Part shown: piece by piece, positions 1-63,180 of the stretch
Position numbering within the stretch: position 1 is the stretch's first letter
Layout: the number at the start of each line of letters is the position of its first letter
Assembly (NCBI GenBank): GCA_002841115.1
Contig: PHEC01000010.1
Coordinates: 1 to 63,180, forward strand
DNA from: Alphaproteobacteria bacterium HGW-Alphaproteobacteria-6
GTDB taxonomy: Bacteria > Pseudomonadota > Alphaproteobacteria > Rhodobacterales > Rhodobacteraceae
Length of the DNA stretch: 63,180 nt
Direction of reading: 5' to 3'
Notes under the pieces: model-generated
Database searches by the model: none
The model's input: only the letters and a program-made list of their open reading frames with translations
Told to the model about the DNA's origin: nothing
Translations under genes and position numbers: made by a program

Positions 1-1349
1 ACCGCATCCGAGAAGGTGTCGGCGCCAAGCGACTTGACCGAGAGCGAGATGCGCTCTTTTTCGACATCCACTTCGGTGACGGCGGCTTTCACCATGTCGC
101 CCTTGCGGTAGTTGGCGATCGCGTCTTCGCCGCGCTGGTCCCAGCTGAGATCGCTGAGGTGCACCATGCCGTCGATGTCGTTCTCGAGACCGATGAACAG
201 ACCGAATTCGGTGATGTTCTTCACCTCGCCCTCGATCTCGGTGCCCACCGGGTGGGTTTCGGCAAACACTTCCCACGGGTTGCGTTGGGTCTGCTTGAGG
301 CCCAGAGAAACGCGCCGCTTGGTGGTGTCGATTTCCAGCACCATCACATCGACCTCTTGCGAGGTGGAAACGATCTTGCCGGGGTGCACGTTCTTCTTGG
401 TCCAGCTCATTTCGGACACGTGCACGAGACCCTCGACGCCCGCCTCCAGCTCCACGAAGGCGCCGTAGTCGGTGATGTTCGTCACGCGGCCCTTGTGCAC
501 CGATTGCAGCGGAAACTTCTCTTCGACCGAATCCCACGGATCCGACAGAAGCTGCTTCATGCCGAGGCTGATGCGGTGGGTTTCCTTGTTGATCTTGATC
601 ACCTGGACCTTCAGGGTCTCGCCGATCGACAGGATTTCGGAGGGGTGGTTGACCCGGCGCCAGGCCATGTCGGTGACATGCAGCAGGCCGTCGACACCGC
701 CGAGATCGACGAAGGCGCCGTATTCGGTGATGTTCTTGACCACGCCGTCGACGATCTGGCCCTCATGGAGGTTGCCGATCACCTCGGCGCGCTGTTCGGC
801 GCGGCTTTCTTCAAGGATGGCGCGGCGCGACACCACGATGTTGCCGCGGCGACGGTCCATCTTGAGGATCTGGAACGGCTGCTTCAGCCCCATCAGCGGG
901 CCGGCGTCACGCACCGGGCGGACATCGACCTGGCTGCCGGGCAGGAAGGCCACCGCACCGCCAAGATCGACGGTAAAGCCGCCCTTGACGCGGCCGAAGA
1001 TGGCGCCATCGACGCGCTCTTCCTTGGCATAGGCTTCTTCAAGCCGGTCCCAGGCGGCCTCGCGGCGGGCCTTCTCGCGGCTGATCGAGGCTTCGCCGCG
1101 GGCGTTCTCGACCCGGTCGAGATAGACCTCGACGACATCGCCGACGGCGATCTCGGCGTTCTCGCCGGGGCCTGCGAATTCCTTCAGATCGATCCGGCCT
1201 TCCATCTTGTAGCCGACATCGATGATGGCCTGGCCCGCCTCGATGGCGATGACCCTGCCCTTGACGACAGTTCCCTCTTCAGGGGTGTCGATCTCGAAGC
1301 TTTCCTTCAGAAGCGCTTCGAATTCGTCCATTGTTGCTTTGGCGCACAT
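1..1349 (-). CDS. rpsA: 30S ribosomal protein S1 (C-terminus outside the window)
   Basis: S1 binds mRNA on the 30S subunit and helps load it for initiation. The minus-strand frame is open from an ATG at 1349 to the window edge (about 449 codons), so the C-terminal part of a protein usually near 560 residues is missing. It starts MCAKATMDEFEALL and continues through repeated S1/OB-fold modules, recognisable by the recurring G-x-V-x-x-I-x-x-(Y/F)-G-(A/L)-F-(V/I) pattern, for example VKNITEYGAFVDLGGVDGLL and VTNITDYGAFVELEAGVEGL. The start is supported by AAGGAA about eight bases upstream. A second in-frame ATG at 1331 is possible but lacks as good a ribosome site. Long open frames on the opposite strand are shadows of its codon bias. 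Confidence 0.97.
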   Translation of the reverse strand, partial: MCAKATMDEFEALLKESFEIDTPEEGTVVKGRVIAIEAGQAIIDVGYKMEGRIDLKEFAGPGENAEIAVGDVVEVYLDRVENARGEASISREKARREAAWDRLEEAYAKEERVDGAIFGRVKGGFTVDLGGAVAFLPGSQVDVRPVRDAGPLMGLKQPFQILKMDRRRGNIVVSRRAILEESRAEQRAEVIGNLHEGQIVDGVVKNITEYGAFVDLGGVDGLLHVTDMAWRRVNHPSEILSIGETLKVQVIKINKETHRISLGMKQLLSDPWDSVEEKFPLQSVHKGRVTNITDYGAFVELEAGVEGLVHVSEMSWTKKNVHPGKIVSTSQEVDVMVLEIDTTKRRVSLGLKQTQRNPWEVFAETHPVGTEIEGEVKNITEFGLFIGLENDIDGMVHLSDLSWDQRGEDAIANYRKGDMVKAAVTEVDVEKERISLSVKSLGADTFSDA

Positions 1350-1441
1350 GCGTATCGGGTTCCTTTTCTCGTGCTTTTTCTGGCCGTGCGGTTGGCTCCG
1401 CCGGTCTTTCGACTGGTCCGCCACAGGTGACCCCGGGGGCC

Positions 1442-1475
1442 GGGAAAACAATCAGGGCCGGAATGCCCGACCCTG
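1442..1475 (-). terminator. Probable intrinsic terminator between the gene at 1574-2725 and rpsA
   Basis: On the minus strand a 9-bp stem (CAGGGTCGG / CCGGCCCTG, one T-G wobble, 5-nt loop) at 1453-1475 is followed by ATTGTTTTC. It lies after the stop of the upstream minus-strand gene and before rpsA, so it probably ends that transcript. The T tract is imperfect. Confidence 0.5.
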
Positions 1476-1573
1476 CCCGTCCTCCTCGGCCCCGGACACT
1501 TGCGGTCCGTTAGACGCGCCGCGTATAGGCGCAATGGCCCGCGATGGCAAGTCGGTATCGGGCGGCGCAGCCG

Positions 1574-2725
1574 TCAGGCACCGACCGGCGCCGGCAGGCC
1601 GTGCCGGCGGGCATGGGCGGCCAGCACCGCCCGGGCGATCCGTGCCGAGGCGGCGCCCGCCGCGCAGATCGACTGGTCAAAACCGGCCACCTGTGCCGCG
1701 CGATGATCGGCGTGATCGGTGACTGCGCTGCGCAGCAGATCCATCGCCTGTCCGACCGAGGTCGCGACCCGGCCGAAGGCCCAGTGCCGGTAAAAGGCGT
1801 TGTCCTGCCAATCGGTCTGGTTCGGGTCGAGAAAGACGCAAGGTCGCGGCCGGCGCAGGAACTCGTAGACCTGGCTGCTGACATCGCCAAGGTAGATGTC
1901 GGCGGCGTTGGTGTAATCCATGGTGATCGAATGCAGGCTGCCGGGATCGACGCGGATATTGGCGGGCAGTGGTCCGGCTGCCAGGGCCGCGACCTCGGCC
2001 CGCATCGCGCCTGACAGCCGGATATGCGGCGCGACGATCAGGTTGAATTCCGCACCCTCGGCAAAGGCCCGAACCAGTGCGGCGCCCATTGCCGGCCAAC
2101 TTGAAAGGTCATCGCGGAAATGCGGGTTGTAGAGCACCACCGGCAGGGTATCGTCGAAAAAGTGCATCCTGCGCCCGTCGATCAGGTCGAATTTCGGGTA
2201 ACCGGCGACGACGCAGGTCTCGGGTCGGACATGGTCCAGGGCGATCAGCTGGGCACGGGTCTTTTCGCCGGCGACAAGGACCAGGTCGAAATGCCGCGCG
2301 CGCTCATTGCCCTCGACCTCGCGGTCGCCGGCACCGTGCATGACATGCACCATCATCCCGCCGAACAGCCGCCGCTCGCGCAGGATCGAAGAGGTCATTT
2401 CCGGGGTCAGCAGGATGTCGAAGCGGCGCAGGGTCAGCAGGTTGGCATAAAGCGTCCACTTGCGGCGGATCTTGTCGCCGATCGCGCCGCCCCTGCGCCA
2501 GCCGATCAGCCGCTTGATCCGCAGCCCGGCATCGGGAGCGAAGCGCGCGATGATCGCCTCGTGCCAGTCGGTGGTCACCAGGATGCAGACATCAAGGCCG
2601 GCACGCGACAATTCCGCCGCCGGCCCGAGAACGTGCAACAACTGGTGCGGTTCGCCAATGGCGAGCACCCCGATGGCCGGGCTTTTCGCCCCGCACGAGC
2701 GTATCGACAGATCCTCGCGGTTCAT
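1574..2725 (-). CDS. CDP-glycerol glycerophosphotransferase-like / GT-B-fold transferase
   Basis: A 383-residue protein, no signal peptide. The N-terminus (GVLAIGEPHQLLHVLGPAAE) looks like the first Rossmann half of a GT-B enzyme. The C-terminal half has NAADIYLGDVSSQVYEFLRR, matching the pattern of CDP-glycerol:polyglycerophosphate transferases (ADxxIxDxSSxxxDFL), followed by a proline-rich loop and a conserved aromatic/histidine segment. Family knowledge suggests transfer of a glycerol-phosphate or sugar onto a surface polymer or lipid; the acceptor cannot be told. It stands alone, separated from rpsA by a probable terminator and from the TetR gene by about 190 bp. The ATG at 2725 has a weak purine-rich GAGAGACGG upstream. 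Function is tentative. Confidence 0.75.
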   Translation of the reverse strand: MNREDLSIRSCGAKSPAIGVLAIGEPHQLLHVLGPAAELSRAGLDVCILVTTDWHEAIIARFAPDAGLRIKRLIGWRRGGAIGDKIRRKWTLYANLLTLRRFDILLTPEMTSSILRERRLFGGMMVHVMHGAGDREVEGNERARHFDLVLVAGEKTRAQLIALDHVRPETCVVAGYPKFDLIDGRRMHFFDDTLPVVLYNPHFRDDLSSWPAMGAALVRAFAEGAEFNLIVAPHIRLSGAMRAEVAALAAGPLPANIRVDPGSLHSITMDYTNAADIYLGDVSSQVYEFLRRPRPCVFLDPNQTDWQDNAFYRHWAFGRVATSVGQAMDLLRSAVTDHADHRAAQVAGFDQSICAAGAASARIARAVLAAHARRHGLPAPVGA

Positions 2726-2919
2726 CCGTCTCTCTTCACCGCGCGCGGAGAACTCGGTGCCTTTGCTGCGGGCGCGCCAGTGCCTTCTATCGGTCCGAGG
2801 CCGTGGCGTTCAAGCCCGGCGGCGCGGATCAATCGGCAATTGCGGGAAACGGGCGGGCAAACGGCGATTCCTTGCCGATCCGGCACGGGAACCGCCCGGG
2901 CCGGGCCGACATCGCCGGG

Positions 2920-3594
2920 TCACGCCCGCAGGCCCGCCGCGGTAAAGCGCCCGGGAAAGAAGGCGGCGGCGCAGGTGTAGACGGTTCCAAGCGCCTCGTC
3001 GCGGCCGTAAGGCTTGGTCATCGTCATCAGGTCCAGCCAGACCCCCTCGATGGTGACCCGCAGCACCCGGGCGATCCGGGCCGGATCGCCGCTGCCGTCC
3101 CCGGCTGCGATCATCCGGGCGCAGATCGATTCCATCACCGCGATATAGGCCTCGTCGTTCGAGCCGCATTGTTCCTGATACATCGGCCGGCACTGCGCCT
3201 CGCCCCAGAAGGCGCACCAGGCCGACAGCCGCGACGGCGTGCAGATGGCCGGCTCGAAATCGGCACGCAGCATCGCGTCAAGCCGCGCCACCGGGTCCGG
3301 CCCCGCGGCCTCCAGCGCGCCGGTCCAGTTCAGCCGGTATTCCTCGGCCAGATAGAGCAGCGTCTCGGTCAGAAGCTTGTCCTTGGACTGGAAGTGGAAG
3401 TTCACCAGACCGTGCGACAGCCCGGCCATGCGCGCGACATCGGTCAGCGTGGTGCGGGCAAAGCCGCGCGCCGCTATCGTCTCGATCGTCGCCTCGATCA
3501 GTTGCTGGCGCCGCGCATCGCGGCCAAGCTTGCGCGGCGGCGGCGGGGCGTCCGGCGCGGCGGCATCTGGGGTCGGGTCGGGCGCGTCGGACAT
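2920..3594 (-). CDS. TetR-family regulator, BetI-like
   Basis: A 224-residue TetR-type regulator. After a proline-rich leader, residues of about 25-75 form the DNA-binding domain: RRQQLIEATIETIAARGFAR, then TTLTDVARMAGLSHGLVNFH with the recognition helix, then FQSKDKLL. The C-terminal half resembles BetI-type ligand domains (YRLNWTGALEAAG; SAWCAFWGEA). The start at 3594 (MSDAPDP) is preferred because GATGAGG lies upstream; an ATG at 3606 is the alternative. It is divergent from the operon beginning at 3786, with an 18-bp palindrome in the shared 190-bp region, so it most likely represses that operon and itself. BetI relatives respond to choline-like quaternary amines, which fits an onium-compound inducer, but the ligand is inference. 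Confidence 0.9.
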   Translation of the reverse strand: MSDAPDPTPDAAAPDAPPPPRKLGRDARRQQLIEATIETIAARGFARTTLTDVARMAGLSHGLVNFHFQSKDKLLTETLLYLAEEYRLNWTGALEAAGPDPVARLDAMLRADFEPAICTPSRLSAWCAFWGEAQCRPMYQEQCGSNDEAYIAVMESICARMIAAGDGSGDPARIARVLRVTIEGVWLDLMTMTKPYGRDEALGTVYTCAAAFFPGRFTAAGLRA

Positions 3595-3682
3595 GCTCAG
3601 CCTCATCGGGGCGGGGGCCGGGTCGGTTCCCCGACACATAGGCAATCGTGACCGGCGTGCAAAGCCCGGAATGGCTTCGCTG

Positions 3683-3700
3683 ATTGACAGATCAGTCAAT
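3683..3700. promoter_or_regulatory. Palindromic operator in the TetR/operon divergent region
   Basis: ATTGACAGATCAGTCAAT is an 18-bp dyad with 6-bp arms ATTGAC/GTCAAT and a GATC centre. Size and symmetry fit TetR-family operators. It lies 83 bp before the aminotransferase ATG and about 90 bp before the regulator ATG. Confidence 0.7.
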
Positions 3701-3785
3701 ATCTGGCTGGATGAGGGGGAAAGATGCATCTCCGGCACCCGCCGCACGCAATCCATATGCATCCTGACAATCGAAGGACCAGACC

Positions 3786-5135
3786 ATGCGCCCGCTGCCC
3801 AGCCGGACCCTGACCCGATCCAACGCCCAGTATAAGCGGGCATTGAAGCGCCTGCCGCTGGGCGTCGCCTCGACCTTCCGCTACTGGGGCGATGACCGCA
3901 CGATCTACGCCAGCCATGGCAAGGGCGGGCGGATCTGGGACATCGACGACAACGGCTATGTCGATTACCGGCTTGGCTACGGGCCGGCGATCCTTGGCTA
4001 CGGCGACGACCGGGTCGATGCGGCGGCGCGGCGCGGGATCGAGGTCGGCGGCGTCTTCGCGCTGTCGACCGAACGCGAGTTGATCGTTGCCGACCGCATC
4101 GCCAAGATGGTGCCCGGCGTCGATCTGGTTCGCTTTTCCAACTCGGGGACCGAGGCGGTGATGGCCGCCCTGCGGCTGGCCCGCGCCCATACCGGGCGCG
4201 ACAGCTATCTGCTGATCGAAGGCGCCTATCACGGGCTTTTCGATGCGGCGATGTGGATGGCCAACCTCGAGGACTGGGACCAGAGCGCCAATCGCGACCC
4301 CGAGATCACCGCCTATTCGAAGGGCATCCCGCAGGAGTTGAAGACGCTGGCCCATCTGGTGCCGATGAATGACCTGCAAAGGCTGGAAGACACCTTTCGC
4401 CGCCACGGCGACACGATGGCGGCGATGCTGATCGAGCCGATCCAGGGCAATTGCTGCGGCATCGCCGCCTCGGTCGACTATGTCCGCCTGGCACGCGAGC
4501 TTTGCACCCGCTACGGGGTCTTGCTGATCATCGACGAGGTCAAGACCGGCTTTCGCGTCGCCAAGGGCGGGGTGCAGTCGCTTTACGGCGTCACCCCCGA
4601 CATCTCGACCTTCGCCAAGGCGGTGGCCAACGGCTATCCGATCGCCGTGGTCGCCGGGCGCGAGGGGGTGATGCGCACCTTCCGCTATGGCGGTGCGGCC
4701 CATGGCGGCACCTATACCGCCCATTCGGTCAGCCTTGCGGCGGCCGAGGAATGTCTGCGCATCCTTGACGAGACACCCGCGCTCCAGACCATCGCGACCT
4801 ATGGCGAGACGCTGAAAGCCGGCATATCGCGCATCCTCGAGCGGCGCGGGATCGTCCATTCCTATGCCGGACATGCCTCGATGTTCGGGCTGTTCTTTGC
4901 CGAGAAGGCGCCCGACAACTACCGCGACTGGAAGACCTCGGATTACAGTTTCTACGACCAGATGGCCTATTTCCTGCATGACCTCGGCATCATCGTCGAG
5001 CCCGACAGCCGCGAGCCCTGGTTCGTCTGCGAGGCGCACGGGCTTGACGCCACCTGCCTGAGCGACACGCTGAAGGCGGTGGAAACCGCCGTCGACCTGA
5101 CGCTTGAGCATTTCGAGGCCGAGAAACGGGCATGA
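3786..5135 (+). CDS. Class III PLP aminotransferase / glutamate-semialdehyde aminomutase-like
   Basis: First gene of the onium-compound-like operon, 449 residues. The fold-type I signature is clear: FSNSGTEAVMAALRLARAHT binds the PLP phosphate, LIIDEVKTGFRV carries the ring-binding Asp, and the Schiff-base Lys is in STFAKAVANGYPIAVVAG. It resembles GSA aminomutase-like aminotransferases, which often act on omega- or beta-amino acids, but the genomic context is not haem synthesis. It probably transaminates an amine intermediate made by the demethylating enzymes downstream. The ATG has GAAGGA upstream. Its stop overlaps the next start by 4 bp, implying translational coupling. Confidence 0.9.
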   Translation: MRPLPSRTLTRSNAQYKRALKRLPLGVASTFRYWGDDRTIYASHGKGGRIWDIDDNGYVDYRLGYGPAILGYGDDRVDAAARRGIEVGGVFALSTERELIVADRIAKMVPGVDLVRFSNSGTEAVMAALRLARAHTGRDSYLLIEGAYHGLFDAAMWMANLEDWDQSANRDPEITAYSKGIPQELKTLAHLVPMNDLQRLEDTFRRHGDTMAAMLIEPIQGNCCGIAASVDYVRLARELCTRYGVLLIIDEVKTGFRVAKGGVQSLYGVTPDISTFAKAVANGYPIAVVAGREGVMRTFRYGGAAHGGTYTAHSVSLAAAEECLRILDETPALQTIATYGETLKAGISRILERRGIVHSYAGHASMFGLFFAEKAPDNYRDWKTSDYSFYDQMAYFLHDLGIIVEPDSREPWFVCEAHGLDATCLSDTLKAVETAVDLTLEHFEAEKRA

Positions 5136-6745
5136 GCCTGGACGCGATCATCATCGGGGCCGGCCACAACGGGCTGGTGACCGCCTGCTACCTGGCCCGG
5201 GCCGGGATGAAGGTGGTGGTGGTCGAGAAGAACGACTGGATCGGCGGGGCGGCGGTGTCGCGATCATTGCATCCGGGCTTCACCTACTCCAACTGCTCCT
5301 ATGTCTCGTCGCTGTTTCGCCCCGAGATCATGCGCGATCTGGACTTGCCGCGCCACGGCCTGCAGATCCTGCCCTATGAGGGCGGCGCGGTCCTGACCCG
5401 CGACGGCGGCTATCTGGCGATGTTCCGCGACCATGACGCCAACCGCCGCGAATTTGCCCGCCGCAACCCGCGCGACGCCGAGGCCTATGACCGCTATGCC
5501 CGCGACGTGCTGCGTCACTGCCGCTTCATCCGCCCGCTTCTGATGCGCACCCCGCCCGATCCGTCGCGCTTTCGCCCGCGCGATCTGGCCGAACTGGCCT
5601 GGCTGGGCCGCAAGGTGATGGCGATGTCGGAAGAACAGATCGCCGCGATGGTGCGGTTCTGGACGATGTCGATCGCCGATTACCTCGACGAGTATTTCAC
5701 CGATCCGGTGATCAAGGCCTATCTTGCGGTCTCGGCGATCATCGGCACCGCCCTTGGGCCGATGTCGCCGGGCTCGGCCTATGTGCTCTTGCATCACTAC
5801 ATGGGCGATGTCGACGGCAATGTCGGCGCCTGGGGCTTTGCCCGGGGCGGCATGGGGTCGATCACCACCGCCCTGCACCGCTCGCTTCAAGCTGCCGGCG
5901 GCACGGTGCGCGCCGGCCGCGGGGTCGAGCGGATCCTGGTCGCCAACGGCCGCGCGGTCGGGGTCCGGCTGGAGGGGGGCGAGGAGGTTCGCGCCCGCCG
6001 CGTCATCTCGAACATGGATGTCAAGCGCACGCTTCTGACCCATGTCGAGGCTGCCGAACTGCCGGGCGATCTGCGTCGGCAGGTGGCGCGGTTCAAGACC
6101 CGGGGGTCGTCGGGCAAGGTCAATATCGCCCTTGACGGGCCGCCGCGCTTCACCGCCCTGCCCGAAGGGGCGCCGATGCTGAAGGGCGATCTGCACTTCA
6201 CCGATTCGATCGAGCGGATGGAGCGCGCCTATGACGACTGGAAATCCGGCCACTTCAGCCGCGACCCCTTCCAGGACATGATGATCCCGACGATGATCGA
6301 CCCGACGATGGCGCCGCCGGGCAAGCATTTCATGTCCTGCTTCGTGCAATATGCGCCGCCGAAGATCGCGGGCCGCGACTGGACCGACGCCGACCGCGAC
6401 GCCTTCGGCAAGACCGTGATCGACCAGATCGAGGCCCATGCCCCGGGCTTTCGCAACCTGATCCTGCACGCCGAGGTCCGCACCCCGCGCGAGCTTGAGG
6501 CCGAGGTCGGGCTGACCGACGGCAATATCTTTCAGGGTGAGCTGACCTTCGATCAGCTGCTCTTCAACCGGCCGCTGCCGGGCTATGCCCAGTATCGCAG
6601 CCCGATCCGCGACCTCTGGCTTTGCGGGTCCTCGACCCATCCGGGCGGCGGGGTGATGGGCGCGCCGGGGCGCAATGCCGCCGCCGAGATCCTGCGCGAG
6701 ATCCGCGCGCCGGCAACCATGGGCGATGCCTATGCCGTCCTCTGA
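5132..6745 (+). CDS. NAD(P)/FAD-dependent oxidoreductase, CrtI/phytoene-dehydrogenase-like (copy 1)
   Basis: A 537-residue flavoprotein. Residues of about 4-40 are a dinucleotide-binding fold (AIIIGAGHNGLVTACYLARA, then VVVVEKNDWIGGAA). The C-terminus has the second FAD motif around LWLCGSSTHPGGGVMGAPGR. The family includes carotenoid desaturases and amine oxidases. There are no carotenoid genes nearby, so an amine-oxidase or dehydrogenase role in the operon is more likely. It overlaps the aminotransferase stop by 4 bp and the next gene by about 14 bp. The next gene is a clear paralogue, so the two may form a heterodimer or act on successive intermediates. Confidence 0.9.
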   Translation: MSLDAIIIGAGHNGLVTACYLARAGMKVVVVEKNDWIGGAAVSRSLHPGFTYSNCSYVSSLFRPEIMRDLDLPRHGLQILPYEGGAVLTRDGGYLAMFRDHDANRREFARRNPRDAEAYDRYARDVLRHCRFIRPLLMRTPPDPSRFRPRDLAELAWLGRKVMAMSEEQIAAMVRFWTMSIADYLDEYFTDPVIKAYLAVSAIIGTALGPMSPGSAYVLLHHYMGDVDGNVGAWGFARGGMGSITTALHRSLQAAGGTVRAGRGVERILVANGRAVGVRLEGGEEVRARRVISNMDVKRTLLTHVEAAELPGDLRRQVARFKTRGSSGKVNIALDGPPRFTALPEGAPMLKGDLHFTDSIERMERAYDDWKSGHFSRDPFQDMMIPTMIDPTMAPPGKHFMSCFVQYAPPKIAGRDWTDADRDAFGKTVIDQIEAHAPGFRNLILHAEVRTPRELEAEVGLTDGNIFQGELTFDQLLFNRPLPGYAQYRSPIRDLWLCGSSTHPGGGVMGAPGRNAAAEILREIRAPATMGDAYAVL

Positions 6746-8291
6746 CGCGATCGTCATCGGCGGCGGGCCGAACGGCCTTGCCGCGGCGGCGCGGCTGGCC
6801 GCCTCGGGGCGGCGGGTGACGCTGTGCGAGGCCGGGGCGGTTGCGGGCGGCGGTGCGGTGACGGCGGAATTCGCGCCGGGCTACCGGGTGTCCGGCCTTG
6901 CGCATCTGCTTGGCCATCTCGATGCGCGGGTGATCGCCGGCATGGAGCTTGAGCGCCACGGCCTTGCCTTTGCCGCGACCGGGCTGGCAACCACGGCGGT
7001 TTCGGCCACCGGCGATCACCTCCGGCTGGAGGGGGCGGCGGGGGCGAGGCTGACCGGGCGGATCGCGCCCGAGGACGTGCTGGCCTGGGACCGGCTGCGC
7101 AGCCGGCTGATGGCCTTTGCCGCGGCGCTGGCGCCGATGCGGGCGATGGCGCCGCCGCGTCTGGCGCGCGGGGCGGCCAACGAGATGCTGCGGCTGGCGC
7201 GGGTCGGCCTTGGCCTGCGCCGCCTCGGCCGGGACGAGTTTCGCGAGTTTCTGCGGATGATCCTGATCAATGTCGCCGATGTCGCCGAGGACGAGCTGTC
7301 AGACGACCGCCTCGGCGGGCTTCTCGCTTTCGACGCGACGCTTGGCGCCTGGCTTGGCCCGCGTTCGCCGAACTCGCTGATCCTTTACCTCGACCGGCTG
7401 GCGGGCGGGATGGCGGGGCAACAGGCGGCGCTGGCCTTGCCGAAGGGCGGCATGGGCACGGTCGCCGCGGCGATGGCCCGCGGCGCCGAGGCGAAAGGCG
7501 TCGTGCTGCGGACCGGCGCCCGGGTCGCGCGCATCCTGGTCGAGGACGGCCGCGCCCTGGGCGTCGCCCTGGCGGACGGCGAGGAGATCCGCGCCGATCT
7601 GGTGGTCTCGGCGATCGGGCCGAAGGCGACGCTGGCCGGTCTGGTCGGGCCGCGCCACCTTGATACCGGCTTTCTGCGCCAGACCGCGGCAATCCGCGCC
7701 CGCGGCGGGGCGGCCAAGCTGCATCTGGCGCTGACCGGCCTGCCGGATTTCCGCGGCGCCGATCCGAAGACCCGGCTGGTCATCGCGCCCTCGGTCAACG
7801 CGGTCGAGGCCGCCTTCAACCCGGTCAAATACGGCGAGGTGCCGGACCGGCCGGTGATGGAGGCCATCCTGCCCTCGGCGCATGAGGACGGTTTCGCCCC
7901 GGGCGGCCATCACGTCCTGTCGGCGATCGTGCAGTTCGCCCCGCACGCGCCGAAGGACGGCGCCGATCAGGCACGCGCCCTGATGCTGGAACGCAGCCTT
8001 GCGGTGCTGGAGGATCACGCCCCCGGCCTCGGCGCGCTGATCGCCCATGCCGAGATGCTGATGCCCCAGGACATCGCGGCGCGCCACGGCATGGTGGGCG
8101 GCGCCTGGCACCATGCCGATCTGGCGGTCGAACAGATGCTGTTCCTGCGCCCCTTCGCCGCGGTCGCGCAATACCGCACCCCGGTTGCCGGGCTGTGGCT
8201 GGGCGGCGCGGGTTGCCATCCCGGCGGCCATGTCTCGGGGGCGGCGGGATGGAACGCCGCCGGCGCGATCCTGGCGGAGGGCGGCAGATGA
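6732..8291 (+). CDS. NAD(P)/FAD-dependent oxidoreductase, CrtI-like (copy 2)
   Basis: A 519-residue paralogue of the preceding gene, with the same architecture: IVIGGGPNGLAAAARLAASG at the N-terminus, LPKGGMGTVAAAMARGAEAK in the middle, and a C-terminal GLWLGGAGCHPGGHVSGAAG FAD loop. The start at 6732 puts the Rossmann motif directly at the N-terminus; ATG 6726 is equally possible, and both lie inside the end of copy 1. The stop overlaps the GcvT-like start as ATGA. A substrate cannot be named. The tandem pair suggests duplication and specialisation within this pathway rather than carotenoid synthesis. Confidence 0.88.
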   Translation: MPSSDAIVIGGGPNGLAAAARLAASGRRVTLCEAGAVAGGGAVTAEFAPGYRVSGLAHLLGHLDARVIAGMELERHGLAFAATGLATTAVSATGDHLRLEGAAGARLTGRIAPEDVLAWDRLRSRLMAFAAALAPMRAMAPPRLARGAANEMLRLARVGLGLRRLGRDEFREFLRMILINVADVAEDELSDDRLGGLLAFDATLGAWLGPRSPNSLILYLDRLAGGMAGQQAALALPKGGMGTVAAAMARGAEAKGVVLRTGARVARILVEDGRALGVALADGEEIRADLVVSAIGPKATLAGLVGPRHLDTGFLRQTAAIRARGGAAKLHLALTGLPDFRGADPKTRLVIAPSVNAVEAAFNPVKYGEVPDRPVMEAILPSAHEDGFAPGGHHVLSAIVQFAPHAPKDGADQARALMLERSLAVLEDHAPGLGALIAHAEMLMPQDIAARHGMVGGAWHHADLAVEQMLFLRPFAAVAQYRTPVAGLWLGGAGCHPGGHVSGAAGWNAAGAILAEGGR

Positions 8292-9484
8292 GCGATCCGC
8301 GCCTGCATTACCGCGCGCCCTTGCTGCGCACGCCCTTTCACCCCCGCATCGCCGAGGCCAACGTCCTGAACCAATGGGGCGCCTGGGCCGGTTATACCAC
8401 CGCCCTCGCCCTTCAGGACGAGGAGATGGAATATACCGCCATCCGCAATGGCGCGAGCCTTTATGACCTGTGCCCGATGGTGAAATACCGCATCATGGGG
8501 CCGCAGGCGGCAGAATATCTTGGCCGCCTGACCCTGCGTGACGTGGTCCGCCAGCCGGTGGGCACGGTGCGCTATACCGCCTGGTGCGACGATGCCGGCA
8601 AGGTTCTTGACGATGGCACGCTGTTTCGTCTGGCCGAGGCGGAGTTCATGCTGTGCTGTCAGGAACGCCACCTGCCCTGGCTTCTCGATGCCGCCAGCGG
8701 CTTTGATGTTGCCATCGCCGAGATCACCGAGGCGGTCGCGGCGCTGTCGCTGCAAGGGCCGTGCAGCGCCTCGGTGCTGCGCGCGGCGGGGCTTGACGTC
8801 TCGGCGCTGAAGCCCTTCGCCGTCACCCGGCAGGAGTTCGCCGGCACCACGCTGACCCTCTCGCGCACCGGCTTTACCGGCGATCTCGGCTATGAGCTCT
8901 GGCTGGCGCCCGAGGCGGCGCTGCCGCTCTGGGACGGGCTGATGGCGGCGGGGGCGCCCTGGGGCATCCGCCCGATCGGCTCGAACGCACTGAACCTCGC
9001 GCGGATCGAGGCCGGGTTCATCATCGCCAATGCCGATTTCGTGCCCGCCGAACAGGCGCTGCGCGAGGATCGCCCGCGCTCGCCCTTCGAGATCGGGCTG
9101 GACTGGATGATCGACTGGCAGAAGGGCCATTTCAACGGCCGCCGCGCGCTTCTGGCCGAGCGGGACGGCCAGACCTCGCGCTGGGCGCTGGTCGCGCTCG
9201 ATATCGAGGGTAACGTGCCGGCCGAGGGCGCCCTGCTTTACCACGGCAAGACGCGCGAGGTCGGCCACATCACCGCCGCCGCCTGGTCGCCGGCGACCAA
9301 GCGCAACGTGGCCTTGGCCTCGCTGCGCCGGCCCTGGGACCGGACCGCGGCGGATGACCTCTGGGCCGAGGTCTATGCGCTGCGCGAGTTGCACTACGTC
9401 AAGCTGATGCTGCGGGCGCGGATCACCGAACGGCCGTTCTTTGCCCCCGCCCGCCGCCGCGCCACCCCGCCCGAGGACTTCTGA
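8288..9484 (+). CDS. GcvT/DmdA-like folate-dependent aminomethyltransferase (demethylase)
   Basis: A 398-residue member of the glycine-cleavage T protein family. It keeps the characteristic blocks ASLYDLCPMVKYRIMGPQA, FTGDLGYELWL and the C-terminal barrel, and covers the normal length of the family. GcvT relatives move a methyl or methylene group from an N- or S-methylated substrate to tetrahydrofolate: GcvT itself, sarcosine and dimethylglycine enzymes, and DmdA, which demethylates DMSP. Here it sits between FAD oxidoreductases and Rieske oxygenases, which argues for a demethylation step. The start overlaps the previous stop as ATGA. 5-formyl-THF cyclo-ligase at 17733-18416 may support the folate pool. 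Whether the substrate is N- or S-methylated is not visible. Confidence 0.88.
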   Translation: MSDPRLHYRAPLLRTPFHPRIAEANVLNQWGAWAGYTTALALQDEEMEYTAIRNGASLYDLCPMVKYRIMGPQAAEYLGRLTLRDVVRQPVGTVRYTAWCDDAGKVLDDGTLFRLAEAEFMLCCQERHLPWLLDAASGFDVAIAEITEAVAALSLQGPCSASVLRAAGLDVSALKPFAVTRQEFAGTTLTLSRTGFTGDLGYELWLAPEAALPLWDGLMAAGAPWGIRPIGSNALNLARIEAGFIIANADFVPAEQALREDRPRSPFEIGLDWMIDWQKGHFNGRRALLAERDGQTSRWALVALDIEGNVPAEGALLYHGKTREVGHITAAAWSPATKRNVALASLRRPWDRTAADDLWAEVYALRELHYVKLMLRARITERPFFAPARRRATPPEDF

Positions 9485-9511
9485 ACGCCGCGATTTCCGA
9501 AAGCAAAGGCC

Positions 9512-10666
9512 ATGACCCATCACCGCCACGCGGACTCGCCGCTGCTCGATCACTGCCCCGAAACCCTGCCGGCGCGGGCCTACAGCGATCCGGACTGGTT
9601 CGCGCGCGAGCGGCGCGCGATCTGGGCGCGCGAATGGGTCCTTGCCGGGCGGCTGGGCGATCTGGCGCCGGGCAGCATGCGGCGCGTCGAGGTGGCCGGG
9701 CAGGCGCTGATCCTGTGCCGCGACGGCGAGGGCCGCGTCACCGCCTTTCACAACACCTGCCGCCACCGCGGGGCAGAGCTGTGCGCGGCCGCCGAACAAC
9801 CGCTTGGCCGGCTGATCCGCTGCCCCTATCACGCCTGGGCTTACGGCACCGACGGCCGGCTGGTGTCGGTTGCCCATGCCACGCCGACGGCGGATTTCGA
9901 CGCGCGCGATCACGGGCTTTTCCCGGTCCATGTCCGGCACTGGAACGGCTTTGTGTTCCTTTGCCTTGCCGATGACCCGGCCGAGTTTCGCCCCGACCTC
10001 GGGCTTGAGGCGCTGGCGAACTGGCCGATGGACGATCTGGTGACCGGCCATGTGATGGAAACCGACATCGCCTGCAACTGGAAGATCTTCTGGGAAAACT
10101 ACAACGAATGCCTGCATTGTCCGGGCATCCATCCCGAACTCTGCGACATGGTGCCGGTCTACCGCCAAGGCATCATGGCGGCGAACGAGGCGCCGGGCTG
10201 GACGCCCGACACCCCCGCAGCACCGGTCTTGCGGCCGGGCGCGCGCAGCTGGACGATGACCGGCGCGCCGGCCGGGCCGGAGTTTTCCGGGCTGAGTGCT
10301 GCCGAGCGCGCCGCCGGCTTCACCTTCGTCACGCTTTATCCCACGGCCTATATCGTCGCCCATGTCGATCACGTCCGCGCCGTCAGCCTGACGCCGCTCG
10401 GGCCCGAACGGACCCGGCTGCGCGCCGAATGGCTGTTCTTGCCCGAGACCCTGGCGCAGCCCGGCTTTGACCTCGCCCATGTCACCGACTTCGCCAGCAT
10501 CGTGATGAGCCAGGACGCCGCGGCCTGCGAGATGAACCAGCGCGGCCTGCGCTCGGACCGCTACCGGGCCGGCCGGCTGATGCCGCAGGAATTCGACATC
10601 CACCGCTTTCACCAGTGGCTGCTGTCACGGTTGGAGGCCGCCGAACCGGAGGGCCGCCATGACTAG
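9512..10666 (+). CDS. Rieske non-haem iron oxygenase alpha subunit (copy 1)
   Basis: A 384-residue oxygenase of the aromatic-ring-hydroxylating / GbcA-CntA-like type. The Rieske [2Fe-2S] ligands are in CRHRGAELC and CPYHAWAYG (C-x-H...C-x2-H). The mononuclear Fe(II) site is in the segment NECLHCPGIHPEL (E-x2-H-x4-H), with the carboxylate ligand probably in SQDAAACEMNQ. Relatives remove N-methyl groups oxidatively from glycine betaine, carnitine or stachydrine, as well as hydroxylating rings. It overlaps the second Rieske gene by 8 bp. No ferredoxin or reductase partner gene lies in the operon, so electrons must come from elsewhere. Confidence 0.92.
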   Translation: MTHHRHADSPLLDHCPETLPARAYSDPDWFARERRAIWAREWVLAGRLGDLAPGSMRRVEVAGQALILCRDGEGRVTAFHNTCRHRGAELCAAAEQPLGRLIRCPYHAWAYGTDGRLVSVAHATPTADFDARDHGLFPVHVRHWNGFVFLCLADDPAEFRPDLGLEALANWPMDDLVTGHVMETDIACNWKIFWENYNECLHCPGIHPELCDMVPVYRQGIMAANEAPGWTPDTPAAPVLRPGARSWTMTGAPAGPEFSGLSAAERAAGFTFVTLYPTAYIVAHVDHVRAVSLTPLGPERTRLRAEWLFLPETLAQPGFDLAHVTDFASIVMSQDAAACEMNQRGLRSDRYRAGRLMPQEFDIHRFHQWLLSRLEAAEPEGRHD

Positions 10667-11879
10667 CTCGCTTGCCGCCTCTGCCACCCCGGTTCCGGCG
10701 GGCTGGGACCGCCGCGGCCTGCCCGGCTGGTGCTATCACTCGCGCGCGCTTTTCGATCTGGAACGCGAGGCGCTGTTTCTGACCCATTGGCAGATCGTCG
10801 GCCATGTCGCCGACCTGCCGGCGCCGGGCGACTGGCTGTCCTTCGATCTGCTCGGCGAACGCGCGGTGGTGATGCGCGGCCAGGACGGGATCTTGCGCGC
10901 CTTTCACAACCTGTGCCGGCACCGGGGCGCGCGGGTGGTCGATGGCGCCTCGGGCCATTGCAAGGGCGCCATCGTCTGCCCGTTCCATGGCTGGGTCTAC
11001 AACCTTGACGGCAGCTTGCGCGGCCCCGCCCGGCCCGAAAGCTTCGGCGCCATGGAGCGCGGCGATTTCGGCCTGAAGAAGATCGAGATGGAGGTCTGGC
11101 AGGGCTTCGTCTTCCTGCGCTTCCATCCCGGCCCGCAACCGGCCGTGGCCGACTGGCTGGCCCCTTACGGCCCCGATTTCGACGCCTACCGGGCGGCCGG
11201 CCTGCTGCCCGCGCAGCGGCCGGACTGGGCCACCGAACTGCCGGTCAACTGGAAGTCGGTGCGCGATGTCGACAACGAGGGCTATCATGTCGCGATGGCC
11301 CATCCGGCGTTGCAGGACCTATACGGGCGCAGCTACCGCGACCTGGTCTATCCCGGCGGCCTGTCGCATTCGATCGCCGAGTTCGGCGATCAGCCGGGGC
11401 GGCGCTGGTCGGTGCGCCGCTATCTTTCGCTGGCACCGGTGCAGGACTGGCTGCCCGACCGGCTGCGTCGGTCCTGGACCTATTACGGGGTCTTCCCGAA
11501 CGCGGTGATCGCCTTCACCCCGGAAGGCGCGCAATTCTATCAGGATCTGCCGGTCACGCCCGGCCTGACCCGGCTGACCGGCCGGCTTTACCGGCGCGCC
11601 GACGAGACCCGCGCGATGCGGGCGGCGCGCTATCTGGCAATGCGGATCGACCGCGAGACCTCGGCCGAGGACCGGCAGCTTTCGATCTGGTCGAACGAAT
11701 CGATGAAATCGGCGGCCTTCGACGATTTCCACCTTTCGGATCTCGAATACGGGGTGCGGGCCCATCATGACCAGCTGCGCCGCCTGATCCCGGTGACCCG
11801 CCTGCCCGCGGCCCCGCCAGAGGGCCGCATCAAGGCGGTGAACGAAGAATTGCTTCGCACATCGGGAAATAATTCCTAA
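10659..11879 (+). CDS. Rieske non-haem iron oxygenase alpha subunit (copy 2)
   Basis: A 406-residue second oxygenase, clearly diverged from copy 1. The Rieske cluster ligands are in NLCRHRGARVV and CPFHGWVYNLDG, and the iron-site helix is DVDNEGYHVAMAHPAL. The C-terminal region ends at LLRTSGNNS. Having two separate alpha subunits suggests two oxidative demethylation or hydroxylation steps, or two alternative substrates. It overlaps copy 1 and is followed after 33 bp by the transporter genes with their own strong GGAGGAG ribosome site. Confidence 0.92.
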   Translation: MTSSLAASATPVPAGWDRRGLPGWCYHSRALFDLEREALFLTHWQIVGHVADLPAPGDWLSFDLLGERAVVMRGQDGILRAFHNLCRHRGARVVDGASGHCKGAIVCPFHGWVYNLDGSLRGPARPESFGAMERGDFGLKKIEMEVWQGFVFLRFHPGPQPAVADWLAPYGPDFDAYRAAGLLPAQRPDWATELPVNWKSVRDVDNEGYHVAMAHPALQDLYGRSYRDLVYPGGLSHSIAEFGDQPGRRWSVRRYLSLAPVQDWLPDRLRRSWTYYGVFPNAVIAFTPEGAQFYQDLPVTPGLTRLTGRLYRRADETRAMRAARYLAMRIDRETSAEDRQLSIWSNESMKSAAFDDFHLSDLEYGVRAHHDQLRRLIPVTRLPAAPPEGRIKAVNEELLRTSGNNS

Positions 11880-11912
11880 GCTGGCGGAAAAATCCAACGG
11901 AGGAGACGCGAC

Positions 11913-13016
11913 ATGACCCTTCTGACCCGTCGATCGACGCTGACCGCCATCGGCGGCGCGCTGGCCATTCCCTATGTCCGCCCGTCCTGGGCGCAGGCCG
12001 GCACCGTCAATGTCTACAACTGGTCCGATTACATCGGCGAGACGACGCTGGCCGATTTCGAGGCCGCGACCGGGATCGGTGTCGTCTATGACACCTATAC
12101 CTCGGCCGAGGAGATGCAGGCCAAGATGCTGGCCGGCTCGACCGGCTACGACCTGGTCGACCACGCCGGACTTGACCTGCCGCGCGCCATCGCCGCCGGC
12201 ATCTATCACCCGCTCGACCGCGCCAAGCTGCCGGGCTGGAAGAACCTCGACCCCGAGATCATGCGCATCCTTGCCGGCTGGGACCCGGACAACCGCTACG
12301 GCGTGCCCTACATGTGGGGATCGGTCGGCTTCACCTACAACGTCGACCTGGTGGAAGAACGCATCCCGGGCGCCGACATGACCTCGATGGATCTGATCTT
12401 CAAGCCGGAGAATGCCGCGAAACTGGCCGATTGCGGGATCTCGATCCTCGACAGCCCGACCGACATCATGCTGATGGTGCTGAAATACCTCGGCCTTGAC
12501 GGCGACACCACCAATCTGGACGACTACCAGAAGGTGGTCGAGGCGTTCAAACCGATCCGCCCCTATATCCGCACCTTCGACAATGCCAATTACCTCAACG
12601 CCATCCCCAATGGCGAATTGTGCGCGATCAACAGTTGGTCGGGCGATTACGCCACCGCCGCGACCCGCGCCGCCGAGGCCGGGATCGAGATGAACCTGGC
12701 CTATTTCGTGCCGACCACCGGGGCGCCGGCCTGGGTCGACACGATGTGCATCCCGATCGATGCGCCGAACCGCGACAATGCCTACCGCTTCCTCGATTTC
12801 CTGCTGCAGCCCGAGGTGATCGCCGGCTGCACCAACTACACCTGGTATGCCAATGCCAATATCCCGGCGCGCGAATTCATCGACCCCGAGATCCTCGCCG
12901 ACCCGGCGGTCTATCCCGACGAAGAGACGATCGCGCGGATGTGGGCGCCCAAGCCCTTCAGCGAGGAACAGGACCGCGCGATCAACCGCGCCTGGCAGGA
13001 GATCAAGTCGGGTTGA
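11913..13016 (+). CDS. Polyamine/onium-type ABC transporter substrate-binding protein (PotD-like)
   Basis: A 367-residue periplasmic binding protein. The N-terminus has a Tat-like signal, TRRSTLTAIGGALAIPYVRP, with cleavage probably after WAQA. The mature protein begins GTVNVYNWSDYIGETTLADF, the hallmark of PotD/PotF spermidine/putrescine-binding proteins. Members of this family bind small cationic amines, so a quaternary amine or sulfonium ligand would be consistent. A strong GGAGGAG ribosome site precedes the ATG. It is followed by ATPase and two permease genes, giving a complete importer. Confidence 0.93.
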   Translation: MTLLTRRSTLTAIGGALAIPYVRPSWAQAGTVNVYNWSDYIGETTLADFEAATGIGVVYDTYTSAEEMQAKMLAGSTGYDLVDHAGLDLPRAIAAGIYHPLDRAKLPGWKNLDPEIMRILAGWDPDNRYGVPYMWGSVGFTYNVDLVEERIPGADMTSMDLIFKPENAAKLADCGISILDSPTDIMLMVLKYLGLDGDTTNLDDYQKVVEAFKPIRPYIRTFDNANYLNAIPNGELCAINSWSGDYATAATRAAEAGIEMNLAYFVPTTGAPAWVDTMCIPIDAPNRDNAYRFLDFLLQPEVIAGCTNYTWYANANIPAREFIDPEILADPAVYPDEETIARMWAPKPFSEEQDRAINRAWQEIKSG

Positions 13017-13042
13017 CGGCCAGCGGTTCGGGTGCCCCTGAC

Positions 13043-14221
13043 ATGACCGGGACCGAGGCCGGAATCCCCGCCCCCGCCGCCAGCGTTGCGGCCTTTGCCC
13101 GCCCGGCACCACCGCTGCCGGGCGCCAAGGTGCCGCCCTTCATCCGGATCAAAGGCGTCACCAAGCGCTTCGGCACCTTCACCGCCGTCGATGGCGTCAG
13201 CCTCGACATCCTCAAGGGCGAGATCTTCTCGCTGCTCGGCGGATCGGGTTGCGGCAAGACCACGCTTTTACGGATGCTCGCCGGTTTCGAGGCGCCGAGC
13301 GAGGGTCGCATCTTCATCGACGGCCAGGACATGACCGACCTGCCACCCTACGAGCGGCCGGTGAACATGATGTTCCAGAGCTATGCGTTGTTCCCGCACA
13401 TGAGCGTGGAACGCAACATCGGCTACGGCCTGAAGCACGAGGACATGACGGCCAGCCAGCGCCGCGACCGGGTGCGCGAGATGCTCGACCTGGTGCAACT
13501 GACCGAGTTCTCGCACCGCAAGCCGCACCAGATCTCGGGCGGTCAGCGTCAGCGCGTGGCGCTGGCACGCAGCCTGGCCAAGCAGCCGAAACTGCTTTTG
13601 CTCGACGAGCCCTTGGCAGCACTCGACAAGAAGCTGCGCGAGCATACCCAGTTCGAGCTGATGGACATCCAGGACAAGACCGGCACCACCTTCATCGTCG
13701 TCACCCATGACCAGGAAGAGGCGATGACGCTGTCGTCGCGGCTGGCGGTGATGGACAAGGGCCGGATCATGCAGATCGGCACCGCGACCGAGGTCTACGA
13801 ATACCCCGCCTCGCGCTTCGTCGCCGGCTTCATCGGCTCTGTCAATGCCTTCGAGGGGACGGTTCGCGGCGTCTCCGGCGATCTGGCCGAAATCGCGGTG
13901 CCCGAGCTTGGCGGCGCGGTGACGGCGCGGGCGGTCCCCGGCCTTGGCCCCGGTCAGCCGATCGCGCTGGCGGTGCGGCCGGAAAAGATCGCCCTGTCGC
14001 GCAGCCGTCCCGAAGGGGTGAACGTGATTGCCGGCACGGTCCGCGACCTTGCCTATTTCGGCAAGGATTCGCTTTACCGCATAGCCCTGCCGTCGGGGCG
14101 CGTCCTGTCGGTGAACTCGGTCAACGCCCGCCGGCACGGCGAGCACGAGCGGGTGGCGGACTGGGAGGATGCGGTCTGGCTGTCCTTCGATCCGGCCGCC
14201 GCCATCCTGCTGAAGGACTAG
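13043..14221 (+). CDS. ABC transporter ATP-binding protein (PotA-like)
   Basis: A 392-residue importer ATPase. After a proline/alanine-rich leader of about 37 residues come Walker A GGSGCGKTTLLRMLAG, Q-loop MFQSYALFPH, signature ISGGQRQRVALARSLA, Walker B LLLLDEPLAALD and H-loop VVTHDQEEAM. A C-terminal TOBE domain follows. The start at 13043 is the first good ATG after the binding-protein stop; an internal start nearer KVPPFIRIKG cannot be excluded. It energises import through the two permeases encoded directly downstream. Confidence 0.93.
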   Translation: MTGTEAGIPAPAASVAAFARPAPPLPGAKVPPFIRIKGVTKRFGTFTAVDGVSLDILKGEIFSLLGGSGCGKTTLLRMLAGFEAPSEGRIFIDGQDMTDLPPYERPVNMMFQSYALFPHMSVERNIGYGLKHEDMTASQRRDRVREMLDLVQLTEFSHRKPHQISGGQRQRVALARSLAKQPKLLLLDEPLAALDKKLREHTQFELMDIQDKTGTTFIVVTHDQEEAMTLSSRLAVMDKGRIMQIGTATEVYEYPASRFVAGFIGSVNAFEGTVRGVSGDLAEIAVPELGGAVTARAVPGLGPGQPIALAVRPEKIALSRSRPEGVNVIAGTVRDLAYFGKDSLYRIALPSGRVLSVNSVNARRHGEHERVADWEDAVWLSFDPAAAILLKD

Positions 14222-14224
14222 GCG

Positions 14225-15166
14225 ATGGCGGCGGCTCATCATGACGGAAGATGGGCGCGCTGGTTCAACCGCTCGGGCTGGATCCGGATCACCATCGGCG
14301 CGCCCTATCTGTGGCTGATCCTGTTCTTCCTGCTGCCCTTCGTCATCGTCATGGCGATGAGCTTCGCCACCCGCACCCCGACCGCGCCGCCCTTCTCCTT
14401 CGGCGGCGAGCATCCGCTGCTGAACACCGAGCATTACGCGAGGCTGGTGCAGGATGACCTCTACATCCGCGCCTATCTGAATTCGATCCTCAACGCGGCG
14501 GCGGCGACCGTCCTGTGCCTCTTGATCGGCTATCCGATGGCGCTGGGCCTGACCCGGGTCGGCCGGGCCTGGCGCAATGTGCTCTTGATGCTGGTGATCC
14601 TGCCGTTCTGGACCTCGTTCCTCTTGCGCGTCTATGCCTGGATGGGGCTGATGGGATCGAACAGCTGGTTCAACAAGCTTCTGACCGCCGGCTGGAACCT
14701 GGTGGTGCCGGCCGACTGGGCGCTGCGCTCGATCCCGATGATGAACAGCGGTTTCGCGGTGGCGCTGGTCACGGTCTATTCCTACCTGCCCTTCATGATC
14801 CTGCCGCTTTACGCGACGCTGGAAAAGCTGGACCTGACGCTGAACGAGGCGGCGATGGACCTTGGATCAAAGCCCTTCGCGGTCTTTCGCGACGTGACGC
14901 TGCCCCTGTCGGTGCCGGGCATCATCGCCGGCAGCCTGCTGGTCTTCATCCCGGCCTCGGGAGAGCTGATCATCCCCTCGCTGGTCGGTTCCTCCGCCCG
15001 CCCGATGATCGGCCGCGTCATCTCGGACGAATTCGCAAGTGCCCGCGACTGGCCGATGGCCTCGGCGGTGGCGGTGGCGCTTTTGCTGCTCTTGGTCGTG
15101 CCGATGATGGTCTACACCCATTTCGAGGGCAAATCGCACGCCCGGGCCGAGGGGGGCGGGCGATGA
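14225..15166 (+). CDS. ABC transporter permease (PotB-like)
   Basis: A 313-residue inner-membrane protein with about six hydrophobic segments, starting with PYLWLILFFLLPFVIVMAMS. The coupling-helix EAA motif is NEAAMDLGSKPFAVFRDVTL-PLSVPGI, as in PotB. It starts 4 bp after the ATPase stop and overlaps the second permease start by 4 bp, so the transporter subunits are translationally coupled. Confidence 0.93.
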   Translation: MAAAHHDGRWARWFNRSGWIRITIGAPYLWLILFFLLPFVIVMAMSFATRTPTAPPFSFGGEHPLLNTEHYARLVQDDLYIRAYLNSILNAAAATVLCLLIGYPMALGLTRVGRAWRNVLLMLVILPFWTSFLLRVYAWMGLMGSNSWFNKLLTAGWNLVVPADWALRSIPMMNSGFAVALVTVYSYLPFMILPLYATLEKLDLTLNEAAMDLGSKPFAVFRDVTLPLSVPGIIAGSLLVFIPASGELIIPSLVGSSARPMIGRVISDEFASARDWPMASAVAVALLLLLVVPMMVYTHFEGKSHARAEGGGR

Positions 15167-16002
15167 ACCGCCGCCCGGTCTTCCTGATCACCATGCTCGC
15201 TTTCGGCTTTGCCTTCTTCTACATCCCGATCCTGTCGATGATGGTCTATTCCTTCAACGCCTCGCGGCTGGCGACGGTCTGGGGCGGGTTTTCGACCAAG
15301 TGGTATGTCTCGCTTCTGTCGAACCGGCAGGTGCTGACGGCCGCGGTGCTGTCGATCAAGATCGCGCTGCTGAGTGCCACCTTCGCCACCATCCTCGGCA
15401 CCATGGCCGGGATCGCGCTGGCGCGGTTCAGGCGGTTTCGCGGGCGAACGGTGTTTTCCGGCCTGGTCACCGCGCCCCTGGTGATGCCCGAGGTGATCAC
15501 CGGCATCGCCTCCCTGATGCTCTTCATCCTGATGGCCGAATGGATCGGCTGGCCGGCGCAACGCGGCTTCACCACGGTGACGCTGGCGCATATCACCTTC
15601 TCCATGGTCTTCGTCACCACCATCGTCCATTCGCGCCTGGTGCAGGCCGATGCGGCGATCGAGGAGGCGGCGATGGACCTCGGCTCGCGGCCCTGGCAGG
15701 TGATGCGCGACATCACCCTGCCGGTGATCGCGCCGGCGATCCTGTCGGGCTGGCTGCTGGCTTTCACCATCTCGCTTGACGATGTGGTGATCACCAATTT
15801 CACCACCGGTCCGGGAACCACGACCCTGCCGATCCTGATCTGGTCGAAGGTCAAGCTTGGCGTGACGCCGGATATCAACGCGCTGGCGACGATCACCGTG
15901 CTGATCGTCGGCTTTGGCGTGGCGATCGCCGGCTGGCTGTTGAACCGGGCCGAGAAGCGGCGCGAAGCGGATGCGCACCTGGCTTATCAGGAGAACCGAT
16001 GA
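15163..16002 (+). CDS. ABC transporter permease (PotC-like)
   Basis: A 279-residue second permease with about six membrane segments. The first is FLITMLAFGFAFFYIPILSM, and the EAA motif is EEAAMDLGSRPWQVMRDITL followed by PVIAPAI. The segment FTISLDDVVITNFTTGPGTT is typical of PotC. The start at 15163 sits in an ATGA overlap with the first permease, and its own stop overlaps the cupin gene in the same way. Confidence 0.93.
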   Translation: MNRRPVFLITMLAFGFAFFYIPILSMMVYSFNASRLATVWGGFSTKWYVSLLSNRQVLTAAVLSIKIALLSATFATILGTMAGIALARFRRFRGRTVFSGLVTAPLVMPEVITGIASLMLFILMAEWIGWPAQRGFTTVTLAHITFSMVFVTTIVHSRLVQADAAIEEAAMDLGSRPWQVMRDITLPVIAPAILSGWLLAFTISLDDVVITNFTTGPGTTTLPILIWSKVKLGVTPDINALATITVLIVGFGVAIAGWLLNRAEKRREADAHLAYQENR

Positions 16003-16895
16003 CCGACGATCAGCCCGAGGATCAGCGCGCGCGCCTTGATCTGGCGACCCCGCCCGGGGTGCCGGGATCGGGCCGGCTGCGCTACGCGGCGGCGATGCAG
16101 CTGAACCGCTGCGGCCTTCTTGGCGACGAGGCGCTGGAAGTTTACCGCATCTGCGCGCCGCTCGACGCCGAGGATCCCTTGGCGCTTCTGGCTGCGCGCG
16201 GGCTGGACGGGGAGGCGCCGGCCCGGTCGGCGCCGGCGCCGGCGCCGGCGCTGCTGCTCGGCCGTCTTGTCGATGCGGCCGACCGCTATCTGGCCGGGCT
16301 TTGCGGCCCGGGCATCGCCGAGGTTCGCGCCCTGATCGGGCGCTGGCGCGGCGGGCCGGTCACCGCCCGGCCCGGGGCCGCGCATCCGGTGGTCGCCGCC
16401 CATCTCGGCCCGGCGCTGGAAGCCCTGGGCGCGACCCATCCCGACCTCGCCGCGGCGATCAAAGCCGCGGCGCCGCACCTCGACTGGGTCGGTTATGATC
16501 TTTACCCGCCGGAAGAGATCGGCCCGGGTTTCGCCACCGGCCATGCCTTTGCCTCGCTGATCGGCGAGGAGGCCGCGATCGCGGCCGAGGATTTCGACCT
16601 CGGGCTGTTCCTGATCGCGCCCGATGTGCTTTACCGCGACCATTGCCATCCGGCGCCCGAGCTTTACGCGCCGCTGACCGGGCCGCATGGCTGGCGTTTC
16701 GGCACCGCCGCGCCGCTGACGGTGCTGCCGGCGCATCATCCGGTCTGGAACCCGCCGGGCGCGGTTCACCTGACCAAGGTCGGGCCGCTGCCCTTTCTCT
16801 GTCTTTTCGCCTGGACCCGCGACGTGTCGCGGCCGGCGCGGGTGGTGCCGGCCGCGGACTGGGCCGAGCTGGAGCGTTTCAGGATCGGGGGCTGA
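15999..16895 (+). CDS. DMSP-lyase-like cupin (DddL/DddQ family)
   Basis: A 298-residue protein whose C-terminal half is a cupin. The metal-binding segment is YRDHCHPAPELY (Tyr212, His215, His217, Glu221, Tyr223), followed by WRFGTAAP and PVWNPPGAVH, which supplies a third His at 257. This spacing matches DMSP lyases of the DddQ/DddL type, which cleave DMSP to dimethyl sulfide and acrylate using a catalytic Tyr and a divalent metal. The helical N-terminal half also fits that family. Its position in an operon with a GcvT-like demethylase and an onium-type importer supports an onium or related substrate, but DMSP itself is not proven. A GCCGGC repeat run at about 16227-16250 encodes an Ala-Pro stretch. 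ATGA overlap with the permease. Confidence 0.8.
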   Translation: MTDDQPEDQRARLDLATPPGVPGSGRLRYAAAMQLNRCGLLGDEALEVYRICAPLDAEDPLALLAARGLDGEAPARSAPAPAPALLLGRLVDAADRYLAGLCGPGIAEVRALIGRWRGGPVTARPGAAHPVVAAHLGPALEALGATHPDLAAAIKAAAPHLDWVGYDLYPPEEIGPGFATGHAFASLIGEEAAIAAEDFDLGLFLIAPDVLYRDHCHPAPELYAPLTGPHGWRFGTAAPLTVLPAHHPVWNPPGAVHLTKVGPLPFLCLFAWTRDVSRPARVVPAADWAELERFRIGG

Positions 16896-16898
16896 GCC

Positions 16899-17690
16899 AT
16901 GGAGCCGGTGGCGGGCGAGCATTATCACGGCCGGATGATCGGGATGCTCGAGGCGATCTGGGGCGAGGGCTTCCTGTCGCCGGGCGGGCGCGATGAGGTG
17001 GCGCGCCTGGTTGCCGGCAGCGACAGCGACCTTGCCGGCCGGTCGGTTCTGGATATCGGCTGCGGTGCGGGCGGCATCGACATCGCACTGGTACAGGACC
17101 ATGCGGCGGGCTTTGTCTGCGGCATCGATGTCGAGGATACCGTCCTGGCCCGCGCCCGGGCGCTTGTCGCCCGCGCCGGGCTTGGCGACCGGATCGGCTG
17201 CATCAAGGTCGTGCCCGGGCCGCTGCCCTTTCCGCCAGGCTGTTTCGACATCGTCTTTTCCAAGGATTCGATCGTCCACATTCCCGACAAGGCGGCGCTG
17301 ATGGCCGAGGTCTTCCGGGTGCTGAGGCCCGGCGGCCGCCTGGTCGCCTCGGACTGGCTGATCGGCCATGACCGGGTGCCTTCGGCGGCGATGGCGGAGT
17401 ATATCGCCGCCGAGGGGCTTGATTTCGGCATGGCCTCGCCGGCGCGCTACCGCGCGGCGATGGAGCGTGCCGGGTTCGAGGCGATCGTGCTTGCCAGCCG
17501 CAACGCCTGGTACCGCGACGCGGCGCGGATCGAGCTGGCGCGGCTGGAAGGCCCGGTCGGCGAGGCGGCGGCGAAAATCGTCGGCCGCGACTTTGTCGAG
17601 GAGAACATCGGCATCTGGCGACGGATGATCCCGGTCCTCGACAGCGGCGAGCATTGCCCGACCCATCTGAGCGCGCGAAAACCCGGCTGA
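16899..17690 (+). CDS. SAM-dependent methyltransferase, PEAMT-like
   Basis: A 263-residue class I methyltransferase and last gene of the operon, 3 bp after the cupin gene. Motif I is VLDIGCGAGGIDIALVQ, followed by the acidic GIDVEDTV and the post-I segment FDIVFSKDSIVHIPDK. The leading segment AIWGEGFLSPGG resembles phosphoethanolamine and glycine-type N-methyltransferases (xxGxGFxSxGG). A methyltransferase inside a demethylation operon is surprising. It could remethylate an intermediate, act on a thiol or amine product, or make the substrate under other conditions. Substrate unknown. Confidence 0.88.
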   Translation: MEPVAGEHYHGRMIGMLEAIWGEGFLSPGGRDEVARLVAGSDSDLAGRSVLDIGCGAGGIDIALVQDHAAGFVCGIDVEDTVLARARALVARAGLGDRIGCIKVVPGPLPFPPGCFDIVFSKDSIVHIPDKAALMAEVFRVLRPGGRLVASDWLIGHDRVPSAAMAEYIAAEGLDFGMASPARYRAAMERAGFEAIVLASRNAWYRDAARIELARLEGPVGEAAAKIVGRDFVEENIGIWRRMIPVLDSGEHCPTHLSARKPG

Positions 17691-17713
17691 GGCGGCGGCG
17701 GAGGGCGCAGGAG

Positions 17714-17743
17714 GCCTCCGGCGGAGGTATTTTCAAACAGAAG
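17714..17743. repeat. Dispersed CCTCCGGCGGAGG hairpin element, copy 1
   Basis: GCCTCCGGCGGAGG followed by TATTTTCAAACAGAAG. The CCTCC/GGAGG hairpin with a T-rich 3' flank lies between the convergent methyltransferase and cyclo-ligase genes and probably acts as their terminator. The element runs into the last codons of the cyclo-ligase, supplying its TGA. Related copies are near 41484, 52307 and 55193. Confidence 0.75.
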
Positions 17744-18416
17744 AAGCGGCAGGGGTCAGCGCGCCGGTCTCGGTGATGATCATGCTCATGGCGACGTCAT
17801 GCCATTGCGGGAAGATCGTCGGCAGCCGGGCGGCGGCAAGGCCGATGCCGATCGGCCGGATCGCCGGGTTGGCGGCCAGGGTGCGGTCGAAATAGCCGCC
17901 GCCATAGCCGAGCCGGTAGCCGGCGGCGTCAAAGCCGACCAGCGGGGCCAGCGCGATGTCGGGGGTGATCCAGTCGCCGGAGGCCGGCACCGGGATGTTC
18001 CAGAAGCCGCGTTGCATCGCGGTGTCTGGCGTCCAGGCGCGAAAGCGCAGCGGCCGGGCCTTTTCGGTGACCAGCGGCAGGGCGGCGGTGGCGCCGCGCG
18101 CGGCGAGGCCGGCAAGCCAGAAGCGCAGGTCGAGTTCGGACCGGATCGGCCACCAGGCCGAGACGGTCAGGCCGCGGATATCGCCGAGATCCGCGTCGAG
18201 ATGGCGCGCGACGGCGCGGGCGGCGTCCTGGCGGGTCCGGACGGCGAGGGCGGCGCGGTCTTCCAGCAGCCGGGCCCGCTCGGCCTTGCGCCAGCGCGCC
18301 ACGTCGCGGGCCTGAACCGGGTCGATGTCGCCGGGCAGGCCGCCCTGCTCAAGGCTGAGTTCATGCCAGAAGCACGGCGGCGAGGCCGGGCCGGCGCGGT
18401 GATCATGGCCGGGCAT
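17733..18416 (-). CDS. 5-formyltetrahydrofolate cyclo-ligase
   Basis: Converts 5-formyl-THF to 5,10-methenyl-THF with ATP, returning stored folate to the one-carbon pool. A 227-residue protein. The conserved C-terminal signature GYRLGYGGGYFDRTLA is clear, preceded by TPDIALAPLVGFD. The N-terminal extension before RWRKAERARLL is a little longer than usual, so a later start is possible; ATG 18416 is preceded by a G-run. It is convergent with the methylated-compound operon, whose GcvT-like enzyme would load C1 units onto THF, so co-location may be functional. In Rhodobacter and many proteobacteria this gene follows 6S RNA. Confidence 0.93.
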   Translation of the reverse strand: MPGHDHRAGPASPPCFWHELSLEQGGLPGDIDPVQARDVARWRKAERARLLEDRAALAVRTRQDAARAVARHLDADLGDIRGLTVSAWWPIRSELDLRFWLAGLAARGATAALPLVTEKARPLRFRAWTPDTAMQRGFWNIPVPASGDWITPDIALAPLVGFDAAGYRLGYGGGYFDRTLAANPAIRPIGIGLAAARLPTIFPQWHDVAMSMIITETGALTPAASSV

Positions 18417-18820
18417 GGTGATTCCCCCCCCCGTTCGGTCCTGTCGCCAGCCGAATGCGCGCTGCCCGGCCTGTCAAGCGCCGGAACCGGCGGTGGGCGC
18501 CGCTGCGAGGTCATTGTGCATATTTGCACGGTGGCATCGACCGGCACTCGCCTCACGCTGGATGACGGTCCGGCCAACGCCGCCGTGTCGGGATGTGAGC
18601 GCGCAAGGCCGCCCCGGCGGCGATCCTTGACGGGCCAGTGACCGCCGGGGGCTGCGGGCATGGCGGCCGGCGCATTCAAGCCAACGGCAGGGAAAAACCG
18701 CGTGATCGGCTGCGACTGGCTTGTGATTTCGCCCTGCCGGCACGGCCGCGCATATTGGTGTCATGGGATCCACGGCGGATCCGAACCAGTCACCTTCACC
18801 TTTCCAGGAAAGGACATCCG
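18417..18820. other. 404-bp intergenic region with interleaved complementary segments
   Basis: No convincing gene. At 18677-18739 two complementary pairs interleave: CAAGCCA (18677-18683) with TGGCTTG (18717-18723), and CGGCAGGG (18685-18692) with CCCTGCCG (18732-18739). This is the topology of an H-type pseudoknot on either strand. A small hairpin GTGCA-AATA-TGCAC lies near 18517-18530, and a strong CCCCGGCGG...CCGCCGGGG hairpin is at about 18609-18650. This is also where 6S RNA would be expected upstream of the cyclo-ligase, but I cannot recognise its sequence. Confidence 0.4.
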
Positions 18821-19078
18821 ATGAAACATCTTCTTCTGGCCAGCACCATCGCCCTTCTTGCCGCGGGCACCGTATCGGCGCGGACCTTCCCCGACCTGAT
18901 CTTCCCGAACCATCAGGGCAGCGAGCTGTCGAAGAGCGAGCGGATCGATGTGCGCAAGCGCGTGCCGAACGCGATGCTCGACGATCTGACGCTGTCGCAG
19001 GTCGAGGCGATCCGCGACACGCTGCGCAGCGACGACCGCAATCGCGGCGGCAACATCCGCTCGATCCTGATGCGGTGA
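18821..19078 (+). CDS. Small secreted hypothetical protein
   Basis: An 85-residue protein with a classical signal peptide, MKHLLLASTIALLAAGTVSA, cleaved before RTFPDLIFPN. The mature part (about 65 residues) is charged, with no cysteines and no known domain that I recognise. It contains LSKSERIDVRKRVPNAMLDD and ends RGGNIRSILMR. The ATG follows AGGAAAGGACATCCG, a strong ribosome site. It is monocistronic, ended by a perfect terminator at 19105. Likely a small periplasmic protein of unknown role. Confidence 0.85.
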   Translation: MKHLLLASTIALLAAGTVSARTFPDLIFPNHQGSELSKSERIDVRKRVPNAMLDDLTLSQVEAIRDTLRSDDRNRGGNIRSILMR

Positions 19079-19104
19079 TCGCCGGCCTGCGGGCCCGACC
19101 GACC

Positions 19105-19133
19105 GGGGCGCCCCATTGCGGGCGCCCCTTTTC
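19105..19133 (+). terminator. Intrinsic terminator of the small secreted protein gene
   Basis: A perfect 9-bp G+C stem GGGGCGCCC / GGGCGCCCC with a 6-nt loop at 19105-19128, followed directly by TTTTC. It lies 27 bp after the stop codon. Confidence 0.9.
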
Positions 19134-19352
19134 GCTGGTCGCCCGGCTGGCACCGCCACAGGCGGCCTGGCGCCGTCCTGCGGTGACATGATCATCACGA
19201 GATGCGGACAATGCTGAAACGCGGTTGGCCTTTCGGGCCTTCATGTTGCACAAGCGGTTGACAGACAGAACCGAGGGCCAGATGTCGAAAACCCATGACT
19301 GTCGCGTGCTTGCCGCGCGAACCGATCATCCTGTCGCTGTCGGGAGGTTCGC

Positions 19353-21503
19353 GTGAAACGTCCCGTCCTGTTCGTGATCCTGGCCCTGGTGGTCGCCACG
19401 CTGATCCTGCTGATCGGCCGCAACCCGCCCGACCTTGACGGGTTGCGCAGCCAGATCGCCGAGATCGGCCAGTGGCGCGCCGATCAGCCGCTGTTGGTGG
19501 CGGGGCTGTTCTTTCTGGCCTATGTCGGGGTTACCGCCCTGTCGCTGCCGCTGGCGGCGTGGATGACGCTGGCGGCCGGGGCGCTTTTCGGCTTCGGCTG
19601 GGGGCTGGTGATCGTTTCCTTCGCCTCGACGATCGGCGCCACAATCGCCTTTCTGGCGGCGCGGTTCCTGCTGCGCGACTGGGTGCAGGCGCGGTTCGGC
19701 GCCCGGATGGCGGCGATCGACGAGGGTATGGCGCGGGACGGGGCGTTTTACCTTTTCACCCTGCGGCTGATCCCGGCGGTGCCGTTCTTCGCGGTCAACC
19801 TTCTGATGGGCCTGACCGCGATCCCGGCGCTGCGGTTCTACTGGGTCAGCCAGATCGGCATGCTGGCCGGCACCGCCGCCTATGTGAACGCCGGCACGCA
19901 GCTGGCGCAGCTTGACAGCCTGAAGGGCATCATCTCGGCGCCCCTGCTGGTGTCCTTCGTGCTATTGGGCATCTTTCCCTGGATCGCGAAGCTGGTGGTC
20001 GGGCTGATCCGGCGCCGCCGGGTCTATGCCCGCTGGACCCGGCCGGCGCGCTATGACCGCAACCTGATCGTGATCGGCGCCGGGGCGGCCGGCCTGGTCA
20101 GCGCCTATATCGGCGCCGCGGTCAAGGCCAAGGTGACGCTGATCGAGGGCCACCGGATGGGCGGCGACTGTCTGAACTACGGCTGCGTGCCGTCGAAGGC
20201 GCTGATCAAGTCGGCCAAGATCGCCCACCAGATGCGCAATGCCGATCACTACGGTCTGATGGCAACGGTGCCGGGCTTTTCCTTTGCCAGGGTGATGGAG
20301 CGGATCCACCGGGTGATCGCCGATGTCGCCCCGCATGACAGCATCGAGCGCTACGAGGGGCTTGGCGTCGAGGTGCTGACCGGACATGCGCGGCTGATCG
20401 ACCCCTGGACGGTCGAGATCACCGCCGCCGACGGCAGCACGCAGCGGCTGAGCGCGCGGGCGATCATCCTCGCCACCGGGGCGGCGCCCTTCGTGCCGCC
20501 GCTGCCGGGGATCGACGATGTCGGCTATGTCACCTCGGACACGCTCTGGGACCGGTTCGCCACGCTCGATGCCGCGCCGAAGCGGCTGGTTGTGCTCGGT
20601 GGCGGGCCGATCGGGTCGGAACTGGCGCAAAGCTTCGCCCGGCTCGGATCCTCGGTGACGCAGATCGAGATGGCGCCGCGGATCATGATCCGCGAGGACG
20701 AGGAGGTCTCGGCGCTGGCCAAGGCGGCGCTGGAGGCGGACGGCGTCACCGTGCTGACCGGGCACAAGGCGCTGTCCTGCGGGGTGACGGATGGCGAGAA
20801 ATGGATCGAGGTCGAGGCCGGCGGCGAGCGCAGCCGGATCGTCTTCGACGAGATGATCGCCGCGGTCGGGCGCAGCCCGCGGCTGAAGGGCTACGGGCTG
20901 GAAGAGTTGGGCATTCCGGTCAAGCGGGTGATCGAGACCAACGAGTATCTCGAGACGCTTTATCCCAACATCTATGCGGCGGGCGACGTGGCGGGGCCCT
21001 ATCAGTTCACCCATACCGCCGCCCATCAGGCCTGGTTCGCCAGCGTCAATGCGCTTTTCGGCACCTTCAAGCGGTTCAAGGCCGATTACCGGGTGATCCC
21101 CTGGGCGACCTTCCTTGACCCCGAGGTGGCGCGGGTCGGGCTGAACGAGCAGGAGGCGCGCGAACAGGGCATCGCGCATGAGGTGACGCGCTTTCCGATG
21201 GACGACCTTGACCGCGCCATCGCCGATGGCACCACCGCAGGCTTCGTCAAGGTGCTGACGGTGCCGGGGCGCGACCGGATCCTTGGCGTCACCATCGTCG
21301 GCGCCCATGCCGGCGACCTTCTGGCCGAATATGTCCTGGCGATGAAGCACGGGCTTGGGCTGAACAAGATCCTCGGCACGATCCATACCTATCCGACCCT
21401 GGCCGAGGCCAACAAATATGCCGCCGGCGAATGGAAGCGGGCGCATGTCAACCCGGCGGCGCTGCGCATCCTGGAGCGGTTCCATGCCTGGCGTCGCGGC
21501 TAG
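19353..21503 (+). CDS. TVP38/TMEM64 membrane domain fused to a mercuric-reductase-like flavoprotein
   Basis: A 716-residue fusion. Residues of about 1-225 form a TVP38/DedA-like membrane domain with several hydrophobic helices and the motif AAGALFGFGWGLVIVSFAST. The rest is a pyridine nucleotide-disulfide oxidoreductase: FAD fold LIVIGAGAAGLVSAYIGAAV, redox-active disulfide GGDCLNYGCVPSKALI, NAD(P) fold VVLGGGPIGSELAQSFARLG, and a dimerisation domain with HTYPTLAEA. No N-terminal HMA mercury domain or mer genes are present, so mercury reduction is unlikely. The start is GTG 19353 with GGGAGG upstream. The CDP-alcohol transferase follows 12 bp later. Confidence 0.92.
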   Translation: MKRPVLFVILALVVATLILLIGRNPPDLDGLRSQIAEIGQWRADQPLLVAGLFFLAYVGVTALSLPLAAWMTLAAGALFGFGWGLVIVSFASTIGATIAFLAARFLLRDWVQARFGARMAAIDEGMARDGAFYLFTLRLIPAVPFFAVNLLMGLTAIPALRFYWVSQIGMLAGTAAYVNAGTQLAQLDSLKGIISAPLLVSFVLLGIFPWIAKLVVGLIRRRRVYARWTRPARYDRNLIVIGAGAAGLVSAYIGAAVKAKVTLIEGHRMGGDCLNYGCVPSKALIKSAKIAHQMRNADHYGLMATVPGFSFARVMERIHRVIADVAPHDSIERYEGLGVEVLTGHARLIDPWTVEITAADGSTQRLSARAIILATGAAPFVPPLPGIDDVGYVTSDTLWDRFATLDAAPKRLVVLGGGPIGSELAQSFARLGSSVTQIEMAPRIMIREDEEVSALAKAALEADGVTVLTGHKALSCGVTDGEKWIEVEAGGERSRIVFDEMIAAVGRSPRLKGYGLEELGIPVKRVIETNEYLETLYPNIYAAGDVAGPYQFTHTAAHQAWFASVNALFGTFKRFKADYRVIPWATFLDPEVARVGLNEQEAREQGIAHEVTRFPMDDLDRAIADGTTAGFVKVLTVPGRDRILGVTIVGAHAGDLLAEYVLAMKHGLGLNKILGTIHTYPTLAEANKYAAGEWKRAHVNPAALRILERFHAWRRG

Positions 21504-21515
21504 GGCCGAGCGGCG

Positions 21516-22136
21516 ATGATCGACCGCTACATCCTGCCCCTGCAGCGGCGGCTTCTGGCGCCGCCGGCGCGGCTGCTGGCCCGCGCCGGCATCGGTGCCG
21601 ACCAGATCACCCTGGCCGGCTTCGGCCTTGGCCTTCTGGCGGTGCCGGCGCTGACCTTCGGCTGGTATGGCGCGGCACTGGCGGCGATCCTGCTCAACCG
21701 GCTGGCCGACGGGCTTGACGGTGCTGTGGCGCGGATCAACGGTCCGACCGATCGCGGCACCTTCCTTGATATCGCCCTGGATTTCATCTTCTACGCGCTG
21801 GTGCCGCTGGCCTTTGCGCTGGCCGATCCGGGGCGGAACGCGCTGGCGGCGGCGGTGCTGATCACCGCCTTCGTCGGCACCGGGTCAAGCTTTCTCGCCT
21901 TCGCCACCATTGCCGCCAAGCGCGGGCTGACCGAGGGCGCCTATCCGATGAAGGGGCTTTACTACATCGGCGGGCTGACCGAGGGCACCGAGACGATCGG
22001 CCTGTTCATCGCGATGTGCCTCTGGCCCGCGGCCTTCCCGGTGCTGGCGCTGATCTATGCGGCGGCCTGCCTGCTGACCACGATCAGCCGCTGGCATCAG
22101 GGCTGGCACGCCTTCGCGCCGACGGACCGCGGCTGA
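21516..22136 (+). CDS. CDP-alcohol phosphatidyltransferase family membrane protein
   Basis: A 206-residue integral membrane enzyme. The catalytic CDP-OH-P motif is intact: DGLDGAVARINGPTDRGTF followed by LDIALD, giving D-x2-D-G-x2-A-R-x8-G-x3-D-x3-D. Such enzymes join a CDP-activated lipid or alcohol to an acceptor alcohol. The length and the C-terminal TISRWHQGW segment do not identify PgsA or PssA, so the acceptor is unknown. It is 12 bp downstream of the TVP38 fusion and probably co-transcribed with it. Its stop codon abuts the recQ stop on the other strand. Confidence 0.9.
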   Translation: MIDRYILPLQRRLLAPPARLLARAGIGADQITLAGFGLGLLAVPALTFGWYGAALAAILLNRLADGLDGAVARINGPTDRGTFLDIALDFIFYALVPLAFALADPGRNALAAAVLITAFVGTGSSFLAFATIAAKRGLTEGAYPMKGLYYIGGLTEGTETIGLFIAMCLWPAAFPVLALIYAAACLLTTISRWHQGWHAFAPTDRG

Positions 22137-24173
<2,037 letters not shown>

Positions 24174-24250
24174 GGCCTTGTGGCTCTTTCTTGCTCGATG
24201 GGGGCGACCATCCCACAGAGGGGCGGTGGCGACAAGACCCGGTGCCGCGA

Positions 24251-24544
24251 TCAGTAGCCCAGAAAGAAGCCGGCGTTGTTTTGCAGCACGTTGCGCAGGA
24301 TGATCAGCACGATGAAGCCCGCGAGCGGCGCCAGATCAAGCCCGGGCGTCTGCGGCAAAAGCCGCCGGATCGGCGCATAGATCGGTTCCAGCAGGCGGTT
24401 CAGCCCGAACCAGATCTGCGCCACCATCGGCTGGCGGGTGTTCAGGACCTGAAAGCTGATCAGCCAGGACATGATGATATGCACGATCATCACGAACCAG
24501 ATCACATCGAGGATCAGCATGATCGCCTGAAAGAGCGAGGTCAT
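24251..24544 (-). CDS. YggT-family membrane protein
   Basis: A 97-residue protein with two hydrophobic segments, LFQAIMLILDVIWFVMIVHI and LAPLAGFIVLIILRNVLQ. Between them is the conserved FGLNRLLEPIYAPIRRLLP loop typical of YggT proteins. ATG 24544 has GGAG eight bases upstream; a TTG six bases earlier is poorly spaced. The family is linked to osmotic shock tolerance and to division or photosystem assembly in some lineages. It is 77 bp downstream of the recQ start on the same strand. Confidence 0.93.
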   Translation of the reverse strand: MTSLFQAIMLILDVIWFVMIVHIIMSWLISFQVLNTRQPMVAQIWFGLNRLLEPIYAPIRRLLPQTPGLDLAPLAGFIVLIILRNVLQNNAGFFLGY

Positions 24545-24748
24545 TCGCAAGGCTCCGCAGAAGGGTTCCGGGCGCCAGAGGTAAGCAATGCCGGGCGGGG
24601 TTGCAACCGCCCTGATCGCCTCGGGCCCGGCCGCCCACGTTGCGGGCAGCGCCCGGTGCCTTCATTCCGGCGCGACTGATCTGCCGCAGGGCGCAAGGAC
24701 CGGAATCGGGTTACAATCCTGCGGTTGACCACTGGGGGAGTCACGACC

Positions 24749-25057
24749 ATGACCAAGACCACACCGCTTTCGGGGCTGGCCACCGCGGGGATGGAGCCAC
24801 TGACCTCTGTCGGGCGGGCCTTCATCGAGGGCTGGGTCGAGGCGAGCGGCGAGATCGCGGCCTTCCTTGGCCGGCGGATTCAATCCGACATCGACCTTCA
24901 GCGCCAGATCCTGCAATGCCGCGACCCGGCCGAACTGGTGCGGATCCAGACCGCCTTCGTCGAGAAGGCGGTCGAGGATTACCGGGCCGAGACCGGCAAG
25001 CTGGCCCGGATCGGCCATGCGATGCGCGAGGCGGTGCTGCCCGCTGACACCGACTGA
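24749..25057 (+). CDS. Phasin-family protein
   Basis: A 102-residue helical protein. The region AAFLGRRIQSDIDLQRQILQ, then CRDPAELVRIQTAFVEKAVE and DYRAETGKL, matches the phasin_2 pattern. Phasins coat polyhydroxyalkanoate granules or act as general amphipathic coat proteins. The start at 24749 has GGGGGAG eight bases upstream; upstream TTG/GTG options lack this. Monocistronic, convergent with metK only 14 bp away. A depolymerase-like esterase is encoded at 43037, but no PHA synthase is in the window. Confidence 0.85.
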   Translation: MTKTTPLSGLATAGMEPLTSVGRAFIEGWVEASGEIAAFLGRRIQSDIDLQRQILQCRDPAELVRIQTAFVEKAVEDYRAETGKLARIGHAMREAVLPADTD

Positions 25058-25071
25058 GACCGCGCCGCCAG

Positions 25072-26238
25072 TCAGAGCGCCCGCTTCAGCGCCTCGGCCA
25101 GATCGGTCCGTTCCCAGCTGAAGCCGCCATCGGCATCGGGGGCGCGGCCGAAATGGCCGTAGGCGGCGGTGCGCTGGTAGATCGGCCGTTCCAGGCCGAG
25201 ATGGGTGCGGATGCCGCGCGGCGTCAGGTCCATCACCCTGGCCACCGCCGTCTCGATCGCGGCCGGATCGGTGGCGCCGGTGCCATGGGTATCGACGTAG
25301 ATCGACAGCGGCCGCGCCACGCCGATCGCATAGGAAAGCTGCAGGGTGCAGCGCCGTGCCAGGCCGGCGGCGACGACGTTCTTGGCGAGATAGCGCGCGG
25401 CATAGGCGGCCGAGCGGTCGACCTTGGTCGGATCCTTGCCGGAAAACGCGCCGCCACCATGCGGCGCCGCACCGCCATAGGTGTCGACGATGATCTTGCG
25501 CCCGGTCAGGCCAGCGTCGCCGTCCGGGCCGCCGATGACGAAGGTGCCGGTCGGGTTGACGTGCCATTCGGTCGCCTCGGTCAGCCAGTCCGCCGGCAGG
25601 ACCGCGCGGATATGGGGCTCGACGATGGCGCGGATGTCGTCCGAGGTCTGGTGTTCGTGGGCGTGCTGGGTCGAGAGCACAAGCTGCGTCACCTCGACCG
25701 GGCGGCCGCCCTCGTAGCGCAGCGAAAGCTGCGACTTGGCGTCGGGGCCCAGCGTCGGCTCGGCGCCCGACTTGCGCGCCTCGGCCAGCCGGCGCAGGAT
25801 CGCATGGGCGTAAAGGATCGGCGCCGGCATCAGTTCCGGGGTCTCGTCCACCGCATAGCCGAACATGATGCCCTGGTCGCCGGCCCCGTCCTTGTCGACG
25901 CCCTGGCTGATATGGGCGGACTGGGCGTGCAGGTAGTTCGAGACCTGAAGCGTCTTCCAGTGGAAGGCGTCCTGTTCATAGCCGATGTCGCGCACGCAAT
26001 CGCGCACGATGGCGTCGATCCGGTCCATGTATTCCGCCAGGCGGCGCTTGTCCGACAACCCGACCTCGCCGCCTACGACGACGCGGTTGGTGGTGGCGAA
26101 GGTCTCGCAGGCGACGCGGGCGTTCGGCTCTTCGGTGAGGAAGGCGTCGAGGACGGCATCCGAGATGCGGTCGCAGACCTTGTCGGGGTGGCCCTCCGAC
26201 ACGCTCTCGGAGGTGAAGACGTAATTCTGACGCGACAT
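25072..26238 (-). CDS. metK: S-adenosylmethionine synthetase
   Basis: Makes SAM from methionine and ATP. A 388-residue enzyme of normal length. N-terminal [36 protein letters not shown] and the phosphate-binding [19 protein letters not shown] are all intact. Immediately upstream (26245-26291, minus strand) is a SAM/SAH riboswitch whose 3' strand contains the ribosome-binding GGAG, so translation should fall when SAM is plentiful. It follows the lnt gene on the same strand. Confidence 0.98.
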
Positions 26239-26244
26239 GGGAAG

Positions 26245-26291
26245 TGCTCCATTGGGGTTATCCCCGCCACGCCAGGAAGCCGTTGTGGTGG
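26245..26291 (-). promoter_or_regulatory. SAM/SAH riboswitch controlling metK
   Basis: On the minus strand the leader contains CCAC, then AACGGCTTCCTGGC, then GTGG, a GGGG-ATAA-CCCC hairpin and AATGGAGCA, ending 6 nt before the metK ATG. The block AACGGCTTCCTGGCGTGG and the 3' TGGAGCA match the SAM/SAH (metK) riboswitch known from Rhodobacterales, where ligand-stabilised pseudoknot formation hides the Shine-Dalgarno GGAG. The hairpin between the two conserved parts is the variable element. Confidence 0.92.
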
Positions 26292-26304
26292 TTCGGCCGC
26301 TTGC

Positions 26305-27870
26305 CTAGCGCCGCCGCAGGCCGGGGTCAATCGCATTCCGCCGGGGCACCGCGCGCCCGACCGCCGCAAGCGCCAATAGCGCAAGGCCGATCAGGATTGT
26401 CGCCGGACCGTCGCCGGTGCGGGCATAGAGGGTGGCGGGCAGCGCCGCCGGCACATCGGCATCAAGCGTGCCAGCCGAATTCAGCGCCAGCGCCTGCAGC
26501 ACCCGGCCCTTCGCGTCGATCACCGCCGAGACCCCGGTATTGGCCGACCGCAAAAGCGGCAGCCCCTGTTCGACGGCGCGCAGCCGGGCCTGCGCCAGGT
26601 GCTGGAACGGCCCGGAAAGATTGCCGAACCAGCTGTCGTTGGTGACCTGCAGGATCCAGTCGGCGCGCTCGGGCGTGCGCAGGTCCTGGGGAAACACCGC
26701 CTCGTAGCAGATCAGCGGCAGCACCTTGCCGGCGGCGCCGAGGTCAAGAACCCGCGGGCCGGGCCCGGGCGTATAGCCGCCGCCCGACTGCGCGGCAAAG
26801 GCGCCAAGGCCGAAATTGGCCAGTTGGTCGCCGTAGGGCAGGTATTCGCCGAAGGGCACCAGGTGCCACTTGTCATAGACCGCGGTGACGCGCCCCGCCG
26901 CGTCGGTGACGGCGAGCGCGTTGAAATAGCGCGCACCCTCGGCCCGCTGGATGCCGGCGGCGACCGGCACGCCGCGGGCTGTCGCGGTGATCTCGGCGAA
27001 AAGCGGGCCGGCGTCGTCGAGAAGATAGGGCACCGCGGTTTCCGGCCAGACGATCAGGTCAAGCGGCCGGTCGGCCGGAAGGGCGGTCTGCGCCATCTGG
27101 CGGTCAAGAAACATCCGCCACATGTCGTCACGCCATTTCAGCACCTGTGCCGCATTGGGCTGGATCAGGCGCACCCGGATATCGCGCGCCACGACCGGAT
27201 CGGGCGCCGCCAGCCGGACCATGCCGCCCCCCCAGATCAGCGCCAGCGCCGCCGCCGACAGGGCGGCAAGGCCGATACGGCCGCGCAGACCCTGCGCCAT
27301 GGCCGGCAAGGCCGCGGCCAGCGTGGTGATCAGCGTCAGGCCGACCGGCCCGGTGAAGGCCGCCGCCTGCATCAGCGGCGTGCCGATCCAGACATGCCCG
27401 ATCAGCGCCCAGGGAAAGCCGGTGAAGGCATAGCCGCGCAAGAGGTCGGCGCCGGCAAGGGCAATGGCAAGGGCGATCGCGCGCCGGCCCGGCGAGGCGC
27501 CGCCGACGGCACCCGCCACCCCGGCCGCCAGCGCCCAGAACAGCGCCATGCCGAAGGCCATCAGCACCAGCGCGAAAGGCGCCATCCAGCCATGGCGCCA
27601 GGGCTCGACCAGGAACGGCTCGACGATCCAGAAGAGGGCGGCGGCGAAATGGCCCGCACCGGCGATCCATGCCAGCCAGACCGCCCGTGCCGGCAGCGTC
27701 TCGGCCGCAACCAGCCAGATCAGCAGCGCCAGCGCCGGCAGGGCGACAAACCACAGCTGCAGCGGCGCCTGCCCGGTGGCGATCACCGCACCCAGCCCCG
27801 CCGCCAGCGCCAGCCGCCGGGCGCCGGGCCGCGCCGGCGGCCGCAGATGGCGGGAAACGCGCCAGGCCAT
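26305..27870 (-). CDS. lnt: Apolipoprotein N-acyltransferase
   Basis: Adds the third acyl chain to lipoproteins in the inner membrane. A 521-residue protein: the N-terminal half is a run of membrane helices, then a periplasmic nitrilase domain. The catalytic triad regions are visible: Glu in IVWPETAVPYLL, Lys in VYDKWHLVPFGEYLP and Cys in PLICYEAVFPQD. A final membrane helix is near the C-terminus (ILIGLALLALAAVGRAV). It lies 2 bp after corC in the conserved phoH-ybeY-corC-lnt order. Confidence 0.97.
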   Translation of the reverse strand: MAWRVSRHLRPPARPGARRLALAAGLGAVIATGQAPLQLWFVALPALALLIWLVAAETLPARAVWLAWIAGAGHFAAALFWIVEPFLVEPWRHGWMAPFALVLMAFGMALFWALAAGVAGAVGGASPGRRAIALAIALAGADLLRGYAFTGFPWALIGHVWIGTPLMQAAAFTGPVGLTLITTLAAALPAMAQGLRGRIGLAALSAAALALIWGGGMVRLAAPDPVVARDIRVRLIQPNAAQVLKWRDDMWRMFLDRQMAQTALPADRPLDLIVWPETAVPYLLDDAGPLFAEITATARGVPVAAGIQRAEGARYFNALAVTDAAGRVTAVYDKWHLVPFGEYLPYGDQLANFGLGAFAAQSGGGYTPGPGPRVLDLGAAGKVLPLICYEAVFPQDLRTPERADWILQVTNDSWFGNLSGPFQHLAQARLRAVEQGLPLLRSANTGVSAVIDAKGRVLQALALNSAGTLDADVPAALPATLYARTGDGPATILIGLALLALAAVGRAVPRRNAIDPGLRRR

Positions 27871-27872
27871 GC

Positions 27873-28784
27873 TCAGGCCGCGGCCTGCGGCAGGCGCACC
27901 CTCAGCCGCTTGATCCGGCGCAGGTCGGCGTCGATCACCTCGAACTCCGCGCCGCTTTCATGGGGGATCACCTCGCCGCGCACCGGCACCCGGCCGACCA
28001 GCATGAAGACCAGCCCGCCGATGGTGTCGACCTCGTCATTCTCGTCCTCGCCGGCCAGGGTCATGCCGATCTCGGCCTCGAACTCGGACAGGGGGGCGCG
28101 CGACTGCACCATGTAGCAGCCCGGCTTTTCCAGCACCCAAAGGCCGTCTTCCGAGGTGTCGTGCTCGTCCTCGATCTCGCCGATCACCTGTTCGATCAGG
28201 TCCTCGATCGTCACCAGCCCGTCGACGCCGCCGTATTCGTCGATCACCAGCGCCATGTGGATGCGCCCGCTCTGCATCTTCTGCAACAGGACGCCGATCG
28301 GCATCGAGGGCGGGACGTAAAGCAGCGGCCGCAAGAGCTTGCGCAGCGAAAAGCGCGGCTTGGGGTCGGAAAACGCCTGCTGAAGCGCCAGGTCCTTGAG
28401 GTGGATGATCCCCATCGGGCTGTCGAGCGTGCCCTTGAACACCGGCAGCCTTGAGAAGCCGCTTTCGCGGAAGGTGGCGACCAGGTCGGCAAGTGCTATG
28501 GTGACCGGCACCGCGACGATCTCGGCCTTGGGGATGGCGACATCGTCGACCCGCATCCGGCGCAGGTTGCCGATACCGGGCAATGGCGCGGCCACGGCGG
28601 CGGTCGCCTCGGCCCGCCTCGGGCGTGGCGACGGCTCTGCCGCGCGGTCGGGACCGCCGTCGCCGGGTGCCAATGCATCGATGATGCGGCCGAAAAAGCC
28701 GCGCTGTCCCGTGTTGTCGGGACGACTGTCGGAGGGGTCGGGCGCGTCCTGCGCCATCGAAGACCCGTCTGCGGATTCGCCCAT
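27873..28784 (-). CDS. corC: CorC/HlyC-type CBS-domain protein (Mg/Co efflux family)
   Basis: A 303-residue cytosolic protein with two CBS domains (VATFRESGFSRLPVFKGTLD; IHMALVIDEYGGVDGLVTIE) and a C-terminal CorC_HlyC domain (IGGLVFMLVGRVPVRGEVIP). The DUF21 membrane domain of larger relatives is absent, as in CorC. ATG 28784 follows AGGAAAGGACCG; an upstream ATG at 28829 overlapping the ybeY stop is an alternative. The family is associated with magnesium/cobalt efflux. Here the fixed neighbourhood with ybeY and lnt is the stronger identifier. Confidence 0.93.
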   Translation of the reverse strand: MGESADGSSMAQDAPDPSDSRPDNTGQRGFFGRIIDALAPGDGGPDRAAEPSPRPRRAEATAAVAAPLPGIGNLRRMRVDDVAIPKAEIVAVPVTIALADLVATFRESGFSRLPVFKGTLDSPMGIIHLKDLALQQAFSDPKPRFSLRKLLRPLLYVPPSMPIGVLLQKMQSGRIHMALVIDEYGGVDGLVTIEDLIEQVIGEIEDEHDTSEDGLWVLEKPGCYMVQSRAPLSEFEAEIGMTLAGEDENDEVDTIGGLVFMLVGRVPVRGEVIPHESGAEFEVIDADLRRIKRLRVRLPQAAA

Positions 28785-28821
28785 CGGTCCTTTCCTGATC
28801 GGTGCGCTGCCCGGCACCGGT

Positions 28822-29340
28822 TCACTCATATGGGTTGGCCAGACCCAGGGTTGCAAGGATGCGCACCTCGGCCGCCTCCATCAATGCGGCGTCGGCATCG
28901 CGGATGTGGTCATAGCCCAGAAGATGCAAGGTTGCATGAACCACAAGATGGCTGGCGTGATCGGCCAGCGGCTTGCCCTGCGCCTCGGCCTCGGCGGCGC
29001 AGGTCTGCCAGGCGATGGCGATGTCGCCAAGCTCGGCCGGCATGTCGGCGCTGCCCGGCCGTGGCAACCGCGGCCGGCCGCCGTCCACCGCCGCGGCGCG
29101 GTCCGCCGATGGCCAGGACAGCACGTTGGTCGGCTGCGGGCGGCCGCGGAAATCGGCGTTGAGCACGGCGATGCGCGCATCGTCGCAGGCCAGCAGGCTG
29201 ATCTCGACCCCGTCGGCACCGATGCCCTGATCGGCCAGCGCGGCGCGGGCCGCGGTTTCGGCCAGCACCTCCAGCCCGACCGCCTGCCAGCGCGGCTCTT
29301 CGATCAGGATGTCAACCACTGGCCTCATCGTCGCGGTCAT
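28822..29340 (-). CDS. ybeY: Endoribonuclease YbeY (16S rRNA maturation)
   Basis: A single-strand-specific, zinc-dependent endoribonuclease for 16S 3'-end maturation and ribosome quality control. A 172-residue protein. The metal site is VVHATLHLLGYDH (H-x3-H-x5-H), preceded by LGDIAIAW. The ATG at 29340 (MTATMRPVVDILIEEP) has GAGG just upstream; ATG 29328 is possible. The reading frame begins inside the end of phoH, so the two are translationally coupled. Confidence 0.95.
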   Translation of the reverse strand: MTATMRPVVDILIEEPRWQAVGLEVLAETAARAALADQGIGADGVEISLLACDDARIAVLNADFRGRPQPTNVLSWPSADRAAAVDGGRPRLPRPGSADMPAELGDIAIAWQTCAAEAEAQGKPLADHASHLVVHATLHLLGYDHIRDADAALMEAAEVRILATLGLANPYE

Positions 29341-30331
29341 AGGCCTCGATGATGCGGGCGACAAGGGGATGACGCACCACATCCTTCGCGGTGAAATAGT
29401 TGAAGCTGACGCCCTTGACCCCGTCGAGGATGCGTTCGGCATCGACCAGGCCCGAGGCGGCGCCGCGCGGCAGGTCGATCTGGGTGCGGTCGCCGGTCAC
29501 CACCATGCGCGACCCTTCGCCAAGACGGGTCAGGAACATCTTCATCTGCATGGTCGTGGCGTTCTGCGCCTCGTCCAGCACGACGAAGGCATTGGCCAGC
29601 GTGCGGCCGCGCATGAAGGCCAGGGGAGCGATCTCGATCCGCCTTTCGGCGATCAGTTTCTCGACCTGCTTGGCGGGCAGGAAATCGTTCAGCGCGTCAT
29701 AGAGCGGCTGCATGTAGGGATCGACCTTTTCCTTCATGTCGCCGGGCAGGAAGCCCAGCCTTTCGCCGGCCTCCACCGCCGGGCGGGAAAGCACGATCCG
29801 GTCGACATGGCCGCCGATCAGCATGGTCACCCCGACCGCGACCGCCAGATAGGTCTTGCCGGTGCCGGCCGGACCGATGCCGAAAGCCAGTTCGTGCTGG
29901 AAAAGGTTGCGCACATAGGCTTTCTGCGCCTCGGTGCGCGGCTCTACCTGCTTCTTGCGGGTGCGGATCTCGACCCGGCCCGAGGCGAACATCTCAAGCT
30001 GGTCCTCGATGCTGGCAGGGGCGGAAACCTCGCTGCCGCCCATGCGGATCGCGGCGTCGATCTCGCCGGCGTCGATGCCGCGCCCGGTCTCCAGCCGGCC
30101 GTAGAGAGTTTGCAGAAGTGCTGCCACCTGCCCCCGGGCCTCTGCCGCACCGACCACCGCCAGGTGGTTGCCGCGCCGCAGGATATGCACCCCAAGCTGA
30201 TGCTCGATCTGCGCCAGATTGCGGTCGAACTCGCCGCACAGGTCGATCAGCAACCGGTTGTCGGGAAATTCCAGAAGCGTCTCGTGCAGATCCTCGGGAC
30301 GCGGCGGCGGGGTCAAGGCGCTAATGCCCAA
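29312..30331 (-). CDS. PhoH-family ATPase
   Basis: A 339-residue PhoH-like ATPase (often annotated ybeZ in E. coli) thought to partner YbeY in RNA metabolism. An N-terminal KH-like region precedes Walker A GIGPAGTGKTYLAVAVGV and Walker B FVVLDEAQNATTMQMKMFLT; VTGDRTQIDLPRG is also conserved. The best start is TTG 30331, with AGGAG six bases upstream (AGGAGACCTGC-TTG); no ATG fits as well, so the first gene of this operon seems to use a weak start. A 17-bp tandem duplication lies in its leader. Confidence 0.94.
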   Translation of the reverse strand: MGISALTPPPRPEDLHETLLEFPDNRLLIDLCGEFDRNLAQIEHQLGVHILRRGNHLAVVGAAEARGQVAALLQTLYGRLETGRGIDAGEIDAAIRMGGSEVSAPASIEDQLEMFASGRVEIRTRKKQVEPRTEAQKAYVRNLFQHELAFGIGPAGTGKTYLAVAVGVTMLIGGHVDRIVLSRPAVEAGERLGFLPGDMKEKVDPYMQPLYDALNDFLPAKQVEKLIAERRIEIAPLAFMRGRTLANAFVVLDEAQNATTMQMKMFLTRLGEGSRMVVTGDRTQIDLPRGAASGLVDAERILDGVKGVSFNYFTAKDVVRHPLVARIIEAYDRDDEASG

Positions 30332-30343
30332 GCAGGTCTCCTG

Positions 30344-30377
30344 TGACTGGCGGTCGTAAGTGACTGGCGGTCGTAGG
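30344..30377. repeat. Tandem 17-bp duplication upstream of phoH
   Basis: TGACTGGCGGTCGTAAG at 30344-30360 is repeated at 30361-30377 as TGACTGGCGGTCGTAGG, with one mismatch. It sits 13 bp upstream of the TTG start of phoH, in the mRNA leader or promoter region. Confidence 0.9.
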
Positions 30378-30490
30378 GAAAAGGTGCCCCTTGCGAGGCG
30401 CCAAGACAAGCATGGCCGACGGATAATTGCACGAATGTGACAAAATCAGCCGGCCGGGGCAGATCGGCGGCTAATCTGCATCAATTTCGG

Positions 30491-30784
30491 TCAGATCGGA
30501 TCGGGGATCGATGAGCCGCGCTTGTGGCCGGCGGCATAGCCGGGCGGCAGGACGCCGGAACAGACCCGCTCACCGGTCTTCGGGTCAAGCCGCAGCACCG
30601 AATAGCCCTCGATCCCGTCATCGGCCATCCAGATGTCGCAGCCGTCGGGATCGACGTAGATGCCCCATTTGACCTTTTCGGCCAGCCGTCCCGCGTCGAT
30701 GCCGCGATCGACGCCGTGATCGGTCTTTTCGCAGGCCGCCAGCAGTGCAGCCGCCGTCAGCCCGATGATGATGCGCACGCCCAT
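30491..30784 (-). CDS. Small lipoprotein sharing a domain with the adjacent OmpA-like protein
   Basis: A 97-residue protein with a lipoprotein signal, MGVRIIIGLTAAALLAACEK (lipobox LLAAC). The mature region includes DPDGCDIWMADDGIEGYSVL and a following GERVC, which closely matches a segment of the OmpA-like protein encoded just upstream. ATG 30784 has GGGAGG upstream and follows the ompA-like stop by one base (TGAGATG), so the pair is an operon. No known domain recognised; probably outer-membrane anchored. Confidence 0.87.
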   Translation of the reverse strand: MGVRIIIGLTAAALLAACEKTDHGVDRGIDAGRLAEKVKWGIYVDPDGCDIWMADDGIEGYSVLRLDPKTGERVCSGVLPPGYAAGHKRGSSIPDPI

Positions 30785-30785
30785 C

Positions 30786-31370
30786 TCAATACCTCCCGAT
30801 CTCGCGGTAGCAGGTGATCTCGACCCGGCGGTTCTTCTGCATCCCGGCGGCGGTGGTGTTGGTCGCAACCGGCATCCGTTCGCCGAAGCCGCGGGCCGAG
30901 GCGACCCGCGCGCCGGCATCCAGCGCCACGCGGGCCACCGCGTCGGCCCGGCGCTGCGACAGGCGCATGTTGTAGTCGTCCGAGGCGCGGGCGTCGGTAT
31001 GGCCGTGAATGCCGTAGGAAAACACCCCCTGCTGGCGGAAGAAGGCCTTCAGCCGCGCGGCTTCGGCGGGGCGGACCCTGGCACTGTCGGTGGCGAAAAG
31101 CTGATCGGTATTCTCGACCAGGCAGCTTTCGACCTTCATGCAGACCGGCTTGCCGCGGCGATCGGTGCGGTTCCAGGCATAGCCTTCCCAGCCGTCATCG
31201 ATCATCCAGACCTGGCAGCCGTCCGGCGTCTGCGCCAGCGCCGGCTTGTAGCGATCCGCGCCGATCACCGGCGGCGCAACCTCGGCCAGCAGCGGCCCAG
31301 CCGACAAGGCCGGCCACAATGCCGCCGCCACGAAGGCGGCGCGCAGTCCCGCGCAATTCACCCGTTCCAC
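30786..31370 (-). CDS. OmpA-family peptidoglycan-associated protein with an extra N-terminal domain
   Basis: A 194-residue secreted protein. A hydrophobic signal (LRAAFVAAALWPALSAGPLL) precedes a short domain, TPDGCQVWMIDDGWEGYAWN...GKPVC, shared with the neighbouring lipoprotein. An OmpA C-terminal domain follows (GIHGHTDARASDDYNMRLSQ, then RRADAVARVALD) that should bind peptidoglycan. GTG 31370 is the chosen start (GGGGG five bases upstream); ATG 31427 and GTG 31361 are alternatives. The pair interrupts the usual close miaB-phoH order. Confidence 0.85.
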   Translation of the reverse strand: MERVNCAGLRAAFVAAALWPALSAGPLLAEVAPPVIGADRYKPALAQTPDGCQVWMIDDGWEGYAWNRTDRRGKPVCMKVESCLVENTDQLFATDSARVRPAEAARLKAFFRQQGVFSYGIHGHTDARASDDYNMRLSQRRADAVARVALDAGARVASARGFGERMPVATNTTAAGMQKNRRVEITCYREIGRY

Positions 31371-31551
31371 TCTTGCCCCCAATGTCACGCACGGAAGCCC
31401 TGGCGCAATCCTGCCGGGGTCCGTCATCCACCGTCGGCAAGGCTAGCCGAGCGGCGGGAGATACCGAAGGATTCAGTGCGATTGTGCCGCAGCCCGAAAC
31501 AGCGCACCCGAGCCGGCCGGAATCGTTGCGAAGGTCCGGCTTCCGCGCGCC

Positions 31552-32874
31552 TCAGCCGGCGCAGATCTCGCCGGCCAGCGAGTTCGGCGCCGAGGCGGTG
31601 ATTCTCACCCGGGCGATGGTGCCCGGCGTCGCATCGGTCGTGACATGCACCGCGTGCAGATAGTCGGACTTGCCGACCATCTGCCCCGGCATCCGGCCGG
31701 GTTTCTCGAACAAGACCCCGACCTCGCGCCCGACCATCGCCGCCTGCGCGGCGCGCTGCTGGTCGGTGATCAGCGCCTGAAGCGTCTGAAGCCGCGCGTC
31801 GGCGACCTCGTCCGGCACCGGCGCGCGGCCGGCCGCCGGCGTGCCGGGGCGCGGCGAGTAGCGGAAGGAATAGGCCATGCCGTAGCCGACCGCGCGGACC
31901 AGATCCATCGTCGCGGCGAAATCGGCCTCGGTCTCGCCAGGGAAGCCGACGATGAAATCGCCCGACAGCATGATGTCGGGCCGCGCGGCGCGGATCCGCT
32001 CGATCAGCCGCAGATAGCCCTCGGCGGTGTGGCGGCGGTTCATCGCCTTCAATATCCGGTCCGATCCCGACTGCACCGGCAGGTGCAGGTAGGGCATCAG
32101 CTTGTCCACCTCGCCATGGGCGGCGATCAGGTCGTCGGACATGTCGTTCGGGTGCGAGGTGGTGTAGCGGATGCGCGCCAGCCCGTCGATCCGCGCGAGG
32201 TCGCGCACCAGCCCGGCCAGCGACCGTTCGCCATCCCCGTCCGCGCCGTGATAGGCGTTGACGTTCTGGCCGAGGAGCGTGATCTCGCGCACCCCCTTGG
32301 CGACGAGGCCGCGCGCCTCGGCAAGGATCCGCGCCGCCGGCCGGCTGACCTCGGCGCCGCGGGTATAGGGCACCACGCAGAAGGCGCAGAACTTGTCGCA
32401 GCCTTCCTGCACGGTCAGGAAGGCGGTCGGGCGCAGCGCCGCCTTCGGGCGGTCGGGCAGGTGGTCGAACTTGTCCTCGGGCGGAAATTCGGTGTCGACC
32501 GGTTTTTCCCCCGCCGCCGCCGCCCGCGCCATCGCCGGCAGCCGGTGATAGCTCTGCGAGCCGACGACCAGATCGACGATCGGCATCCGCCGCAGGATCT
32601 CGGCGCCCTCGGCCTGGGCGACACAGCCCGCCACCCCGATCATCAGGCCGGGCCGCGCCGCCTTCAGGGGCTTCAGCCGGCCAAGGTCGGAATAGACCTT
32701 CTCGGCCGCCTTTTCGCGGATATGGCAAGTGTTCAGCAAGACCAGGTCGGCCTCTTCGACGACCTCGGTCGCGACATAGCCCTCGGCGCCCATCGCCTCG
32801 GCCATGCGCTCGCTGTCGTAGACATTCATCTGACAGCCGTAGGTCTTGATGAAAAGCTTCTTCGGTGCGGTCAT
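31552..32874 (-). CDS. miaB: tRNA-2-methylthio-N6-dimethylallyladenosine synthase MiaB
   Basis: A radical-SAM methylthiotransferase modifying A37 of tRNAs reading UNN codons. A 440-residue protein. The N-terminal UPF0004 domain begins [17 protein letters not shown], with further cluster cysteines in [11 protein letters not shown] and GCVAQ. The radical-SAM cluster is [20 protein letters not shown] domain closes the protein ([16 protein letters not shown]...[14 protein letters not shown]). All expected cysteines are present, and the ATG at 32874 is well placed. Confidence 0.97.
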
Positions 32875-33059
32875 GGTTGCTGTTGTCGGGGCTGCGGGGC
32901 GGGGCCCTTGGCGGGTCGGATCGCCGGTTCCTACCCCGAACCGGGGGCCGGCTGCAATGGCAAGGCTGCCGGCGGCCGATCCGCGGCCCGGTCGCGATCA
33001 CTTGCAATCGCCGCGCCTCTGGCCGAGTCTGGCGCCGATGACCGCGACCGGACGGACCG

Positions 33060-33965
33060 ATGGACCACGCCTCGCTTGACGATTTTCTTGCCCGCAGCCC
33101 TGATGTGCTGGCGCGCGGCCCGGTCGCGCTGATCTTCGTCGAGGATCCGGTCGAACTGACCTCGACGCTGCGCCATCACGCCGGGGCGGGGTTTCGCGCG
33201 ATCATCGCCTTCGTTCCGCCGGGGATCGACCTGCCGGCGCCGGCCGGTGTGCCGGGAGAGGTCGCCGACGCCGACGCCCCGCCGGTGCCGGTCCACCGGG
33301 TCGGCCATGACACCTGCCGCCCCGGCGCTGTCATCGCCGCGGTCAATGCGGTCATCGCCGCCAGCCCGCCCACCACCTGGTTCTACTACGGCTTCAACGC
33401 CGAATACCTGTTCTTTCCCTTCTGCGAGCGGCGCAACATCCGCGAGTTGATCGCCTTTCATGCCGAGGAACGGCGCGACGCGATGCTGTGCTATGTCGTC
33501 GATCTCTACGCCCCCGACCTTGATCGCCACCCCGATGCGGTCAGCCTCGATCAGGCGATGCTGGACCGGTCGGGCTATTATGCGCTGGCCCGGCCCGATC
33601 CGGTGACCGGCCATCCGAAGGAACGCCAGCTTGATTTCTTCGGCGGCCTGCGCTGGCGATTCGAGGAACATGTGCCGAAGGCCCGCCGCCGGATCGACCG
33701 GATCGCGATCTTCCGCGCACAAAAGGGCCTGCGCCTGCGCGATGACCACAGCTTCAGCATCGAGGAATACAATACCTACGCCTGCCCCTGGCACAACAAC
33801 ATGACCGCCGCCATCGCCTCGTTCCGCACGGCGAAGGCGCTGAAGTCCAACCCCGGCTCGCGGTTCGAGATCGCGACCTTCGCCTGGCACAATTCCACCC
33901 GTTTCGAATGGCATTCCCAGCAATTGATGGATCTCGGCCTGATGGAGCCGGGGCAGTGGTTCTGA
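33060..33965 (+). CDS. Conserved hypothetical cytosolic protein
   Basis: A 301-residue protein without signal peptide or membrane segments. I do not recognise the family. Visible features are an N-terminal alpha/beta-like part with FYYGFNAEYLFFPFCERRNI, a middle CYVVDLYAPDLDRHPDAVSL, and an aromatic-rich C-terminus (TYACPWHNNMTAAIASFRTA; FEWHSQQLMDLGLMEPGQWF). The many conserved-looking His/Trp/Asp residues suggest an enzyme, possibly glycosyltransferase-like, but this is a guess. Codon bias matches the neighbours. It is isolated between miaB (divergent) and irr (convergent). Confidence 0.85.
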   Translation: MDHASLDDFLARSPDVLARGPVALIFVEDPVELTSTLRHHAGAGFRAIIAFVPPGIDLPAPAGVPGEVADADAPPVPVHRVGHDTCRPGAVIAAVNAVIAASPPTTWFYYGFNAEYLFFPFCERRNIRELIAFHAEERRDAMLCYVVDLYAPDLDRHPDAVSLDQAMLDRSGYYALARPDPVTGHPKERQLDFFGGLRWRFEEHVPKARRRIDRIAIFRAQKGLRLRDDHSFSIEEYNTYACPWHNNMTAAIASFRTAKALKSNPGSRFEIATFAWHNSTRFEWHSQQLMDLGLMEPGQWF

Positions 33966-34003
33966 CACGCTAGCCCCGCGCGGCCGGCCGGGCGGTTGCC
34001 GGC

Positions 34004-34420
34004 CTATGCCCGCCTGAGCCGGATCACCACGTCGACCCGGCTCATTTCCGCGCCCTCGGGAAGGGCCGGAAGCCGGGCGATTTCCAGATCCTCGACCGGG
34101 GCGTCGATCAGCCGACCTTCGTCTTCCCAGTAGAAATGCGGGTGATCGTCAAGCCGGGTGTCGAAGTAGGCGCGGGTGCCGTCGACGGTGATCTCATGCA
34201 TCAGCCCGGCCTCGCAGAAGGCGCGCAGCGTGTTGTAGACCGTGGCCAGCGATACCGGTTCGCCGGCGCCATGGGCGGCGGCATGAAGGCCTTCGGCGGT
34301 GACATGGCGGTCCTGCCCGTCGCCGACCAGAAGTTCGGCCAGCGCCATGCGCTGCCGTGTCGGGCGCAGCCCCGCCTGATCCAGCCAGCGCGCCGCGCGC
34401 AATCCCTGCTCTGTCTGCAT
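34004..34420 (-). CDS. irr: Irr-type Fur-family iron response regulator
   Basis: A 138-residue Fur-family regulator. The winged helix includes GLRPTRQRMALAELLVGDGQ and SLATVYNTLRAFCEAGLMHE. The metal/haem region DDHPHFYWEDEGRLIDAPVE is the Irr variant of Fur (H-P-H-F-Y...LID) rather than a canonical Fur or Zur site. Irr represses haem and iron genes under iron limitation in alphaproteobacteria and is degraded when haem is available. It is divergent from fabA; the irr-fabA-fabB-fabI order is characteristic of Rhodobacterales. ATG 34420 has purines (GGAACGGGAAACC) upstream. Confidence 0.9.
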   Translation of the reverse strand: MQTEQGLRAARWLDQAGLRPTRQRMALAELLVGDGQDRHVTAEGLHAAAHGAGEPVSLATVYNTLRAFCEAGLMHEITVDGTRAYFDTRLDDHPHFYWEDEGRLIDAPVEDLEIARLPALPEGAEMSRVDVVIRLRRA

Positions 34421-34589
34421 GGTTTCCCGTTCCGGCCCCTGCCCCTTATAGGACCATCCGGCCTTGATTTTCAATCCGTTTTGCAGGGTGGCGCGGGCCG
34501 GGCCGGCGGGGGCGATGCCCTTGCCCTAGCGGCGGGGCGGATGATAGAGGGGGTGCCAGAGAGGGACGCGACAGGCGGGGGCAGGCGCG

Positions 34590-35099
34590 ATGGCGGGTTA
34601 TCCGACACGGTTCGACAAGGACGATCTGCTGAAATGCGCGCGGGGCGAGCTGTTCGGCCCGGGCAATGCGCAGCTTCCCGAACCGCCGATGCTGATGATG
34701 GACCGGATCACCGACATCTCGGGCGATCGGGGCGAGCATGGCCGCGGCCATGTCGTCGCCGAGTTCGACATCCGCCCCGACCTGTGGTTCTTTGCCTGCC
34801 ACTTTCCGGGCAATCCGATCATGCCGGGCTGCCTTGGCCTCGACGGGCTGTGGCAGCTGACCGGCTTCAACCTCGGCTGGCGCGGCTGGCAGGGGCGCGG
34901 CTATGCGCTGGGCGTCGGCGAGGTCAAGCTGACCGGCATGGTGCGGCCCGACCGCCGGATGCTGACCTACCATGTCGATTTCACCAAGGCGGTGCAGACC
35001 CGCCGGCTGACCATGGGCGTGGCCGACGGCCGGGTGGAAGCCGACGGCGAGACCATCTACATCGTCAAGGACATGAAGGTCGCGCTCTCGGCGAGCTGA
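34590..35099 (+). CDS. fabA: 3-hydroxydecanoyl-ACP dehydratase/isomerase
   Basis: Introduces the cis double bond at C10 in anaerobic-type unsaturated fatty acid synthesis. A 169-residue hot-dog-fold enzyme of normal length. The catalytic His is in [20 protein letters not shown] and the Asp of that segment completes the active site. It is followed 24 bp later by fabB, whose product normally elongates the FabA product, and by fabI. That fabB is broken here is therefore striking. Confidence 0.97.
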
Positions 35100-35123
35100 C
35101 CCACGAGGAAGAGGAGTGCGCCC

Positions 35124-36265
35124 ATGCGCCGCGTCGTCATCACCGGGATCGGCATCGTCTCGCCGATCGGCAACAGCGCCGCCGAGGTCGAGGCGTCCTT
35201 GCGTGCCGGCCGGTCCGGCATCGTCTTCGCGCCGGACTATGCCGAACGCGGCTTTCGCAGCCAGATCCACGGCAAACCCGAGATCGTGCTGGAAGACCAC
35301 ATCGACAAGCGCAACCTGCGCTTCATGGGGCCGGGGGCGGCCTACAACTTCATCGCCATGGAACAGGCGATCGCCGACAGCGGGCTGGAGGCGGGCGATG
35401 TCTCGAACCCCCGCACCGGGCTGATCATGGGCTCGGGCGGGCCATCGACCTCGAATTTCTTCGAGGCGCACCGCATCGTCATCGAAAAGGGCGCGCCGAA
35501 GCGGATGGGGCCCTTCATGGTCACCCGCTGCATGTCCTCGACCAATTCGGCCTGCCTGGCCACGCCCTTCCAGATCAAGGGGGTGAACTATTCGATCACC
35601 TCGGCCTGCTCGACCTCGGCGCATTGCATCGGCAACGGCACCGAACTGATTCAGATGGGCAAGCAGGACGTGGTCTTTGCCGGTGGCGGCGAGGAACTGG
35701 ACTGGACGCTGTCGTGCCTGTTTGACGCGATGGGGGCGATGTCGTCGAAATACAACGACAGCCCGGCCACCGCCAGCCGCACCTATGACGTGACCCGCGA
35801 CGGCTTCGTCATCGCCGGCGGCGGCGGGGTGGTGGTGCTGGAGGAGCTTGGCCATGCCCTGGCGCGCGGCGCGAAGATCTACGCCGAGGTCACCGGCTAC
35901 GGCGCCACCTCGGACGGCTACGACATGGTGGCCCCCTCGGGCGAGGGCGGCGAGCGGTCGATGCGGCTGGCGCTGGCAACGCTGCCCGAGGGCCGGCAGG
36001 TCGACTACATCAACGCCCATGGCACTTCGACGGTAATCGGCGACATCACCGAGGCGGGGTGCATGAGGCGATCTATTCGGTCCTGATGATGAACGGCGAC
36101 TTCATCGCCGCCTCGGCCAATGTCACGACGCTTGACCCCGCGCTTGATCCGGCCGAGATCGTCACCGAACTGCGCGAGGGCGTGACGCTCGACAGCGTGA
36201 TGTCGAACAGCTTCGGCTTCGGCGGAACCAATGCCACGCTCATCATGAGCCGCTACGACGGATGA
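35124..36265 (+). pseudogene. fabB: 3-oxoacyl-ACP synthase I, with internal deletion and frameshift
   Basis: The first part (35124 to about 36055) encodes residues 1 to about 311 of FabB in frame, including active-site Cys in [20 protein letters not shown] and the first catalytic His in NAHGTST. The frame then shifts and stops at 36086. From about 36063 a different frame encodes the C-terminal segment [20 protein letters not shown] to [20 protein letters not shown]. Against the E. coli FabB layout, only 20 nt remain between the GD after GTST and EAIY, where about 105 are expected. So roughly 85-88 nt are missing, including the conserved Lys and second catalytic His (TKxxTGHS). The remaining segment reads GTSTVIGD where GTSTPVGD is usual. 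Without that segment the enzyme cannot condense normally. This could be real decay or an assembly error. Confidence 0.9.
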
Positions 36266-36271
36266 ACTGAC

Positions 36272-37060
36272 ATGGCCGGGTTGATGACGGGCAAGCGCGG
36301 GCTGATCATGGGCGTCGCGAACGACCGCTCGATCGCCTGGGGGATCGCGCAGGCGCTGGCCGCCGAGGGCGCGGACCTGGCCTTCACCTATCAGGGCGAG
36401 GCCTTCGGCAAGCGGGTCGAGCCGCTGGCCGCCTCGCTGGGCGCGACCATGCTGATCGAGGCCGACGTGCAGGACGACGCCTCGCTCGACGGCGCCTTCG
36501 CCCGGCTCGGGGCCGAATGGGGCAGCATCGACTTTCTGGTCCATGCCATCGCCTATTCCGACAAGGCCGAGCTTGCCGGGCGCTTCATCCACACCTCGCG
36601 CGAGAATTTCCGCACCTCGCTGACGATCTCGTGCTTTTCCTTCATCGATGTCGCCCGGCGGGCGGCGGCGCTGATGCCGGACGGCGGCACGCTGCTGACG
36701 CTGAGCTATCAGGGGTCGACCCGGGTCACGCCCTTCTACAACGTGATGGGCGTCGCCAAGGCGGCGCTGGAGGCCTCGGTGCGCTATCTGGCCAATGACC
36801 TCGGGCCGCAGGGCATCCGCGTCAACGCGATCAGCCCGGGGCCGATGAAGACCCTGGCCGGGGCGGCGATCGGCGGCGCGCGCAAGACCTTCCGCCACAC
36901 CGAGGCCAACGCGCCCCTGCGCCGCAATGCCACGCTTGAGTCGATCGGCGGCACCGCGGTCTATCTCGCCTCGGACTACGGCGCCTGCACCACCGGCGAG
37001 GTAATCACCGTCGACAGCGGCTATCACGTCCTCGGCATGCCGCAGCCCGAGAATCTTTAA
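36272..37060 (+). CDS. fabI: Enoyl-ACP reductase (NADH)
   Basis: Reduces trans-2-enoyl-ACP, completing each elongation cycle. A 262-residue short-chain dehydrogenase-like enzyme. The cofactor-binding start is GLIMGVANDRSIAWGIAQAL, and the active-site segment SYQGSTRVTPFYNVMGVAKA has the FabI-type Tyr and Lys. INAISPGPMKTLAG is also typical. It starts 6 bp after the fabB remnant and belongs to the fabA-fabB-fabI operon. Confidence 0.97.
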   Translation: MAGLMTGKRGLIMGVANDRSIAWGIAQALAAEGADLAFTYQGEAFGKRVEPLAASLGATMLIEADVQDDASLDGAFARLGAEWGSIDFLVHAIAYSDKAELAGRFIHTSRENFRTSLTISCFSFIDVARRAAALMPDGGTLLTLSYQGSTRVTPFYNVMGVAKAALEASVRYLANDLGPQGIRVNAISPGPMKTLAGAAIGGARKTFRHTEANAPLRRNATLESIGGTAVYLASDYGACTTGEVITVDSGYHVLGMPQPENL

Positions 37061-37380
37061 CTGGCTGCTGAAAACGTCACGCCTCCACCTGTTTCAACCA
37101 CCAGATCGGAAATCTGTTCCTCGCCACGCTTCCCACACGCACTGGCCCGGGCGACCAGCCCGGGCCGCGCCCGACCCTCCCGGCGGGAGGGCGCATCGCA
37201 ACGTCGCAAATTGCTCAACGACTGGAATGATTCGGCTGCCATAAAGCACCGCAACCCCGGCGTGGCAAAGCGCCCCCCCAGGGTCGGGCGCGTCCCTCGG
37301 TGCCGGGATCGTATGGCGGGACAGGAAAAGTATCCTCGCCAGACACTGCCCGAGGTTCTTTTTTTAGCAACCTCTGAGCG
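37061..37380. other. 320-bp intergenic region with two strong palindromes
   Basis: No credible gene. Two hairpins lie close together: GGCCCGGGC-GACCA-GCCCGGGCC (37144-37166, perfect 9-bp stem) and CCCTCCC-GGC-GGGAGGG (37175-37191, perfect 7-bp stem). Neither is followed by a T-run on the plus strand. A weak CCTCG...CGAGG stem at 37334-37355 followed by TTCTTTTTTT could terminate fabI transcription, although it is 270 bp from the stop. Base composition is lower in G+C near the edges than in the flanking genes. Confidence 0.45.
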
Positions 37381-37968
37381 TCAGCCCGGCGGCCTCAGCG
37401 TGTCGCGCAGCCGGTCGGCCCCGCCGGCATAGCCCTCGGCATCGCCATAGTCGAAGAAATCGGCGTGATGGGGGTGCAGATCCTTCACCGCGCGGGCGTG
37501 CTTGATCGGGCACCAGTATTTCTCGGTCCGCGCCGCGACCTCGCGCACCAGCGCGATCACCCCGTTGCAATAGCCGCAATAGACGCAGTTGAGCTTCTGC
37601 AAGGCGTTCAGATAGGCCAGATGCTGGCGGTCGATGGCGATGTAGTCGCGGCGCCGGACCCGGGCGATGCCGTAGACCGGAAAACAGACCGCCTGATAGA
37701 GCGCGACGCAAAGATCAAGGAAGGCAAAGGGCAGGATCAGCATGTAGATGAAGGGCGCGGTCAGCACCACCATCGGCCGGGTCTGCCGCAGGAAGGCACC
37801 AAGCGATATCCGCGCCGCGCGGTGCCGTGCCAGCACCTCGGCCTCGAACCGCACCCGGCCGCGGTCGATCCGGTAGCGCAGCGCGTCGCGCCGCTCGGCC
37901 AGTTCGCGGTCGAAATCGGCGTAAAGCTCGTCCAGAAGCCGCCTGATCCGTTCACCGGATGATGCCAT
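37381..37968 (-). CDS. Cysteine-containing membrane protein of unknown function
   Basis: A 195-residue protein. The N-terminal third is highly charged and helical (ELYADFDRELAERRDALRYR), then come one long or two short hydrophobic segments (MVVLTAPFIYMLILPFAFLD; LCVALYQAVCFPVYGIA). The C-terminal soluble part has CVYCGYCNG and EKYWCPIKHAR, a cysteine arrangement that could bind metal. ATG 37968 follows GGAGGG at eight bases. I do not recognise the family. It stands alone, convergent with fabI. Confidence 0.85.
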   Translation of the reverse strand: MASSGERIRRLLDELYADFDRELAERRDALRYRIDRGRVRFEAEVLARHRAARISLGAFLRQTRPMVVLTAPFIYMLILPFAFLDLCVALYQAVCFPVYGIARVRRRDYIAIDRQHLAYLNALQKLNCVYCGYCNGVIALVREVAARTEKYWCPIKHARAVKDLHPHHADFFDYGDAEGYAGGADRLRDTLRPPG

Positions 37969-38163
37969 GACATGCCCTCCGCGGCGGTCGCTGCCGAAGG
38001 GCGCGACCGACCCGGCCGAAAGGATCACAATTGCGCGCACCGCACCAGCATTCGCTTGCCCCCGGCTCCGGCCGGGCTTGAAGCCTGCGGCCGGAACCGT
38101 CACGCTTGGGCCCTTGCCGGCGACCCGGCGCCGGGCCACAGTGGCGCGACGAAAGGACCCAAG

Positions 38164-38847
38164 ATGGCGATCACCACCTGCGTATTCGATGCCTATGGCA
38201 CCCTTTTCGATGTCGCCGCGGCGGCGCGGCTGGCGGCAGGCGAGCCGGGGCGCGGCGACCTGGCCACGGTCTGGCCGAAACTGGCCGAGGACTGGCGCGC
38301 CAAGCAGTTGCAATACACCTGGCTGCGCGCGGTGATGGGCCAGCATTGCGATTTCTGGCAGGTCACCCGGGACGGGCTTGACTGGGCGCTCGAGGCATCA
38401 GGGCTGAGCGATCCGGACTTGCGCGAAAGGCTGCTGGCGCTCTACTGGGAACTGCCAGCCTACCCGGAGGTGCCGGCGATGCTGGCGGCGTTGAAGGCGC
38501 AGGGCCTCGCCACCGCGATCCTGTCGAACGGCACGCCCGAGATGCTGGCGGCGGCGGTGCGCTCGGCCGGGATCGGCGACAGCCTTGACGCGGTGCTGTC
38601 GGTCGAGACGATCGGGGTCTACAAGCCCGATGCGCGGGTCTACGGGCTGGTCGGGGCGCATTTCGGCACGACGCCCGATCAGGTGCTCTTCGTCTCGTCG
38701 AACGGCTGGGACGCGGCGGCGGCGGCAGGCTACGGCTTTCGCGTCGCCTGGGCCAACCGGTCCGGCCAGCCGATCGACCGGCTGCCGGGCCAACCCCATC
38801 ACATCCTGACCGACCTGACCACCATCCCGGCGCTGGCCGGGGCATGA
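38164..38847 (+). CDS. HAD-superfamily hydrolase, haloacid dehalogenase type II
   Basis: A 227-residue enzyme matching L-2-haloacid dehalogenases. The nucleophile Asp is in CVFDAYGTLFDV, motif II SNGTPEML, the Lys/Tyr pair in GVYKPDARVYGL, and the Ser-x-Asn-x2-Asp set in FVSSNGWDAA. These cover the catalytic positions of the type II group, which releases halide from 2-haloalkanoates, although many family members act on phosphoesters. First gene of a four-gene operon with 4-bp overlaps to the next two. Confidence 0.93.
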   Translation: MAITTCVFDAYGTLFDVAAAARLAAGEPGRGDLATVWPKLAEDWRAKQLQYTWLRAVMGQHCDFWQVTRDGLDWALEASGLSDPDLRERLLALYWELPAYPEVPAMLAALKAQGLATAILSNGTPEMLAAAVRSAGIGDSLDAVLSVETIGVYKPDARVYGLVGAHFGTTPDQVLFVSSNGWDAAAAAGYGFRVAWANRSGQPIDRLPGQPHHILTDLTTIPALAGA

Positions 38848-39671
38848 CGCTGCATCACTTCACCGCCCGCGACGGCGCCCGCCTCGCCTTTCGCGATGAA
38901 GGCGCGGGGCGGCCGGTCCTCTGCCTCGCCGGGCTGACCCGCAATTCGCGCGATTTCGATTTCCTCGCCCCGCATCTTCGCGATCTGCGGCTGATCCGCC
39001 CCGACTACCGCGGCCGCGGCGGATCGGCGCGCACCGGGGCGGCCAGCTATACCGTGCCGCAGGAGGCGGCCGACGCGCTGGCGCTGCTGGACCACCTCGG
39101 CCTTGCCCGGGCGGCGATCATCGGCACCTCGCGTGGCGGGTTGATCGGGCTCTTGCTGGCGGCCACCGCGAAAGACCGGCTGACCGGGCTCTGCCTCGTC
39201 GACATCGGCCCGGTGATCGAGCGTGCCGGGCTGGACAAGATCGCCGGCTATGTCGGCCGCAACCCCGCGGCGCGGAGCATCGACGACCTGGTCGCCCGGC
39301 TGCCGGCGACGATGCCCGGCTTCGCCAATGTCCCCGATACCCGCTGGCGCGCCTTCGCCGAGGGTCTTTATGACGAGACCCCCGAGGGCCTGGTCAACCG
39401 CTACGACCCGGCGCTGCGCGAGGCTTTCCTGGCCGGGCTCGATGCGCCGCCGGCCGACGCCTGGCCGCTGTTCGACGCCTGCGCCGGCCTGCCCATGGCG
39501 CTGATCCGGGGCGCCAATTCCGATCTGCTGTCATCCGCGACCGCGGCCGAGATGCGCCGCCGCCGCCCCGACATGGTCTTCGCCGAGGTCCCCGACCGCG
39601 GCCATGTGCCGTTTCTCGACGAACCCGCGGCGCTGGCCGCGATCCATGCCTGGGCGGAGCGGCTGCCATGA
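38844..39671 (+). CDS. Alpha/beta-fold hydrolase
   Basis: A 275-residue alpha/beta hydrolase. The nucleophile elbow is IIGTSRGGLIG (G-x-S-x-G), the oxyanion region is LCLAGLTRNSRD and the catalytic His is in DRGHVPFLDEP. This resembles dienelactone, haloperoxidase-like and ester hydrolases of catabolic pathways. The ATGA overlaps with both neighbours indicate coupled translation. Its substrate is unknown; with a dehalogenase upstream and a beta-eliminating PLP enzyme downstream, hydrolysis of a small ester or lactone intermediate is plausible. Confidence 0.92.
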   Translation: MTLHHFTARDGARLAFRDEGAGRPVLCLAGLTRNSRDFDFLAPHLRDLRLIRPDYRGRGGSARTGAASYTVPQEAADALALLDHLGLARAAIIGTSRGGLIGLLLAATAKDRLTGLCLVDIGPVIERAGLDKIAGYVGRNPAARSIDDLVARLPATMPGFANVPDTRWRAFAEGLYDETPEGLVNRYDPALREAFLAGLDAPPADAWPLFDACAGLPMALIRGANSDLLSSATAAEMRRRRPDMVFAEVPDRGHVPFLDEPAALAAIHAWAERLP

Positions 39672-40645
39672 ACATCGACCTGATCGAGGCCGCGGCGCGG
39701 CGCTTCGCCGGGGTCGGGCGGCGCACACCGCTGCTCGCCTCGCCCGATCTCGACCGGATCGCCGGGCGCCCGGTCCTGGTCAAGGCCGAATGCCTGCAAC
39801 ACACCGGAAGCTTCAAGTTTCGCGGCGGCTGGGCGGCTCTCACGGCGCTGCCGGCCGCGGCGCGGGCCAAGGGTGTCATCGCCTATTCATCGGGCAACCA
39901 CGCCCAGGGCGTGGCGCTGGCCGCGGCCCGGCACGGCGCCCCCGCCGTCATCGTGATGCCATCCGATGCGCCTTCGGTGAAGATCGACAATACCCGCGCG
40001 CTCGGCGCCGAAGTGGTGCTCTACGACCGCGCCGCCGAGGACCGCGAGGCGATCGGCAAGGCGATCGCCGAGGCCCGCGGCCTGACCCTGATCCGGCCCT
40101 ATGACGAACCCGAGGTGATCGCCGGGCAAGGCACCTGCGGGCTCGAGATCGCCGAGGATGCCGCCACCGAGGGGATCACCGCGGCAACCGTGCTGACCCC
40201 GTGCGGCGGCGGTGGACTGACCTCGGGCGTGGCGCTGGCGCTGGCGGCGCGGGCACCGGGGATGCAGGTCAGGCCGGTCGAACCCGAGGGCTTCGACGAT
40301 ACCCGCCGCTCGCTCGCCGCCGGTCGGATCGAACGCAACGCCGGTGCCGGCGGCTCGATCTGCGACGCGATCGTGACGCCGGCGCCAGGCACCCTGACCT
40401 TCCCGATCATGGCGCGGCTCTGCGGCCCCGGCATCGCGGTTTCCGACGACGAGGCGCTGCGGGCGATGGCGCTGGCCTTCGCCCGGCTGAGGATCGTGCT
40501 GGAGCCGGGCGGGGCGGTGGCGCTGGCAGCGGCACTGTTCCACGGCGCCGAGATCGACGCGCCGGCGCTGATCGCGGTGGCCAGCGGCGGCAATGTCGAT
40601 CCGGCGGTGTTCCGCCTGGCGCTCGACCGCCACGGCGGCGGCTGA
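39668..40645 (+). CDS. PLP-dependent threonine/serine dehydratase-like enzyme
   Basis: A 325-residue fold-type II enzyme. The PLP Lys is in HTGSFKFRGGWAAL, the substrate loop is YSSGNHAQGVALAA, and the phosphate-binding loop is PCGGGGLTSGVALAL. Length and the lack of a regulatory ACT domain fit catabolic threonine/serine or hydroxyaspartate dehydratases and serine racemases. It eliminates water from a beta-hydroxy amino acid to give an oxo acid and ammonia. The exact substrate is not determinable. ATGA overlap with the preceding hydrolase. Confidence 0.92.
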   Translation: MNIDLIEAAARRFAGVGRRTPLLASPDLDRIAGRPVLVKAECLQHTGSFKFRGGWAALTALPAAARAKGVIAYSSGNHAQGVALAAARHGAPAVIVMPSDAPSVKIDNTRALGAEVVLYDRAAEDREAIGKAIAEARGLTLIRPYDEPEVIAGQGTCGLEIAEDAATEGITAATVLTPCGGGGLTSGVALALAARAPGMQVRPVEPEGFDDTRRSLAAGRIERNAGAGGSICDAIVTPAPGTLTFPIMARLCGPGIAVSDDEALRAMALAFARLRIVLEPGGAVALAAALFHGAEIDAPALIAVASGGNVDPAVFRLALDRHGGG

Positions 40646-40649
40646 GCCT

Positions 40650-41369
40650 ATGGCGCGCTTCCTGCTGGTCCATGGCTCCTGCCACGCGGCCTGGTGCTGG
40701 GACGGGGTGATCGCGCGACTGCGCGCCGCCGGCCATCAGGCCACCGCCATCGACCTGCCCGCCCATGGCGCCGATCCGACCCCGCCGGCCGCGGCAACGC
40801 TCGACGGCTACGCCCGCGCCATCCTCGCCGCGATCGACGCGGCCGGCGGGCCGCTCACCCTGGTCGGCCATTCCGCCGGCGGCTATCCGGCCGGCCTCGC
40901 CGCCCGCCTCGCCCCGCGGTCGGTCAGCCGGCTAATCTACCTTTGCGCCTATGTGCCCCACCCCGGCGCCTCGATCGCCGACCTGCGCCGCGCCGGGCCG
41001 GAACAGCCGCTGGCCGGGGCGATCCGCCTCGGCAAGGACCGCACCACCTTCACCATCGACCCCGCCCGCGCCCGCGCCACCTTCTACCACGACTGCCCCG
41101 ACCTGGTGGCGCGCGCCGCCGTTGCCCGGCTCTGCCCCGAGCCAGTCGCCCCGCAGGAAACCCGGTTCCCCGACGGCCCGCCCGAGGCCACCCTGATGCG
41201 CCACTACATCCTGTGCAGCGATGACCACACCATCCCGCCGGCCTGGCAGGCGGCAATGACCGCCGACTGGCCACGCGACCGCATCCACACGCTGGCCAGC
41301 GGCCATTCCCCCTTCCTGTCGGCAGCCGGTGCCCTCACCGCCCGGCTCATCGCGCTTGCCGCCGCCTGA
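40650..41369 (+). CDS. Alpha/beta-fold hydrolase, hydroxynitrile-lyase/esterase-like
   Basis: A 239-residue small alpha/beta hydrolase. The N-terminus RFLLVHGSCHAAWCWDGVI is typical of the salicylate-esterase/hydroxynitrile-lyase group. The nucleophile is in LVGHSAGGYPA, the Asp in CSDDHTIPP and the His in LASGHSPFLSA. ATG 40650 is 5 bp after the dehydratase stop, so it is the fourth gene of the operon. No signal peptide. Confidence 0.92.
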   Translation: MARFLLVHGSCHAAWCWDGVIARLRAAGHQATAIDLPAHGADPTPPAAATLDGYARAILAAIDAAGGPLTLVGHSAGGYPAGLAARLAPRSVSRLIYLCAYVPHPGASIADLRRAGPEQPLAGAIRLGKDRTTFTIDPARARATFYHDCPDLVARAAVARLCPEPVAPQETRFPDGPPEATLMRHYILCSDDHTIPPAWQAAMTADWPRDRIHTLASGHSPFLSAAGALTARLIALAAA

Positions 41370-41483
41370 TCGCGTCGCTGGCCGGCGATTGCCTGTCGCG
41401 CTTTTGCGCGCCAAATCAGCGCGGCGCGCCAGACTGGACCGGCAAGAACCGCCGCCGGCCAGGGATGCACGCCGCACCCTGCC

Positions 41484-41556
41484 CTCTTCTGTTTGAAAAT
41501 ACCTCGCGGGGGGGCGTCCCCGGCCTGCCGGGGACGGGGGGCTGCGCAAGCCCCCC
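41484..41556. repeat. Dispersed AAATACCTC element, copy 2, with two further hairpins
   Basis: CTCTTCTGTTTGAAAATACC begins a degenerate copy of the dispersed element: the second arm reads GCGGGGGG instead of GCCGGAGG. Two perfect stems follow: GTCCCCGG-CCTG-CCGGGGAC (41516-41535) and GGGGGGCT-GCGCA-AGCCCCCC (41536-41556). They lie between the hydrolase operon and the enolase-superfamily gene and probably terminate the former. Confidence 0.7.
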
Positions 41557-41577
41557 CTCTCAGCGAAGGACCAGACC

Positions 41578-42834
41578 ATGCGCCTCAAGGATCTGCAGAT
41601 CTTCACCGTCGCCCCCCCTTCCCCCGGCTGGGGCGGGCGCTACTGGCTCTTCGTCAAGCTGACCACCGACGACGGCATCACCGGGATCGGCGAATGCTAT
41701 GCCTCCTCGGTCGGGCCGAAGGCGATGGAGGCGGTGATCACCGATGTCTTCAACCGCCACATGGCCGGAACCAGCCCCGAAGAGATCGAGCTGATGTTCC
41801 GCCGCGCCTATTCCTCGGGCTTCACCCAGCGCCCCGACCTGACGGTGATGGGCGCCTTTTCGGGGCTGGAGATCGCTTGCTGGGACATTCTCGGCAAGGC
41901 CAGGGGCCGCCCGGTCTGGGCGCTGCTCGGCGGCAGGATCAACGAAAGGCTGCGCTCCTACACCTACCTCTACCCCGAACCGGGCAAGGGATCGGCGGAA
42001 TTCTGGGTCAGCCCCGAGATGGCGGCCGAGGCCGCTTCGCGCTTCGTCGGCATGGGCTTCACCGCGGTCAAGTTCGACCCCGCCGGCCCCTACACGATCC
42101 GCGGCGGCCATGACCCCTCGCAATCCGACATCGGCCGATCGGCCGCCTTCTGCCGGGCGATCCGTGCCGCGGTCGGCGACCGCGCCGACCTTCTCTTCGG
42201 CACCCATGGCCAGTTCAACATCGCCGGCGCGGTGCGGCTTGCCCAGGCGATCGAACCCTACGGGCCGCTTTGGTACGAAGAACCGATCCCGCCCGACAAT
42301 ATCCTCGACTTCGCCGAGGTGCAGAGGGCGGTGCGCATCCCGCTCGCCACCGGCGAACGCTTCACCACCAAGTCGGAATTTGCCACCCTGCTGCGCACCG
42401 GCGGCGCGCGCATCCTGCAACCCGCCCTCGGCCGGGTCGGCGGGATCTGGGAGGCCAGGAAGATCGCCGCCATCGCCGAGGTCTTCACCGCCCAGATCGC
42501 CCCGCATCTTTACGCCGGCCCGGTCGAATGGGCCGCCAACATCCACCTCGGCGCCTCGATCCCCAATCTTCTCATGGTGGAAACCATCGAGACCGGCGGC
42601 GCCTTCCACCTCGCGCTGATCCGCAATTCGATCCGCTGGGAAGACGGCTACGTCATTCCACCCGATGCCCCCGGCCTCGGCATCGACTTCGACGAGGATC
42701 TGGCCCGCGCCCATCCCTATGACGGCACAAGGCTGCACCTCGAGATGCAGGAGGCGCCTTGCGATTATTCGCGGCCGAACTGGTTCGAGGGCGGCGCGCC
42801 AAGCACCATCCCCGGCCCGCCGGCAAGGGCCTGA
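41578..42834 (+). CDS. Mandelate racemase/muconate lactonizing enzyme family protein, galactonate-dehydratase-like
   Basis: A 418-residue enolase-superfamily protein. The lid domain begins MRLKDLQIFTVAPPSPGWGG. Barrel motifs are AVKFDP, PLWYEEPIPPDN, PLATGERFTTKSEF, ILQPALGRVGGIWE, QIAPHLYAGP and VETIETGGAF. Two metal-ligand glutamates (EEP, GER) and the late His are present, but the position of the first ligand Asp (DFHGR in GalD) reads GTHGQF, and QPDL reads QPAL. The chemistry may therefore differ from sugar-acid dehydration. It follows a terminator-like region, with GAAGGA before the ATG. The stop lies inside a 25-bp tandem repeat. Confidence 0.9.
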   Translation: MRLKDLQIFTVAPPSPGWGGRYWLFVKLTTDDGITGIGECYASSVGPKAMEAVITDVFNRHMAGTSPEEIELMFRRAYSSGFTQRPDLTVMGAFSGLEIACWDILGKARGRPVWALLGGRINERLRSYTYLYPEPGKGSAEFWVSPEMAAEAASRFVGMGFTAVKFDPAGPYTIRGGHDPSQSDIGRSAAFCRAIRAAVGDRADLLFGTHGQFNIAGAVRLAQAIEPYGPLWYEEPIPPDNILDFAEVQRAVRIPLATGERFTTKSEFATLLRTGGARILQPALGRVGGIWEARKIAAIAEVFTAQIAPHLYAGPVEWAANIHLGASIPNLLMVETIETGGAFHLALIRNSIRWEDGYVIPPDAPGLGIDFDEDLARAHPYDGTRLHLEMQEAPCDYSRPNWFEGGAPSTIPGPPARA

Positions 42835-42871
42835 CGCCGGCCCGCCGGCAAGGGCCTGACGCCGGCCCGCC
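42813..42871. repeat. 25-bp tandem repeat spanning a stop codon
   Basis: A 25-bp unit beginning CGGCCCGCCGGCAAGGGC and ending CTGACGC is present at 42813-42837 and exactly again at 42838-42862, with 9 bp of a third unit to 42871. The first unit contains the TGA of the enolase-superfamily gene, so the duplication happened across the end of the coding region without changing the protein. Confidence 0.95.
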
Positions 42872-43036
42872 TATCACGCGAACTTGAGCGAGATGCGGCC
42901 TGACCGGCGAAGTCTTTTCGGCTAGGCTCGGCCGGCAAGACAGGACCGACCGAAACGCGCCATCCGAAATCCAGCCCGCAAGCCCGCCCCGCGATCCGGG
43001 CGGACACCGGCGGGCAACCTGCGGGAAAGGAGCCCG

Positions 43037-43885
43037 ATGCGACTGATCTCATCGCTTCTCGGCCTTGCCCTCGGCCTGACCGCGGGTTTGGCCGCGACCG
43101 GCGCCGATGCGGGCTGCGGCGCGGTGCCCGAGGCCTGCCAGACCGCGATGGGCAGCTATCACGTCACCCTGCCGCCCGATCCGGCCCCCGGCCCGGTGCC
43201 GATGCTGGTCTTCCTGCACGGCGCCGGCGGCAGCGGCACCGCAACGCTGAAGAACCGCGGCATGGTCGGCGCCTTTCTGGCGCGCGGCTATGCGGTGATC
43301 GCGCCCGATGGTCTGGTGCGCGAGGGACGTCGCGGTGCCGGCTGGTATTTCCACCCCGGTTTTCCGCGCCGCCGTGACGAGGCGGCGTTTCTGCGCGGGG
43401 TCGCCGACGATGCTGCCGTCCGCTTCGGCCTTGACCGCGACCGCGCGCTTCTGGCCGGCTTCTCGATCGGCGGCTCGATGGCCAGCTACATCGCCTGCGA
43501 GGACCCGGCCGCCTTCACCGCCTACGCCCCGGTCGCCGGCGGTTTCTGGCGCCCGCAGCCGGAAAGCTGCACCGGACCGGTGCGGCTGTTGCACAGCCAC
43601 GGCTGGCGCGACACCACGGTGCCGCTGGAAGGCCGGCCGCTGCGCAACGGGCAGATATTTCAGGGCGATGTCTTTCACAGCATGGAGATCTGGCGCGACA
43701 CCAACGGCTGCACCCTGATGCGCCCCGACAGCTTTGCCGGGGACGACCTTTTCATGCGGCGCAAATGGTCGAAATGCACCAAGGGTTCGGCGCTGGAATT
43801 CGCCTTGCATCCGGGCGGTCACATGGTTCCCGAAGGCTGGGCCACCATGGTGATCGACTGGTTCGAAGGGCAGCCGCAGGGTTGA
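43037..43885 (+). CDS. Secreted polyhydroxybutyrate-depolymerase-like esterase
   Basis: A 282-residue secreted alpha/beta hydrolase. The signal peptide is MRLISSLLGLALGLTAGLAA, followed by TGADAG. The oxyanion loop is MLVFLHGAGGSG, the nucleophile is LLAGFSIGGSMAS (G-x-S-x-G), the acid region is SHGWRDTTVPLEG and the His is in HPGGHMVPEGW. This fits the LpqC/PHB-depolymerase esterase family, whose true substrates are often plant or polyester esters rather than PHB. Six cysteines in the mature part suggest disulfides. Monocistronic with a very strong terminator. Confidence 0.92.
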   Translation: MRLISSLLGLALGLTAGLAATGADAGCGAVPEACQTAMGSYHVTLPPDPAPGPVPMLVFLHGAGGSGTATLKNRGMVGAFLARGYAVIAPDGLVREGRRGAGWYFHPGFPRRRDEAAFLRGVADDAAVRFGLDRDRALLAGFSIGGSMASYIACEDPAAFTAYAPVAGGFWRPQPESCTGPVRLLHSHGWRDTTVPLEGRPLRNGQIFQGDVFHSMEIWRDTNGCTLMRPDSFAGDDLFMRRKWSKCTKGSALEFALHPGGHMVPEGWATMVIDWFEGQPQG

Positions 43886-43909
43886 TCCTCCCGGCCCGGG
43901 CTGTCCATC

Positions 43910-43944
43910 GCCGCGCCGCCCGGACCCGGGCGGCGCGGCTTTTT
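43910..43944 (+). terminator. Strong intrinsic terminator of the depolymerase-like gene
   Basis: A perfect 13-bp G+C stem (GCCGCGCCGCCCG pairing with CGGGCGGCGCGGC, loop GACC) at 43910-43939, followed by TTTTT. It lies 24 bp after the stop and separates the gene from convergent flgI. Confidence 0.95.
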
Positions 43945-43976
43945 CCTGCACCCGTATGCCGGGCTCCGGCAAGACA

Positions 43977-45089
43977 TCAGCGAACCAGAAACTCGGCGTG
44001 CAATGCCCCGGCGGAATTGATGCTCTTGAGGATGTCGATCATGTCGCGCGGGCTGACGCCAAGGGCGTTCAGCCCGGCCACCACGTCGGAGAGCGACGAA
44101 GCCTCGTCGATCTCGGCCATCGCGATGCCGGGCTCTTCCTCGATCGCCGCCGTGGTGCGCGGCAAGACCACCGTGTCGCCCCGGGAGAACGGATTGGGCT
44201 GCACCGCGACCGGATCCTCGGTGATCCGCAGGGTCAGGTTTCCCTGGCTGACCGCGACCCGGCTGATCCGCACATCGGCGCCGACGACGATGGTGCCAGA
44301 GCGCTGGTCGACGACGACGCGGGCCCGGCGCTCGGGCTCGACGGTCAGGTTTTCCAGCCGGCCGAGGACATGGGCCGGCGAGCGCATCCGGGTGGCGCCG
44401 ATGTCGAGAGACACGGTGCCGGCGTCGGTCATCACCGCGACGGCGCGGCCGAATTCGTCGTTGATCACCGCCTCGATCCGCGCCGCGGTGGTAAAGTCGG
44501 GGTTGCGCAGGGCCAGGCGTATTGCATTCAGGCTGCTGAACTCGAAGCCCAGTTCCCGCTCGATCCGGGCCCCTGACGGAATCGCGCCGGCGGTCGGAAC
44601 CCCCTGGGTCACGCTGGCGCCATCGCCCTGGGCCACGGCGCCGCCGGCGATGATCGTGCCCTGCGCCACGGCATAGATCTCGCCGTCGGCGGCATTGAGC
44701 GGTGTCATCACCAGGGTGCCGCCAAGCAGGCTTTTCGCGTCGCCGATCGCCGAGACGGTCACGTCGATCTGGCTGCCGGCGCGGGCGAAGGGCGGCAGCG
44801 TTGCGGTGACGAACACCGCCGCGACGTTCTTGGGGCGAAAGGATTCGCCGGTGATGTTGACGCCCAGCCGCTCGAGGATGTTCGACATGATCTCTTCGGT
44901 GAAGGGTGCGTTGCGGATGCCGTCGCCGGTGCCGTTGAGCCCGACGACAAGCCCGTAGCCGACAAGGTCGTTGCCGCGCACCCCGTCGAATTCCACCAGG
45001 TCCTTGATCCGGATCGGCGTCGCGCCGGCGGATGGCGCCAGCCCGGCGGTTGCGACGAGGATCGCCAGAAGTGCCAGTATCGTTCTCAT
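43977..45089 (-). CDS. flgI: Flagellar P-ring protein
   Basis: Forms the periplasmic P ring around the flagellar rod. A 370-residue protein with signal peptide MRTILALLAILVATAGLAPS ahead of AGATPIRIKDLVEFDGVRGN, the diagnostic FlgI start (RIKDxxxxxGVRxNxLVGYG). The rest (VVGLNGTGD; AVFVTATLPPFARAGSQIDV) is canonical and full length. Its start overlaps the flgL stop by 4 bp; it is the last gene of the flagellar run. Confidence 0.97.
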   Translation of the reverse strand: MRTILALLAILVATAGLAPSAGATPIRIKDLVEFDGVRGNDLVGYGLVVGLNGTGDGIRNAPFTEEIMSNILERLGVNITGESFRPKNVAAVFVTATLPPFARAGSQIDVTVSAIGDAKSLLGGTLVMTPLNAADGEIYAVAQGTIIAGGAVAQGDGASVTQGVPTAGAIPSGARIERELGFEFSSLNAIRLALRNPDFTTAARIEAVINDEFGRAVAVMTDAGTVSLDIGATRMRSPAHVLGRLENLTVEPERRARVVVDQRSGTIVVGADVRISRVAVSQGNLTLRITEDPVAVQPNPFSRGDTVVLPRTTAAIEEEPGIAMAEIDEASSLSDVVAGLNALGVSPRDMIDILKSINSAGALHAEFLVR

Positions 45090-46102
45090 CTGAGAAAATC
45101 CGCCAGCGACAGGCGCGAGAGCCGCGCGGTGATGTTGTAAAGCGTCTCGATCTGGGTCTGCACCGCCTCCAGCGCGGTTGCGGTCTCGAACGGATCGGCC
45201 GCGACGATCCGGCTGCGTTCGATCCCGAGCATCGAGGCCTCGGCGGCGTTTCGTGTCGCCGCGGCCTCGATCCGCGCCTCGGCGGTGCCGACCCGCGCCT
45301 GCGCGGCGGTCAGTGCATCGCCGGCCGCCAGCAAACCCTCGCCCGAGCGGCGCAGCACGAGTGCGCGCCCGGTCCGGTCGCCGGCCAGCGCGCCATCGGC
45401 GACCAGCGCCGCCAGCGACAGCGCTTCCAGCGTGTCGCGGATCGCCGGGTCGGCGGCGGTCAGCTCAAGGCCGGCCTGATCACCCGGAGCGATGCGGAAC
45501 GCGGCGAGCGGTGCGGCCGAGCCGCCGTAGATCGTGTCGAGATAGCCGCCCCCGCCGGCCGGCGCGTCGAAGAAGGCGGCCACCGCATCGACCACGCCCT
45601 GCGCCGTCACCTGTCCGGCGATCACCGGCGCCAGCGCATCGAGGATCGCCTGCGACCCGGCGATCGGCTTGGCGTCGGTCGCGGCACCCGACAGAAGATA
45701 TCGATCGGCGATCCGGGTGTTGAGGGCGGCGACCACGGCGTCGAATTTCTGGCGCGCATCATGGGCTGCGGTGTCGACCAGCGTGCTGCTGCCGTTGATC
45801 CCGGCGGACAGAAGCCCCGGCGCGATGTCGGTGACGATGCGCGTTGTCGCGTCAAGCGCGCCCTGGATGCTGGCGGTCAGAAGGGCGGCCTCGCTGGTTG
45901 CGGTGCGGAACGCTTGAAGCGCCCCGAGCGAGCGGTCGATGCCGGCCAGGGCGCGAAAGTCGCCCGAAACCGCCGCCGCAAGGTCGGCCCTGGTGCCCGA
46001 CGTCATCTCGGCGGTCAGGGTCTGGAGGCTGCGCTGCAACTGGCTGTTGTGGCTTCTGAACTGGAAGCTTTGCGCCATGTCGCCGATCGTCACATAATTC
46101 AT
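45086..46102 (-). CDS. flgL: Flagellar hook-filament junction protein FlgL
   Basis: A flagellin-like hook-associated protein 3 of 338 residues. The N-terminus (FQFRSHNSQLQRSLQTLTAE) and C-terminus (LEAVQTQIETLYNITARLSR) are the heptad-rich coiled-coil ends expected of flagellin-fold junction proteins, with a variable centre. It comes 3 bp after flgK (TGAGCGATG), overlaps flgI and is full length. Confidence 0.93.
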   Translation of the reverse strand: MNYVTIGDMAQSFQFRSHNSQLQRSLQTLTAEMTSGTRADLAAAVSGDFRALAGIDRSLGALQAFRTATSEAALLTASIQGALDATTRIVTDIAPGLLSAGINGSSTLVDTAAHDARQKFDAVVAALNTRIADRYLLSGAATDAKPIAGSQAILDALAPVIAGQVTAQGVVDAVAAFFDAPAGGGGYLDTIYGGSAAPLAAFRIAPGDQAGLELTAADPAIRDTLEALSLAALVADGALAGDRTGRALVLRRSGEGLLAAGDALTAAQARVGTAEARIEAAATRNAAEASMLGIERSRIVAADPFETATALEAVQTQIETLYNITARLSRLSLADFLR

Positions 46103-46105
46103 CGC

Positions 46106-47560
46106 TCAAAGTCCGATCAGTTGCTGGATCAGGTCGTCGATCATCTGGATCACCCGGGCATTGGCGGAAAAGGCCTGCTCGACCATCAGCAGCCGCTGCA
46201 TCTCGGCGTCGGTGTCGACCCCGTCCTGAAGCTGCAGCTGGGTCAGCGCCTCTTGCCGGGCGGTTGCGAAACTGGTCCGTGCCTCGGCATCCTGGCGGCC
46301 GGCGGCGATCTGCGACAGGATGTCGGAGGCGAGCGCCGAACTTGACACCGCCGCCCCGATGAAAGGGCCCGAGGCCGGCACCCGCGCCTCGGCCATCCGG
46401 TCGGCGAGGGCACCAAGCAGGGTCGCATTGCCGACCTCGCCCGGGGCGGGCGCGCCGATGCCGTCGCGCAGCCGCCAGAGCGCGCCGCCCCGCGCCGGAT
46501 CGACCGCGGCATTGATCCGGATCCGGCCTGCCAGCCCGACCTCGAGCAGGGGATCAAAAGCACCGCCGGCGTCGGTGAAGAGACCCGGCTGGCCGGGCGC
46601 CAGGGTCGGGTCGAGCGCGGGGTCGGCGAACCGCCCGATCAGATCGCGGGCAAAGGCGTCAAGCTGGTCCTGCGCGGCGGGGGCCAGCGTGTCGCGGATC
46701 GCGAAGCGGGCGCCGAGCGTGCCGCCACCCAGCACCCCGCCGTCACCGGAAGCCACCGGCTGACCATTGATGGTCAGCCCGGAAAGCGCGCCCGAGGCCA
46801 GGGTCATGTCGGGTGTGATCACACCGACCGGGGCAAAGCCGATCACCGCGGGATTGCCGTCAAGCAGGATCGCGCCTCCGGTGGTGAAAAGCGCGATCTG
46901 GTCGTTCTGGCGGGCAACCTCGCGGACCGGCACGATCTCGGCCACCCGGTCGACCAGGCTCTGGCGCTGATCCATCAGCGCGGTGGCGTCGCGGCCGGAA
47001 CTGCGCTGGGTCAGGATCTCGGCGTTCAGCCGGTCGATCTGTGCCAGCGTCTCGTTGAGGGTGCCGACCTCGCGGGCGATTGCGGCGTCGGCATCCATGC
47101 GCGATTGCTGCAGGCCGCGGCTGAGGTCGTTGAGGTGATCGCCCAGCGCATCGGCGGCATCGGCGATGCCTTGCAGGCGTGCGGCGCTGTCGGGACGGCT
47201 TGTGGCCTCGATCAGCGCGGATTCCAGCGCATCGATGCGGGCGCCGAGCGAGGCCGGCTCTCCCGGGCGGCCGATCCGCGCCTCGATCCCGGCAAGGAAA
47301 TCCGAGCGCAGCTGCCGGTTGCCGGCCTCGGCATCGGCGAGCCGGCGGTCGTTCAGCACCGACTGGTTGATCGCCCGGGTGACGCTGTCGACGCGCACCC
47401 CGGCACCGTTGCCACCAAGCGATTGCGGCGACAGGTTCACCTCGCGCCGCGCATAGCCCGCGGTCATCACGTTCGCGACGTTCGAGGACACGACCTCGGC
47501 CGAGCGCGAGGCCGCATTGAGGCCGCTCAGCGCATTGGCGAGCGAGGTTGACAGGCTCAT
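46106..47560 (-). CDS. flgK: Flagellar hook-associated protein FlgK
   Basis: First hook-filament junction protein, 484 residues. The conserved N-terminus is SLSTSLANALSGLNAASRSA followed by EVVSSNVANVMTAGYARREV, and the C-terminus is MLMVEQAFSANARVIQMIDD. GGAGG precedes ATG 47560. It lies 28 bp downstream of flgE and is followed closely by flgL. Confidence 0.96.
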   Translation of the reverse strand: MSLSTSLANALSGLNAASRSAEVVSSNVANVMTAGYARREVNLSPQSLGGNGAGVRVDSVTRAINQSVLNDRRLADAEAGNRQLRSDFLAGIEARIGRPGEPASLGARIDALESALIEATSRPDSAARLQGIADAADALGDHLNDLSRGLQQSRMDADAAIAREVGTLNETLAQIDRLNAEILTQRSSGRDATALMDQRQSLVDRVAEIVPVREVARQNDQIALFTTGGAILLDGNPAVIGFAPVGVITPDMTLASGALSGLTINGQPVASGDGGVLGGGTLGARFAIRDTLAPAAQDQLDAFARDLIGRFADPALDPTLAPGQPGLFTDAGGAFDPLLEVGLAGRIRINAAVDPARGGALWRLRDGIGAPAPGEVGNATLLGALADRMAEARVPASGPFIGAAVSSSALASDILSQIAAGRQDAEARTSFATARQEALTQLQLQDGVDTDAEMQRLLMVEQAFSANARVIQMIDDLIQQLIGL

Positions 47561-47588
47561 GGTTCAGCCTCCGTTGCCGGGCGCGCCG

Positions 47589-48896
47589 CTATCGCTTGAT
47601 GTTGGTGGTTTCCTGCAACATCTCGTCCACCGTCTGGATCACCTTGGCGTTCGACGAATAGGCGCGCTGGGTCTGGATCAGGTTGGTCAGTTCGGCGGCG
47701 ACATCGGTGGCCGAGCCTTCGCGGGCGTAGCCGACGATCGCGCCGGTCGGTCCGTCACCGGCATTCCACAGGAAGAACGACCCCGAATCGGGCGAGACCT
47801 GGAAGGTCTGGTTGTTCAGCGCGATCAGGCCGTTGGGGTTGGGCACGTCGACCACCGGAACCTGGTAGATGCGCCGGGTGAAGCCGGTGTCGAAGGTGGC
47901 GGTGATGAAGCCGTGTTCATCGACCTCGACATTGGTGAGATTGCCGACCGGCGAGCCGTCCTTGGTGATCGAGGTCGGCGCGAAACTGTCGGAAAGCTGG
48001 GTCAGGCCCTTGGCATCGCCGATCCTGCCGATGCTCATCGACAGCGGGCCGCCGGCCACGGTCAGCGCCAGTTGCCCGGTCAAGGGATCATAGGCGCCGC
48101 CCGAGACCGGGGTGACCGAGGCCAATGTGCCGCCATTGCCGCGGGTGTCGTCGAAGACCAGGTCATATTCGCCGATCACCGCCCCGCCCTGCGCCGAATC
48201 GCGGATCACCATGGTCCAGGCGTTCGACGCCCCGGTCGCCGGCACGTTCGGCGTGAAGGTGATGTCGAGCGTGTCCGAGGTGCCGAGATTGCCGAAATAC
48301 TCCACCGACAGCGGCAGCACATCGCCGGCGGCGCCGGCCTCGGTCGCGGTGGCGGGCAGGTTGACGCCAAGGTTCATCGTGGTCGTCGGGTCGCCCGCGG
48401 TCTGGTTGGCGGTGATCACCACCGGCTGCAACCCGGCCATGGTGTCGCGCGGCAGGACCGGGATCGAACCGTCGGCATTGGCCGGCCAGCCGAGCAGCAC
48501 CAGCCCCGATTCGGTGCGCAAAACGCCGTCGGCGTCGGGCCGGAAGGCGCCGGTCGTGGTCATCATCAATGGTTGCGTGCCAGTGCTGCCGTTCAGCGAC
48601 ACCGCCGTCGTCACCGGCAGCATGCCACGCCCGGCGATCGCAATGTCGAGCGCGTTCGAGGTGGCGACCAGCGCGCCATGCTCGTCGATCAGCCGCGTCG
48701 TCGAGGCGCGCACCCCGCCGGCCGAATAGGTGCCGGCGCCGCGGGCCTGGTTGATCACGAAATTCTCGAAATCGGTCGAGGCGCGCTTGTAGCCGAAGGT
48801 GCTCGAGTTCGCGATGTTGTCGGCGATCGTCGCCAGCCGGGTCGCATTGGCGCTGAGGCCAGCGACGCCGGCATTGAGCGAGGAAGAGATGGACAT
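47589..48896 (-). CDS. flgE: Flagellar hook protein FlgE
   Basis: Polymerises into the hook. A 435-residue protein starting MSISSSLNAGVAGLSANATR, with the rod/hook motif IADNIANSSTFGYKRAST, and ending with the typical hook C-terminus (TQRAYSSNAKVIQTVDEMLQ). ATG 48896 has AGGCGG upstream and matches the conserved N-terminus; upstream in-frame codons would add a non-homologous leader. A CtrA-like site (TTAG-N7-TTAA on this strand) lies 58 bp upstream of the start, suggesting its own cell-cycle-linked promoter within the cluster. Confidence 0.96.
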   Translation of the reverse strand: MSISSSLNAGVAGLSANATRLATIADNIANSSTFGYKRASTDFENFVINQARGAGTYSAGGVRASTTRLIDEHGALVATSNALDIAIAGRGMLPVTTAVSLNGSTGTQPLMMTTTGAFRPDADGVLRTESGLVLLGWPANADGSIPVLPRDTMAGLQPVVITANQTAGDPTTTMNLGVNLPATATEAGAAGDVLPLSVEYFGNLGTSDTLDITFTPNVPATGASNAWTMVIRDSAQGGAVIGEYDLVFDDTRGNGGTLASVTPVSGGAYDPLTGQLALTVAGGPLSMSIGRIGDAKGLTQLSDSFAPTSITKDGSPVGNLTNVEVDEHGFITATFDTGFTRRIYQVPVVDVPNPNGLIALNNQTFQVSPDSGSFFLWNAGDGPTGAIVGYAREGSATDVAAELTNLIQTQRAYSSNAKVIQTVDEMLQETTNIKR

Positions 48897-48954
48897 GGGT
48901 GCCGCCTTTCTGCTGCTGCGTCCGTCGATTTCCCGGACCATGCAGCGCGGCGCC

Positions 48955-48969
48955 TTAAGATCGGCCTAA
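48955..48969 (-). promoter_or_regulatory. CtrA-like binding site upstream of flgE
   Basis: On the minus strand TTAG-GCCGATC-TTAA, one mismatch from the CtrA consensus TTAA-N7-TTAA, in the motB-flgE gap. The same TTAG-N7-TTAA form occurs before motB. Confidence 0.65.
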
Positions 48970-49010
48970 CGGATAAAATCCGGCGGATTTCGCCAGCCCG
49001 GCGGCGTGCC

Positions 49011-49889
49011 TCAGAGGTCGGAACGCAAGAGAATCACCTCCAGCCGGTTGTTCTGCACCGCCATCGGATTGCGCAGCATGGGCTTGCGGTCGGCCAGGCC
49101 GGTGACCCGGGCCATGCGGTCCGGCGCCAGGCCCGCGGCCTCCAGCAAGCTGCGCATCCGCATCGCGCGGCTGGCCGACAGGTCCCAGGCCGGGTTGACC
49201 CGCAGGACCTCGGGCTGGGCCCGGATATGGCCGTTGACGGCGATACCGTTGCCGACCAGCGCGAAGACCCGCGAAAGCACCCCGGCCAGTTCCAGCGCGA
49301 CCGGCGCCGGCGTATCGCTGCCCGCCTCGAACAGGGGTTCGTCCTCCAGATCGAAGAGATCGACGATCAGCCCCTCGTCGGTGACCCGGGTGACGATATG
49401 GCGCGCGGCCTGCGCACTGACCATGCTTTCGCCGCCGATCCCCATCAGCGCTTCCTCGATCCGGCGCGCCGCCTCGGCGAAGCGGGCGGCCTCGGCGGCC
49501 CGGTCCCCGGCCCCCGCGGCCTCGGCGACTTGCGACATGTCGGTGCCGGTCTGGCCCACCGCCTGACGCTCGGTGCTGGGCTTCAGGCTCGAGGCGCCGG
49601 TGCCGTTCTGGGCGATCCGGTCCTCGGAAAAGACACTGTCGCCACCAAAGGATCCGTCGCCGCCGCCAGAGATCCGGCTGAGCGGAATCGTCGGACTGAA
49701 ATAATCCGCGATGCCCTTGCGTTGCTTTTCCGTCGTCGCGTTCAACAGCCACATCAGCATGAAGAAGGCCATCATGGCGGTCACGAAGTCGGCATAGGCG
49801 ACCTTCCACGCCCCACCGTGGTGCCCGCCACCGATCGTGACCTTCTTCCGCTTGATGATGACTGGCGCCGCATTGGCTTGCGCGCCCAT
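49011..49889 (-). CDS. motB: Flagellar motor stator protein MotB
   Basis: A peptidoglycan-anchored stator subunit of 292 residues. The single N-terminal membrane helix contains the proton-binding Asp in WKVAYADFVTAMMAFFMLMW, followed by the plug region and a C-terminal OmpA-like domain (NPAWDLSASRAMRMRSLLEA; NNRLEVILLRSDL). ATG 49889 begins MGAQANAAPVIIKRKKVTIG; GTG 49910 is a possible upstream start. motA is not in the window. A CtrA-like site lies about 47 bp upstream. Confidence 0.95.
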   Translation of the reverse strand: MGAQANAAPVIIKRKKVTIGGGHHGGAWKVAYADFVTAMMAFFMLMWLLNATTEKQRKGIADYFSPTIPLSRISGGGDGSFGGDSVFSEDRIAQNGTGASSLKPSTERQAVGQTGTDMSQVAEAAGAGDRAAEAARFAEAARRIEEALMGIGGESMVSAQAARHIVTRVTDEGLIVDLFDLEDEPLFEAGSDTPAPVALELAGVLSRVFALVGNGIAVNGHIRAQPEVLRVNPAWDLSASRAMRMRSLLEAAGLAPDRMARVTGLADRKPMLRNPMAVQNNRLEVILLRSDL

Positions 49890-49936
49890 CACACCACCCT
49901 TGTCTTTCACCCGGGCTCAGGCATAGCAGCGCGCCA

Positions 49937-49951
49937 TTAACGCCGCCCTAA
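49937..49951 (-). promoter_or_regulatory. CtrA-like binding site upstream of motB
   Basis: On the minus strand TTAG-GGCGGCG-TTAA, one mismatch from TTAA-N7-TTAA, about 47 bp before the motB start. It matches the site before flgE in both half-sites and spacing. Confidence 0.65.
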
Positions 49952-49991
49952 CCTCTCGAATTGTCCCGATCGCGCGCGAAACCCGCCCCGG

Positions 49992-51029
49992 TCATCCCCA
50001 GTCGAGCACGACCTTGCCGCTCTGGCCCGAGCGCATCGCGGCAAAGCCTTCGGCGAAATGATCCACCGGGAAGCGGTGGGTGATGACCCGGCTGACATCG
50101 AGGCCGTTCTCCAGCATCGCGATCATCTTGTACCAGGTCTCGAAGATCTCGCGGCCGTAGACGCCCTTGATGGTGATCGCCTTGAAGACGATGCGCGACC
50201 AGTCGACCGGGCTCTTGCCCGGCGGAATGCCCAGCATGGCGATGCGCCCACCCATCACCATCGCCTCGATCATCTGGTCCAGCGCGGCCTGGTTGCCCGA
50301 CATCTCCAGCCCGACATCGAACCCCTGGCGCATCTTCAACCGGGCGATGACCTCGCGCAGATCCTCCTGCGCCACATTCACCGGCACCACGTCGGCAACC
50401 TCGGCGGCCAGCGCCAGCCGCGCCGGATTGACATCGGTGATCACCACATGGCGGGCGCCGACATGGCGGGCGACCGCCCCGGCCATGATGCCGATCGGCC
50501 CGGCGCCGGTGATCAGCACATCCTCGCCGACCAGATCGAAGGACAAGGCGGTGTGAACCGCGTTGCCGAGAGGGTCGAGAATCGCGCCGATCTCGTCGCT
50601 GATGGTGTCGGGCAGGGTCACGACGTTGAAGGCTGGCAGCGCCAGGTATTCGGCGAAGGCGCCAGGCTCGTTGACGCCGATGCCGCGGGTCGCCGGATCA
50701 AGGTGGAACCGGCCGGCGCGCGACTGGCGCGACAGCTTGCCGATCAGATGGCCCTCGCCCGAGCAGCGCTGACCGATCGCCAGCCCCTCGACATCGCGGC
50801 CCATCTCGACGATCTCGCCGGCGAACTCATGCCCCGTCACCAGCCCGACCGGCACCGTGCGCGCCGCCCAGTCGTCCCAGTTCCAGATATGAATGTCGGT
50901 GCCGCAGATCCCGGTCTTGCGGATCCGGATCAACACCTCATCCGGCCCGATCTCGGGGACCGGGCGATGCTCCATCCACAGCCCCGGCTCTGCCTTCGCC
51001 TTGACCAGCGCCTTCATCTCGTTGCGCAT
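49992..51029 (-). CDS. tdh: L-threonine 3-dehydrogenase
   Basis: Oxidises threonine to 2-amino-3-ketobutyrate with NAD+. A 345-residue zinc-dependent medium-chain dehydrogenase. Catalytic zinc and substrate residues lie in [17 protein letters not shown] and [10 protein letters not shown]. The structural-zinc cysteine cluster seen in E. coli Tdh is replaced ([20 protein letters not shown]). The NAD fold is [23 protein letters not shown] 51029 is coupled to the kbl stop (TGATG); ATG 51017 ([15 protein letters not shown]) aligns best with the E. coli N-terminus and is the alternative. Confidence 0.96.
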
Positions 51030-52219
51030 CAGATCGCCCCCACCGCCCGGCCCGCGCCGCCAAAGGCGTCAAGCGCGAAATCCAGATCCGCCCGTGTCAG
51101 GCGCGCATTCATCTGGGTGCGGATCCGCGCCTGCCCCTTCGGCACCACCGGAAAGAAGAACCCCGCAACATGGACGCCGCGCGCGTATAACTCTGCCGCC
51201 ATGCGCTGCGACAAGGCCGCATCGCCCAGCATCACCGGCACGATCGGATGCTCGCCCGGCAGCAGCCGGAACCCCGCATCCTCCAGCCCCGCCCGCCAGT
51301 AGCGGGCATTGTCGAAAAGCTGCGCGCGCAGATCGTCCGCCGCCTCGGCGATGTCGATCGCGGCGATCCCGGCCGCGACCACCGCCGGCGGCAGCGCGTT
51401 CGAGAACAGATAGGGCCGTGCCCGCTGGCGCAGAAGGTCGATCACCGGCTGCGGCCCGGCGACATACCCGCCCAGCGCCCCGCCCAGCGCCTTGCCGAGC
51501 GTGCCGGTCAGGATATCGACCGCGACCCCGAAATGCGCCGGCGTGCCGCGTCCCTGCGGTCCGATGAACCCGGTGGCATGGCAATCATCCACCATCACCA
51601 GCGCGCCATATCTGTCGGCCAGCGCGGTGATCTCGGGCAGTTTCGCCAGATGGCCGTCCATCGAGAACACCCCATCGGTCGCGATCAGGACGAAGCGCGC
51701 GCCAGCCTCGCGGGCGGCCTGCAGCTGCACCTCCAGATCGGCCATGTCGGAATTGGCATAGCGGTAGCGCCGCGCCTTGCACAGCCGGATGCCGTCGATG
51801 ATCGAGGCATGGTTCAGCGCATCCGAAATCACCGCATCCTCGGGCCCCAGCAAGGGCTCGAACAGCCCGCCGTTGGCGTCGAAACAGGCGGCGAAAAGAA
51901 TCGCGTCCTCCTTGCCAAGGTAGCGCGCGATCCGCGCCTCGAGCGCCCGGTGAAGATCCTGCGTGCCGCAGATGAAGCGGACCGAGGCCATGCCGTAGCC
52001 GTGGTCGTCCATCGCCGCCCGCGCCGCCGCGACAAGTGCCGGATGATCCGCAAGACCAAGGTAGTTGTTGGCACAGAGGTTCAGCATGTCACGGCCGGCA
52101 ACCCTGACATGCGTGCCCTGCGCCGAGGTGATCAGCCGCTCGCGCTTCATCAGCCCTTCGGCGTCGATCGTCTTCAACATGGCGTCGAGATGCTCGAGAA
52201 AGGCAGCATTGTCGGACAT
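51029..52219 (-). CDS. kbl: Glycine C-acetyltransferase (2-amino-3-ketobutyrate CoA ligase)
   Basis: Cleaves the Tdh product with CoA to glycine and acetyl-CoA. A 396-residue PLP enzyme of the alpha-oxoamine synthase family. It shows [20 protein letters not shown], the His stack in [11 protein letters not shown], the DDCHATGF Asp and the PLP Lys in [16 protein letters not shown] 52219 has GGAGGAGATTCCGTC upstream. First gene of a kbl-tdh operon, preceded by an XRE-cupin regulator on the same strand. Confidence 0.97.
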
Positions 52220-52306
52220 GACGGAATCTCCTCCGGTATGGCGGAACACTATCCGCCCCTCCGCAATTGTCAATATGACGGACACCATTCCATAATCACG
52301 GAAACT

Positions 52307-52341
52307 GCCCTCTTCTGTTCCCAAGTACCTCCGCCGGAGGC
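52307..52341. repeat. Dispersed TACCTCCGCCGGAGGC element, copy 3
   Basis: GCCCTCTTCTGTTCCCAAG followed by TACCTCCGCCGGAGGC. The first 13 bases are identical to the copy at 41481. It lies between the XRE-cupin gene and kbl, where the CCTCCGCCGGAGG hairpin could separate their transcripts. Confidence 0.75.
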
Positions 52342-52366
52342 ATCCGCCCCTGCCGCCGGCGCGGCG

Positions 52367-52927
52367 TCAGGAATTCTGCACGATCAGGATCGCCCGCGCC
52401 GGCCCGCCCTCGGCCTCGATCCGGTGCGGACGGTCGGCGAAATAGCGGGCGGTGTCGCCGGCGGCGAGCACCTGGCGGTCCTCGCCGGACACCACCTGCA
52501 CCGCGCCTTCCAGAACCGTCAGATGCTCGCGGCACCCCGGCCCGTGCGGATCGCTGACCAGCCGGCCGCCGGCTTCGAAGCCCAGATCATAGACCTCATG
52601 CGCGCCCGCCGCCTCGGCCGGCGACAGGATGCGGATCGTCACCCCCCGGCCATGACCGTCGATCACCGGTGCCGCCGCGGCCCGGATCACCTCGATCGCC
52701 GGCGCCCTGCGCCCCCCGAGCAATCCGGCGAAATCGACCTGAAGCGCCTGGGTCAGATTCCACAGCGTGGCGACGGTCGGGCTCGATTCCCCGCGCTCGA
52801 TCTGGCTGACCATGGAGCGCGACACGCCCGACAACCGCGCCACCGCCTCGAGGCTCAGCCCCTTCGAGGTCCGCGCCGATTTCAGCGAGGCCGCAAGCCG
52901 GTCGTGGATTTCGGAGCGCGTGTTCAT
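52367..52927 (-). CDS. XRE-family regulator with C-terminal cupin domain
   Basis: A 186-residue regulator. Residues of about 15-70 form the helix-turn-helix (LKSARTSKGLSLEAVARLSG, then VSRSMVSQIERGESSPTVAT). The remaining half is a small cupin (EHLTVLEGAVQVVSGEDRQV; AGDTARYFADRPHRIEA). The architecture is that of PuuR/SutR-like sensors of small metabolites. Standing just upstream of kbl-tdh on the same strand, it may control threonine catabolism, though a hairpin element lies between. ATG 52927 is chosen because it aligns with the family start. Confidence 0.92.
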   Translation of the reverse strand: MNTRSEIHDRLAASLKSARTSKGLSLEAVARLSGVSRSMVSQIERGESSPTVATLWNLTQALQVDFAGLLGGRRAPAIEVIRAAAAPVIDGHGRGVTIRILSPAEAAGAHEVYDLGFEAGGRLVSDPHGPGCREHLTVLEGAVQVVSGEDRQVLAAGDTARYFADRPHRIEAEGGPARAILIVQNS

Positions 52928-52960
52928 CGCCCGCAAGGGTGATCGCAGCGCCGGCAAAGG

Positions 52961-53878
52961 TCAACGGGGCAGCATCGCCTCGCCGTCCGGGTCGGCGGCC
53001 TCGGCGACGATCCAGTCGCGAAAGGCAACCAGCGGCGGATGAGCCGCACCGACCGCCGGCCAGACCAGGTAATAGCCCTCCGCCCCCGCCACCGGCTCGC
53101 CGAAGGCGTGGACCAGACGCGCATCGGCCAGCTCCGCCCTTGCCAGAAACTCGGGCAGCAGCGCCACACCCAGCCCGTGGATCACCGCCTGGATCATCGG
53201 TGCGAACTGGTCGAAGAGCATCCCCTGCGGCACCGGTCCCGCCACCCCGTGATGGGCAAACCAGCGCGCCCAGGCATCGGGGCGCGATTCGATCTGCAAC
53301 AGCGGCAGGCCGATCAGGTCGCGCGCCCGCGCGACGGGGTGCCCGGCCAGGTATCCCGGCGCGCAGCAGGCCACCAGCCTTTCGTCGAAAAGCCTCACCG
53401 CGCCCGCCCCCGCCCAGTCGTCGCGGCCGAAATGGATCGCGGCATCAAAGCCCTCCTCGGCGAAATCGAAGGGCTTCAGCCGGGTGCCGAGATTGATCGT
53501 CACCCCCGGATGCGCCCCCAGAAAGCGCGGCAGCCGCGGCGCCAGCCAGCGGGTGCCGAAGGTCGGCAGGATCGCCAGCGACAACGTGCCGCCGCCGGTG
53601 TTCGAGCGGACCCGCATCGCCCCGCGCGAGATCAGGTCAAGCGCCCGGCCGACCTCGCGCGCATAGGCCAGCGCCGGATCGGTCGGCGTCAACCGCCGCC
53701 GTTCGCGCAAAAACAGCGTGACCCCCAGCTGCGCCTCAAGGCTCTGGATCAGCCGGCTGACCGCCCCCTGGCTCAGGTCGAGATCGCGCGCCGCGGCGAG
53801 CGTCGAGCCGGTGCGGATCACCGCCTCGAAGGCGGTCAGCAGCGAGATCGACGGCAAGAGGCGGCGCGGCGTTGCCAT
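52961..53878 (-). CDS. LysR-family regulator, probable glutarate/lysine catabolism activator (GcdR-like)
   Basis: A 305-residue LysR-type regulator. The N-terminal winged helix reads [20 protein letters not shown], then [20 protein letters not shown] and [20 protein letters not shown]. The effector domain ([20 protein letters not shown]) is of the GcvA-like type. ATG 53878 has GGAGGGAATAT upstream, a strong site. It is divergent from glutaryl-CoA dehydrogenase across 104 bp carrying two similar 11-mers, the usual arrangement for a regulator of gcdH. Confidence 0.92.
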
Positions 53879-53891
53879 ATATTCCCTCCAC

Positions 53892-53949
53892 GCATACTGC
53901 ATGGTCAGAATATCGCTATTCCGGGCCCGCGCAATCGCGCATGATGCAT
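53892..53949. promoter_or_regulatory. Paired 11-bp repeats in the LysR-gcdH divergent region
   Basis: GCATACTGCAT (53892-53902) and GCATGATGCAT (53939-53949) agree at 9 of 11 positions and are 47 bp apart. Both lie in the 104-bp divergent promoter region, so they are candidate LysR operator half-sites. Confidence 0.5.
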
Positions 53950-53982
53950 AGGTATCGCAACACCGCCAGATGCGAGGATGCC

Positions 53983-55191
<1,209 letters not shown>

Positions 55192-55192
55192 T

Positions 55193-55276
55193 TTCATCTT
55201 GGCGAAAATACCTCCGCCGGAGGCTTGCGGCCTCACCACCTGAAGCCTCCGGCGGAGGTATTTGGACCAAGATGAA
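55193..55276. repeat. 84-bp inverted pair of the dispersed hairpin element, copy 4
   Basis: The left arm contains TTCATCTTGG, AAAATACC and CTCCGCCGGAGGCTT. The right arm is its near-exact reverse complement, AAGCCTCCGGCGGAGG, TATTT and CCAAGATGAA, around a centre of about 18 bp. A long cruciform or RNA hairpin could form between gcdH and the E1 gene; it starts 2 bp after the gcdH stop and ends 16 bp before the E1 start. Confidence 0.88.
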
Positions 55277-55291
55277 TGTGCGGGGACAGGA

Positions 55292-57481
55292 ATGGACCGG
55301 GCCGAGATCGTTCACCAGAATTTCCTCAGGCGCGTCGCCGCGGGCGACCTGCCCGGCGGTGCTCTGCCGTCGGGGCCGCTTTCGCCGACCGGGGCGGTGT
55401 CGCTCTTTCGGTCGGGCTGCCTGTCGCGCGCGCTGGACCGGCAGGCGCGCGCGATGCAGAAGGCGGGACAGGGGTTCTATACCATCGGGTCCTCCGGGCA
55501 TGAGGGGATGGCGGCGGTGGCGGCGGCGCTGCGTCCCGACGACATGGCCTTCCTGCACTACCGCGATGCGGCCTTCCAGATCGCCCGGGCGGCGCAGGTG
55601 CCGGGCCAGAGCCCTGCCTGGGACATGCTGTTGAGCTTTGCGTCGTCCTCCGAGGATCCGGTTTCGGGCGGTCGGCACAAGGTGCTTGGCTCAAAGGCCC
55701 TGTCGATTCCGCCGCAAACCTCGACCATCGCCTCGCATCTGCCGAAGGCGGTTGGCGCGGCCTATGCGATCGGCGCGGCGCGGCGGCACCGGCCCGAGCA
55801 TCGCGACCTGCCTGACGACGCCATCGTCCTATGTTCCTTTGGCGACGCCTCGGCCAATCATTCGACGGCGCAGGGCGCGTTCAATACGGCAGGATGGACC
55901 GCCTATCAGTCGATCCCGCTGCCGCTTCTCTTTGTCTGCGAGGACAACGGCATCGGGATATCCACCAGGACCCCTTCGGGGTGGATCGCCGCCAGTTTCG
56001 CGGCCCGGCCTGGGCTGAAGTATTTCCACTGCGACGGGCTCGACATCCATGACACCTTCCGGGTGGCCAGCGAGGCCGCCACCTGGGTGCGGACCCGAAG
56101 AAAGCCCGCCTTCCTGCATGTCGCCACCATCCGCCTTTACGGCCATGCCGGCGCCGACGTGCCGACAACCTATCTTTCCCGCGAGGAGGTCGAGGCAGAG
56201 GAGGCCAATGATCCGCTTCTTCATTCGGTGCGGCTTCTGGATCAGTCGGGCGCGCTGAACCCGGCCGGGGCGCTGGCGATCTATCAGGAGACCTGCGCGC
56301 GGGTGGCGCGGATCGCACAAGACGCGGTGACGCGGCCGCGTCTTGCGACGGCGCGCGAGGTGATGGCCAGCCTGATCCCGCCGAAGCGCGCCTGCCGGCC
56401 GACCAACGGACCGACGCCGGAGGCGCGGGCGGCGGTCTTCGGCGGGGACCTCAGGGCGATGGACGAGCCGCAGATCATGTCGCGGCTGATCAACTGGGCC
56501 TTGACCGACCTGATGCTGGAACATCCCGAGACCGTGCTGATGGGCGAGGATGTCGGGCGCAAGGGCGGCGTCTATGGTGTAACGCAGAAGCTGGCCGCGC
56601 GGTTCGGCCCCGACCGGGTGATCGATACGCTTCTGGACGAGCAGTCGATCCTCGGCCTTGCCATCGGCATGGCGCAGAACGGCTTCGTGCCGATCCCCGA
56701 GATCCAGTTCCTCGCCTATCTGCACAATGCCGAGGACCAGATCCGCGGCGAGGCGGCGACGCTGCCCTTCTTCTCGAACGGGCTTTACACCAACCCGATG
56801 GTCGTCAGGGTCGCCGGACTTGGCTATCAGAAGGGGTTCGGCGGGCATTTCCACAACGACAATTCGGTGGCGGTGCTGCGCGACATTCCGGGGTTGATCC
56901 TTGCCTGCCCGTCCGACGGGGCAGAGGCTGCGAAGATGCTGCGCGAATGTGTGCGGCTGGCGCGCGAGGAACAGCGACTGGTGGTCTTCCTGGAGCCGAT
57001 CGCGCTTTACCCGATGCGCGACCTGCACGGCGAGAAGGACGGCGGCTGGATGCGGCACTATCCCGCCCGAAGCGAGGTGATCCCCTTCGGCGAGGTCGGC
57101 GTCCATGGCGACGGCACCGACCTTGCCATCGTGAGCTTCGCCAATGGCTTTTACCTGTCGCGGCAGGCCGAGGCGCGACTCGCCGAGGCGGGCGTGAAGA
57201 CCCGGGTGATCGACATGCGCTGGCTTTCGCCCTTGCCGGTCGAGGCGCTGATCAAAGCGGTGAAGGGCGCGAAGCGCATCCTGATCGTCGACGAGACCCG
57301 GCGTTCGGGCGGCGTGGCTGAAGCGCTGATGGCGCTGTTCACCGAGCGCACCGACATTCCCCACGCCCGGATCACCGCCGAGGACAGTTTCATCGCCACC
57401 GGCCCGGCCTATGCCGTGACCATGCCCTCGGCGGATGGCATATTCGACGCGGCGATGGCGCTGATCGGGGGCAGGACATGA
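55292..57481 (+). CDS. Single-chain 2-oxoacid dehydrogenase E1 (alpha and beta domains fused)
   Basis: A 729-residue TPP enzyme. The N-terminal E1-alpha domain has the TPP motif starting CSFGDASANHSTAQGAFNTA and ending CEDNGIGIST. After about residue 390 the E1-beta domain follows: LMGEDVGRKGGVYGVTQKLA, DEQSILGLAIGMAQNGFVPI, then NAEDQI and GTDLAIVSFANGFYLS. Normally these are two proteins. In this setting decarboxylation of 2-oxoadipate towards glutaryl-CoA is the obvious inferred role. No lipoyl E2 or E3 gene lies nearby. ATG 55292 has GGGGACAGG upstream; its stop overlaps the next gene by 4 bp. Confidence 0.9.
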   Translation: MDRAEIVHQNFLRRVAAGDLPGGALPSGPLSPTGAVSLFRSGCLSRALDRQARAMQKAGQGFYTIGSSGHEGMAAVAAALRPDDMAFLHYRDAAFQIARAAQVPGQSPAWDMLLSFASSSEDPVSGGRHKVLGSKALSIPPQTSTIASHLPKAVGAAYAIGAARRHRPEHRDLPDDAIVLCSFGDASANHSTAQGAFNTAGWTAYQSIPLPLLFVCEDNGIGISTRTPSGWIAASFAARPGLKYFHCDGLDIHDTFRVASEAATWVRTRRKPAFLHVATIRLYGHAGADVPTTYLSREEVEAEEANDPLLHSVRLLDQSGALNPAGALAIYQETCARVARIAQDAVTRPRLATAREVMASLIPPKRACRPTNGPTPEARAAVFGGDLRAMDEPQIMSRLINWALTDLMLEHPETVLMGEDVGRKGGVYGVTQKLAARFGPDRVIDTLLDEQSILGLAIGMAQNGFVPIPEIQFLAYLHNAEDQIRGEAATLPFFSNGLYTNPMVVRVAGLGYQKGFGGHFHNDNSVAVLRDIPGLILACPSDGAEAAKMLRECVRLAREEQRLVVFLEPIALYPMRDLHGEKDGGWMRHYPARSEVIPFGEVGVHGDGTDLAIVSFANGFYLSRQAEARLAEAGVKTRVIDMRWLSPLPVEALIKAVKGAKRILIVDETRRSGGVAEALMALFTERTDIPHARITAEDSFIATGPAYAVTMPSADGIFDAAMALIGGRT

Positions 57482-58521
57482 AGACCGCCGTGGTGATCTG
57501 CCCGGGCCGGGGCACCTATACCAGGACCGAACTTGGCTATCTGAAGCGGCATTTCGGTGACGCTGCGCTGCTGGCTGTCTTCGACGGCGCGCGCGCGGCG
57601 CTGGGGCAGGAACCGCTTTCGGCGCTTGACGGGGCCGCCGCCTATTCGGTCGCCGAACACACCCGCGGCGACAATGCCTCGGCCCTGATCTATGCCGCCA
57701 CGCTTGGCGATTTCCGCGCCATCGACCGCCGGGCGATCGAGGTCGTCGCCGTCACCGGCAATTCGATGGGGTGGTATTCGGCGCTGGCCTGCGGGGCCGC
57801 ACTGACGGCAAAGGCCGGGTTCGAGGTGGTCAATACCATGGGCACCCTGATGCAGGAAGCGCTGATCGGCGGGCAGGTCGTGCATCCCTGCGTCGGCGAG
57901 GATTGGCTGGCGGACCCGGCGCGCAAGGCAGCACTTCTGGCCAGGGTCGCGCGGATCGACGCGCGCGACGGCCATGTGCTGGCGCTGTCCATCGACCTTG
58001 GCGGGATGCTGGTGCTGGCCGGCAATGACGCCGGGCTGGCGGCGTTCGAGGCCGAGGTTCCGCCCGAACAGGGCCGGTTCCCGATGCGGCTTGCCAATCA
58101 TGCCGCCTTTCATACCGCGCTTCAGGCGCCGGTGGCCGCGGCCGGGCGGGCGCGGCTGTCACCTGAGCTTTTCGGCCAGCCAAAGCTGCCGCTGATCGAC
58201 GGGCGCGGGGCGATCTGGTGGCCGGGCGCCACCGAGACCGAAGCGCTGTGGGACTACACCCTCGGGGCTCAGGTCACCGAACCTTACGACTTCGCCCATG
58301 CGATCCGCATCGCGGCGCGGGAATTCGCGCCCGATCTTTTCATCGTCACCGGGCCCGGCACGACGCTGGGCGGCGCGGTGGCGCAATCGCTGATCCTTGC
58401 CAACTGGCGCGGCATGGGGTCGAAGCGTGATTTCCAGGACAGGCAACAGGCGGCGCCGCTTCTCGTCTCCATGGGCATGGATGACCAGCGCACAACCGTA
58501 ACCGAGGGAGAGACAAGATGA
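57478..58521 (+). CDS. FabD-like acyltransferase (ACP S-malonyltransferase family)
   Basis: A 347-residue protein with the FabD fold pattern. The nucleophile elbow is AVTGNSMGWYSALA (Ser96), the N-terminus AVVICPGRGTYTRTELGYLK resembles the FabD oxyanion loop, and NHAAFHTALQAPVA supplies the catalytic His. FabD normally moves malonyl between CoA and ACP, but this gene is locked by 4-bp overlaps between a fused E1 and an aldehyde dehydrogenase in a lysine-degradation cluster. It may transfer the acyl product of the E1 to CoA or a carrier; that is inference. Not the housekeeping fabD by context. Confidence 0.88.
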   Translation: MKTAVVICPGRGTYTRTELGYLKRHFGDAALLAVFDGARAALGQEPLSALDGAAAYSVAEHTRGDNASALIYAATLGDFRAIDRRAIEVVAVTGNSMGWYSALACGAALTAKAGFEVVNTMGTLMQEALIGGQVVHPCVGEDWLADPARKAALLARVARIDARDGHVLALSIDLGGMLVLAGNDAGLAAFEAEVPPEQGRFPMRLANHAAFHTALQAPVAAAGRARLSPELFGQPKLPLIDGRGAIWWPGATETEALWDYTLGAQVTEPYDFAHAIRIAAREFAPDLFIVTGPGTTLGGAVAQSLILANWRGMGSKRDFQDRQQAAPLLVSMGMDDQRTTVTEGETR

Positions 58522-60017
58522 CCCATGATGATATCCTCAAGGCCGCAGGACTGGGCAAGGCCGAACTGGCGGGCGGCACGCTGGTGGTCCGCAGCCCGAT
58601 CGACGGCGCCGAGGTTGCGCGGGTGCGGGAAACCGACGCCGCCGCCATGCCCGCCATCATCGCCCGTGCGCAACAGGCGTTCCGCGCCTGGCGGCAGGTG
58701 CCGGCACCACGCCGGGGCGAGTTGGTGCGGCTTCTCGGCGAGGAGTTGCGCGCGGCCAAGGCCGAACTTGGCGCGGTGGTGACGCTCGAGGCCGGCAAGA
58801 TCACTTCCGAAGGCCTCGGCGAGGTGCAGGAGATGATCGACATCTGCGACTTCGCGGTCGGCCTTTCGCGCCAGATCTACGGGCTGACCATCGCCTCGGA
58901 ACGCCCCGGCCACCGGATGATGGAGACCTGGCACCCCTTGGGCCCCTGCGCCGTCATCACCGCCTTCAACTTCCCGGTCGCGGTCTGGTCCTGGAACGCC
59001 GCGCTGGCGCTGATCTGCGGCGATCCGGTGATCTGGAAACCGTCGGAAAAGACGCCGCTGACGGCGCTGGCGACGATGAAGATCATGGAGCGCGCCATGA
59101 GGCGCTTCGGCGACGCGCCCGAGGGGCTGGTGCAACTGGTCATCGGCGGGCCGGCGATCGGCGAGGCGCTGGTCGGCTCGCGCGACGTGCCGATCGTCTC
59201 GGCCACCGGCTCGACCCGGATGGGCGGCATCGTCGGCCCCAAGGTTGCGGCGCGCTGGGGCCGGCCGATCCTGGAACTGGGTGGCAACAACGCGATGATC
59301 GTCGCACCTTCGGCCGATCTCGACATGGCGGTGCGGGCGATCGTGTTCTCGGCAGTCGGCACGGCGGGCCAGCGCTGCACCAGCTTGCGCCGGCTCATCG
59401 CCCACAACTCGGTCCGCGAAGACCTGGTGGCGCGGCTGGTCAAGGCCTATGCCAGCCTGCCGATCGGCGACCCGAGGCAGTCGACCACCCTCATCGGTCC
59501 GCTGATCGACGCGGGTGCGCGCGACCGGATGCAGACAGCACTTGAGAAGGCGCGCGCCGAGGGCGGCAAGGTTCACGGCGGCAGGACCGTGGCGACGGGT
59601 GTGCCGCAGGGCGGCGCCTATGTCGAGCCGGCGATTGCCGAGATGCCGGCGCAGACGGATACGGTGCGCACCGAGACCTTCGCGCCGATCCTCTATGTCA
59701 TGGGCTACGAGACGCTGGATCAGGCGATCGCGCTGCAAAACGACGTGCCGCAGGGCCTGTCGTCGTGCATCTTCACCCTGAACATGCGCGAGGCCGAAAC
59801 CTTCCTGTCGGCGACCGGTTCGGACTGCGGCATCGCCAATGTCAACATCGGCCCCTCGGGCGCCGAGATCGGCGGCGCCTTCGGCGGCGAGAAGGAGACC
59901 GGCGGCGGCCGCGAATCCGGATCGGACGCCTGGAAGGGCTACATGCGGCGCCAGACCAATACGGTCAACTACTCGGCCGAATTGCCGCTGGCGCAGGGGG
60001 TGAAATTCGACATCTGA
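58518..60017 (+). CDS. ALDH7-type aldehyde dehydrogenase, probable 2-aminoadipate-6-semialdehyde dehydrogenase
   Basis: A 499-residue NAD(P)-dependent aldehyde dehydrogenase. The active Cys is in GTAGQRCTSLRRLI, the general-base Glu in LELGGNNAMIVAPS and the cofactor loop in SATGSTRMGG. GQRCTxxRRL with GGNNA is characteristic of antiquitin (ALDH7A1), which oxidises aminoadipate semialdehyde in lysine catabolism. Together with gcdH and saccharopine dehydrogenase this supports the saccharopine route. ATGA overlap with the acyltransferase gene. Confidence 0.93.
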   Translation: MTHDDILKAAGLGKAELAGGTLVVRSPIDGAEVARVRETDAAAMPAIIARAQQAFRAWRQVPAPRRGELVRLLGEELRAAKAELGAVVTLEAGKITSEGLGEVQEMIDICDFAVGLSRQIYGLTIASERPGHRMMETWHPLGPCAVITAFNFPVAVWSWNAALALICGDPVIWKPSEKTPLTALATMKIMERAMRRFGDAPEGLVQLVIGGPAIGEALVGSRDVPIVSATGSTRMGGIVGPKVAARWGRPILELGGNNAMIVAPSADLDMAVRAIVFSAVGTAGQRCTSLRRLIAHNSVREDLVARLVKAYASLPIGDPRQSTTLIGPLIDAGARDRMQTALEKARAEGGKVHGGRTVATGVPQGGAYVEPAIAEMPAQTDTVRTETFAPILYVMGYETLDQAIALQNDVPQGLSSCIFTLNMREAETFLSATGSDCGIANVNIGPSGAEIGGAFGGEKETGGGRESGSDAWKGYMRRQTNTVNYSAELPLAQGVKFDI

Positions 60018-60022
60018 ACCCC

Positions 60023-60082
60023 GTCCCGGGCGTGATCCGGGACCTCTGCCAGATCGAGGAGGCCCCGGATCAGGTCCGGGGC
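60023..60082 (+). terminator. Two palindromes after the ALDH7-type gene, probable terminator region
   Basis: GTCCCGG-GCGTGAT-CCGGGAC (60023-60043) and GCCCCGGA-TCAGG-TCCGGGGC (60062-60082), the latter followed by TTCATTTGTTG. Both are near-perfect and lie right after the stop at 60017. The T-run is short. 60083-60218 holds no gene that I can support. Confidence 0.55.
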
Positions 60083-60218
60083 TTCATTTGTTGCGGCGAC
60101 GAAAATCTTCGCGCAGACGGCGGTAACGCCAACAGCGAAGGTCGCGTTCGCGGACGAAGCTGACTTCGCTGTAATGGCCGCTTTCTCACTAGAATCGGAA
60201 CCCGAACGGCATCTCGTC

Positions 60219-60890
60219 CTAGTGAACGTTGCGATTCAAGGATTTGAATGACTGTTGGATTTGGCAATCGACATGCTTCGAGAACGCGGTGAATGCAATG
60301 AGGCAATGGCGTGCAAAATCGCTCCCAATCACTACCATTCCATGATCAACCTTGATCCCGGGAGTAGAACCGATTTTTTGGGCGAGCTTCTCAAGCTCGC
60401 TGTGCCTTTTCGTTGTGGTACTATCTAACTCAGGTCTTTGCGGTGCATTCGGGTGAGCAAGAATGTTCCGAGTTTGGATGAGAACGTCGAGGGTGTGCCA
60501 AGTCCCATCGTCAATATCCGAGAAGCCACCGTTCTTTAGAAACTCTAAGCGTTTTTGCCACTTCCATCTGCCCCCTTTGTTCGGATCAAATTTCACGCGA
60601 TGCCTGAGCTCAAGCCACTCGGTGGCGCGCCGCAGGGACTTCTCGACGAGGGACGTAAGGTGAAATACGTGAGAGTGCCGAACGCGGTCGATATAGTAAT
60701 CAACCAGCACTAGCGAGTCTTCGTCAATGTATCCTTTCAGCATTTCGTCAATATTGTGTTCACCAACTTTCAAGTACCAGTCGAATAGTTCCAACTCGCC
60801 GTGATCAAGCACGCCCTCGTCCTTTAAGTAACTGAGGATGCTCAGTCGATAGAACTCTTCCAGAAATTGATCCATTTGGGTATCGGTCAT
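60219..60890 (-). CDS. HEPN-motif protein, putative ribonuclease toxin or defence effector
   Basis: A 223-residue, mostly helical, charged protein. Residues 141-146 read R-N-I-L-A-H in the helix TLDVLIQTRNILAHPNAPQR, matching the R-x4-H (RNxxxH) signature of catalytic HEPN RNases. The rest (FLEEFYRLSILSYLKDEGVL; LVEKSLRRATEWLELRHRVK) suggests a helical bundle. No membrane or signal segment. It begins 8 bp after the upstream gene in an operon. A sampled 60-base line within it is about 47 percent G+C, against about 73 percent for a line in the flanking saccharopine gene, so it looks acquired. Function is inferred; non-catalytic HEPN homologues exist. Confidence 0.75.
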   Translation of the reverse strand: MTDTQMDQFLEEFYRLSILSYLKDEGVLDHGELELFDWYLKVGEHNIDEMLKGYIDEDSLVLVDYYIDRVRHSHVFHLTSLVEKSLRRATEWLELRHRVKFDPNKGGRWKWQKRLEFLKNGGFSDIDDGTWHTLDVLIQTRNILAHPNAPQRPELDSTTTKRHSELEKLAQKIGSTPGIKVDHGMVVIGSDFARHCLIAFTAFSKHVDCQIQQSFKSLNRNVH

Positions 60891-60898
60891 ACGGGCGC

Positions 60899-61687
60899 CT
60901 ATGACCTCAAGTCGGGGTCATTCATGTCTATGCCGAGCGTTTCAAGCATGAAATCCGCCCTCATTCTCTTCATCCTTTCCATGACTTCCTCGGCGCGGGT
61001 CGCGTCGAACTGCCTATCGACGACCGCTTGCTCGAGGACGGACAATTCGGACCTCATCATCCTGATCACCGGTTCGGATAGACCCGCCACCACGGTTGCC
61101 AAGTCCGGGTCAAATGTGTCTGGGTCCGTCACATCGAGAGTTTGCAAGGTGAATTTGAACTTGGTGATCATCTGATGAAGGTCACGCAAGATGACCATCT
61201 GTGCTTCGATAGTGTTCCAGTCAATACCAAAGCCTCGGTTCGCGATATTTTCTAGACAAATGTGAACAGCTCCAAGGATCGTGATATCGACAACAAGCCG
61301 ACCTTTCTTCCATTCAACGTCCTGGCGAGCGTCCAAGGCGCTGGGGTAATCAGATAGTGCGTTTGGCAGATATTCGTCCTGCAATTGCATCGCGGCACCC
61401 CGGTGCGCAATTGACTGCTGAACCGCAACAAGCTGTGCCAGCGCATTTCTGCGCTGTGCCTTGCCAGAAGGCTCGGTCGAAATTTTCAATATGATATGGT
61501 TTAATATCTCGTGGCGCCAGTAGTGAAGCCGTTCCTTATCGGAACCAATACCGATACCAATATCCCAAAACGTCTTGATCGGAGAGCGGGCGGGGTCCCA
61601 ATACTTTGTGCCAAGTATTGAGATCAGATTCTCTTCTGTGAGGCGAAACCCAGCGCTTCCCTTCAAGGCGGCAAGTACTCCCGACAT
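60899..61687 (-). CDS. Helical protein of unknown function, partner of the HEPN gene
   Basis: A 262-residue protein, first gene of the two-gene AT-richer operon. ATG 61687 has GGAGGGAGCA directly upstream; ATG 61738 lacks a ribosome site. No known domain recognised, no signal or membrane helix. The N-terminal part contains LTEENLISILGTKYWDPARS, which could be an alpha/beta binding element. The rest is predicted helical with many charged residues (LVAVQQSIAHRGAAMQLQDE; RAEEVMERMKRMRADFMLET). It could be an antitoxin, sensor or activator for the downstream HEPN protein; position and tight spacing are the only evidence. Confidence 0.75.
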   Translation of the reverse strand: MSGVLAALKGSAGFRLTEENLISILGTKYWDPARSPIKTFWDIGIGIGSDKERLHYWRHEILNHIILKISTEPSGKAQRRNALAQLVAVQQSIAHRGAAMQLQDEYLPNALSDYPSALDARQDVEWKKGRLVVDITILGAVHICLENIANRGFGIDWNTIEAQMVILRDLHQMITKFKFTLQTLDVTDPDTFDPDLATVVAGLSEPVIRMMRSELSVLEQAVVDRQFDATRAEEVMERMKRMRADFMLETLGIDMNDPDLRS

Positions 61688-62011
61688 TGCTCCCTCCGCT
61701 TCAACTGTGCACCTTTTATCAGCGGAATGCGTCGGCATTTGGGCGGTGAAGTCGGACCCGGGGAATGTCGGCTAGGCCTGTCAGCGGTCATTCGCTGCGA
61801 AACACCGAACTCGCAAAATGGGCTCAGACCTGACCTCCCGCCCGTAGACAGAACCCCACCCCCCCGGCACAATGACCGACCACCCGGTCACTTTTCTACG
61901 TTCCCCCACCAAAACCGCCGGAATACCCGAAGAAATCGCCATCTGCATGGGCCAATGTGTCCCCGAACCAGCGCCACGCCGAAGGCGTCACAGAAGAAAA
62001 GGAAACGCGGA
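61688..62011. other. 324-bp divergent intergenic region between the insert and saccharopine dehydrogenase
   Basis: Presumably holds promoters for both the minus-strand pair and the plus-strand dehydrogenase. I see no gene, no clear operator and no terminator. Composition changes from AT-richer to typical across it, so one boundary of the insert probably lies here. I found no target-site duplication matching the other side near 60100-60200. Confidence 0.5.
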
Positions 62012-63082
62012 ATGTCGTTCGACAAGGTCGCCGTTCTCGGCCTCGGCAAGGTCGGCCATCTGGCCGCGGAACTTCTGGCCGAGGCCGGGTTCAGCGTCAC
62101 CGGTATCGACGCGCGCGCGGTGTCGGGCTGTCCGTTCCCGACCCGCACTGCCGACCTGACCGGCGATCTTCAGGCGGTGCTGAGCGGGCAGGAGGCGGTG
62201 CTGTCCTGCCTGCCCTATCACCTCAACAAGGGCGTCAGCAGCGCCGCCCATGCGCTCGGCCTGCATTACTTCGACCTGACCGAGGACGTGCCGACGACCC
62301 GCCATATCCGCGACCTTGCCAAGACCGCCAAGGGCGTCATGGCGCCGCAATGCGGGCTTGCCCCCGGCTTCGTCGGCATCGTCGGCGCCCATCTGGCCGA
62401 TCAGTTCGACCGCGTCCGCTCGATCCGGCTGCGGGTCGGCGCGCTGCCGCAGAACCCGACCGGGCTTTTGGGCTATGCCTTCAACTGGTCGCCCGAGGGC
62501 GTGGTCAACGAATACCTCAACGACTGCGAGGTGATCGAGGAGGGCGTGCTGAAGACCGTCTCGGCGATGGAATGGCTGGAGACAGTCTATATCGACGGGA
62601 TGAAGCTTGAGGCCTTCACCACCTCGGGCGGGCTTGGCACGATGTGCGAGACCTATGCCGACCGGATCGAGAACCTCGACTACAAGACCATGCGCTATCC
62701 CGGCCATGTCGAGCTGATGAACTTCTTCTTCCACGAGCTCTTGATGCGGGAAAACCGCGACATGGCGGGCAAGATCCTGACCCATGCCAAGCCGCCGGTG
62801 GACGAGGATGTGGTCTATGTCCATGTCGCCGCCGAGGGCTGGAGCGAGGGGCAATTGAAGCGCCGCGAGTTCGTGCGCGCCTATTATCCGCTGGAAATCG
62901 GCGGGCGCCGGCGCACCGCGATCGCCTGGACCACCTCGGCCTCGGTGGTGGCGGTGATCGAGATGGTGCGGATCGGCAAGCTGCCGCAGCAGGGGTTCCT
63001 CAAGCAGGAGGAGATCCCGCTGGCGCCCTACCTCGCGACGCGGACCGGCAATTACTACAACATCGGCCACCGCAGCCGCTAG
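62012..63082 (+). CDS. Saccharopine dehydrogenase family protein (glutamate-forming, Lys9/SDH-like)
   Basis: A 356-residue NAD(P)-dependent enzyme. Rossmann motif AVLGLGKVGHLAAELLAEAG, then SCLPYHLNKGVSSAAHALGL and MAPQCGLAPGFVGIVGAHLA, which is typical of Lys9-type saccharopine dehydrogenases; the C-terminus ends GNYYNIGHRSR. It would split saccharopine to glutamate and aminoadipate semialdehyde, the substrate of the ALDH7-type enzyme upstream. AAAAGGAAACGCGGA precedes ATG 62012. The lysine-ketoglutarate reductase that makes saccharopine is not in the window and may lie just to the right. Confidence 0.92.
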   Translation: MSFDKVAVLGLGKVGHLAAELLAEAGFSVTGIDARAVSGCPFPTRTADLTGDLQAVLSGQEAVLSCLPYHLNKGVSSAAHALGLHYFDLTEDVPTTRHIRDLAKTAKGVMAPQCGLAPGFVGIVGAHLADQFDRVRSIRLRVGALPQNPTGLLGYAFNWSPEGVVNEYLNDCEVIEEGVLKTVSAMEWLETVYIDGMKLEAFTTSGGLGTMCETYADRIENLDYKTMRYPGHVELMNFFFHELLMRENRDMAGKILTHAKPPVDEDVVYVHVAAEGWSEGQLKRREFVRAYYPLEIGGRRRTAIAWTTSASVVAVIEMVRIGKLPQQGFLKQEEIPLAPYLATRTGNYYNIGHRSR

Positions 63083-63180
63083 AGCGGATCGCGTTCATTC
63101 GCATTCACGCGACCCACTCTAACCTTCTGATTTCGCATGTCCGAGTAGCGCAAAACCGGTTCCCACTTTTGCGCGACATG
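63083..63180. repeat. Intergenic repeat-like sequence at the right edge
   Basis: The last about 30 bases include GCGCAAAACCGGTTCCCAC followed by TTTTGCGCGACATG. GCGCAAAA and TTTTGCGC form an inverted pair. This resembles RIME/REP-type repeats that are frequent between genes in alphaproteobacteria, and begins just after the dehydrogenase stop at AGAGCGGATCGCG. Truncated by the window end. Confidence 0.6.

What the first reader, a model, noticed from the sequence alone, without database searches (positions are those of the whole stretch)
3786..17690. A 12-gene operon that looks like an undescribed pathway for a methylated onium or amine compound
Seen: near-continuous overlaps join a class III aminotransferase, two CrtI-like flavoproteins, a GcvT/DmdA-like demethylase, two Rieske oxygenases, a PotDABC-like importer, a DMSP-lyase-like cupin and a methyltransferase, divergent from a BetI-like TetR gene. 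Known: GcvT relatives and GbcA/CntA-like Rieske enzymes demethylate N- or S-methylated compounds; PotD-like proteins bind cationic amines. Inference: the operon imports and sequentially demethylates, oxidises, transaminates and perhaps cleaves one methylated cation. I know of no pathway with this exact set.
Basis: partly seen in the sequence, partly recalled or inferred. Interest (0 to 1): 0.82.

Follow-up and report, generated by a model that had tools for sequence, protein, structure and literature searches.

The report
Conserved operon demethylating an unknown amine
A conserved, tightly regulated set of twelve genes in relatives of Rhodobacter looks like a kit for importing a positively charged amine, stripping off its methyl groups and breaking it down; the exact compound is still unknown, and finding it would name a new nutrient pathway.

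Summary
In detail: 12 genes (3786-17690) in near-continuous overlap, divergent from a BetI-like TetR gene. The block is conserved: 17 of 80 named loci hold all 13 genes, 9 more lack only the methyltransferase. A palindrome between regulator and operon recurs in 49 of 58 intergenic regions (0.18 expected) and has one exact copy in this genome, so the regulator looks dedicated. Rieske 1 keeps the tested marks of quaternary-ammonium Rieske oxygenases, including CntA's cation-pi tyrosine (63 of 63). The GcvT keeps the T-protein aspartates (48 of 48). The binding protein is PotF-like; the genome has a separate canonical PotF. The cupin has the DddQ fold and residues plus an N-terminal domain without a Pfam match that stands alone elsewhere. 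The genes are layered: core (importer, Rieske 2, cupin), then Rieske 1, then flavoproteins/GcvT, aminotransferase, methyltransferase. In 30 tabulated sister loci Rieske 2 sits with an importer permease, mostly with an aminotransferase, in 7 beside polyamine genes. Best reading: uptake, stepwise N-demethylation and deamination of a cationic, N-methylated amine. DMSP is unlikely. Substrate and Rieske reductase unknown.

The parts
2920..3594 (-). BetI-like TetR regulator (224 aa)
   Evidence: TetR_N and TetR_C_6 over Pfam cut-offs; BetI model below cut-off (98.8 of 201 bits); orthologue (50% or more) in 62 of 80 related loci
3684..3699 (.). Operator-like palindrome TTGACAGATCAGTCAA between regulator and operon
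   Evidence: Seen; TGAC-N6-GTCA in 49 of 58 orthologous intergenic regions (window included, a few contigs present twice), 0.18 expected in shuffles; one exact copy of the extended pattern in the own genome, plus one site with 2 mismatches
3786..5135 (+). Class III aminotransferase, GntE/HemL-like (449 aa)
   Evidence: Aminotran_3 203 bits; GntE_guanitoxin 420 bits, cut-off 525 not reached
5132..6745 (+). CrtI/CrtO-like flavoprotein 1 (537 aa)
   Evidence: Amino_oxidase, NAD_binding_8; CrtO model 300 of 1000 bits
6732..8291 (+). CrtI/CrtO-like flavoprotein 2 (519 aa)
   Evidence: Amino_oxidase; usually directly after flavoprotein 1 in related loci
8288..9484 (+). GcvT/T-protein-like, presumed tetrahydrofolate-dependent demethylase (398 aa)
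   Evidence: GCV_T 188 bits; best NCBIfam match the GcvT part of TMAO demethylase, 230 bits; Asp pair D108-D109 in 48 of 48
9512..10666 (+). Rieske oxygenase 1, group-V (quaternary ammonium) signature (384 aa)
   Evidence: Stc2 6e-48 and CntA 2e-30 in the PDB, an uncharacterised protein (3n0q) 4e-48; Y197, E199, C200, H202, C203, H207 in 63 of 63
10659..11879 (+). Rieske oxygenase 2, core enzyme (406 aa)
   Evidence: CntA 6e-34; Foldseek best CntA, target TM 0.76; E207, H210, H215 in 89 of 89 but no aromatic/Cys-pair signature
11913..13016 (+). PotF-like periplasmic binding protein (367 aa)
   Evidence: PotF structures E 6e-99 to 1e-96; amine-site residues kept
13043..14221 (+). ABC importer ATPase (PotG/PotA-like, 392 aa)
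   Evidence: ABC ATPase motifs read in the translation; annotated so in the orthologous locus; orthologues in related loci
14225..15166 (+). ABC importer permease (PotH/PotB-like, 313 aa)
   Evidence: annotated so in the orthologous locus; orthologues in related loci
15163..16002 (+). ABC importer permease (PotI/PotC-like, 279 aa)
   Evidence: annotated so in the orthologous locus; orthologues in related loci
15999..16229 (+). N-terminal ~77 aa helical domain of the cupin gene (motif GSGR-RY-AAM ... LEVYR), no Pfam match
   Evidence: No Pfam match up to E 1; same domain is a separate 62-87 aa ORF in other clusters
16230..16895 (+). DddQ-type DMSP-lyase-like cupin domain (border approximate)
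   Evidence: PF16867 68.6 bits; AF2 pLDDT 95.7; Foldseek top hits DddQ; six DddQ residues kept
16899..17690 (+). SAM-dependent methyltransferase (263 aa), role unknown
   Evidence: Methyltransf_11 66 bits; in 20 of 62 intact related loci, each time with Rieske 1; 55-56% orthologues beside distant Rieske 2 genes in 4 of 30 loci

Best explanation
A substrate-induced catabolic operon for a cationic amine that carries N-methyl groups, probably including a quaternary ammonium group. Proposed working: the PotF-like binding protein and its ABC importer take up the cation. Rieske 1 oxidises an N-methyl of the quaternary ammonium, releasing formaldehyde. The two CrtI-like flavoproteins dehydrogenate the remaining N-methyls and the GcvT-like protein passes the one-carbon unit to tetrahydrofolate. 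The class III aminotransferase removes the freed primary amine as an aldehyde. Rieske 2 with its small partner domain and the DddQ-like cupin (in many relatives also an Amidohydro_3 amidohydrolase) process the carbon skeleton. The BetI-like repressor releases the operon when the substrate or a derivative binds. Shown here: conservation, layering of the modules, catalytic residues, operator conservation. Inferred: the chemistry of each step, their order, induction and the substrate class.
For: Conserved block. One dedicated operator. Rieske 1: Y203/E205/C206/H208/C209/H213 of CntA all matched in 63 of 63 orthologues (some genomes twice), whereas Stc2 has Asn at 203 (residue roles from passages of PMC7948474 and PMC10952381). 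GcvT Asp pair in 48 of 48, both aspartates shared with a probable true GcvT of the genome (L002). Binding protein: among 86 sequences whose best match it is (no identity floor) W244, W276, Y314 and D185 in 86, D247 in 80, D278 in 81; a separate canonical PotF (49% to PotF, against 43%) exists in the genome. Layering in 62 loci with the regulator: flavoprotein-GcvT set with Rieske 1 in 31 of 32, aminotransferase 33 of 34, methyltransferase 20 of 20; 14 loci have no Rieske 1. The flavoprotein-GcvT set recurs in other gene orders beside distant Rieske 2 clusters (L160, L161, L162, L218, L219, and in part L223, L224). Other demethylation genes lie beside some clusters: histamine/trimethylamine-dehydrogenase-like, FAD-GcvT fusion and MttB-like. 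Rieske 2's nearest fold is CntA, then Stc2.
Against: No substrate is known and nothing was tested in a cell. No Rieske reductase belongs to the cluster; of four PF00970 proteins in the own genome (87% complete) the one with the right build lies among phenylacetyl-CoA oxygenase genes (by eye), and two near-complete genomes with the operon (G034, G093) show only proteins without a Fer2 domain; only PF00970 was searched. 13 of 62 loci lack Rieske 1, the flavoprotein-GcvT set and the aminotransferase and most keep importer, Rieske 2 and cupin, so the core chemistry need not involve a methylated substrate. Rieske 2 lacks the group V aromatic residue and Cys pair. A methyltransferase is odd in a demethylation pathway. 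Fisher tests of layering ignore relatedness; pairs with the amidohydrolase are not significant (p 0.07 to 0.77).
Confidence: 0.5

Rival explanations
1. An ordinary polyamine/diamine catabolic operon: importer and Rieske 2 oxidise an unmethylated polyamine and the aminotransferase deaminates it; the demethylation genes are side branches for naturally methylated analogues.
For: Among 30 tabulated distant or sister loci: PotB-like permease 30, PotC 28, PotA 27, class III aminotransferase AT36 20; the six AT36 proteins tested exceed the PRK07036 cut-off; 7 of 30 also hold agmatinase, DAO-type oxidase and a PRK07480-type aminotransferase, 5 of them a glutamine-synthetase-like gene. Core-only clusters. 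Binding protein is PotF-like.
Against: Quaternary-ammonium signature of Rieske 1 in 63 of 63; the genome already has a canonical PotF importer; PotF Glu185 is Asp in 86 of 86; the polyamine-gene neighbourhood was seen in one family (f109) only.
Confidence: 0.25
2. Catabolism of a larger N-methylated nitrogen compound (alkaloid, aromatic or guanidino amine), with Rieske 2 opening or hydroxylating a ring and the amidohydrolase cleaving the product.
For: Histamine-dehydrogenase-like genes in 4 and monoamine-oxidase-like genes in 3 of 30 sister loci; Amidohydro_3 amidohydrolase in 35 of 92 loci clustered; aminotransferase nearest to GntE and a GntI-like kinase in 7 loci, both below cut-off.
Against: Rieske 2's nearest folds are the aliphatic quaternary-ammonium enzymes; GntE and GntI matches are below cut-off and those models sit in broad families.
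Confidence: 0.15
3. DMSP or another sulfonium: GcvT = DmdA, cupin = DMSP lyase.
For: Cupin has the DddQ fold and all six catalytic/metal residues.
Against: GcvT 112 of 410 bits for DmdA; PotF-like importer; aminotransferase and amine-type Rieske enzymes are not needed for DMSP; many bearers belong to genera that I recall as freshwater or soil (names); the cupin half is missing in some clusters that keep the small domain (L122, L105, L067, L080, L095 and others).
Confidence: 0.03

Closest known systems
Carnitine monooxygenase CntA (group Va Rieske oxygenase; PDB 6y9d)
   Same: Rieske 1 matches Y203, E205, C206, H208, C209, H213; Rieske 2 has its nearest fold here
   Different: No CntB-type reductase found; Rieske 2 lacks the tyrosine and the cysteine pair; substrate unknown
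Stachydrine demethylase Stc2 and its pathway
   Same: Among the three best PDB matches of Rieske 1 (6e-48); N-demethylation of a quaternary amine
   Different: Asn where Rieske 1 has the cation-pi Tyr; the Stc pathway (recalled) has no PotF importer, CrtI-like pair or cupin
Glycine betaine route (GbcAB, dimethylglycine and sarcosine oxidation; recalled)
   Same: Logic: Rieske enzyme removes the first methyl, flavoprotein plus folate protein the others
   Different: GbcA model 184 of 670 bits; flavoproteins of another family; importer and aminotransferase added
TMAO demethylase Tdm (GcvT part)
   Same: Best NCBIfam match of the GcvT-like protein (230 bits)
   Different: Cut-off 1100 not reached; the Tdm N-terminal part is absent
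PotFGHI polyamine importer / Puu-Spu polyamine catabolism
   Same: Binding protein and importer type; class III aminotransferase
   Different: Glu185 replaced by Asp; coupled to Rieske oxygenases; separate canonical PotF present
DMSP lyase DddQ
   Same: Fold and six catalytic/metal residues of the cupin domain
   Different: Extra N-terminal domain, no DMSP pathway context
Homarine operon homABCDER (recalled)
   Same: Rhodobacterales operon for an N-methylated compound
   Different: Could not be compared: the operon name had 0 occurrences in the 10 papers listed

Membership tests
Group V Rieske oxygenase (Rieske 1) | Bridging Glu (CntA E205) | tested here: met
   E199 in 63 of 63
Group V Rieske oxygenase (Rieske 1) | Cys-X-X-Cys pair next to the iron (C206/C209) | tested here: met
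   C200/C203 in 63 of 63
Group V Rieske oxygenase (Rieske 1) | Aromatic residue for cation-pi contact (Y203, group Va) | tested here: met
   Y197 in 63 of 63; Stc2 has Asn
Group V Rieske oxygenase (Rieske 1) | Dedicated flavin/2Fe-2S reductase | tested here: inconclusive
   None in the cluster; PF00970 search found none clearly fitting
Group V Rieske oxygenase (Rieske 1) | Activity on a quaternary ammonium compound | not testable with these tools
   needs purified enzyme
Group V Rieske oxygenase (Rieske 2) | Cys pair and aromatic residue at 203 | tested here: not met
   D205, G208, V211 at these positions in 89 of 89; bridging Glu kept. Not filed as group V although the nearest fold is CntA
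DMSP lyase DddQ (cupin) | Six essential residues Y120, H123, H125, E129, Y131, H163 | tested here: met
   Y212, H215, H217, E221, Y223, H257; H217 and Y223 invariant in the 39 aligned, the others at least 90%
DMSP lyase DddQ (cupin) | DddQ fold | tested here: met
   4b29, 5cu1, 4la2, target TM 0.72-0.80
DMSP lyase DddQ (cupin) | DMSP cleavage | not testable with these tools
   context argues against it
DmdA DMSP demethylase (GcvT-like) | NCBIfam cut-off 410 bits | tested here: not met
   112 bits
T-protein/GcvT superfamily | GCV_T domain over cut-off and the Asp region | tested here: met
   188 bits, cut-off 25.6; Asp pair 48 of 48
PotF putrescine-binding protein | NCBIfam cut-off 636 bits | tested here: not met
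   347 bits
PotF-like amine-binding site | W244, W276, Y314 and acidic residues at 185, 247, 278 (numbering and roles recalled) | tested here: met
   86, 86, 86 and D in 86, 80, 81 of 86; Glu185 of PotF is Asp in all 86
GntE guanitoxin aminotransferase | NCBIfam cut-off 525 bits | tested here: not met
   420 bits
BetI | NCBIfam cut-off 201 bits | tested here: not met
   98.8 bits; C-terminal BetI-type domain over Pfam cut-off
PYROXD2 (flavoprotein 1) | Closest sequence clade | not tested
   No PYROXD2 sequence came up in the searches made; its CrtI-like nature is recalled

The most novel reading that the evidence does not exclude
The operon is the first recognised bacterial route for a trimethylated diamine or lysine-type cation (trimethyllysine, or methylated polyamines such as those of diatoms), and its two CrtI-like flavoproteins plus GcvT form a folate-linked N-methyl-lysine/amine demethylase, a bacterial counterpart of human PYROXD2, whose gene gave the strongest association of a plasma-metabolome study, with dimethyllysine, and also one with N6-methyllysine (PMC9730628, passages). 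The small domain fused to the cupin would then be a new Rieske/demethylase partner protein.
Probability: 0.13. Interest if true: 0.85.

Novelty: new variant of a known kind. Interest (0 to 1): 0.58.

Why it matters
Methylated amines are a notable share of dissolved organic nitrogen from algae and plants (recalled), yet routes are known for only a few. Here is a widespread, self-regulated module with a testable substrate class, an enzyme combination for N-demethylation that I have not seen described (CrtI-like flavoprotein pair plus GcvT), a DddQ-like enzyme outside a DMSP context (a warning for DMSP-lyase annotation) and a small partner domain without a Pfam entry. If the flavoproteins demethylate N-methyl-lysine-type amines, they would also offer a tractable model for human PYROXD2, whose reaction is, to my knowledge, unassigned.

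Tried and rejected
DMSP/DmdA reading: rejected on GcvT score and importer type. Guanitoxin link: GntE 420 of 525 bits, GntI 139 of 357 bits; the threonine aldolase of L212 passes the GntG family model (417 bits, cut-off 230) but also the low-specificity threonine aldolase model; all belong to broad families, so kept only as a chemical analogy. A reductase for the Rieske enzymes: searched by PF00970 in the own genome and six others; the best own candidate lies among phenylacetyl-CoA oxygenase genes (by eye); G104 has a DmmA-like reductase with Fer2, the two proteins each of G034 and G093 have none; the hits of G121, G077 and G010 were not examined; unresolved. Extra one-mismatch operator sites in G121 lie inside one unrelated gene and just before another and were judged chance. 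Displacement of the flavoprotein set by FAD-GcvT fusions was considered and not claimed: the fusion was found in 4 of 62 intact loci, one of them with the flavoprotein set. The small domain was sought in 385 class genomes by profile: only the own genome rang, although it was later read by eye in L218, so that search is not exhaustive; a PDB profile search gave only chance matches. Label counts on the first tree included broken contigs; repeated with 52 rows, 15 of 67 dropped.

Rows left out of the sister-locus table: L179, a fetched locus with a 41% Rieske relative beside acyl-CoA-type genes and no importer; of 20 genomes with a match, 17 were fetched or already held (three, G531, G532 and G605, not); of 7 (not G672). 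Relatives under 46% were otherwise not looked at.

Literature: searches (open-licence PMC library only; listings seen, and passages of six papers) showed no paper describing this operon; subscription papers are not covered.

Full report
Observation. The twelve genes are present at 3786-17690 (+), with borders between a 14 bp overlap and a 33 bp gap, divergent from a TetR gene at 2920-3594. No NCBIfam cut-off is reached among the matches listed (up to the best 25 a protein), so the enzymes are relatives, not members, of the named ones. The importer's binding protein is PotF-like (347 bits) rather than PotD-like (161 bits).

Conservation. In 149 genomes of the same family the full cupin has strong orthologues (E at or below 1e-80) in 7, own genome included. 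Of the other six, L042, L046 and L047 hold all 13 genes, L044 all but the methyltransferase (its contig ends), L043 a split version, and L045 only regulator, both Rieske genes, importer and cupin. The cupin criterion misses bearers that have lost the cupin half (L050, L052). A scan of the named species collection with a Rieske 2 profile matched 498 stretches, 463 of them relatives, of which the best 80 were kept. Of these 80, 17 hold all 13 genes and 9 more lack only the methyltransferase at 45% identity or better; the rest are shorter variants or broken contigs. Hosts are mostly Rhodobacteraceae/Paracoccaceae (Defluviimonas, Tabrizicola, Frigidibacter, Gemmobacter, Cypionkella, Pseudorhodobacter), with some Rhizobiales (Aestuariivirga and bins). 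In Fuscovulum ytuae it is on a plasmid. It is patchy: one congener (G010) shows only a weak cupin match. Some genomes occur twice among my loci (for example L052 and L105, L050 and L122, L044 and L087), so counts below are of loci, not of independent genomes.

Regulation. A palindrome TTGACAGATCAGTCAA lies at 3684-3699. TGAC-N6-GTCA occurs in 49 of 58 orthologous intergenic regions against 0.18 expected in mononucleotide shuffles. The extended pattern has one exact copy in the own genome, here, and one site with two mismatches elsewhere. In ten further genomes that I chose (eight with the cluster, two without a strong cupin match) it is found in 7, each time at the operon; the three without are the two controls and G129, where the cluster is split. 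G121 has two more one-mismatch sites in unrelated surroundings. So the BetI-like protein is very probably a dedicated local regulator (inference).

Modular layering. Among the 80 loci 62 contain the regulator (18 set aside). Of the 62: binding protein 60, PotC 57, cupin gene 54, Rieske 1 48, aminotransferase 34, flavoprotein-GcvT set 32, methyltransferase 20, Amidohydro_3 amidohydrolase (F0) 26, small ChrR-type cupin (F1) 17, FAD-GcvT fusion (F3) 4. The flavoprotein set occurs with Rieske 1 in 31 of 32 (L078 is the exception), the aminotransferase in 33 of 34, the methyltransferase in 20 of 20; F1 occurs with the flavoprotein set in 0 of the 32, but two loci set aside for lack of the regulator (L076, L132) have both. 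Fisher p-values for these pairs run from 3e-3 to 3e-9; pairs with F0 are not significant (0.07 to 0.77); none is corrected for relatedness. On a Rieske 2 tree of 52 intact rows the flavoprotein set needs 10 changes (4 forced by well-supported branches) and Rieske 1 needs 4. This fits a core pathway onto which Rieske 1, and then the flavoprotein-GcvT set, the aminotransferase and the methyltransferase, are plugged.

Catalytic residues. Rieske 1 aligns with CntA so that Y197, E199, C200, H202, C203, H207 match Y203, E205, C206, H208, C209, H213, invariant in 63 of 63. Passages read from PMC7948474 and PMC10952381 give Y203 as the cation-pi contact to the quaternary ammonium, E205 as the bridging residue and the Cys pair as a feature of some group V enzymes, and state that Stc2 and GbcA lack the aromatic residue. 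Rieske 2 keeps the bridging Glu and both His (89 of 89) but neither the aromatic residue nor the Cys pair; its model (mean pLDDT 81.9, under 50 at residues 210-215 near the iron) is nevertheless nearest to CntA and then Stc2. The GcvT-like protein keeps an Asp pair in 48 of 48; of seven paralogues in the genome, a probable true GcvT (L002) has both, and the second Asp is present in 6 of 7. In the binding protein W244, W276 and Y314 (PotF numbering and roles recalled) are invariant in 86 sequences, Asp stands at 247 in 80 and at 278 in 81, and PotF's Glu185 is Asp in all 86; the shorter side chain may leave room for a methylated ammonium (inference). A canonical PotF with Glu185 and its ATPase exists elsewhere in the genome.

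Cupin. The model (pLDDT 95.7) matches DddQ structures (TM to target 0.72-0.80). The six DddQ residues reported as essential (passage of PMC4437653) are all present. The first ~77 residues are an extra helical domain without a Pfam match. The same domain is an independent 62-87 aa ORF next to PotC, Rieske 2 or GcvT in other clusters (L161 and L218); its motif was found once in each of 88 of the 163 loci then held. Its function is unknown; a partner of Rieske 2 or of the demethylase set is my guess.

Wider family. In 30 distant or sister loci (Rieske 2 about 46-59% identical; some contigs short; left-out rows are named under Tried and rejected) the PotB-like permease is present in 30, PotC 28, PotA 27, binding protein 23, a class III aminotransferase of another type (AT36) in 20, flavoprotein 1 in 7, flavoprotein 2 in 7, GcvT 8, methyltransferase 4, histamine/trimethylamine-dehydrogenase-like 4, monoamine-oxidase-like 3; the GntE-like aminotransferase and Rieske 1 in 0 (L162 has a 27% Rieske 1 match). 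The six AT36 proteins tested exceed the PRK07036 cut-off. In 7 of the 30, all of one family, agmatinase, DAO-type oxidase and a PRK07480-type aminotransferase adjoin. One further fetched locus, L179 (41%), has no importer. In L212 an enolase-superfamily, a threonine-aldolase-like and a PrpD-like gene (the last by eye) run directly into Rieske 2; gene lengths are alike in L213-L215 and L217, which were not scanned. So the common element down to about 46% is a PotFGHI-like importer with a Rieske oxygenase and mostly an aminotransferase, i.e. an amine pathway; the window's operon is an elaborated version aimed, I infer, at a methylated amine.

Weak points. No reductase for the Rieske enzymes was identified, the genome is only 87% complete, the roles of methyltransferase, amidohydrolase and small cupin are unexplained, and the substrate is not determined by sequence. 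An ordinary polyamine remains possible. SAR11 polyamine use by PotD plus multifunctional enzymes is described in PMC8437039 (passages), where 'oxygenase' was not found in the main text.

Verdict. A real, conserved and very probably self-regulated operon; a new variant of the known kind 'amine uptake and oxidative N-demethylation'.

Noticed in passing
L178, L205-L210 (distant relatives): Rieske 2-PotABC cluster lies next to agmatinase, DAO oxidase and polyamine-type aminotransferase genes, a possible Rieske-dependent polyamine route in small-genome Alphaproteobacteria.
   Followed up: partly
L212:10914-14524 (similar gene lengths in L213-L215, L217): Enolase-superfamily, threonine-aldolase-like and PrpD-like genes directly upstream of Rieske 2 and in the same direction; suggests beta-hydroxylation followed by aldol cleavage, as in carnitine biosynthesis.
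   Followed up: partly
window 41578-42834 (+): Enolase-superfamily gene (by eye) whose start resembles the one in the L212 operon, 24 kb from the operon here.
   Followed up: no
window 60001-62000: G+C falls to 0.53 against about 0.68 in the rest of the window.
   Followed up: no
window 43977-49889 (-): Flagellar genes (FlgI-, FlgL-, FlgK-, FlgE-, MotB-like by eye).
   Followed up: no
L043 and L091 (one contig): Flavoprotein-GcvT set beside an MttB-like methyltransferase and the operon-type SAM methyltransferase, apart from Rieske 1-Rieske 2-cupin: a split version of the pathway.
   Followed up: partly
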